Under the pieces are notes generated by a model, which saw nothing but the letters and a program-made list of their open reading frames with translations, made no database searches and was not told the origin of the DNA. The position numbers and the translations under genes are program-made. Of a stretch of 23,837 nucleotides of DNA, positions 1-23,837 are shown piece after piece (positions within the stretch are counted from its first letter, which is position 1; each line of letters opens with the position of its first letter). Source of the stretch: a virus; the IMG/VR virus record IMGVR_UViG_3300044640_001328, positions 1-23,837 of that record, one strand, 5' to 3'.

Positions 1-182
1 TCCTCTTTGTTAAAAGCAACTTCATAATATAAGATTTCCCAAGGCATCTTTTTACTAGTGGTTATAGTTTTTCCTGAATTATGCTGTATAATTCTTTCAT
101 CTAAGTATAATCGGCAAAACGAAAAGTATAAATTTTCAAAACCAAAAGTACCATAAAAATCCAAAAGCCGATGCATCCACAT
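1..182 (-). CDS. Partial ORF running off the left edge, unknown
   Basis: An open frame without stops runs leftward from two in-frame ATG codons (182-180 and 176-174) to the window edge, about 60 codons, with the 3' part missing. The visible translation contains LYLDERIIQHNSGKTI and KKMPWEILYYEVAF, which read like ordinary protein, but I recognise no family. Both ATG codons lie inside the terminator hairpin that follows the preceding gene, so they are doubtful starts; a TTG at about codon 7 is another option. It may be a further phage accessory gene, or a host gene whose 5' part was separated by prophage insertion. The sequence shown cannot decide between these. Confidence 0.35.
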   Translation of the reverse strand, partial: MWMHRLLDFYGTFGFENLYFSFCRLYLDERIIQHNSGKTITTSKKMPWEILYYEVAFNKE

Positions 183-190
183 CGGCCTTT
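156..190 (-). terminator. Intrinsic terminator closing the leftward late operon
   Basis: On the minus strand a 7-bp stem (GCCGATG at 167-173 against CATCGGC at 180-186, 6-nt loop) has A/T-rich flanks that extend it, and it is followed by TTTT and then TTTTT. It begins about 14 bp after the stop of the thymidylate-synthase-like gene. Stem, tight loop and U-rich tail fit a rho-independent terminator for minus-strand transcription. Confidence 0.7.
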
Positions 191-199
191 AAATAGCAT

Positions 200-838
200 T
201 TAACCAACGTTTAAATTAAACTTAACCGCTTCGCCACTCAACAACTCCCTAGTGCCCTCTATGTTGTTCTCATAGATGTGAACATTACCCAAGAACAATG
301 TTATAGACTTCAACTGCAGCTCAATCTGTTTACTTATCAAGTACAGGTGATAAATGTCAGACGGTAGTCCAAGGGATGCATCAGAACTACGCTGATAAGC
401 ACTCACAATTAGTTTGCCTTTATCAATTTGAAACTGTATCAAACTTAAGCACGGCTGTTGGTTACTCTCGGTGTTGTTAGAACCAAGAAACAAAACGTAG
501 TTCTTTGACGTTCGCTTTTCTATATTGATTTTCTCAATAAGCTTTGGCAACTGTTCAAAATATGTAGGATAGCTATTTACTAAAATAGGTCCACAATAGT
601 CCCACCAACTTACTCCGATTTCACGGTAAGCCTCTGTCATTCGCTCGCCTCGCATAAACAAAACCAACTCATCTTTAAGCTTCTTTTTTGCAACTGAATG
701 CCCCTCAAATAGCTCCAATAAATCAATTGGCTTTAACTCTAATGCTTGATTAACTAGATAAGTAATTGATCCTTTTTTATTCTCTTGACACCTTCCTTTT
801 GTCAAGATTTTGTCTAAAATTTCGTGATACTTATTCAT
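200..838 (-). CDS. Thymidylate-synthase-family protein, candidate dCMP (hydroxy)methylase
   Basis: This 212-residue protein is a divergent ThyA-fold enzyme. Visible landmarks are PC at 129-130 followed by an IQF...GKL pattern (the catalytic-Cys segment, Cys130), YQRSSD at 148-153 (phosphate-binding Arg150), the LGLPSD segment ending in Asp161, and HIYEN at 187-191 (His187, Tyr189). The segment DELVLFMRGE around 56-65 and the WWDYCG that follows match the ThyA helix and Trp region. Where thymidylate synthase has LPFN, with the Asn that selects dUMP (Asn177 in E. coli), this protein has LPSD. That Asn-to-Asp change is the known signature of dCMP hydroxymethylases such as T4 gp42. The His after the catalytic Cys is Leu here, and the protein is shorter than ThyA (264) and T4 gp42 (246), lacking parts of the N- and C-terminal regions. 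Its ATG overlaps the methyltransferase stop by 8 nt, implying translational coupling. The family is fairly sure; the substrate is inferred. Confidence 0.72.
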   Translation of the reverse strand: MNKYHEILDKILTKGRCQENKKGSITYLVNQALELKPIDLLELFEGHSVAKKKLKDELVLFMRGERMTEAYREIGVSWWDYCGPILVNSYPTYFEQLPKLIEKINIEKRTSKNYVLFLGSNNTESNQQPCLSLIQFQIDKGKLIVSAYQRSSDASLGLPSDIYHLYLISKQIELQLKSITLFLGNVHIYENNIEGTRELLSGEAVKFNLNVG

Positions 839-1649
839 ACTTGTAAAGCATTATATCCGTATAACTTGAGTTATAATTCATTGTTGCGTTCATTGTGGCA
901 GTTGTAGAGCCAATAAACGGGTTGCTCATAGGCGTTTTCGTTTCAATCCACTCACACAACTCAATGATTGAAGACTTGTTTGAGGTAAAGTAAAAATACT
1001 TAGTGCCGTCCAGAACCTGCAAAACGTCCAAATAATCCTTTAACTTCCAAAAACTTTTGTATGTTCCGGCTTCAGTGGACAAATAAGGCGGATCAACCAT
1101 AAAAACCACATTTTCCAAATGTTTATATTCCGCAAACAATTCTTTATAACATTTGGAAACAACGGTCAGGCCATGCAAATAACCTGTAGCATCATAATCG
1201 GACTGCCGCACACAATTGTAAAGCGTTTCTTTCGCTAAAGCTTCAAATGATTGCACATACTTCATTGAAAACAAAATCGAACTACTCAAGGTTATGTAAT
1301 CAACATAACCCGCCATGTCGTCCTTAAGAACCCGTTTTAAAAATTCTACACCTATGCGTTTATCTTTCGGGAAATCGCCCAAAATCGCTCTAATATCCCC
1401 AATTAAGCGATTGGTCTTGTCGATGTTATCAAGTCGCTCGCGATAATTGTCAAAATCATTGTAAATTACTGTGGCATCTGGATAAATAGCCTTAACCGTG
1501 TGGCTTAATAAACCGCTTCCACCAAATAAGTCAACATAAGTTGCCGTTTGCGAATAATTAATTAAAGCAGGCTTAAACTGCTTTAAAAACTTTCTTTTCT
1601 GACCCATAAACGGCAAAGGCGCCGTTGTAAAAACTTTCTTTTTTTCCAT
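831..1649 (-). CDS. DNA adenine-N6 methyltransferase (Dam/D12 class)
   Basis: This 272-residue protein has the alpha-class adenine-N6 methyltransferase layout: PFMGQKRKF at 13-21 (motif X), DLFGGSGLLS at 40-49 (S-adenosylmethionine-binding motif I), NDFD at 64-67 (acidic motif II) and the catalytic DPPY at 186-189. FTSNKS near 221-226 fits the following conserved strand. It would transfer a methyl group to adenine in a short DNA target; the target sequence cannot be read from the protein. Its stop overlaps the start of the thymidylate-synthase-like gene, so the two are probably made together. It is preceded by a 188-bp leader with strong RNA structure and no good minus-strand promoter of its own. 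It lies at the distal end of the late genes, where Mu carries its DNA-modification gene mom. Protection from host restriction is the natural role, but this is inferred. Confidence 0.85.
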   Translation of the reverse strand: MEKKKVFTTAPLPFMGQKRKFLKQFKPALINYSQTATYVDLFGGSGLLSHTVKAIYPDATVIYNDFDNYRERLDNIDKTNRLIGDIRAILGDFPKDKRIGVEFLKRVLKDDMAGYVDYITLSSSILFSMKYVQSFEALAKETLYNCVRQSDYDATGYLHGLTVVSKCYKELFAEYKHLENVVFMVDPPYLSTEAGTYKSFWKLKDYLDVLQVLDGTKYFYFTSNKSSIIELCEWIETKTPMSNPFIGSTTATMNATMNYNSSYTDIMLYKYE

Positions 1650-1656
1650 TCGATTT

Positions 1657-1686
1657 TTGATTGATGATTAATGATTTGTATATTTG
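1657..1686 (+). promoter_or_regulatory. Flavobacterial-type promoter on the plus strand
   Basis: TTG at 1657-1659, a 19-nt spacer and TATATTTG at 1679-1686 match the TTG-N(17-23)-TAnnTTTG consensus exactly. It points right, against the late operon, from just upstream of the methyltransferase start codon. No ORF follows; a hairpin and T7 terminator lie about 110-120 nt downstream. Confidence 0.6.
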
Positions 1687-1692
1687 TGCCTC

Positions 1693-1813
1693 TCAGGATA
1701 ATTAATAAAAACAGCAAAGCCACAGCACTAGAAGACTTTTGTCCTCCAACGCTGTGGCTTGTGCTATAATTAAATTACCGTGAGAAGTTTTTAATTGTTG
1801 GAGGACTTTTTTT
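1693..1813 (+). ncRNA. Putative ~120-nt small RNA antisense to the methyltransferase leader
   Basis: The region is bounded by a consensus plus-strand promoter (1657-1686) and a plus-strand terminator: the 10-nt arms at 1741-1750 and 1797-1806 are perfectly complementary and the second is followed by seven T. The transcript start at about 1693 is estimated from promoter spacing. It contains no convincing ORF. It would be fully complementary to the leader of the minus-strand methyltransferase transcript, including the hairpin at 1717-1760, so regulation of that leader is the simplest role. This is inferred from sequence signals only. Confidence 0.45.
1717..1760 (-). promoter_or_regulatory. 20-bp RNA hairpin in the methyltransferase leader, probable attenuator
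   Basis: In minus-strand RNA, positions 1760-1741 pair along their whole length with 1736-1717 around an AAAA loop: 16 Watson-Crick pairs and 4 G-U pairs. Read on the plus strand the same four positions become A-C mismatches, so the structure looks maintained for minus-strand RNA. A U-rich stretch (UUUGCUGUUUUU) follows, as in an intrinsic terminator. The segment 1806-1797, upstream in the same RNA, is a perfect 10-nt complement of 1750-1741 and could compete for it as an antiterminator. A simple intergenic terminator or an RNase III site are alternatives. Confidence 0.55.
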
Positions 1814-1837
1814 AATTCCCACCTCCGGGAAATTCAA

Positions 1838-2197
1838 TTACTTGTTTTTCCGCCTAATAACTTCAAGTATAATTATAGCAGTCAAAACCCCTACTGCAAA
1901 CCAAAGTTCGTTAACGGCGATACCAACCGCACCCGCCACCGTTGTAGCGTAAATGTCCTGCCAACTTCTTTTATTACCGCCCAGCTCTTTATGTGCTCCA
2001 AAGAATTTTCTTTGAATCCACTCAACCACAAAGCCTAAACAAAAGGATGCAAGGGTTAGAATAAACCACCGCCAAAAGTTACCTACATTCCCAAAGTCAA
2101 ACCACTCTGGGTTTTTATCAGAGTACATAATTACAGGCTGCATCAAAATGATAATCAACGCGTGTAGGTGCCACTTGGCTTTCAAAATTGTTTTCAT
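1838..2197 (-). CDS. Small multi-pass membrane protein, putative holin
   Basis: This 119-residue protein has hydrophobic segments at about 12-27, 43-62 and 82-114; the last is long enough for one or two passes. It ends in a basic tail (RRKNK). Size, number of spans and location after the tail-fibre genes fit a phage holin, which would open the inner membrane to release the endolysin encoded at 15566-16012. There is no diagnostic holin motif that I can recognise, so holin is a contextual call; another phage membrane protein is possible. It follows a terminator and a possible 36-codon ORF and precedes the structured methyltransferase leader. Confidence 0.5.
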   Translation of the reverse strand: MKTILKAKWHLHALIIILMQPVIMYSDKNPEWFDFGNVGNFWRWFILTLASFCLGFVVEWIQRKFFGAHKELGGNKRSWQDIYATTVAGAVGIAVNELWFAVGVLTAIIILEVIRRKNK

Positions 2198-2211
2198 AGT
2201 TCCTATTTAAA

Positions 2212-2322
2212 TTAATTACTTACACTCTCGTCAATGCTTTTGAAGCAATGATTTTTGTCTATTTTGTCCAGGACATAGGCGACAAATACCCCTAATTTAG
2301 TGAGTGTTCTATTTATGGGCAT
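2212..2322 (-). CDS. Possible 36-residue ORF
   Basis: An ATG at 2322-2320 opens 36 codons ending in TAA at 2214-2212, inside the 179-bp gap between the last fibre gene and the holin-like gene. The product starts MPINRTLTKLGVFVAYVLDK and ends in an acidic-polar tail. It would be cotranscribed with the holin-like gene, whose start lies 15 bp further on. I recognise no family. The ORF is short enough to be chance. Confidence 0.3.
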   Translation of the reverse strand: MPINRTLTKLGVFVAYVLDKIDKNHCFKSIDESVSN

Positions 2323-2342
2323 TTTGCCAATGGATATTAAGC

Positions 2343-2366
2343 ATTAAAATAACCCTCTAATTAAAG
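2343..2366 (-). terminator. Intrinsic terminator after the tail-fibre genes
   Basis: A 7-bp stem (ACCCTCT against AGAGGGT, short AT-rich loop) lies just past the stop of the last fibre-like gene. On the minus strand it is followed by TATTTTAA, a moderate U-rich tail. It probably separates the structural tail operon from the holin and DNA-modification genes, which then depend on read-through or an unseen promoter. Confidence 0.55.
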
Positions 2367-2376
2367 AGGGTATAAA

Positions 2377-2859
2377 CTACACAATGTCGCTTGTGGTTTG
2401 AATTTCATTTAGAATAAAATAAGAGCCTTCAACAACAATTCTACCTCCAAAATCGTCAAAAGAAAAACAAGGCTGTAAAAAGGTATTTTCAATACATTTA
2501 AAAACACCCTCAATTTCAATTAGTGTATTTTCGGTAATACTTGAACCACCGTCTAAAATTTCATTTAAACCGAAATTAGTTTGTGATTTTTCTACTGTTG
2601 GAAGTGTTCCAATAGGCAATGAGGTTACTTTTGAAATAAAAGAAATGTCTTTTACATTTGATAAATCTCCATTCATTTTAAAATTGATTTGACTAAATGA
2701 CAATTGCTCGTCATTTATTTCAATTTTTGATTTAAAAGAATAGATTTTACCTGACTTAACAGGAATCATTCCTTTATTTAAACTACCCTCATTAAAAATT
2801 TTAACAGGCTCTAAACTAGATTCTAGTTGATAATTGTTTTTTTGAAAAATACGTTCCAT
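2377..2859 (-). CDS. Hypothetical distal tail or fibre-associated protein
   Basis: This 160-residue protein has no recognised family. Its beta-rich character (alternating hydrophobic and polar residues, few long helices, no signal peptide) resembles the variable C-terminal parts of tail fibres. It is the last gene of the tail operon, 20 bp after the preceding fibre-like gene and just before a terminator, a position typical of fibre tips or fibre chaperones. Function is inferred from position only. Confidence 0.45.
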   Translation of the reverse strand: MERIFQKNNYQLESSLEPVKIFNEGSLNKGMIPVKSGKIYSFKSKIEINDEQLSFSQINFKMNGDLSNVKDISFISKVTSLPIGTLPTVEKSQTNFGLNEILDGGSSITENTLIEIEGVFKCIENTFLQPCFSFDDFGGRIVVEGSYFILNEIQTTSDIV

Positions 2860-2879
2860 TTTTTAAAGTATTAAATTAA

Positions 2880-3653
2880 TTATTTGTAAACTATTACACT
2901 CATTCCTAAATTATTTATTACATCGCCAGCACCAGCGACTATATACAAATCCAACTCATAGGCTTCATTTGGCACAAAAGAAATAATTGAATTACTACCT
3001 ATTCCATTATTTAAATGAAAGTCAAGAAATACTTCTGGATTAACTACTATGCTGTTATCTGGATTTATGTATATTGTTTTGTCAATTACCGCAAACAAAG
3101 AAGAGTTTAAACTATCATTAAATACTTCAATTTCAGAATCATCAATAGTATTTCTTAACTTTATAACAGCCGAAGGAAAATCAAGTTCGGTTATTAATTG
3201 CGCTTCAATTTTTATTTTTTTGATTTCGTTTAGTTTGCCAATTGGAATTGTTCGTGCTAAAAATGGTGTTGTTGAATCTGTACTTACAATATTATTTTGA
3301 ATTATAGTTATAGGTAAGTCGCTTTTTTTCGCATACTCAACACTACTCCAAACCGTACCGTTGTAAAATCTGTAAACTAAAGCACCAGCTGTATAACCTA
3401 CACCGTCTATTGTGGTTGTACCGCCAACTACGTGAACTATATAACCCTTGTTTGTTTCGGGCGTTGGGTCGGTAATTGTTAAAGTTCCATTTGTGGAATA
3501 AGCTACTAAATTAACCGCTGTGAAATTTGATGTTTGGATGTTGGCGAAGGGAATATATCCCGTTTCATTTTCATGAACTAACAACTTAACCATTTCAGGA
3601 GTTACTTCAGCTCCTTTAGGCTTGTTTTCTAATATGTAGGTTCTTTTTTTCAT
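2880..3653 (-). CDS. Putative tail-fibre protein
   Basis: This 257-residue protein starts MKKRTYILENKPKGAEVTPE. It combines a short helical N-terminus with a long beta-rich body: repeated T/N/G-rich stretches, a TLTITDPTP...GYIVHVVGGTT region around 57-80 like phage fibre beta domains, and a terminal SVIVYK strand. It lies 5 bp downstream of the LRR fibre gene and 20 bp upstream of another distal protein. It probably forms part of the host-recognition apparatus. No enzymatic motif is visible. Confidence 0.55.
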   Translation of the reverse strand: MKKRTYILENKPKGAEVTPEMVKLLVHENETGYIPFANIQTSNFTAVNLVAYSTNGTLTITDPTPETNKGYIVHVVGGTTTIDGVGYTAGALVYRFYNGTVWSSVEYAKKSDLPITIIQNNIVSTDSTTPFLARTIPIGKLNEIKKIKIEAQLITELDFPSAVIKLRNTIDDSEIEVFNDSLNSSLFAVIDKTIYINPDNSIVVNPEVFLDFHLNNGIGSNSIISFVPNEAYELDLYIVAGAGDVINNLGMSVIVYK

Positions 3654-3658
3654 AATAA

Positions 3659-4987
3659 TTAACCGCTTACGGTACAGTTTTTACTTTCTAAAATTGTTTT
3701 TAAAGTTGTTCCTGAAACAGAATCTGTATTGCCCCCCAATAGAACATTACAAGTACTTGTAAATGGCAATAAACTATTTGCCCAACTCTCCATTACTGTA
3801 TATGCAGCAGTTGTCATCTCATTAGAGTTTAAATCTAAATATCTCATTGTAACAGGCAAACCAACTGGCGGATTAAATATAGATAGTTGGTTTTGAGAAA
3901 TTATTAAAACTGCTAAATCAGGAAAATCAATAGCAGGATTAAATGAAGTAAGTTGGTTACTAAATAACATTAAACTTTGCAAACCGTTTACAACGCCTAT
4001 TTTATCAGCATTAGTCAACTGAAGACCATCTAAAGTATACATAGTTCCATCAGCAATCATGTTACAGATAATTGTATTACCAACCAGAGAAAAATTACTA
4101 ACTTCTATATTTGTTAAATCATTTGCGTCTTCATGTGAGTTTACCCGATTACCTAACCAGTATATAAAACTAGCTTCATCAGTAACTCCTTCAAATGCCC
4201 AATTAGGACTTGTTAACTCAAAATTATATGTAGTTTCAACTTCATCCGTAATGTCAAAATAATAAATCTCATTATCATTTTCGACAATTTCCAAACTATC
4301 AATCCAATCTTTTACAATTTCGTTTGTGAGTTCGTCAAATGTGGTCAATCCTAAATCAGCTAATGAGGTTGTGAAAAATATGTTTTTCTTAAAACCGTCA
4401 CCACTAGGCGTTCCATTAGCTAATAAGTGGTTAACACTCCAATATTCCACATCATCAACAACTTCAATTAATTTTAAAATAGCTAGTCCGTTGGTTGGGA
4501 TTAAAGGAGAGCCTATAAATTCAATGGCAGTATCAAATGTAACCTCTCTCGGTGTAGGCGAGGTATTTTTAATCCAAAATTCCGTGTTAGCTGTAAATCC
4601 TAAACTTAAAACGGGGTCAAACTCCGTTGTGATTGTTAGAAATTTATTGTCGTCTGATTGAATTAAAAAATATGGATCTTCGTCTGTTACCAATTTTACA
4701 GTTCGGTTTCCTGCGTCTGAAAGCAATTCCTCAACTTGTTCAGGTATATTTTCAATCGCATCCGCTAAATCCTGAGCCGTACCCTCATAACCACCGCGAT
4801 CAACTTTACCTGCAAGTTGTTCGTTGGATGCTTTAGAATTTAAAGCGTTTTCAAGTCCATCAATCTTATTTGTCGGTATCGTTTCGTCCTTGTGCCAGTA
4901 TGAGTCCATCCACGCCCAAAATTGAGCCTGTGTAGGTTTTAAACCGGTTTTAAACCAGTTTTTTATCGTGTTTAAATTTGTAGCCAT
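3659..4987 (-). CDS. Tail fibre with leucine-rich repeats
   Basis: This 442-residue protein begins with a helical attachment region containing NWFKTGLKPTQAQFWAWMD, a pattern I associate with Bacteroidota phage fibres. An acidic beta-rich middle follows, then three to four leucine-rich repeats between about 325 and 395, visible as LQSLMLFSNQLTSF, LAVLIISQNQLSIF and MRYLDLNSNEMT. The C-terminus (GNTDSVSGTTLKTILESKNC) looks like the usual LRR cap in this group. LRR surfaces bind proteins, so receptor binding is likely. It starts one base from the upstream fibre gene's stop and is part of the same run of genes. Confidence 0.7.
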   Translation of the reverse strand: MATNLNTIKNWFKTGLKPTQAQFWAWMDSYWHKDETIPTNKIDGLENALNSKASNEQLAGKVDRGGYEGTAQDLADAIENIPEQVEELLSDAGNRTVKLVTDEDPYFLIQSDDNKFLTITTEFDPVLSLGFTANTEFWIKNTSPTPREVTFDTAIEFIGSPLIPTNGLAILKLIEVVDDVEYWSVNHLLANGTPSGDGFKKNIFFTTSLADLGLTTFDELTNEIVKDWIDSLEIVENDNEIYYFDITDEVETTYNFELTSPNWAFEGVTDEASFIYWLGNRVNSHEDANDLTNIEVSNFSLVGNTIICNMIADGTMYTLDGLQLTNADKIGVVNGLQSLMLFSNQLTSFNPAIDFPDLAVLIISQNQLSIFNPPVGLPVTMRYLDLNSNEMTTAAYTVMESWANSLLPFTSTCNVLLGGNTDSVSGTTLKTILESKNCTVSG

Positions 4988-5799
4988 TATGCCAGTGGAA
5001 TTAAAATGTATTCAAAAGATAAATTTTGTATAGGACCAGAAACTTCTCTAAGGCCTATTTTAAAAGAATTGTTTGCCTTTTCACGAATTACCCAAATAAC
5101 ATCGTTATCCGTGTCGAAGCTGCTTGAATTTGAAATCATAGTGCCGATTACCATATAATTGTTTGTGCCAACGGTCGGAAAAGTCACGGTCTTAATTTGA
5201 TCTGTTGTAGAGACATCGCCAAGAACAGCAACCCCTTGACGCAAAATAGTCACCACAGTAGGTTTGTTTTGGATAAAGGCTGGGCTCGTTGGGTTGGCTT
5301 CTGCCCAATTCGCCTTAACATTTACTTGAGCACCATCTTGAATGCCGCCAAGCTTTGTGTTCATTGTTCCTACCAAAGTAAGCAAAGCATCTACAACCGA
5401 TTTGTCGGCTTTTAAAAGTAAAGCGGCCACAATTTCAATAGTTGGCATTCCACGTTTGAAATCAGCCCACGGGTATGAGGTCGTTCCAGTTCCAAAAGTG
5501 GCGAAACGCTCTTTAATTACTTCGTTTGAATTTCCGTCTTCGAATTCGAGCGAAGTAATATTTTCCTGAATGATAATTGTTTCTTGTGCAAATCCGCCCA
5601 CGAACCTTAAAACTTCGCCATTTAAATAAATAACACCGTCAGACACATTCACTCCAATGGTGTTGCAGCCTAAAATAATGGACTTTTCGCCTGCAATAGC
5701 TCCAAGTGCGTTGAAGATGGAGTAAGCCGTTTGCATGCTGTCCAGTATGTCCGTTTCCAAAGGAAAACCGACCGATTGATTAAAGTTTAAAGTATTCAT
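4987..5799 (-). CDS. Baseplate-attached fibre protein
   Basis: This 270-residue protein overlaps the baseplate gene upstream by 4 nt and directly precedes the LRR fibre, matching the position of Mu gp49. The first 125 residues resemble a baseplate-docking domain. Around 165-182 it contains ANWAEANPTSPAFIQNKPT, a variant of the W-x-E-x-x-x-x-S-P-A-F-I-x-N-K-P motif found in many phage fibres of Bacteroidota. The C-terminal part is beta-rich and ends in a hydrophobic strand. A structural role linking baseplate and fibre is likely. Confidence 0.6.
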   Translation of the reverse strand: MNTLNFNQSVGFPLETDILDSMQTAYSIFNALGAIAGEKSIILGCNTIGVNVSDGVIYLNGEVLRFVGGFAQETIIIQENITSLEFEDGNSNEVIKERFATFGTGTTSYPWADFKRGMPTIEIVAALLLKADKSVVDALLTLVGTMNTKLGGIQDGAQVNVKANWAEANPTSPAFIQNKPTVVTILRQGVAVLGDVSTTDQIKTVTFPTVGTNNYMVIGTMISNSSSFDTDNDVIWVIREKANNSFKIGLREVSGPIQNLSFEYILIPLA

Positions 5800-6260
5800 A
5801 TAGCTTGTATTTTGTAGCGTTTTGACGCTAATTTGTAAAATTCAATTAGAGCGCGTAGCTCGTGTATTTTTGTGTTTACAATTTCGGCAGGCACAAATAC
5901 CGTAAAATCCGCACCCGTGTTTGTATATTCGTCATTTTGATAAATAAACATTGTACCAATAAACACAGGCTTATTTTCTGCCCTGGTATAAATGTATTTT
6001 CTAGGAAACGAGTTGCCGTCGGTTATGTAAATCCGTCGCAAAGCCGGGTCCAATTCATCATTCAATAATTTTCGAAGTTTACAAACTTGACCGTTATGAT
6101 AGAGTTTGTAATAGTGATCAAACCGTAGCAAAGTCCACTGATAATGCAGTTGCGAAATTGGCGCGACCAAGGCTTGCAAAAAAGCCACAGTCTTTGGCTT
6201 TCGCAAAAATGTTGGCAAAAGCAACAATACCAGCCTATTCCAATCTACACTATACCACAT
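5796..6260 (-). CDS. Baseplate protein, Mu gp48-like
   Basis: This 154-residue protein follows the J-like baseplate gene with an 11-nt overlap and precedes the fibre genes, which is where Mu has gp48. It begins MWYSVDWNRLVLLLLPTFLR, with the early DW...LPxxLR pattern common in the Bacteroidota versions of this protein, followed by a helical region rich in W and Y and then KLLNDELDPALRRIYI around 63-78. It probably forms part of the baseplate wedge. The call rests on gene order and general resemblance. Confidence 0.6.
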   Translation of the reverse strand: MWYSVDWNRLVLLLLPTFLRKPKTVAFLQALVAPISQLHYQWTLLRFDHYYKLYHNGQVCKLRKLLNDELDPALRRIYITDGNSFPRKYIYTRAENKPVFIGTMFIYQNDEYTNTGADFTVFVPAEIVNTKIHELRALIEFYKLASKRYKIQAI

Positions 6261-7083
6261 AAGCTATTGTGTCGAAGTTTTCAATTTTAAAATAACCCGC
6301 TTCTGGAATTCGTGCAATATTGAATGTGGTAAAGTCAGTATAACCACCCACATCAAAGTGGCTTGAGCTCGCACTCTGAATATGCACGTTTACCACGCCT
6401 GGCACTTTACGCAATTGCTCGATCATATCGTTTAAAACCAACTCTCCATTAAAAGGAAGCTCTTTCATATAAGCCTTAATTCTGTCTTCAATCGGTTGGC
6501 TGGGATTCCGAATACTCATTCCAGTATCGCTCAAAACCAATGGGTCACGGAAAACAACTAAATCCAAAATCAATTTATCGGCAGGATTGTTTACCACTTT
6601 AACTTTTACACCCGCATACTTAATCTCCTCGATATACGCCGTAAAGCTATCCAGTTGGTCATCAGTCAACGGTTCCAGGACCTCATTTACCTCACTGGCT
6701 ATTTTTACAATTAATCGGTTTGATTCCTGAGATTCTTTAACCGAGCAATATTTGACAATCTTTGAAGCTTCAATTTGTTCATCAGTGGCTAAAGTATTGT
6801 CGTACACGTCGCTATCGGTCATCAAGTAAAAGCCGTATTGAAAGTCCAAAGCCTTGTTTTTATACCAGTTTTTTGTGCCGGACTTTTGTTCGGAAATTCG
6901 GGTGTCGATGTCTATTGTGTGCTGGTCGAAAATCTTTTCGAGTGCCCAAATAGAAAAGGCGACCACAAATGTAAACAGCCTGTACAATGCCACCTTACTC
7001 GTGGAATTCATCGCCGATAAGTTTGGGTCGGTTGCTATTTGCGAAAGCATCGCTCCTTGTATTTCTTCTATTGTTCGTGCCAT
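6250..7083 (-). CDS. Baseplate protein J-like (Mu gp47 type)
   Basis: This 277-residue protein has the J-like layout: a helical N-terminus with early IEEIQGAMLSQIA, a central beta-alpha region with VVFRDPLVLSDTGM, then IEDRIKAYMKELPFNGELVL and IEQLRKVPGVVNVHI, the typical pattern for this family. In Mu and P2 the homologue forms the baseplate wedge that surrounds the hub. It abuts the 96-residue gene upstream (TAATG-type junction) and overlaps the gp48-like gene downstream. Confidence 0.75.
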   Translation of the reverse strand: MARTIEEIQGAMLSQIATDPNLSAMNSTSKVALYRLFTFVVAFSIWALEKIFDQHTIDIDTRISEQKSGTKNWYKNKALDFQYGFYLMTDSDVYDNTLATDEQIEASKIVKYCSVKESQESNRLIVKIASEVNEVLEPLTDDQLDSFTAYIEEIKYAGVKVKVVNNPADKLILDLVVFRDPLVLSDTGMSIRNPSQPIEDRIKAYMKELPFNGELVLNDMIEQLRKVPGVVNVHIQSASSSHFDVGGYTDFTTFNIARIPEAGYFKIENFDTIAYVV

Positions 7084-7373
7084 TATTGTACTATAAAGTT
7101 TGTTTCTATAATCATTGAGCCTATGCCTACTGGCGGATTGATTTCGCTTTCGTTAATCATTGCTGTAGCAATCATTTGTTTTTTTCCTCCAAAATAACGG
7201 GCTACATCATCATTTCTAAACACCGAAACTTGAGAGGTGAGTTTTTGTCCTGGCTCTAATTCTTCAGTGATAGAGATGCCATTGGCGATAGCCCACTCGA
7301 AAGCGGCTAAAACGTTCCCATCTTCTTGAATGGCAATGTCTAAAACTGATTGATTAGATAATACAGTTATCAC
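7083..7373 (-). CDS. Small LysM/tail-X-like protein
   Basis: This 96-residue protein begins MITVLSNQSVLDIAIQEDGN and continues with AFEWAIANGISITEELEPGQKL. That layout (strand, helix, helix, strand, with a G..L end) is LysM-like and resembles phage tail protein X. In contractile-tailed phages such proteins join the hub or baseplate and may contact peptidoglycan. It overlaps the 118-residue gene upstream by 4 nt and touches the J-like gene downstream. Confidence 0.55.
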   Translation of the reverse strand: MITVLSNQSVLDIAIQEDGNVLAAFEWAIANGISITEELEPGQKLTSQVSVFRNDDVARYFGGKKQMIATAMINESEINPPVGIGSMIIETNFIVQ

Positions 7374-7726
7374 GGATGCTCCTTTTTATATTTGTTAAAT
7401 TCTCTTACTTTGTCATCATACATTTTCTTGTAGAGAACGACTTGCTTTTTTAATAACTCTAACTCCTGTTGCAGTAGTTTTTCTTTACTATCAAAAAGCC
7501 TTTCTATGTTTTTGCATCGGTTTTCAATATCCTGGTACTTTTGTTCGTACCGAACACTCAAGTCGTCCAAAGCATTTTTATAAAGCTCTACTACTTTAGA
7601 ACCGTTATCTATTTCACTACCCGTTGCTTCCGCATTAAGCTTTTTTCTTGTAAAAAACCAACCGCAAAAACCGCCGATTCCGCCTGTAGCCGAAAGCAAA
7701 ATAATTTCATTAAGTAGTTCGCCCAT
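7370..7726 (-). CDS. Membrane-anchored coiled-coil protein
   Basis: This 118-residue protein has one glycine-rich N-terminal membrane span (about 8-26, then RKK) and a long, strongly charged coiled coil from about 40 to 118. I do not recognise a named family. The topology of a single N-terminal span plus coiled coil resembles an i-spanin (Rz), but the gene sits between gp46-like and LysM-like baseplate genes with 1- and 4-nt overlaps, and the window has another spanin candidate at 14981-15562. Either a second lysis factor or a tail-associated membrane protein is possible. Confidence 0.5.
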   Translation of the reverse strand: MGELLNEIILLSATGGIGGFCGWFFTRKKLNAEATGSEIDNGSKVVELYKNALDDLSVRYEQKYQDIENRCKNIERLFDSKEKLLQQELELLKKQVVLYKKMYDDKVREFNKYKKEHP

Positions 7727-8007
7727 TATCTATTTTTTATATTGATTAACTTTTTAATATCATCATAATTTTTATTATCACGTTTTAAAAACAATCTAAC
7801 CCGCTCCTCAAACTCTTGATCGTTCGCCTCAGCCTTTACAAGCTGTATCAAATTAGGAGCTAAAACGGGATCGCTCTTTAACTCTCCAGAGTTTAATCTT
7901 AAAATGATTCCAACCTCTTGCAGAGTGCTTTCGTCAATGAAAAAATCGCCGTTAATGATAGCTATATCATCTGTGTCATCCAATAATATGTCCTTAGCAA
8001 GTATCAT
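7726..8007 (-). CDS. Baseplate protein, Mu gp46/T4 gp25-like
   Basis: This 93-residue protein starts with an acidic strand segment (ILLDDTDDIAIINGDFFI), then EVGIILRLNSGELKSDP and a charged helical C-terminus. The small size, the early D-x-x-x-I-x-x-G-D-F pattern and the position between the spike gene and the J-like gene match the Bacteroidota form of Mu gp46. It would link the baseplate wedge to the sheath. It overlaps both neighbours by a single base (ATAATG-type junctions). Confidence 0.65.
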   Translation of the reverse strand: MILAKDILLDDTDDIAIINGDFFIDESTLQEVGIILRLNSGELKSDPVLAPNLIQLVKAEANDQEFEERVRLFLKRDNKNYDDIKKLINIKNR

Positions 8008-8567
8008 TATCCGTGTTTAATTTTTTCATTTTCAATATTTGATAAATCGGCTCTTTGCAAATTTGTAAACAGGCTAACCAAACTTTTTAATGCAGAACCC
8101 CCATCTTGGGGTACTGGAGTCCAAGTCGTAAAAACTTCTTGCATTTTTTGAATTATTAGCGTGTTTTTATCAACCTGTAATTTCAACTCTTTTGCATTTA
8201 CCAAACCGCCAAATTGATCCCCATTAAAAGTTAGTAGGCCGTCCTTTAAAACTATTTTAAACCCCGTTTCATCAATTATTTCTAATATTTCAATCTCATC
8301 GCATTCAATCAAAAAGGCATCGGCAATATTATTGTTAATGATACCTATAAGGCATTTTGTTTTAACTTTTGGCTTTTTATAAATTGAACCAATTCCGAGG
8401 TTAACATCGAAAAAATCCAAATCGTCAACTAAGCCGGTTGCAACCATTGTTTTTTTGTCCCAGTCAACTGATTTCACATTGCACCAATGCGTTTGAACAT
8501 CAATCAGTTTTTTAGTTCTCTCGTTGAGAACCGCGCCAAGCTCCGTTATGTTATCTCCTCGTTTCAA
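8007..8567 (-). CDS. Baseplate spike protein, gpV/Mu gp45-like
   Basis: This 186-residue protein fits gpV in size and gene order (after gpP, before gp46). Residues 30-105 have the alternating pattern expected of the OB-fold (VKSVDWDKKTMVATGLVDDL, then KKPKVKTKCLIGIINN), followed by a short beta segment (GFKIVLKDGLLTFNGDQFGG) that may form the spike shaft, and a C-terminal helix. The trimer would puncture the outer membrane. It overlaps the hub gene by 4 nt. Confidence 0.65.
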   Translation of the reverse strand: MKRGDNITELGAVLNERTKKLIDVQTHWCNVKSVDWDKKTMVATGLVDDLDFFDVNLGIGSIYKKPKVKTKCLIGIINNNIADAFLIECDEIEILEIIDETGFKIVLKDGLLTFNGDQFGGLVNAKELKLQVDKNTLIIQKMQEVFTTWTPVPQDGGSALKSLVSLFTNLQRADLSNIENEKIKHG

Positions 8568-9544
8568 CTTGTTTTTTGATCTAATTTTATAACCTGACGA
8601 ATTCCCTCCCGGTTAAATGTTTTTGCAACTCCTTCGATATAATAAAGTCCGTTCCTATCATCATATAAGGAACTTGTTAAATCCGCTTTTTGTCCGTGCT
8701 TTACTGATGGAATTCCAAAAGCAGTAAATGACCCATCGAACCGGTCTTGCTTACTTTTTTCGAAGTCCAGTTTTACCAAAACTTCGAGTTCACTTTTTGT
8801 TTTATTATAATGAGTGAGCTGTCTTGTTTGCCCGTCTTTATCTCCAAACTCCACTTCAATTTTTGTCCCATTCGATAAAGTTGAAACTCCTTTGATTAAT
8901 ATTTGAATATCGTCTTTACGGACGTAATTCAGAGAGCTGCTTACACAGTTTCGCTCTAAGTCAAAGTTCACTTTTGCCTCATCGCTGTCATCGGAATAAT
9001 ACTTACCACACACAAGAACCGGAGAGCCGTTGACCGTTTTAAAGTAAGTATTCAATTTCCACGGCTCTTGTTGCAATTTTTCTAAAACTTCGGCAACCGT
9101 AGTTTTAGGAAAGCGAACACTTCCTATTTGAACACCTTCCAAAGCATCAATTTTATAACCTGGTGCAATATTGGAAAGCAACTCTTTGAGGCTAATATTT
9201 GGACTACTAAAGTTTACAGGAATTTGTTTGAGCTTCCACATTTCGTCCTGCAGTTTTATTCTAATCGGAATATCTGCAGAAACTTCTGTTATATAGCCTC
9301 GGAACTCCTCGACATTATTGCCATTATAGCCAAAAGCAATCGTTACATAATCGCCCCGGCGAAAAGTATTACGTACACTGTTTTTATCAAAGAACTTTAC
9401 TTTACGTGGAATCACTATTTCAGCTGTATCCGTTAAAAGCTTCCACGAGCTTTCAACGACTATTTCAGTAACTTGGGTTAAAGTAATTGCTGGTCGCCTT
9501 TCATTTTCCGAAAAGACTATTTTACAATTCATCGCTAGGGTCAT
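8564..9544 (-). CDS. Tail hub protein, Mu gpP/P2 gpD-like
   Basis: This 326-residue protein lies between the DUF6046-like protein and the spike gene, as expected for gpP. It has the beta-rich hub pattern: an early segment ending in WKLLTDTAEIVIPR, then FRRGDYVTIAFGYNG and EEFRGYITEVSADIPIRIKL, and a middle helical segment (VAEVLEKLQQEPWKL) typical of gpD hub domains. It would form the trimeric hub between tube and spike. It overlaps its neighbours by 4 nt on both sides. Confidence 0.7.
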   Translation of the reverse strand: MTLAMNCKIVFSENERRPAITLTQVTEIVVESSWKLLTDTAEIVIPRKVKFFDKNSVRNTFRRGDYVTIAFGYNGNNVEEFRGYITEVSADIPIRIKLQDEMWKLKQIPVNFSSPNISLKELLSNIAPGYKIDALEGVQIGSVRFPKTTVAEVLEKLQQEPWKLNTYFKTVNGSPVLVCGKYYSDDSDEAKVNFDLERNCVSSSLNYVRKDDIQILIKGVSTLSNGTKIEVEFGDKDGQTRQLTHYNKTKSELEVLVKLDFEKSKQDRFDGSFTAFGIPSVKHGQKADLTSSLYDDRNGLYYIEGVAKTFNREGIRQVIKLDQKTS

Positions 9545-10182
9545 ACCTTCTTATTTGTGTCTGGCAAAATCAAAACAATAGACTCATCCGAACTTAAAGA
9601 CATTGAGAAAGGAATAATACCTGGAGAACCCTGTACGCTTTCTTCTTTATAGTCATCAATTGTAATGGCGTGAATATTTTTGTTAGTAAACAGGCTCCCA
9701 CTTATTTCAATTGATGCCGCTAAATTTTCCCATTCTCCCAAAGTTTTAATTTGGTCAGTCGCACTCATTTCGGGCGTATCTATCGCCATTCCTTTAACAT
9801 CAATTATCCAATCATCAAATCCAAATATTTCTCTAACGGTACCGTTGCTTCCTAAAAGATTTGTTTTTGTAATATTTTTTGCTCTACGAAATGAAAACAA
9901 GGTTGCAGGTGGCAATGTAAAGTCCGGCATTTGTTTATCGTCTAAAACTCCATTCGAGTTATATTGTTTATACGTTCCGCCTTTAAATTTTAGAAGCCCA
10001 ATTATAGGCGTACCCATCCAGCTGGTTGCTTCCGATTTATGGTAATCTTTTATAATTTCGATCCCTTTGTAATCAAAGGTTTCCTTTTGCTCTTTTGATA
10101 AAGGCTCCGTAATAAATACGGGAGCGTTAATCCCAAAAGCGGCTTGAAATAATTGCGAAAGGTTGTATCTTGAATCTGCCAT
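9541..10182 (-). CDS. Tail protein, probably DUF6046 family
   Basis: This 213-residue protein sits between tape measure and hub, where Mu has gp43 (N). It contains PPATLFSFRRAKNI around 91-104 and FGFDDWIIDVKGMAI around 120-134, a pattern I associate with the DUF6046 family of Bacteroidota phages, though I could not check this. The likely role is a distal-tail or hub-connecting component. It overlaps the hub gene by 4 nt and follows the tape measure by one base. Confidence 0.5.
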   Translation of the reverse strand: MADSRYNLSQLFQAAFGINAPVFITEPLSKEQKETFDYKGIEIIKDYHKSEATSWMGTPIIGLLKFKGGTYKQYNSNGVLDDKQMPDFTLPPATLFSFRRAKNITKTNLLGSNGTVREIFGFDDWIIDVKGMAIDTPEMSATDQIKTLGEWENLAASIEISGSLFTNKNIHAITIDDYKEESVQGSPGIIPFSMSLSSDESIVLILPDTNKKV

Positions 10183-10183
10183 T

Positions 10184-12196
10184 TTATCCTATTTGTATCA
10201 CTCCGTCACGAAGACGATCAATTATTAACCCGGTTACTTCATCGGCTATTTTTCGTATATCCATTGAACCGTTTACCCCAAAATGATTATTAACTGTTAA
10301 GTTTTGAACTATTGACTTACTTACGTTATTGCCATCAGTTGCAGTTACTCCCGCGTTTTTAGTATTTTTATCGGTAGTGGTTTGCCCTAAATTTTTTAAA
10401 GATATTGTGCCGGGTGTTTCGGTTTTTGAATCTAAAACTACTTTTGATTTTTTGGTCGCGGTTTGCTTTTGATCTGCTTTTGCTTCAAGCGCCTCTTTTG
10501 CATTTTGTTCTTTTTCGCCTTTGGTAACTAATTTGTTATCGTTTCTAAATTTCTCAATTTTTTTGGCCAAAGAGTCCAAACCAACCATTTCAAATAATTG
10601 TTGCATTGGTTTCAATATAGCATCTATAATAACCATTCCAATACGTTTTAAGCCCCCAATAATTCCATCCGTTTTAAAAGCGGTTTTAATACTTTCCCAA
10701 TGGTCGTAAATTGATTTGAACGCTCCGATGACAATTCCAATTGGTCCCAATAATAAACTCATTGCCGCACCCCAACTGTCCCAGTAATTAATTATGGTAG
10801 CCACCACGGCAATAAGTGCTACAATAGCAAGAATTATTACACCTATTGGGTTTGCAGTCATTGCCGCATTCAATCCCATTTGTGCGGCAGTGGCTAAGCC
10901 AGTTATTCCAGTCCAAACCCGTTGAGCAACAGATACAATTTTTGTTTTTGCCGCACTTATTAAGGATTGATCTGCTGTTAAACCTAGCATTGTTTTTACG
11001 CCACTTAATGCCGTTTTATATCCTTCGTAAGCGTTTTTTCCGTCGGCCATAATACTAATAGCATTTGCTCCAGCACTTACATAAGGAGAATAAGCTGCGG
11101 TGTATTCGCCTATTGCAATTTTAGCGTCATTGTACCATGCGTTAAGCCTGCTTTGCTTTTCGGCTGTAGTATCCATCATCACAGCCGCCTGTTCTTGTGC
11201 AGTATTGGTGTTTACAATTTTGCTCCTTAGTTCATCCTGAGCGTCTACACTGTTTAGCATTATACTTGCAGCAGCCGCATTTTCAGTACCAAACATTTGA
11301 GCCATAATTGTAGCATCGCCTTGTGCTTTTTTAAGCTCTCGTAAACGGGTAGTCAATGGTAGCGAGGTATTAGAAACCACATTCATATTAACACCTAATC
11401 GGCTTAATTTTTCAACGGCTTCTTTAGGCAATACATCTACTCCAGCCATTTTACCTAATACATTACGCAAAGCAACACCCGCCTCCGAGCCTTCTTTTCC
11501 ACCAGCGGCTAATGCTTGCAAAACGGCGTTTGTTTCTTCAAAGGAAACATTCGATTGTTTGGCCTGGACCCCCGCTACTTTTAAAGCTGCCGCAATACTT
11601 GGAACTTCTGCCGCTCCTTCTTTTGCACCAGCCGCCATAATGTTCATCATTCGAGTCATCTCTTCTTGAGCTGCAGTAGGATCGGATAAGTCTACGCCGT
11701 ACTGAAGCATCGCTGTGGTAAGAGCATCTACAGAACCTGCCGCATCGTTACCCATTGTTTTAGAAAGTGTACGAACATTGCGTTCCATCTTTTCTAAAGC
11801 TTCGGGCGATTTGGCAATATCAGGGCCTAAACGGGAAAGCAAGGTTTTATAAGTGTTCAAACTATCCGTTGCCTCTCCGCCAAAGTCTTTGGCACTTTTG
11901 CGGGCTTTTTCGCCCAAATCGTCAAGTGCCGCACCGGTAACTCCCGTAATGGCAGAAACCTCTGCAAGTCCGCTTTCGTAACTTATGAAAGGTGCGTTTA
12001 GATTTTCAAATCGTTGGTTTAAATTTTGAGCCGATTGCGATATAGCTTGCAAATCGATTGCGTTTAATCTTTTAAAGCAAGCCCCTAAATTATCAACTCG
12101 TGTACTAGCCGTATTTACAACCTCTTGTACTTTCTGTACCGAGTTTGAAATTAAGTCCTTGAACTTTAGTTCCCAAGTTGTAATTGCGTTTGACAT
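10184..12196 (-). CDS. Tail tape measure protein
   Basis: This 670-residue protein has an N-terminal coiled-coil region (about 10-70), then the conserved tape-measure core with YESGLAEVSAITGVTG, KDFGGEATDSLNTYKTL and EVPSIAAALKVAGVQAKQS, rich in Ala, Gly and Gln. A very hydrophobic part at about 445-500 (ANPIGVIILAIVALIAVVAT) is typical of the membrane-active segment, and a Lys/Thr-rich C-terminal linker follows. The size implies a fairly short tail. It is followed at once by the DUF6046-like gene and preceded by 190 bp that contain a plus-strand cassette. Confidence 0.85.
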   Translation of the reverse strand: MSNAITTWELKFKDLISNSVQKVQEVVNTASTRVDNLGACFKRLNAIDLQAISQSAQNLNQRFENLNAPFISYESGLAEVSAITGVTGAALDDLGEKARKSAKDFGGEATDSLNTYKTLLSRLGPDIAKSPEALEKMERNVRTLSKTMGNDAAGSVDALTTAMLQYGVDLSDPTAAQEEMTRMMNIMAAGAKEGAAEVPSIAAALKVAGVQAKQSNVSFEETNAVLQALAAGGKEGSEAGVALRNVLGKMAGVDVLPKEAVEKLSRLGVNMNVVSNTSLPLTTRLRELKKAQGDATIMAQMFGTENAAAASIMLNSVDAQDELRSKIVNTNTAQEQAAVMMDTTAEKQSRLNAWYNDAKIAIGEYTAAYSPYVSAGANAISIMADGKNAYEGYKTALSGVKTMLGLTADQSLISAAKTKIVSVAQRVWTGITGLATAAQMGLNAAMTANPIGVIILAIVALIAVVATIINYWDSWGAAMSLLLGPIGIVIGAFKSIYDHWESIKTAFKTDGIIGGLKRIGMVIIDAILKPMQQLFEMVGLDSLAKKIEKFRNDNKLVTKGEKEQNAKEALEAKADQKQTATKKSKVVLDSKTETPGTISLKNLGQTTTDKNTKNAGVTATDGNNVSKSIVQNLTVNNHFGVNGSMDIRKIADEVTGLIIDRLRDGVIQIG

Positions 12197-12210
12197 TTTT
12201 ATTATCTTTG
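12178..12210 (+). promoter_or_regulatory. Flavobacterial-type promoter for the 55-residue plus-strand gene
   Basis: TTG at 12178-12180, a 22-nt spacer and TATCTTTG at 12203-12210 match TTG-N(17-23)-TAnnTTTG exactly. The start codon of the plus-strand gene lies 17 nt beyond the -7 box, giving a short leader. The -33 box lies within the first codons of the tape measure gene on the other strand. Confidence 0.65.
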
Positions 12211-12227
12211 CTCAAATTCGTATAACG

Positions 12228-12395
12228 ATGTATGAAACTTTTACTTTTTATGTGATTATGGCCTTTGTGATTTTTATTTCACTACTATTGGCTAACACTT
12301 TTATTGTTCCTAAATTTTTGAAAGTGGTTTTATTTTTTCTTAAAGCAATTGAAAAGGTTTTAAACAAAAGAGCTCAAAAAAGGTTATCGAGATAA
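12228..12395 (+). CDS. 55-residue membrane protein, opposite to the late operon (moron-like)
   Basis: An ATG at 12228 opens 55 codons ending in TAA. The product has one membrane span at about 7-28 (YVIMAFVIFISLLLANTFIV) followed by an amphipathic, strongly basic tail (KVVLFFLKAIEKVL, then NKRAQKRLSR). The frame stays open further upstream, but ATG 12228 is chosen because a consensus promoter ends 17 nt before it. An intrinsic terminator begins directly after the stop. It is therefore an independent unit in the gap between tape measure and tail chaperone, transcribed against both. Its 3' end overlaps the end of the frameshift extension by 12 bp. Small basic membrane proteins of this kind serve as superinfection exclusion factors, antiholins or type I-like toxins; the sequence does not say which. 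I recognise no family. Confidence 0.65.
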   Translation: MYETFTFYVIMAFVIFISLLLANTFIVPKFLKVVLFFLKAIEKVLNKRAQKRLSR

Positions 12396-12967
12396 GAACG
12401 CCTTTCCAAATTCGAAGAGGGCGTTTTTTATAACTATTTCAAGCGCTTCATTTTCCTTTTTTCGCACATAAGCCCACTCATTGTATAACTTCGACCATTC
12501 CTTATTGGAAAGCTCTTCGGGGTTAACTTTAAGAGAAAACCGCAGGATAGCATTTACTTTTTCTATCCATTGGTTTTCGTCCTCTTTGTCCTCTGGGTCA
12601 AGTTCAGACCCTTCTAAAGCTTTTTTATCTCGCTCTTAACACCGCTTATTAAAGTTGTAATATTTTCTACAAGTGCCAGATACATTGCGCCATTATTTTC
12701 AAGGGCTTCCATATCGCCCTCTAAAACGCATCCTAACAAGATTTTTGAGGCTCCGTTGATATCGTTTTTGCCGTTAGCACTCGTAATGGCTTGAATTACG
12801 CTTCGACTAGGGCGTTTTACCAAATAATAAAAATCTACGCCTTCATCGTCGGTAACGATAATTTCACGCAAGTTCGATTTTCCACCTACTTTGCCTTCGT
12901 GTTCCGCCACCGCTTCCGCTGTGTATGGCTTAACAATAACCTCTTTTTTGTTTTCAACTTCTGGCAT
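12384..12967 (-). CDS. Tail assembly chaperone, long form made by -1 frameshift
   Basis: The short frame (12614-12967) ends ...SEIKKL-stop. At codons AAA AAG, the heptamer A AAA AAG (12626-12620) permits a -1 slip. The -1 frame then runs 78 codons without interruption to a TAA at 12386-12384, beginning ALEGSELDPEDKEDENQW and ending NALFEFGKAFLSR, giving a fusion of about 194 residues. The extension has no start codon of its own near its beginning and is rich in charged residues, W and helices, as expected for the second half of a tail chaperone pair (Mu gp41/gp42, lambda G/GT). Location between tube and tape measure is the conserved one. Confidence 0.75.
12396..12430 (+). terminator. Intrinsic terminator of the plus-strand 55-residue gene
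   Basis: AACGCC at 12397-12402 pairs with GGCGTT at 12420-12425, with some further weak pairs inside, and the stem is followed by TTTTTT at 12424-12429. On the minus strand the same hairpin is followed by CTTATCTCG, not a U tract, so it should stop the plus-strand unit without blocking the late operon. Confidence 0.65.
12614..12967 (-). CDS. Tail assembly chaperone, short form
   Basis: From ATG 12967 (MPEVENKKEVIVKP) this encodes 117 residues; an in-frame ATG 21 nt upstream would overlap the tube gene and is less likely. Features include EAVAEHEGKVGGKSNLREIIVTD, DFYYLVKRPSRSVIQAI and a helical C-terminus. It follows the tube gene with almost no gap. Together with the frameshifted long form it would coat the tape measure during tail assembly. 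The slippery site lies just before the stop codon. Confidence 0.7.
   Translation of the reverse strand: MPEVENKKEVIVKPYTAEAVAEHEGKVGGKSNLREIIVTDDEGVDFYYLVKRPSRSVIQAITSANGKNDINGASKILLGCVLEGDMEALENNGAMYLALVENITTLISGVKSEIKKL
12620..12626 (-). other. Slippery heptamer A AAA AAG for -1 frameshifting
   Basis: In minus-strand sense the codons ATA AAA AAG give the canonical X XXY YYZ heptamer A AAA AAG, two codons before the stop of the short chaperone frame. The -1 frame is then open for 78 codons. Its position at the end of the first chaperone frame is the same as in lambda and Mu. Confidence 0.7.
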
Positions 12968-12972
12968 ATTTT

Positions 12973-13404
12973 TTAGATTACATTCCACTCAATGTGGCTG
13001 ATTAATAATTCATATTTTGTGGCAATGCTCATATCGTTTTGTTTTACTTCAACGCCATCGCCCATAAACTCCGCATTGCGAATTCTATCTTTTTTGATAG
13101 ATCCGTTTTCAGTTTCATACTCCACAACAATATCAAAAGGAGCGATGTCCTGAATTGTTTTACCTGCAGGTAATGCAAGTTTCAAAGCATCAACCTCCTC
13201 TTTTAAAAGCGTAATGGTTGCTTTCGCCTCATAGTTCCCACGACCTCGACCAATGGGAAATGCTCCCGCTCCGTAAACGTTCTCCTTTTTTTGCGAGTCG
13301 CTGTATGCGAGTTCCGTAACTCCTTCTAGGTCTCTACCTAAAAGATTGGCAGTAACTGCGTTCCAGCCCTGCATTACACCGAATTTATTTACTATCGTGC
13401 TCAT
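12973..13404 (-). CDS. Tail tube protein
   Basis: This 143-residue protein lies directly after the sheath (1 bp gap) as the tube does in Mu (gpM). It is beta-rich, with GVTELAYSDSQKKENVYGAG, YEAKATITLLKEEVDAL and a final ATKYELLISHIEWNV, resembling the Bacteroidota tube family. It polymerises into the inner tube around the tape measure. A tube role is supported by size, order and pattern rather than a motif. Confidence 0.7.
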   Translation of the reverse strand: MSTIVNKFGVMQGWNAVTANLLGRDLEGVTELAYSDSQKKENVYGAGAFPIGRGRGNYEAKATITLLKEEVDALKLALPAGKTIQDIAPFDIVVEYETENGSIKKDRIRNAEFMGDGVEVKQNDMSIATKYELLISHIEWNVI

Positions 13405-13405
13405 C

Positions 13406-14590
13406 TTAATTTATTGAATTGGTTAAACCTAAAGCCACTTCAAACTCGTGAACGATGCCGTCCATAACTACTTTTGAAGTTATTTTTACCGGCTGAGTAC
13501 TATTAACTACTTGAGCTGGATTAATATAATTTTCAAAACCGCTTATTTCGTCATTATTAACCATTTGCTCCAACGCTTTGTTGGCTATACCTGTCCAACG
13601 GCTTATGGTTGTGGACTTGATAAACCCTGTAGTTGGGTTCTTTTTGACAACTCCTTTTACTTCTGGCAAAAGGGCAATTCTCAACGTTCTTGCCGCTTTA
13701 TTCCAAACGCGATTGTTTTCGATAAAACAGTAGTCGGATGCTTGACTGATACACGTTTTTGAGTTCGTGAAGAATGCACCAGGATAACCCTCATACGATG
13801 CCGCATAAATGTATCCTTTGCTCTCTAAATCGGTTAATTGTGCCTTTGTCAATGAGCTGATTGTTGCACCTCCAGTTAATTTTGGATTAACCCATAAACC
13901 TTTGTTTTTGTCAGTCAATGTATAGTCTGACGAGCCTCTTTTTTCAAGTGGCTTGTTTTGAATATCCACAGAACCAGCATTTTCATTTACTTTACGAACG
14001 GCTAACATTCCTAAAAATGCACCTACAGCCGCAAAGCCTGACGTTCCAGAACCAACGACTAAAACAGAAATTTGAGGAGCGTCTAACTCCGTCAAATCAA
14101 TTGCATTGGCAATGTTGAAATTGTTCCAACCGATCACACCAAAATCAATCAACCTGTTTTCGGTCGCTAATACATTGATGATACCTGATTGATATTGAGC
14201 AATTGTAGCCTCTTGAGTAGCCGCCCCAAAATCGTCAACGATTGCAAAACCTTTAACCTCTTTGTTCTCTTTGATGAAAGCTAAAAGATTGGCAACGGTT
14301 TTGTTGTTAAATAAGTAAAGCGTTCCTTCGGGAGCTAGTCTGAAAAATTCAGAGATATGCTCATAAAAAGGAGATGCACCGTTCGCACTTGCACTCAATG
14401 TAAGCCCTAAACTTTCCGCTTGAGAAAGTGAGGTTAATATCAAGCCTTTACCTGCATTAGAAATAATCGCATCTAGTGCGGCATTTCCTGTAGCCTTAAT
14501 AATTAAGGCAAAGTGAGAGTCCGTACTCGGGTTTTTACGGCCTAAACCTCCTTGAAGTTTTTCTATTTTTACTCCTGATAATTCCGCCAT
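13406..14590 (-). CDS. Contractile tail sheath protein (DUF2586-like)
   Basis: This 394-residue protein begins with a glycine-rich strand (KIEKLQGGLGRKNPSTDSHF), contains a Rossmann-like central part (VKGFAIVDDFG, then QISVLVVGSGTSGFAAVGAFLGML) and has a sheath-like C-terminal half with NRVWNKAARTLRIALLPEVK. The pattern matches the DUF2586 sheath family of Mu-like Bacteroidota phages; the presence of a sheath shows that the tail is contractile. It is shorter than Mu gpL (495), as usual in this group. It overlaps the upstream gene's stop by one base. Confidence 0.75.
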   Translation of the reverse strand: MAELSGVKIEKLQGGLGRKNPSTDSHFALIIKATGNAALDAIISNAGKGLILTSLSQAESLGLTLSASANGASPFYEHISEFFRLAPEGTLYLFNNKTVANLLAFIKENKEVKGFAIVDDFGAATQEATIAQYQSGIINVLATENRLIDFGVIGWNNFNIANAIDLTELDAPQISVLVVGSGTSGFAAVGAFLGMLAVRKVNENAGSVDIQNKPLEKRGSSDYTLTDKNKGLWVNPKLTGGATISSLTKAQLTDLESKGYIYAASYEGYPGAFFTNSKTCISQASDYCFIENNRVWNKAARTLRIALLPEVKGVVKKNPTTGFIKSTTISRWTGIANKALEQMVNNDEISGFENYINPAQVVNSTQPVKITSKVVMDGIVHEFEVALGLTNSIN

Positions 14591-14958
14591 TATTTCTTGG
14601 TATTAGAGTTTCTTGTTTCAGGATTTTTGCCGTTTTTACCTAAAGTTTTATCAACTGCAGGAGCATCAACTGCAGGAGCATCAACGGTAGGAACTTCAAC
14701 TACTGGAGCATCACCTGATGGAGTGCCATCTACATTTTCTGCATCTACATCAATATCTTCAACGGGTTTGTCCGTTTTGATGATATCGCTTCGGTCGAAG
14801 GGGTAGACTTTTAATTTACCTCTGCCAAGTTCCGCCAAGTTTTCATTAAAGAAAATGTTACCATCTTCTCGAGCGAAAACTTTATCCTCTGAAGGATACT
14901 GCTCAAACACTTCTTGTGCTTTCGCTTTCATTTCTTTTTTTGAATATACTTTGTTCAT
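14590..14958 (-). CDS. Hypothetical acidic protein with Val-Asp-Ala-Pro-Ala repeats
   Basis: ATG 14958 (MNKVYSKKEMKAKAQEVFEQ) gives 122 residues. The frame is open further upstream to 15084, but that part overlaps the spanin gene and looks like noise, so the shorter start is preferred. The N-terminal 60 residues form a small folded unit, also containing DGNIFFNENLAELGRGKLKV; the rest is an acidic, disordered tail with five 15-bp repeats encoding VDAPA-type units, then a basic end. Placement between capsid and sheath matches the small Mu genes gp35-gp38, but I cannot assign a function. Confidence 0.55.
   Translation of the reverse strand: MNKVYSKKEMKAKAQEVFEQYPSEDKVFAREDGNIFFNENLAELGRGKLKVYPFDRSDIIKTDKPVEDIDVDAENVDGTPSGDAPVVEVPTVDAPAVDAPAVDKTLGKNGKNPETRNSNTKK
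14651..14725. repeat. Five tandem 15-bp repeats in coding sequence
   Basis: Units of 15 bp (TCAACTGCAGGAGCA on the plus strand) start at 14651, 14666, 14681, 14696 and 14711. The first two are identical; the rest diverge progressively. They encode the VDAPA repeats of the acidic protein and preserve its frame. Slippage can change the copy number without breaking the gene. Confidence 0.75.
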
Positions 14959-14980
14959 TTTTTCGTTTTTTAAATAGTTT

Positions 14981-15562
14981 TTAAACCCACCAAATCTTAT
15001 CGCGCCACCTCCGAAAAACATATATTCCAATTGGAATAAGTAGGAGGAGTAACCACCACCAACTAAAATAAGTCCGGCTTGCATTTTTGCCCTTTACTGC
15101 TTCTTTACTTTTTGCCCTGGTGCCATTACTTTTTAATCCTTTATCTTTAGTTGTTTTCGACTGAGATAAATCGGCTTTTGTTGTGCCTTTTTTGTTTTTT
15201 TTTGAGGTTGTTTTTTCTTCTGTATAAGAAGCATTATTCAACTCTTTTTTACTGCCGTTATCGTCTGTAAACGAACTCGGCTTTGTTGGGTCTACAGGCG
15301 AATAAGTTTTCTTTTCTGTAGTTGTGTCCTCTGTTTCAGTTACATCTTTGGTAACCTTAACATTAGAGTTTTCCTTTACTTCCAAGTCTTTTCTTTCGAC
15401 CTCCAATCGCTCAGCCTCATTCTCTTTTTTGACTGTTGAACTTTCAACTTTTCGCGTTGAGCAACTGGTCATCCAAAGAATGATTAGGAGGAATCCACAC
15501 GAGCGCAAGCGAACTGACGAAGTAAACCAGCTGAATAGTGCGTATGCGTTTGCGTTTTTCAT
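14981..15562 (-). CDS. Probable u-spanin (lipoprotein with C-terminal membrane span)
   Basis: This 193-residue protein has an N-terminal hydrophobic segment ending in a lipobox-like MTSC (Cys34), a long Lys/Glu/Thr/Ser-rich middle, and a C-terminal span at about 166-183 (WWWLLLLLIPIGIYVF) followed by basic residues. A lipid anchor at one end and a membrane span at the other is the unimolecular-spanin layout of phage T1 gp11, which fuses inner and outer membranes at the last step of lysis. It starts 3 bp after the CHAP endolysin gene, which supports a lysis role. A plain phage lipoprotein is the alternative. Confidence 0.65.
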   Translation of the reverse strand: MKNANAYALFSWFTSSVRLRSCGFLLIILWMTSCSTRKVESSTVKKENEAERLEVERKDLEVKENSNVKVTKDVTETEDTTTEKKTYSPVDPTKPSSFTDDNGSKKELNNASYTEEKTTSKKNKKGTTKADLSQSKTTKDKGLKSNGTRAKSKEAVKGKNASRTYFSWWWLLLLLIPIGIYVFRRWRDKIWWV

Positions 15563-15565
15563 TAT

Positions 15566-16012
15566 CTATAATTCAGGGTGTACAAAAATTGCAACTGAGT
15601 AGTTCCTAACGCGCCTCATTACTTGACCACCATTACTTTGATTAGTTAATGAAGTATTACCTTCGATACTTTCAAATGTTTTTTTATCAATACCCCTGAC
15701 AAAAATCCCTGTGTGGTCATATCTACCGTCGGCGTTCCAATCAAAAAAAACAATATCTCCTGGGACCGGCTTTGTCGTAATCCAACCTTTCTTTTTGAAA
15801 AAGGCTACAGCGGTTTGACAACCTGCAAATCCTTTTAAAAATCCAATTTTTGGAAGTTGTTTTCCTGCCTGAGCATAAATCCAACTAACAAATATTCCAC
15901 ACCACGCAACTCCATCAAGTCCAAACCACTTACCGTATTTGGTCTTATTGCTGTTTTTTGGAGTTTCAACTACTCCAATTTCTTTTTCGGCAGTTTCTAC
16001 AATTACATTCAT
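15566..16012 (-). CDS. CHAP-domain peptidoglycan hydrolase (endolysin)
   Basis: This 148-residue protein is almost entirely one CHAP domain: VAWCGIFVSWI at 35-45 with catalytic Cys38, VPGDIVFFDW at 83-92, and YDHTGIFV at 98-105 with His100; SIEGNT at 115-120 supplies the usual third polar residue. Such enzymes cut amide or peptide bonds in peptidoglycan. It has no signal peptide, so release through a holin is expected. It lies between the capsid gene and a probable u-spanin, so the lysis genes sit inside the structural operon. A tail-associated lysin is a less likely alternative. Confidence 0.8.
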   Translation of the reverse strand: MNVIVETAEKEIGVVETPKNSNKTKYGKWFGLDGVAWCGIFVSWIYAQAGKQLPKIGFLKGFAGCQTAVAFFKKKGWITTKPVPGDIVFFDWNADGRYDHTGIFVRGIDKKTFESIEGNTSLTNQSNGGQVMRRVRNYSVAIFVHPEL

Positions 16013-16039
16013 TTCTTAAAAGATTTAGCCCCTAAGGGT

Positions 16040-16073
16040 GCAGTCGAGCCGCAATGGCTTCGACTGCCTTTTT
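16040..16073. terminator. Strong hairpin between capsid and endolysin genes
   Basis: An 11-bp stem with one bulged T (GCAGTCGAGCC at 16040-16050, GGCTTCGACTGC at 16056-16067, 5-nt loop) lies in the 77-bp gap. On the plus strand it is followed by CTTTTT, so as an intrinsic terminator it would act rightward. On the minus strand, the direction of the genes, no U tract follows. It may instead protect or process the capsid mRNA 3' end, lowering downstream expression. Confidence 0.5.
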
Positions 16074-16089
16074 AAATAAATCAGACTGT

Positions 16090-17085
16090 CTATCCTATGA
16101 TAGCGGCTACACCTTCATCACGAATGGCGATACCAATAAAGTAAAGCTCGAAACCGATTGTGTGTCGTCTGTTTTCTGGATCTTGTTCTGCGGCTCTCGC
16201 ATAACGAACAACTGTACCCGATGCTTTGAAACAAGTTTTAGAGTGCATAGCAATTGATGCTACTTGTGCGCCGTCCACAGCTCCAAAAGCAACTTTTACA
16301 CCTGCAGTATAAGTTGGGTTGTAGGTACTTTCATAAATTGTAAATCCGTAGAAGTTTTTAGAAAGTACGCCATCAATTGCGTTATGGTATTGGGTTGTAA
16401 ACGTTTTGTCTTCGTCCAATAAATCGGCAACGTGATCCGTACATAAAACCAATATTCTACCTTCTTTAGGAACTAATAACTTATCAAACCTTCTTTTTAA
16501 GTTGGATACATCCTTAGCTCTTAATGTTGGTCGTCCGTTTGCATCCGGTGCACCTGTACACACTAAAACTGGTGTAGTTCCTGTATTTGAGTTTGGCGCG
16601 ATAGAGTGTAGGGCGTGTTGGCTTGTTTTATCTTCCAATTCCTCTCTGTGTTGCTCTTGAACGTCAGAAACTTTCTCGTATGGCAATGCATATAATTCAG
16701 CCGCAGTTACGGTTGTATTTGTAGTTTCGTATTTGTTCAAAGAAAGTACTACGTGAGAGTCATCTCTACCTGCAGAAACAATAGGATAAACGCTATTATT
16801 AATTAATACTGTTGGTGCGGCACCACGCTTTGGGATTTTAATTACGTCATTATTTACCCAACTTTGCTTACTTTTCAAAGCTCCCAACCAGGTGTTATCG
16901 TGGCGGAATTTCTTAATCATTTCCTTTTCTGCAGTTTGATTCAAGACTGGCAATGCAACGGGAGTTACAGCGGCCATTTGTACGTGATGGTCGTTCATAC
17001 CAAAGGCATTCGCCAACAAAGATGCGCCCAAACACAGGGCTAATAAAAATACGACTTTAAAAAGTCCTTTAAACTGATTTCTCAT
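16090..17085 (-). CDS. Major capsid protein
   Basis: This 331-residue protein follows the protease/scaffold gene and has the usual HK97-type capsid style: an N-terminal arm, then LINNSVYPIVSAGRDDSHVV, LSLNKYETTNTTVTAAELYA, LVCTGAPDANGRPTLRAKDV, RILVLCTDHVADLL and, near the end, QDPENRRHTIGFELYFIGIA. The first 29 residues are unusual: a basic start then a strong hydrophobic segment (VVFLLALCLGASLLANAFG) like a signal peptide. They may be a delta region removed by the phage protease, or translation may begin at Met30. The gene has a 143-bp leader with a duplicated segment. Capsid is supported by order, length and pattern. Confidence 0.75.
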   Translation of the reverse strand: MRNQFKGLFKVVFLLALCLGASLLANAFGMNDHHVQMAAVTPVALPVLNQTAEKEMIKKFRHDNTWLGALKSKQSWVNNDVIKIPKRGAAPTVLINNSVYPIVSAGRDDSHVVLSLNKYETTNTTVTAAELYALPYEKVSDVQEQHREELEDKTSQHALHSIAPNSNTGTTPVLVCTGAPDANGRPTLRAKDVSNLKRRFDKLLVPKEGRILVLCTDHVADLLDEDKTFTTQYHNAIDGVLSKNFYGFTIYESTYNPTYTAGVKVAFGAVDGAQVASIAMHSKTCFKASGTVVRYARAAEQDPENRRHTIGFELYFIGIAIRDEGVAAIIG

Positions 17086-17087
17086 TT

Positions 17088-17246
17088 TTCTAATTTTGGT
17101 TTTACTTAATTTTTTACTTTTTTACTTTTTTTTGACTTAGGTAATACAGGATTTAACCGAAGTAAGCCGCCTTCTAATTTTGGTTTTACTTAATTTTTTA
17201 TAATTTCTTGACTTATGGAATAACCGATTTAACCGAAGTAAGCCGC
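17088..17246. repeat. Imperfect tandem duplication covering the protease 3' end and capsid leader
   Basis: Two copies, 17088-17170 and 17172-17246, share TTCTAATTTTGGTTTTACTT at one end and AACCGAAGTAAGCCG at the other; the middle has diverged and differs in length by about 8 bp. The copy at 17172-17246 includes the last codons and stop of the protease gene (AAYFG-stop), so the other copy is a duplicate tail lying in the capsid leader. Both carry the A-rich minus-strand sequence that precedes the capsid start codon. Confidence 0.8.
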
Positions 17247-18296
17247 TTCGAGTTTTTTAAATCTTTCAGGTTCTTTGGACATCATTTCCATTAATGCCTC
17301 AGGGTCGTTGTTTTGAAAATCTTCTAAAGTCCATTTTTCACGTCCTGTAGCCGATGCTCCAGTTTCTTCTATTTCCGCAGAAATTTTAGTAACTCCTTGC
17401 ATAGCGTTAAGAATTGTCTTTGTACCTTCAAAATCAGCATTAGCCAATTTCAAGTAGTTGTCTTTTAGATCGGCTGTAATTTTTTTGTCTAAAATTGCCT
17501 GATCTACCAATGCGGTTGCCTGTGCTTCTTGATTTGCTTTTACACTTGCCTCCAAAGTGTCCGTTTTGGACGCTTTAGCTTCAAGAGCCGTTAAAGCCGC
17601 ATCGATTTCCGCATCGGTTGCATCTGCCGAAAGTTTTAATCTACTAATCAGTTGTTTTCTTTCCATTTTTTTATGGGTTTCGTTATTAATTACGGGAATT
17701 ACTGGAGCGGCAACGGCCTCAAGTAGTTTAATACTCTCGGCTGTTACCTCTTCGGTTTGCTCTAAAATCGTGTCCAACAGTCCTTGAACTTTAGCTTCAT
17801 TGGCAGTCATCCAATAGTCGCCTTGTGCAAAAAACTCCTCGATTTGTTCTACTGTTTTATTCATTTTAGTTGAATAAGCAGTTTTGTAATCTTCGGTTGT
17901 GTTTTCTAGCAACTTCAAATCCGCCTTAATAGTGACGACATCGCCATAAGTTCCCAACTTTGGACGATGGATCATTATTTGAGAGTTTGGAAAAGCGACA
18001 CTTGGAAACTGTGTCATAAAATAGGTTGCAGCAGAAGCGGCAACCGAGCCAATTTTAATAGTAACCTTTGGAAGTCGTTTCAAATCGTTACACATTTCTG
18101 TGGCTTCAAAACAATTTCCGCCCGCACTATTTATATACACTTCTACATCGACAACACCCGTTTTCAAATACTCATCCACAATTGTTTTAATTGTAGAAGA
18201 TGAACTTTGGGAATATTCACTAATACGGTCAACAATTCTGATGGTTCCAGTTGTTCCACTTGCAGACGCTTCTATAAATGTTCTAGGTTTCGGCAT
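17229..18296 (-). CDS. ClpP-like prohead protease fused to scaffold
   Basis: Residues 15-180 form a ClpP-type serine protease: VYINSAGGNCFEA around 53-65, GSVAASAATYF with nucleophile Ser88, MIHRP with His110, and GLLDTI with Asp175. Residues 190-355 are helical and charged, with DAEIDAALTALEAKASKTD, typical of a scaffolding domain, and end in ERFKKLEAAYFG. The gene would mature the prohead, combining roles of Mu gpI and gpZ. An ATG at 17666-17664 (Met211), just after an A-rich stretch, could start a separate 145-residue scaffold protein. It is the first gene of the leftward operon. Confidence 0.8.
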   Translation of the reverse strand: MPKPRTFIEASASGTTGTIRIVDRISEYSQSSSSTIKTIVDEYLKTGVVDVEVYINSAGGNCFEATEMCNDLKRLPKVTIKIGSVAASAATYFMTQFPSVAFPNSQIMIHRPKLGTYGDVVTIKADLKLLENTTEDYKTAYSTKMNKTVEQIEEFFAQGDYWMTANEAKVQGLLDTILEQTEEVTAESIKLLEAVAAPVIPVINNETHKKMERKQLISRLKLSADATDAEIDAALTALEAKASKTDTLEASVKANQEAQATALVDQAILDKKITADLKDNYLKLANADFEGTKTILNAMQGVTKISAEIEETGASATGREKWTLEDFQNNDPEALMEMMSKEPERFKKLEAAYFG

Positions 18297-18479
18297 TAAA
18301 TTTTAGTTTTTTATCCTTTTTGAGATGACAAAGTTTAGGTTTTAACTCATCGTAAAAAAAAGGATGTTCTTAATCAGTAATGCACAACTACTGAATTAGT
18401 TAAATACAGATACCGAACTATAAAGCCAATTGAATTTTTACAGCTGATTACAACAACTTTGTACCATAGAAATAACAGT
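18297..18479. promoter_or_regulatory. Divergent late promoter region with central dyad
   Basis: No gene lies here. The plus strand has TTG at 18430-18432, a 21-nt spacer and CAACTTTG at 18454-18461, one base from the TAnnTTTG consensus, ending 18 nt before the small terminase ATG. The minus strand has AAACTTTG at 18336-18329, with no clear -33 box, about 33 nt before the protease ATG. The two boxes form an 8-bp inverted repeat (ACAAAGTT at 18328-18335, AACTTTGT at 18455-18462). Between them lies a dyad TCAGTA-N9-TACTGA at 18374-18394. Weak -33 boxes and a central dyad suggest activator control, as with Mu C, but this is inferred. Confidence 0.5.
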
Positions 18480-18977
18480 ATGGCAAAGGAAAAAGAGAAA
18501 AGAATCGCTTTTGATTACTACACAAATCAAGGATTTACGGCCAAAGCAATTTCAGATATAGTAAATGTTTCTGAAAAGACTATTGGCGATTGGGTTGAAA
18601 AAGGGAATTGGAAGTCTGTGCGAGATGCCAATATGAATAGCTCGCAAAATAGGGCTTCAAAAATTAAGGAGCTCATTAGCGAATTAACAGACCAACAGCT
18701 CGAAATTAATATCGAGGTTAAATCGGCAAAAGCGGTGGGCGACAAAGAGCGAGTTATTACACTTCGCCAACAGTCTGCGTCTATTTCTCAAGAAGTCGCC
18801 ATCCAAACTAAAGCGCTGGAGCGAATGGACAGCGAAAACAGAATTTCTTTAGGTATTTATCTTGAAGTTATGAACGATATTTTTAAAAATCTTGAGCATT
18901 TCGACAAAGATGTTTATTTAAAAACGCTTGACTTTCAGGAGTCTCATTTATCAACCATATCAATTAAACTAGGATGA
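18480..18977 (+). CDS. Small terminase subunit-like HTH protein
   Basis: ATG 18480 (MAKEKEKRIAFDYYTNQGFT) gives 165 residues; an upstream TTG at 18459 lies in the promoter box and is rejected. Residues 9-45 form a helix-turn-helix (GFTAKAISDIVNVSEKTIGDWVEKGNW, split here only for reading), followed by a long charged coiled-coil region and a helical C-terminus. An N-terminal HTH plus coiled coil directly before the large terminase is the usual design of small terminase subunits, which choose DNA for packaging. It overlaps the next gene by 4 nt. Confidence 0.65.
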   Translation: MAKEKEKRIAFDYYTNQGFTAKAISDIVNVSEKTIGDWVEKGNWKSVRDANMNSSQNRASKIKELISELTDQQLEINIEVKSAKAVGDKERVITLRQQSASISQEVAIQTKALERMDSENRISLGIYLEVMNDIFKNLEHFDKDVYLKTLDFQESHLSTISIKLG

Positions 18978-19225
18978 CATTATTAAAAATCATTTTGAAC
19001 CTTATGATAAATAAGGCTCCCTTAAATCAATATTACCTAAATATTGGATCCCACCTATTAAAGAAAGGTGCGGGATTTAAAGTAGGTCAAATTGTTAAAG
19101 AAAAGCACCTGCACGATGGTATATACCGTGTCAGTGTAATTACTGGACTTTTTTACAATTTTCAAGAAAATAAAGTGACGCATACTGCTGATAAAAGAAT
19201 AGTGAAAGTAGATGAAAAAAACTGA
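18974..19225 (+). CDS. Hypothetical 83-residue protein between terminase genes
   Basis: The ATG overlaps the small terminase stop by 4 nt, and the gene's end overlaps the large terminase start by 14 nt, so it is tightly placed in the operon. The product has a hydrophobic start (MTLLKIILNLMI), then FKVGQIVKEKHLHDGIYRVS, a short SH3-like or KOW-like beta pattern, and ITGLFYNFQENKV. A shorter start at Met11 is possible. I do not recognise a family; a small packaging or DNA-binding accessory is a guess. Confidence 0.55.
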   Translation: MTLLKIILNLMINKAPLNQYYLNIGSHLLKKGAGFKVGQIVKEKHLHDGIYRVSVITGLFYNFQENKVTHTADKRIVKVDEKN

Positions 19226-20732
19226 TAAAGCCACTCTCGAACGCTATAAAAAGAAGCTACAACTCTCCCGGTCGTTTTCTAATGTTAATCCATTTGAAAG
19301 TGACAAAGAAAAACGCGAGGCTATTGAAATGGCAAAAAAGAGTTTTAGCTTTATGGTTCAACGATACTTTCCGCATTATGCCACCGCAGAAACTCCCGAC
19401 TTCCATATTGACTTTGCAAATAAGGTAAAGAAAAATAAAACCTTTAAAGGTTTTGCGCAATGGGGACGCGCCTCGGCAAAATCTGTGGTTAATTGCGTTT
19501 TAATCCCTTTTTGGCTATGGATCAACGAGGAGCCAATTTATTTGGTTGTAGTGGGAAACAATGCCGACAGAGGAAAGCAATTACTGGAAGATATAAGAGC
19601 GGAATTTGAGTCCAATCCTCAAATCATTAATGATTTTGGAGAGCAATACAACCAAGGTAGTTGGGAGGACGGTTTTTTTATTACAAAAGGTGGATTCATT
19701 GGCCAGTCTTTAGGTATGGGACAATCAGTAAGGGGATTGCGTGTAAAAAACAAAAGGCCTACACACATTGTACCTGACGACATCGAAACGAAAGACTTAA
19801 ACGCAAATCCTGTTAGGCAGTTAAAAATGGCTCGTTGGATTGAAAGGGATTTAATACCAACAATGGACGGCGGAATTAGAAGGTATATTCACTCTAACAA
19901 TAAGTTTGCTCACAAAATGGTGCAAACCATTTTACAGGAGATACACCCCGACTGGGTAATTGATCAAGTGAACTCATACGACCCCGTAACATTTGAGCCT
20001 ACTTGGTGGCAAAAATACTCGAGCGATTATTTCCAGCAAATGGAAAAGGAGATTGGAGCATTGGCCGCTAGAGCCGAGTTTAATAATGAGCCACACGTTG
20101 AAGGTACAATTTTTAAAGCCGAAGACATCCAATATGCACCGCTGCCAAAACTAAATACTTTCAAGATAATTTTTGGTTATTGGGATGTTGCCTATTCAGG
20201 AACTCAAAGTTCCGATTATAATGCTATTGTAGTACAGGGCTTAAAAGAGCGAGATTTTTGGGAAATTGATTGTTTTGTAAAACAATGTAAAATGCACGAA
20301 GCTTTAGCGTATATGTGTCAATTTCAAAAATCATTACCCGAAACGGTTATAGTGCATTGGGTGTTTGAAAGTCAATTTTGGAATGATGCTGTAGAAAGTG
20401 CCATTCGTGATGCCGAAAGGTTATTTAATTGCCGTTTAAACATCATTAAAAGAGACCGACCACGTGCCAATAAATATGACAGGATGCTACAATTGCAACC
20501 CTATTATCAAAATGGGCGTTTCTTTTACAGCGAAAAATTAAAGCACAAAAAAGACCACCAAGTGGCAATGGCTCAACTTTTTGGAATTGAACCAGGATAC
20601 AACACAAAGGACGATTACCCGGATGCCAAAAAAGGCGTAACCGATGAATGCGAAAAGTATGTAACGTTTTCAGGTTCTGAAAACAGCAACTATAAATCAG
20701 GGCTAATGCGCCCAAAAAATGACCGTATATGA
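19212..20732 (+). CDS. Large terminase subunit (Mu gp28-like)
   Basis: This 506-residue protein has an N-terminal ATPase with a modified Walker A (GRASAKS at 85-91, Ala replacing the last Gly) and Walker B plus catalytic acid (HIVPDDIE at 185-192), and a C-terminal RNase H-like nuclease starting with FGYWDVAYSG around 321-330 (Asp325), further acidic residues being present near VIVHWVFESQFWND and at the end (DDYPDAKKGVTDECEKY). It would pump DNA into the prohead. Mu-like phages cut beyond the phage end, by headful. It overlaps the genes on both sides. Confidence 0.85.
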   Translation: MKKTDKATLERYKKKLQLSRSFSNVNPFESDKEKREAIEMAKKSFSFMVQRYFPHYATAETPDFHIDFANKVKKNKTFKGFAQWGRASAKSVVNCVLIPFWLWINEEPIYLVVVGNNADRGKQLLEDIRAEFESNPQIINDFGEQYNQGSWEDGFFITKGGFIGQSLGMGQSVRGLRVKNKRPTHIVPDDIETKDLNANPVRQLKMARWIERDLIPTMDGGIRRYIHSNNKFAHKMVQTILQEIHPDWVIDQVNSYDPVTFEPTWWQKYSSDYFQQMEKEIGALAARAEFNNEPHVEGTIFKAEDIQYAPLPKLNTFKIIFGYWDVAYSGTQSSDYNAIVVQGLKERDFWEIDCFVKQCKMHEALAYMCQFQKSLPETVIVHWVFESQFWNDAVESAIRDAERLFNCRLNIIKRDRPRANKYDRMLQLQPYYQNGRFFYSEKLKHKKDHQVAMAQLFGIEPGYNTKDDYPDAKKGVTDECEKYVTFSGSENSNYKSGLMRPKNDRI

Positions 20733-21151
20733 TTTACATTGATAAGGACTATTTAATATCTCACGCTCAAGAAAGATTTATTGACGAGAGCTCGCAAAAT
20801 GATGACGAAATACTAGACCAAATTGAGCTAACTCAAATTGCTATTATAAAAACTTATCTCGGGACCAGGTATGATGTTAATACCATTTTCGCGGAGGATA
20901 GTCCGATAGATAACGAGGTGTTAAAAGAAATTTTAGCAAAGTTGGTATTGTATAAACTTATCAGAAGAAACGCAGCACGCAAAGTCCCAAATGACTATAA
21001 AGAGCAATTTGATGAGGCAATGAAAACACTCAAAGAAGTTGCAACGGGCATTATTCGACTTGACGGAGTTCCATCTGCGGTTGCTTCTAATGGCTCCGTT
21101 GTTAGTAACTCTATTTCGGGCAATTTGTCTAATTCAAACTTTTACATCTAA
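20729..21151 (+). CDS. Mu gp36-like protein (DUF1320 type)
   Basis: This 140-residue protein starts MIYIDKDYLISHAQERFIDE and has the helical DUF1320 pattern: IELTQIAIIKTYLGTRYDV, EILAKLVLYKLIRRNAARKVP and EQFDEAMKTLKEVATGIIRL. In Mu, gp36 is a head-tail junction gene. It overlaps the terminase by 4 nt and the portal start by one base. The Ser/Asn-rich C-terminal tail is probably disordered. Its placement between terminase and portal differs from Mu, where gp36 lies after the capsid gene. Confidence 0.7.
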   Translation: MIYIDKDYLISHAQERFIDESSQNDDEILDQIELTQIAIIKTYLGTRYDVNTIFAEDSPIDNEVLKEILAKLVLYKLIRRNAARKVPNDYKEQFDEAMKTLKEVATGIIRLDGVPSAVASNGSVVSNSISGNLSNSNFYI

Positions 21152-22437
21152 TGGAAAATCCTTTTAAAGCCGTCTACACAGCACTTGAAAATCGAATTTT
21201 ACGAAACGCTGACCCAAGAAAATTAAAAGTAGTTGCAGAAGCCAATAGTTCAAGTAAAAACTATTCCGGACAATTAGATTATGAATCGGTAACGATGCAG
21301 TCTAAAAATCTTGCGGAATGGAAAAGTGCGATACAATTAGCAACCGACCCCGAAAATCCCGACCGCTCTAGTTTAAGGACTTTATATGAAAACCTGCTTT
21401 TAGACAACCACCTTGCATCCGTAATTGACTCACGAATTTTATTTTGTCAACGCTCCACTTTTAAAATTGTAAGTGAAAGCGGAGAAGAAAACGAGGAGTT
21501 AAGCAAACTATTTGAGCGCACTTGGTTTGAAGAATTGGTGCGCCTTATTTTAATGGCACGCTTTCAAGGCACAACATTAATTGAGTTATTTGATGTTGAT
21601 GAAATGGGCGAACTATTGGAAGTTAACGAAATTCCTTTAGGCTATTTCAATCCTAAAAAAGGCATCATTACCAAAACGCCTGGAGAGGACAAAGGATGGC
21701 CATATAAAGACGGAACAATGGCTAATTATTACCTGCAGGTTGGAAAGGACAAAGATTTAGGAATGCTGGCACAGGTAGCTCCAATTGTTTTGGCTAAAAA
21801 ACTAGGCATTGGCGCGTGGCTTGACTTTGTTGAAAAATACGGAGTTCCGCCTTTATTCATAACCACAGACCGAGAAGACGACAACCGATTAAATCAACTT
21901 TTTGAAGCGGCTCAAAGTTTCAAGTCCAATCACTTTATGGTTGGGCGTGGAAACGAAAAGTTTGAAGTTCCATCGATAAGCTCGAACAATCCATCGGGTG
22001 CATTTGACCCTTTGGTGGAACGTGCCAACTCTGAAATATCAAAACGTTTTTTAGGTGGTACAGGTTTAACCGATGAGAAAGGTTTTGTAGGTTCGGTTGA
22101 AATTCAATTTAAGTTAGCAAAAGACAGATTTGAAAGCGACAAATTAATGATTAAAAACGTGATGAATAAGCTCGTTTTTATTCGATTAATAAAGTTGTCT
22201 CCCGTGTATTCTGCCTTATCAAATCATTACTTTGAGTGGGACAATGCCGAAATACGAACGTCAAAAGAAACTGCAGAGCTTGTGAATATTCTAGGCAATC
22301 AATTTGAGATAGATCCCGAGTGGGTAGAGCAACAAACTGGAGTGCCAATTTTGGGACAGAAAGCCTCCCCTAACCCCTCCAAAGGAGGGGAACAGCCTAA
22401 TCAAAAAGATTTAGAGTTAAAAAAAAAAGTCAAGTAG
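21151..22437 (+). CDS. Portal protein (DUF935, Mu gp29-like)
   Basis: This 428-residue protein contains DNHLASVIDSRILFCQRSTF around 85-104, LFERTWFEELVRLILMARFQGTTL, and WLDFVEKYGVPPLFITT around 226-242, then KRFLGGTGLTDEKGFVGSVE, all typical of DUF935 portals. The dodecameric portal is the DNA entry point of the head. The last 35 residues differ in style: a palindromic insert encoding SPNPSKGGE and a KDLELKKKVK tail encoded at a run of ten A. The -1 frame stays open across the stop into the gpF gene, so the true C-terminus may be longer. Confidence 0.8.
   Translation: MENPFKAVYTALENRILRNADPRKLKVVAEANSSSKNYSGQLDYESVTMQSKNLAEWKSAIQLATDPENPDRSSLRTLYENLLLDNHLASVIDSRILFCQRSTFKIVSESGEENEELSKLFERTWFEELVRLILMARFQGTTLIELFDVDEMGELLEVNEIPLGYFNPKKGIITKTPGEDKGWPYKDGTMANYYLQVGKDKDLGMLAQVAPIVLAKKLGIGAWLDFVEKYGVPPLFITTDREDDNRLNQLFEAAQSFKSNHFMVGRGNEKFEVPSISSNNPSGAFDPLVERANSEISKRFLGGTGLTDEKGFVGSVEIQFKLAKDRFESDKLMIKNVMNKLVFIRLIKLSPVYSALSNHYFEWDNAEIRTSKETAELVNILGNQFEIDPEWVEQQTGVPILGQKASPNPSKGGEQPNQKDLELKKKVK
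22374..22390. repeat. Palindromic insert inside the portal C-terminus
   Basis: CCCCTCC-AAA-GGAGGGG is a perfect 7-bp hairpin, GC-rich in an AT-rich gene and preceded by CTCCCCTAA. In frame it encodes PSKGG within SPNPSKGGE. I associate this sequence type with palindromic repeats scattered through Bacteroidota genomes and tolerated as protein linkers. It lies about 29 bp before the A10 run. Confidence 0.6.
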
Positions 22438-22589
22438 AAGCAATTTTTAAACAAATTGAAGCCTCCTACCATTCGCAAGATTGCGGGTGCGCTACCTGTA
22501 CAGGTCAAGAACCTTTTATTGAAGCTTTAGACTTTTCTGTTTATGAAAATTTGATTGATACCATCGCAAAACAATTGCAAGAAGGAAAA
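22419..22589 (+). other. A10 run and open -1 frame joining portal to the gpF-like gene
   Basis: Ten A (22419-22428) lie in the portal codons before its stop at 22435-22437. Read one base back, the frame is open with no stop from there into the gpF gene and has no ATG before 22590. The bridging peptide looks like protein (AIFKQIEASYHSQDCGCATC, then GQEPFIEALDF). Either ribosomes slip at the A run and make a longer portal or a portal-gpF fusion, or one A has been lost (naturally or by sequencing) from an A11 run, or the gpF gene uses a non-ATG start such as TTG 22551. Confidence 0.5.
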
Positions 22590-23762
22590 ATGAAACCTGA
22601 AGACTTGAATATTGAGTTGATAAAGCAAACTTATAAAGATTTGTCTAGCGGTGCAAAAGAGGGTTTTGGTAAATCGTGGGAAACGCAATACACCAAAAAA
22701 GGGGAAGATACCGTTGTAACTGAACTCAAAAAAAACCTTTACACTTTTGCAGGTGCCAAGTCGTATGCAATGTTAGAAACGGTAAACAAAATGTTGTACT
22801 CTCAAGACGGCAAAATGCGGCCATTTAACGAATATAGTCAACTAGTGCGTAAAGTAAACGCACAATACAACAAACATTGGTTACAAGCCGAATATCAAAC
22901 CGCTAGAGCTGCGGCACAGATGGCAAATAAGTGGCAAAAAATACAAGCCGAAAAAGAATTGTTTCCAAACTTGCGTTACAGAACCACTGGAGACGGAAAG
23001 GTGAGAGATGAACACGTTATGCTTAATGGAATTGTGAAACCAGTTGACGACCCGTTTTGGGGCATTTATTATCCGCCAAACGGATGGCGATGCCGTTGTG
23101 ATGTAGTCCAAACTGCGGAAAAAGTTACGCAAGACAAAATAGCCGATTTAGACGTTCCGGATATGCCAGGTAATGTAGGAATAGATGAAGAAATTTTCAC
23201 CAATAACCATAAGTTTTTTAAACTCTTAAAAACCAATGATAGAGCCGTTCGGAATAGTGAATTGATGAAGTTGAATGCACCTTTGGAAAATGCTTATAGT
23301 AACAAAGGTAAAAGTGTGAAAGTAAATATTTTTTATGATAAAAAGGACTTTGCAGAAAATTTAGAAAGTGCTAAAATTATTGTAGATGAACTAAAAATGA
23401 ATGTTGAAATTAGAGGGCATATTAATTTAGACAAGTATAAAAATCCTGAATATTTTATAAATGGAAAATTAGCCGATAGAAAGGAAGTGTCAACATTAAG
23501 AGGAGTAATGTCTGCATTTGATTCTTTGAAAAAGCAAGGTGCTTCGATAATGGTATTTGACTTTAAAAATTTTAAAGAGTTTAATACAAAAGATGTTACG
23601 GCTAAAATTAAAGGTAAACTTAACTCGTATAAAAAAGAGTGGGTTAATCAAATAATCATCATTAATAATGGTAAAGCTGTTTTATTTACTAAAAAAGAAC
23701 TATTTGAAAAATTTGAAGAAGTTTATAATTCAATTGAAAAAACAAAATCCCACTATAAATAG
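22590..23762 (+). CDS. gpF-like head morphogenesis protein with C-terminal nuclease-like domain
   Basis: The chosen start is ATG 22590, preceded by AGAAGGA; the frame is open upstream, so TTG 22551 or fusion with the portal is possible. From ATG 22590 it is 390 residues. The N-terminal 210 are SPP1 gp7/Mu gpF-like: KEGFGKSW, NKHWLQAEYQTARAAAQM, NLRYRTTGDGKVRDEHVMLN and PPNGWRCRC. The C-terminal 140 residues (about 23313-23762) are unlike gpF. They contain VEIRGH, NPEYFINGKLADRKEVSTLR, ASIMVFDFKN and NQIIIINNGKAVLF, matching the BECR-type nuclease domains seen in CdiA toxins (CdiA_C/PBECR-like). This part looks richer in AT than the rest. A packaged toxin-like nuclease is inferred. The gene ends in a terminator. 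Confidence 0.75.
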   Translation: MKPEDLNIELIKQTYKDLSSGAKEGFGKSWETQYTKKGEDTVVTELKKNLYTFAGAKSYAMLETVNKMLYSQDGKMRPFNEYSQLVRKVNAQYNKHWLQAEYQTARAAAQMANKWQKIQAEKELFPNLRYRTTGDGKVRDEHVMLNGIVKPVDDPFWGIYYPPNGWRCRCDVVQTAEKVTQDKIADLDVPDMPGNVGIDEEIFTNNHKFFKLLKTNDRAVRNSELMKLNAPLENAYSNKGKSVKVNIFYDKKDFAENLESAKIIVDELKMNVEIRGHINLDKYKNPEYFINGKLADRKEVSTLRGVMSAFDSLKKQGASIMVFDFKNFKEFNTKDVTAKIKGKLNSYKKEWVNQIIIINNGKAVLFTKKELFEKFEEVYNSIEKTKSHYK

Positions 23763-23773
23763 TAGGATTTTAT
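23744..23773 (+). terminator. Bidirectional intrinsic terminator at the end of the rightward operon
   Basis: AAAATCC (23744-23750) pairs with GGATTTT (23765-23771) and ACTA with TAGT inside, with one mismatch and a TAAA loop. The stop codon of the gpF-like gene lies in the stem. The plus strand ends in TTTTATT; the minus strand ends in TTTTGTTTTTT, so both directions look terminated. Confidence 0.7.
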
Positions 23774-23808
23774 TCTGGTAGCAGATTGGATTGCTCCGCA
23801 TTGCATTG

Positions 23809-23837
23809 CAAATATACAAATAAATTCTAATTTACAA
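23809..23837 (-). promoter_or_regulatory. Flavobacterial-type promoter pointing left at the window edge
   Basis: On the minus strand, TTG at 23837-23835, an 18-nt spacer and TATATTTG at 23816-23809 match TTG-N(17-23)-TAnnTTTG. Its transcript would meet the bidirectional terminator within about 60 nt and has no clear ORF (longest candidate 17 codons). It shares ATTTGTATATTTG with the plus-strand promoter at 1657-1686. It could be a chance match, or serve a short RNA. Confidence 0.35.

Follow-up and report, generated by a model that had tools for sequence, protein, structure and literature searches.

The last gene of a Mu-like transposable phage, real and conserved, codes for a protein with the fold of thymidylate synthase (TS, ThyA) in which the asparagine that reads dUMP, Asn177 of the E. 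coli enzyme, is replaced by an aspartate, and its label of 'thymidylate synthase' is very probably wrong regarding the substrate. The gene lies in a stretch of 23,837 bases that makes up an IMG/VR virus record (the window), at the end of a module shared with an adenine methyltransferase. Judged from the sequence, the reading that we favour, and to which we would give an even chance, is that of a phage-specific enzyme of the TS superfamily that has exchanged dUMP for a cytosine nucleotide as its substrate, is likelier to methylate it than to hydroxymethylate it, and sits in a terminal anti-restriction slot.

Features of the module and of the adjoining phage end (positions in the window)
Feature	Position	Strand	Basis or remark
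Right end of the phage genome, TATAATCG	106..113		minus strand reads ...TTTTGCCGATTATA up to the end
ThyA-fold enzyme, phage-specific subfamily, Asp161 at the Asn177 position, 212 aa, last phage gene	200..838	-	ORF, Pfam, AF2 model, alignments
Overlap of 8 nt between the ThyA-like and methyltransferase genes	831..838	-	ORF coordinates
D12-class (Dam-fold) adenine-N6 DNA methyltransferase, 272 aa, without cognate nuclease	831..1649	-	Pfam, PADLOC, motifs, fold
Covarying RNA element, promoter-like TATATTTG and terminator-like GGAGGAC-T7	1679..1813	+	covariation; directly upstream of the module, opposite strand

The remaining genes of the window are Mu-like (terminase, portal, Mu F, protease, major head protein, sheath and tail in Pfam and PHROG), and the record combines a Mu F protein, a Mu I-like protease and modification genes placed terminally at a transposon-like end, as is typical of Mu-like transposable phages; Mu F was also found in 28 of 30 related records. 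The left part of the phage lies outside the window, and a DDE transposase is annotated in hankyphage. Comparison of the DNA downstream of the module places the phage end at position 106, 94 nt past the stop codon of the ThyA-like gene, with positions 1-105 as flanking (host) DNA: related prophages agree up to the terminus TTTTGCCGATTATA and diverge after it, and a sister copy in a closely related phage (L002) has an identical end followed by different flanking DNA. In 43 of 114 loci the sequence CGATTATA stands no farther than 300 nt from the module, where shuffles would lead one to expect 1.0. The phage genome thus closes with the ThyA-like gene, which bears out the mom position given in the preliminary description: it is the slot that mom occupies in Mu. 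Repeats resembling TGTACATTT lie upstream of the terminal TTTTGCCGATTATA, and a terminus of this kind can help to delimit the prophages of this transposable phage group. At the scale of the window, the terminase-portal-Mu F block (18459-23762, plus strand) is opposed to the protease-head-tail block (1838-18296, minus strand), and hankyphage is split likewise. The Mu F-like protein itself (22551-23762, plus strand) has a CdiA_C domain at its C-terminus (PF18451, E=9e-7), and hankyphage BX-TP1 has one protein with a match to a glutamine-deamidase toxin domain (PF15644); together these suggest that the phage bears a toxin domain that can be exchanged.

The ThyA-like protein matches the Pfam family Thymidylat_synt (PF00303) above the cut-off (E=1e-21) and is a thymidylate synthase in PHROG too, yet it falls far under the NCBIfam cut-offs for ThyA. 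Its AF2 model (pLDDT 82, pTM 0.82) superposes on TS structures with a Z of 16.7 over 196 residues at 3.5 Å, establishing the TS fold, and Gp42 of phage Acj9 is among its viral structure matches. Confidence in the model is moderate near residues 40-90 and 120-130 and drops to 62 at the C-terminal tail; the model serves for the fold, and active-site residues were assigned from alignments. A viral scan returned 80 loci at 70-100% identity, the family occurs at about 71% identity in GenBank phages including hankyphage p00 and isolates, and a genome scan located it in prophages of Flavobacteriia, Sphingobacteriia and Bacteroidia, with the relatives recorded as plain 'thymidylate synthase'. One member, L106 (8001-8633), sits in a metagenome-assembled genome named Legionellaceae, probably as a contaminating Bacteroidota contig. 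Carriers amounted to 2 of 395 sampled Bacteroidota genomes (one of them the genome on which the sample was centred), and no intermediates between the phage family and host ThyA appeared in these 395 genomes, scores jumping from 1e-119 to 1e-15. All ten host genomes examined have a normal full ThyA of their own, so a supply of dTMP is not the need. The dN/dS of the family is low (about 0.06-0.08, from few pairs). PADLOC gave no defence-system profile match for the protein, and a Bacteroidota-type promoter directly before the gene in the sense direction, present in only 3 of 102 loci, finds no support. The gene is not discussed in the searched text of two hankyphage papers (PMC12135933, PMC6199706) and of a paper on gut temperate phages (PMC12629997).

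In agreement with the preliminary description, Cys130, Arg150, Asp153, His187 and Tyr189 align with C146, R166, D169, H207 and Y209 of E. coli TS, and Asp161 falls on Asn177 whether the alignment is made with phmmer, MAFFT or HHalign, anchored by an invariant LGLP. Distinct relatives from transposable phages of Bacteroidota, including hankyphage, share this aspartate in 138 of 138 cases, which rules out a one-off or chance substitution. Alongside it, Glu57, Cys130, Arg150, Ser151 and Asp153 are invariant across the 138 members, and the set of catalytic Cys, Glu, Arg, Asp, His and Tyr is retained in 137 to 138 of them. Substitution of Asn by Asp at the Asn177 position shifts TS towards dCMP, and an aspartate there marks TS genes on phage contigs with modified cytosine (PMC8670742); T4 gp42 likewise requires its Asp179 (PMC6400193). 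The CMP hydroxymethylase MilA has an alanine (Ala176) where TS and dCMP hydroxymethylase (dCH) have a serine (PMC5175136); the phage family shares the cytosine-type aspartate with MilA but has Ser151, at the Ser167 position, in all 138 members, and a deoxy- rather than a ribo-substrate is therefore predicted. Against this conserved background, Leu86 replaces Tyr94 of TS in 137 of 138 members (Met in the other), in a locally gapped stretch of the alignment, an obstacle that the preliminary description had missed: TS needs Tyr94, and T4 dCH the equivalent Tyr96, for removal of the C5 proton, and Y96F gave no product (PMC6400193). His147 of TS is Leu131 in the family, Arg126' is Ser111 and Arg127' is Lys112, so that with Lys21 the phosphate pocket is changed. 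A subdomain of about 32 residues ahead of the C-terminal tail and the WADENGD loop are missing relative to TS, and a set of residues is invariant or nearly so in this family only (Trp78, Tyr81, Tyr90, Arg109, Asn113, Tyr114, Tyr163 and His164). This is a remodelled active site, in which either another residue takes over the work of Tyr94 or the reaction is unlike those known.

For T4 dCH a signature has been proposed that consists of Asp145 (or Glu) at -3 of the catalytic cysteine and of Ser94-x-Tyr96, and both D145N and Y96F abolish the activity (PMC6400193). In the phage family, the -3 position is Gln127 in 138 of 138 members, where the Asp/Glu of dCH is thus absent, and Pro84-Ile85-Leu86 align at the Ser/Thr-x-Tyr of dCH (94-96); Ser89-Tyr90 are nearby but adjacent to each other. 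All 136 complete members end in F-x-L-N-[VTI], a motif that falls on KAPVAI, the tail of TS, and in the superposed structures residue 211 of the model is matched to residue 264 of the E. coli enzyme; T4 gp42 lacks a C-terminal tail. The family stands apart from T4-type enzymes in a tree with long branches, and its profile match to dCH (1e-9) is much weaker than that to TS (4e-18). Since the dCH signature, with the Asp/Glu that activates water in T4 gp42, is absent and the folate-closing tail of TS appears to be kept, a methyl product is favoured, and 5-methyl-dCMP is predicted as more likely than the 5-hydroxymethyl-dCMP of T4 gp42 that the preliminary description had named beside it.

The neighbouring gene encodes an enzyme that matches MethyltransfD12 in Pfam above the cut-off (PF02086, E=3.5e-8), D12 adenine methyltransferases in PHROG, and the type II profile MTase_II of PADLOC over its whole length (E=6.5e-61). 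It has invariant DLFGGSG and DPPY, in keeping with the FxGxG and DPPY motifs of its class, and its model superposes on E. coli Dam (Z 15.8, 221 residues, 3.4 Å). The structure predictions thereby confirm both folds anticipated in the preliminary description, and the 8-nt overlap of the two genes is present as described. The same overlap with an upstream methyltransferase gene recurs in 18 loci, and 4-nt overlaps, on either side, occur in a further 19; overlaps of these lengths are so common that they point to co-translation. To speak of a coupled pair, as the preliminary description did, goes too far, however: among 61 genome loci with both flanks (which are not independent, so that the counts are descriptive), a methyltransferase lies within 500 nt, on either side, in 40, mostly of the type seen in the window and elsewhere from another D12 clade or of the ParB-type N6/N4 class, and none is adjacent in the other 21 according to Pfam and PADLOC searches of the neighbouring proteins. 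The larger records contain a D12 enzyme in 22 of 45 cases and an N6/N4 enzyme above the cut-off in 2 of 45. An obligate enzyme pair is ruled out by the 21 loci; the ThyA-like gene can have one methyltransferase exchanged for another beside it or, in about one third, do without. In hankyphage p00/BX-TP1 the genes annotated as 'thymidylate synthase' and 'DNA methyltransferase N6' belong to the same families and occupy the same position (about 71% and 53% identity), whereas the gene order is reversed relative to the window, with a 95-nt gap. A methyltransferase has been placed at the same terminal site in Flavobacterium phage fF4, as described in its paper, whose searched text does not mention a ThyA-like gene (PMC7761591). 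The fF4 genome (L206, 24000-31958) ends just past a truncated methyltransferase, annotated with 154 aa, whose match covers only the first 132 residues of the enzyme in the window; the ThyA-like gene may be absent from this record for want of sequence at the genome ends.

An undescribed RNA element, which matches no Rfam family at the gathering score, is encoded directly before the module in the opposite orientation. It has an invariant promoter-like TAnnTTTG of Bacteroidota type and two covarying stems. Stem 1 occurs in 25 distinct combinations and is paired in 86%, against 48% in shuffled sequences; for stem 2, where the arms were picked as the best match and the figures are hence descriptive, 39 of 40 are perfect, with 22 distinct arm pairs. 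The GTCCTCC of the apical loop is complementary to the 3' GGAGGAC that precedes the run of T's, and 34 of 34 sequences preserve this long-range pairing, two of its positions showing double changes; a pseudoknot or a switch is possible. The element precedes the module in 61 of 157 loci, mainly in phages of Flavobacteriia and including fF4 but not hankyphage, and its core pattern occurs 71 times in 2 Mb of loci.

In the favoured reading, the substrate would be a cytosine nucleotide, most likely dCMP; Cys130 would attack C6, methylenetetrahydrofolate would donate the carbon, and Asp161 would read the base and protonate N3. The terminal (mom) slot of Bacteroidota Mu-like phages, shared with an exchangeable orphan adenine methyltransferase, would be one filled by exchangeable modification genes, most likely altering the phage DNA against host restriction. 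The invariant residues, the TS-like tail together with the missing dCH residues, the low dN/dS, the serine shared with TS and dCH, the hosts' own ThyA, the terminal slot and the methyltransferase neighbours all argue for it. Its difficulties are the leucine in place of the Tyr94/Tyr96 equivalent, whose role another residue must fill, the serine in place of the phosphate-binding Arg126', the orientation of the gene with the late genes at their far end, which is late for a precursor enzyme, and the moderate confidence of the model at 40-90 and 120-130, the active-site residues having been placed by alignment. The further route to DNA is a difficulty as well: cytidylate kinase was found in 0 of 30 related records, and the 25 of 60 Pfam families covered for hankyphage BX-TP1 include neither a nucleotide kinase nor a deaminase or a DNA polymerase. 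That these searches turned up no phage kinase to carry a modified dCMP on to the triphosphate keeps an enzyme acting at the level of DNA in play as an alternative.

Such an enzyme would modify cytosine within a polynucleotide rather than free dCMP; this could be RNA or, in the manner of Mom with adenine, the phage DNA. The mom position, the late orientation, the DNA methyltransferases next door and the dearth of nucleotide-pathway genes fit it, as do the altered phosphate pocket and the many family-specific invariant residues; the invariance of Arg150 and Ser151, whose TS equivalents hold the free monophosphate and the deoxyribose, does not, and we know of no TS-fold enzyme that acts on DNA. 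We hold this reading unlikely. Unlikely too, but slightly ahead of the other rivals, is a dCMP hydroxymethylase that makes 5-hydroxymethyl-dCMP by the mechanism of T4 gp42: the equivalence of Asp161 with Asp179, the ThyA fold, the short overall length and the Acj9 Gp42 structure match speak for it, but Gln127 and Leu86 occupy family-wide the positions whose mutation (D145N, Y96F) inactivates the T4 enzyme (PMC6400193), the tail is of a kind absent in dCH, and both the tree, within the limits of its long branches, and the profile scores point elsewhere. Between these two in probability, and still improbable, we place a protein that modifies no DNA and instead alters host nucleotide or folate pools, or a binding or regulatory protein derived from ThyA; this would explain the loss of Tyr94, His147 and Arg126' and the many loci, about one third, where the gene has no methyltransferase beside it, while the near-complete retention of the catalytic residues argues for catalysis. 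The same slight weight goes to a more speculative idea, a new cytosine-modifying TS-fold enzyme that dispenses with the tyrosine, possibly acts on cytosine in phage DNA, would be the functional counterpart of Mom in Bacteroidota transposable phages, and may yield neither 5-methyl- nor 5-hydroxymethylcytosine. An ordinary thymidylate synthase, finally, is what the Pfam, PHROG and GenBank labels say, but the Asp in all members, the Leu in nearly all, the scores far under the NCBIfam cut-offs and the full ThyA of the hosts stand against it; Asp161, Leu86 and host ThyA rule it out for practical purposes, and the chance that we leave it is very small indeed.

Set beside known enzymes, the family shares with ThyA (PF00303; E. 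coli, L. casei) the fold, the catalytic and binding residues (Cys, Glu, Arg166, Ser167, Asp169, His207 and Tyr209) and the tail pattern, and differs at Asn177, Tyr94, His147 and Arg126', which are Asp, Leu, Leu and Ser in the family. The mutants L. casei N229D and E. coli N177D, which are dCMP methylases by mutation, combine the Asp with the folate-closing tail as the phage family appears to do, but the phage family also lacks Tyr94 and His147. Phage XP12 has a 5-methyl-dCMP enzyme, a type whose Asp at 177 the family has and whose methyl product is predicted for it. With T4 gp42 it has in common the base-reading Asp, the catalytic Cys and the Glu, but it has no Asp/Glu at -3 and no Ser-x-Tyr, it has a tail, and it forms a separate clade. 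The likeness to mom of Mu lies in being the last genes of a transposable phage and in a putative role in DNA modification; the fold of Mom is unrelated, and only the position is shared.

Taken as a whole, the family belongs to the TS superfamily as a variant not described before, and the evidence does not support calling it a dCMP hydroxymethylase. Its lack of Tyr94 and His147, together with a cytosine-type Asp and a TS-type tail, makes it an experiment of nature on the residues that set methyl transfer apart from hydroxymethyl transfer. The Bacteroidota phages that carry it, hankyphage included, are widespread in the gut and in the environment, and hankyphage offers a laboratory system in which cytosine modification can be tested. 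If cytosine is indeed modified, a common group of gut prophages would have modified DNA, with effects on restriction, sequencing and phage engineering.

Follow-up and report, generated by a model that had tools for sequence, protein, structure and literature searches.

What is the set of inverted repeats that separates the last late gene of a Mu-like virus from its DNA-modification genes, and from which strand does it act? Transposable phages occur widely among the Bacteroidota (the gut phage hankyphage p00 is one), and we know of no account of how their late DNA-modification genes are controlled. The repeats considered here lie in IMG/VR virus record IMGVR_UViG_3300044640_001328, of which positions 1 to 23,837 (23,837 bases, referred to here as the window) were analysed. 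The window carries Mu-like portal, gp36 and F-like genes and a Clp-type protease gene. Its head genes are split, diverging at 18296–18459, with protease, capsid and tail genes on the minus strand and terminase, gp36, portal and F-like genes on the plus strand, an arrangement unlike that of phage Mu; the Mu F-like protein encoded at 22551–23762 has a C-terminal CdiA_C-type domain (E 9.1e-7). An earlier note on this DNA took the repeats for a terminator/antiterminator switch in the minus-strand leader of the modification genes. The analysis reported here points to the opposite strand, where positions 1691–1813 almost certainly constitute a real gene for a small structured RNA, judging from conserved sequence features. 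The features concerned are as follows.

200–838, minus strand: thymidylate-synthase-like gene, next in the modification operon (PF00303, E 1.1e-21)
831–1649, minus strand: D12-class DNA methyltransferase gene (PF02086, E 3.5e-8; phrog_56, E 1.8e-28)
1656–1659, plus strand: TTTG, -33 box, part of a TTTG-N19-TATATTTG match at 1656–1686
1679–1686, plus strand: TATATTTG, sigma-A -7 box (TAnnTTTG)
1691–1813, plus strand: predicted small RNA of about 123 nt, its ends set by promoter position and T-tract
1691–1703, plus strand: P1, 5' strand, pairing with 1773–1785, with covariation
1717–1726, plus strand: P2, 5' strand, pairing with 1751–1760
1731–1746, plus strand: P2b, apical hairpin, GAAGAC/GTCCTC with one A-C mismatch
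1741–1750, plus strand: P3, 5' strand, GTCCTCCAAC, within the P2 loop, perfect complement of 1797–1806
1751–1760, plus strand: P2, 3' strand, pairing with 1717–1726
1769–1774, plus strand: P4, 5' strand, crossing P1, its last two pairs shared with P1
1773–1785, plus strand: P1, 3' strand, pairing with 1691–1703
1790–1795, plus strand: P4, 3' strand, pairing with 1769–1774
1797–1806, plus strand: P3, 3' strand, GTTGGAGGAC, followed directly by the T-tract
1807–1813, plus strand: TTTTTTT, terminator-like U-tract, as read from the sequence
1838–2197, minus strand: last late gene before the RNA, 119 aa, with no Pfam or PHROG match

The sigma-A motif TAnnTTTG is placed at -12 to -5 in Flavobacterium psychrophilum (PMC9723704) and, accompanied by a TTTG near -33, at -7 in Bacteroides (PMC7366714). 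Promoter patterns of the TTTG-N19-TATATTTG type have 5 matches in the window, against 1.66 expected, and a spacing of 19 between the -33 and -7 boxes recurs more often than any other in the family (21 of 54 spacing matches). The +1 of the RNA was placed 5 nt past the -7 box, and its 3' end at the T-tract; the position of the box thus puts +1 where P1 begins, at about 1691. P1 pairs at 11 of its 13 positions in the source phage, and perfectly in many relatives. It is the outermost helix and closes the whole RNA, and P3, taken together with the P1/P2 topology, would make a pseudoknot.

The 20-bp stem described previously is present. Minus-strand 1760–1741 and 1736–1717 form 20 consecutive pairs, four of them G-U, around a loop of AAAA, and the minus-strand interval 1820–1700 has a minimum free energy of -41.1 kcal/mol, versus -20.2 ± 3.2 for shuffled sequences (z -6.55; 0 of 200 as good). 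On its own, the hairpin segment reaches -30.5 kcal/mol on the minus strand and -21.1 on the plus strand, which has A-C in place of the four G-U pairs. It contains P2, and the upstream 10-nt segment that was supposed to break it is the 3' strand of P3. This segment (1806–1797) can be read from the sequence as perfectly complementary to 1750–1741 on the minus strand, as claimed, but it is not expected to open the hairpin: the forced minus-strand pairing gives -23.1 kcal/mol, against -50.3 for the best fold, and this check of both alternatives thus yielded no two exclusive structures of comparable stability. The tail attributed to the hairpin is indeed U-rich and features in the terminator-scan list, but its U-richness starts only a few bases further on (TGCTGTTTTT). 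Two features were absent from that account: the seven Ts directly following plus-strand 1797–1806, and the -33/-7 promoter preceding the repeats.

The element was seen upstream of related methyltransferase genes, and its relatives fall into two types. A scan with a pattern of three fixed parts gave matches in 115 viral contigs and 72 genome contigs, 69 of the 72 genome-contig titles naming Bacteroidota, nearly all Flavobacteriales. With the source, these 188 Flavobacteriia-type matches reduce to 155 distinct sequences with a core of at least 120 bases, and to 153 elements when two chance rows (L243 and L262) are removed. The Bacteroidales type was first seen in loci chosen by methyltransferase alone and was then collected with a pattern of its own: 105 stretches gave 79 distinct sequences, 71 after removal of one contig end and seven sequences without P1/P2, and 69 elements once the chance rows L307 and L312 had been dropped, although the neighbour counts and the strand counts (G-U/A-C, fold stability) given below still include these two rows. 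The total is 222 distinct related elements. Independently of any pattern, 42 of 80 loci chosen by methyltransferase had a covariance-model match (E up to 0.11) on the expected strand; the source copy scores 137.4 bits with covariance model R1, being one of the model's own sequences. A Bacteroidales-type element is present in the hankyphage p00 record (interval 40,552–40,690) and a Flavobacteriia-type element in the isolated phage fF4, in which a gene annotated as encoding a hypothetical protein overlaps it. A search of annotated phages with the DNA of the source element returned only two weak 28-base matches, in Listeria phages, and relatives of the 119-aa late gene were found at one locus only.

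Covariation in related phages, which had been proposed as a check, bears out the view that the repeats are an RNA structure under selection: P1 and P2 covary strongly, and none of 500 shuffles reached the observed values for either type. In alignment A2, made from 18 chosen Flavobacteriia-type sequences, pairs are kept in 92.1% of cells and 41 cells are double-changed, versus 12.6 in shuffles; in alignment A3, made from 29 of the 40 Bacteroidales-type representatives (28 of the 29 distinct), pairs are kept in 84.4% of cells, and 197 cells are double-changed, versus 74.2. Sliding the partners by one to three columns lowers the paired cells from 92% to 38–47% (Flavobacteriia) and from 84% to 36–45% (Bacteroidales). 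The Bacteroidales-type alignment has two-sided changes in 14 of 14 P2 pairs and 9 of 11 P1 pairs. P3 is 100% paired in both alignments, with two-sided changes in 2 of 10 pairs (A2) and 1 of 9 (A3); it was largely fixed by the search patterns, and is thus hardly tested within each type, but it covaries outside the pattern-fixed core. It also differs between the types and yet pairs in both, as GTCCTCC/GGAGGAC in the Flavobacteriia type versus GCCCCCGG/CCGGGGGC in the Bacteroidales type, and a further version, GCCCTCAGT/ACTGAGGGC, occurs in a locus found without the pattern (L038). The loop of P2 is thus predicted to pair, with covariation, with the 3' tail, as in an H-type-like pseudoknot. P2b is constant by construction in the pattern-selected set, and changes together with P3 in Bacteroidales-type loci. 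P4 has at least 5 bp in 147 of 153 Flavobacteriia-type and 65 of 71 Bacteroidales-type sequences, and its own, foreign and shuffled test values are 14.1, 11.9 and 10.5 for the former and 14.7, 12.3 and 10.8 for the latter, which supports it moderately and less well than P1–P3, as far as sequence comparison goes. An initial own-versus-foreign strand comparison was biased, the own stems having been picked as the best; the alignment covariation tests are fair in this respect. A Shine-Dalgarno role for the GGAGG/CCTCC motif of P3 was considered and rejected; the sequence of P3 in the Bacteroidales-type elements differs, so the motif is taken to be structural.

The possibility that P1/P2 and P3 form the two states of a switch was likewise rejected for the plus strand. 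The plus-strand RNA of the source has a best nested fold of -38.0 kcal/mol, and one of -23.3 when P3 alone is forced; the forced P3-only nested fold is worse by an average of 19.4 kcal/mol in the 153 elements of the first type and 23.3 in the 69 of the second, and comes within 3 kcal/mol of the best in 1 of 153 and 0 of 69. By these calculated energies, neither strand is a simple two-state switch. With P3 alone so unfavourable, P3 would form only in company with P1/P2, displacing the small apical hairpin; the folding program scores nested folds, and the pseudoknot of P1/P2 with P3 lies outside its scoring.

Promoter and terminator features place the gene on the plus strand. TAnnTTTG is found 22–24 nt upstream of P1, putting +1 at the RNA start, as expected of a sigma-A small RNA, in 148 of 153 Flavobacteriia-type and 69 of 69 Bacteroidales-type elements (69 of 71 with the two chance rows), whereas a minus-strand -7 box occurs within the same interval in only 2 of 148. 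P3 is followed by a T-tract (at least 6 T in 8) in 137 of 153 and 66 of 71, and a rule-based detector of promoter, P1, P3 and T-run recognized 39 of 80 methyltransferase loci on the expected strand and 0 of 80 on the other. This conservation of promoter and U-tract on the plus strand is the reason for proposing a separate, divergent RNA gene and for dropping the leader reading; the supposed antiterminator is the 3' half of the predicted plus-strand stem P3. A GATTGATGATTAATGATT repeat is present at 1655–1676, inside the promoter spacer of the source, and GATTGATGAT-like repeats, which may be an operator, lie upstream of 52 of the 153 elements.

The mismatches divide the two types. The earlier note held that G-U pairs on one strand, facing A-C on the other, pointed to selection on the minus-strand RNA, and in the Flavobacteriia type the plus strand does have an excess of A-C over G-U (60:27 in P1 and 70:31 in P2 among the 153; 11:9 and 22:7 among 43 representatives), the minus fold being more stable in 28 of 30. 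The argument is reversed in the Bacteroidales type, in which plus-strand G-U outnumbers A-C by 53:4 in P1 and 36:14 in P2, 21 of 27 folding more stably as plus-strand RNA. Part of the A-C excess in a first count (46 of 128 in P2) fell where the 3' base also belongs to P3, and this overlap may select against P2 pairing at those positions. An A-rich stretch before P2, equivalent to a U-run after the minus-strand P2 hairpin, is present in 86 of 153 and 43 of 71. The minus-strand leader RNA may therefore have a second role in the Flavobacteriia type.

The genomic place of the element is just as constant. The RNA gene takes up the space that separates the last late gene from the modification operon, antisense to the leader of the operon, with 31–33 nt to the late gene on its right. 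In the source, the D12 methyltransferase gene is divergent from the RNA, its start codon about 42 nt from the RNA 5' end; among elements that have a left gene, this gene is divergent in 148 of 149 and 65 of 71, with median distances from P1 to start codon of 38 nt (Flavobacteriia) and 26 nt (Bacteroidales). The right neighbour is on the RNA's strand in only 6 of 146 and 2 of 66. The link with DNA modification drawn in the earlier note also stands, 208 of 220 elements with a left gene having a modification-type gene within 3.5 kb on that side (ABC-ATPase and formyltransferase clusters counted, two chance rows included); the other 12 comprise two missed by the cut-offs, two chance rows, four contig ends and four real exceptions (L117, L217, L300 and L326), beside which no recognized modification gene lies. 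The nearest left genes of the Flavobacteriia type belong to the D12 cluster (99), in which single linkage merges D12 methyltransferases with thymidylate-synthase-like genes, or are ABC-ATPase-like (20), Mom (9), C5-methyltransferase (7) or ParB-linked N6/N4 methyltransferase (6) genes. Four unrelated modification enzymes thus occupy the same place: D12, C5 and ParB-linked N6/N4 methyltransferases, and Mom (PF25680, E 1.4e-62). Mom-family, ABC-ATPase-like, formyltransferase-like and ParB-methyltransferase genes were also observed in the same cassette position in the Flavobacteriia phages of loci L120, L121, L188 and L191.

In 51 of 71 Bacteroidales-type loci, the left gene encodes an 80-aa helix-turn-helix-like protein, followed in 41 by the D12 cluster. 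Examples of this gene are L026:2326–2568 (phrog_17790) and hankyphage p00 40709–40951 (L375:3210–3452); by analogy, its product is a candidate regulator in the place held by com before Mu mom. The short thymidylate-synthase-like gene of the source overlaps the D12 methyltransferase gene (200–1649), and both also follow the RNA in hankyphage p00; base hypermodification is a possible function of the pair. The methyltransferase frame of fF4 (L271:4661–5125; fF4 31160–31624) is much shorter than in relatives, only query residues 4–132 being matched, and the RNA upstream of it is intact.

In about 220 phage elements, then, the predicted promoter, P1, P2 and P3 are conserved at a fixed place, divergent from the modification operon. 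What we infer is its transcription as an RNA, the coexistence of P3 with P1 and P2 in a pseudoknot, and termination at P3. The explanation as a whole, a structured RNA made with sigma-A that most likely serves as an antisense brake on the modification genes, falls just short of an even chance; for the function itself, a cis-encoded antisense brake on late modification genes, the case is tentative and its chance rather below even. The host main sigma factor would transcribe the RNA from its own promoter at 1656–1686, and transcription would end at P3 and the U-tract. Since the space between the RNA and the modification gene is too short for a sigma-A promoter and has no -7 box, messages of the modification genes very probably come from the late side, through the RNA gene, and a late-gene message reading into the operon would carry the exact complement of the RNA in its leader. 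The modification genes may instead have an activator-dependent promoter, as Mu mom does. The RNA would be made in lysogeny and early infection, when pairing or transcription collision would silence the harmful DNA-modification genes; strong late transcription would then run through and override the brake. The RNA stops about 40 nt short of the start codon, so the brake would act on the leader, by cleavage or premature stop, rather than by direct ribosome blocking.

Such conservation of the fold exceeds what an antisense brake alone requires and argues for a structural role or one in trans. A small RNA whose fold lets it work in trans, perhaps bound to a host or phage protein or as a block to a host defence, is a close rival to the brake and a serious possibility, if one well short of even. 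The place by the modification cassette would then be only a shared counter-defence region or a fixed boundary of cassette exchange. The fold is kept while the sequences of P1 and P2 change completely, the RNA stays while the neighbouring enzyme is exchanged, fF4 keeps an intact RNA beside a shortened methyltransferase frame, and a consensus sigma-A promoter suggests lysogenic expression, all of which fit such a role. It is less easily reconciled with the modification operon being the only constant neighbour, the RNA being antisense over its full length to that operon's leader, or with the lack, by eye, of any unpaired stretch common to both types apart from the apical/P3 motif. It is unlikely, but conceivable, that this new structured-RNA class of transposable phages of Flavobacteriia and Bacteroidales combines the two, acting in trans on host defence or RNA polymerase and also gating the modification cassette; RNA-based and DNA-modification counter-defence would then be coupled.

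The explanations that dispense with a divergent gene fare much worse than the antisense brake. For the minus-strand leader attenuator, with the 20-bp hairpin as terminator and the upstream 10-nt segment as its antagonist, the greater stability of the stem on the minus strand, the better minus folds and A-C excess of the Flavobacteriia type, the U-run after minus-strand P2 in 86 of 153, and the almost invariable leader position all count, and the repeats, their selection and their tie to modification genes were rightly seen. Its strand and architecture are wrong or unsupported, however: the alternative pairing is 27 kcal/mol worse and, as read from the sequence, would spare the lower 10 bp of the hairpin, the conserved promoter and U-tract are on the plus strand, and the Bacteroidales-type elements give the opposite strand signal, so that this reading is very improbable. 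Equally improbable is a two-way terminator or insulator at the border of late genes and modification operon, with no RNA function: a hairpin with a U-run is usable both ways, but a promoter at constant spacing, P1, a pseudoknot and covariation over 120 nt would all be superfluous in a terminator. Processive antitermination, of which HK022 put and the EAR element are examples, might let RNA polymerase continue into the modification genes by means of a minus-strand element. The element's structure, its size of about 120 nt, its place in the leader of a late operon and the more stable minus fold in Flavobacteriia would suit this; the conserved plus-strand promoter and terminator features and the plus fold favoured in the Bacteroidales type do not, and its probability is the lowest of those considered here, close to negligible.

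Against Rfam release 15, the source had no match at gathering score, and only two unrelated sub-threshold matches within 1400–2100; eight Flavobacteriia-type loci had none at E<=1, the hankyphage region had none above threshold, and at the element in seven Bacteroidales-type loci the only matches, RAGATH-7 (29.2 bits, other strand) and GcvB (22.4 bits), were both far below cut-off. Searches of an open PMC library showed no description of this RNA. Fremin and Bhatt 2021 (PMC8040213) give 16,482 models of candidate structured RNAs from human microbiomes; these anonymous models could include the Bacteroidales-type element, and the portions of the article that were searched do not describe this RNA. 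On comparative sequence grounds, the predicted phage small RNA has a distinct fold and represents a strongly covarying family that is new and lacks an Rfam entry. A conserved RNA gene at the boundary between late and modification genes, beside four unrelated kinds of enzyme and in over 200 phages infecting Bacteroidota, is a concrete and easily tested candidate for their control. Members of the family are within experimental reach, fF4 as a phage that grows in culture and hankyphage as one that B. thetaiotaomicron can be induced to release in the laboratory. For a hankyphage lysogen, B. thetaiotaomicron jmh43, a stranded RNA-seq set has been published (PMC12135933).

Among known systems, the RNA of type III toxin-antitoxin pairs, with its repeated pseudoknot units ahead of a toxN-like gene on the same strand, was rejected as a model, the phage element being single copy and rarely having a right neighbour on the same strand (6 of 146 and 2 of 66). 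Plasmids pT181 and pIP501 provide examples of attenuation controlled by antisense RNA; the phage element resembles them as a short structured antisense RNA overlapping an mRNA leader, but the calculated energies support no leader switch here. In Mu com-mom, a late DNA-modification gene is under translational and methylation control, through the Com protein and Dam sites, and to our knowledge no antisense RNA has been found there. The likeness lies in the right end of a transposable phage, in the tight control of a late modification gene, and in the true Mom genes (PF25680) beside some of these RNAs, whereas the means that Mu uses, Com protein and Dam sites, are different. The DonS family of Bacteroides consists of cis-antisense RNAs of 78–128 nt, divergent to susC genes (PMC7366714). 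As far as a comparison by description only can go, the phage RNA resembles DonS in size, in its occurrence in Bacteroidota and in its divergent position beside genes to be silenced, whose leader it would overlap if messages run through as proposed; it differs in that its neighbours are DNA-modification genes rather than susC homologues, and in having a conserved, covarying fold with a pseudoknot.
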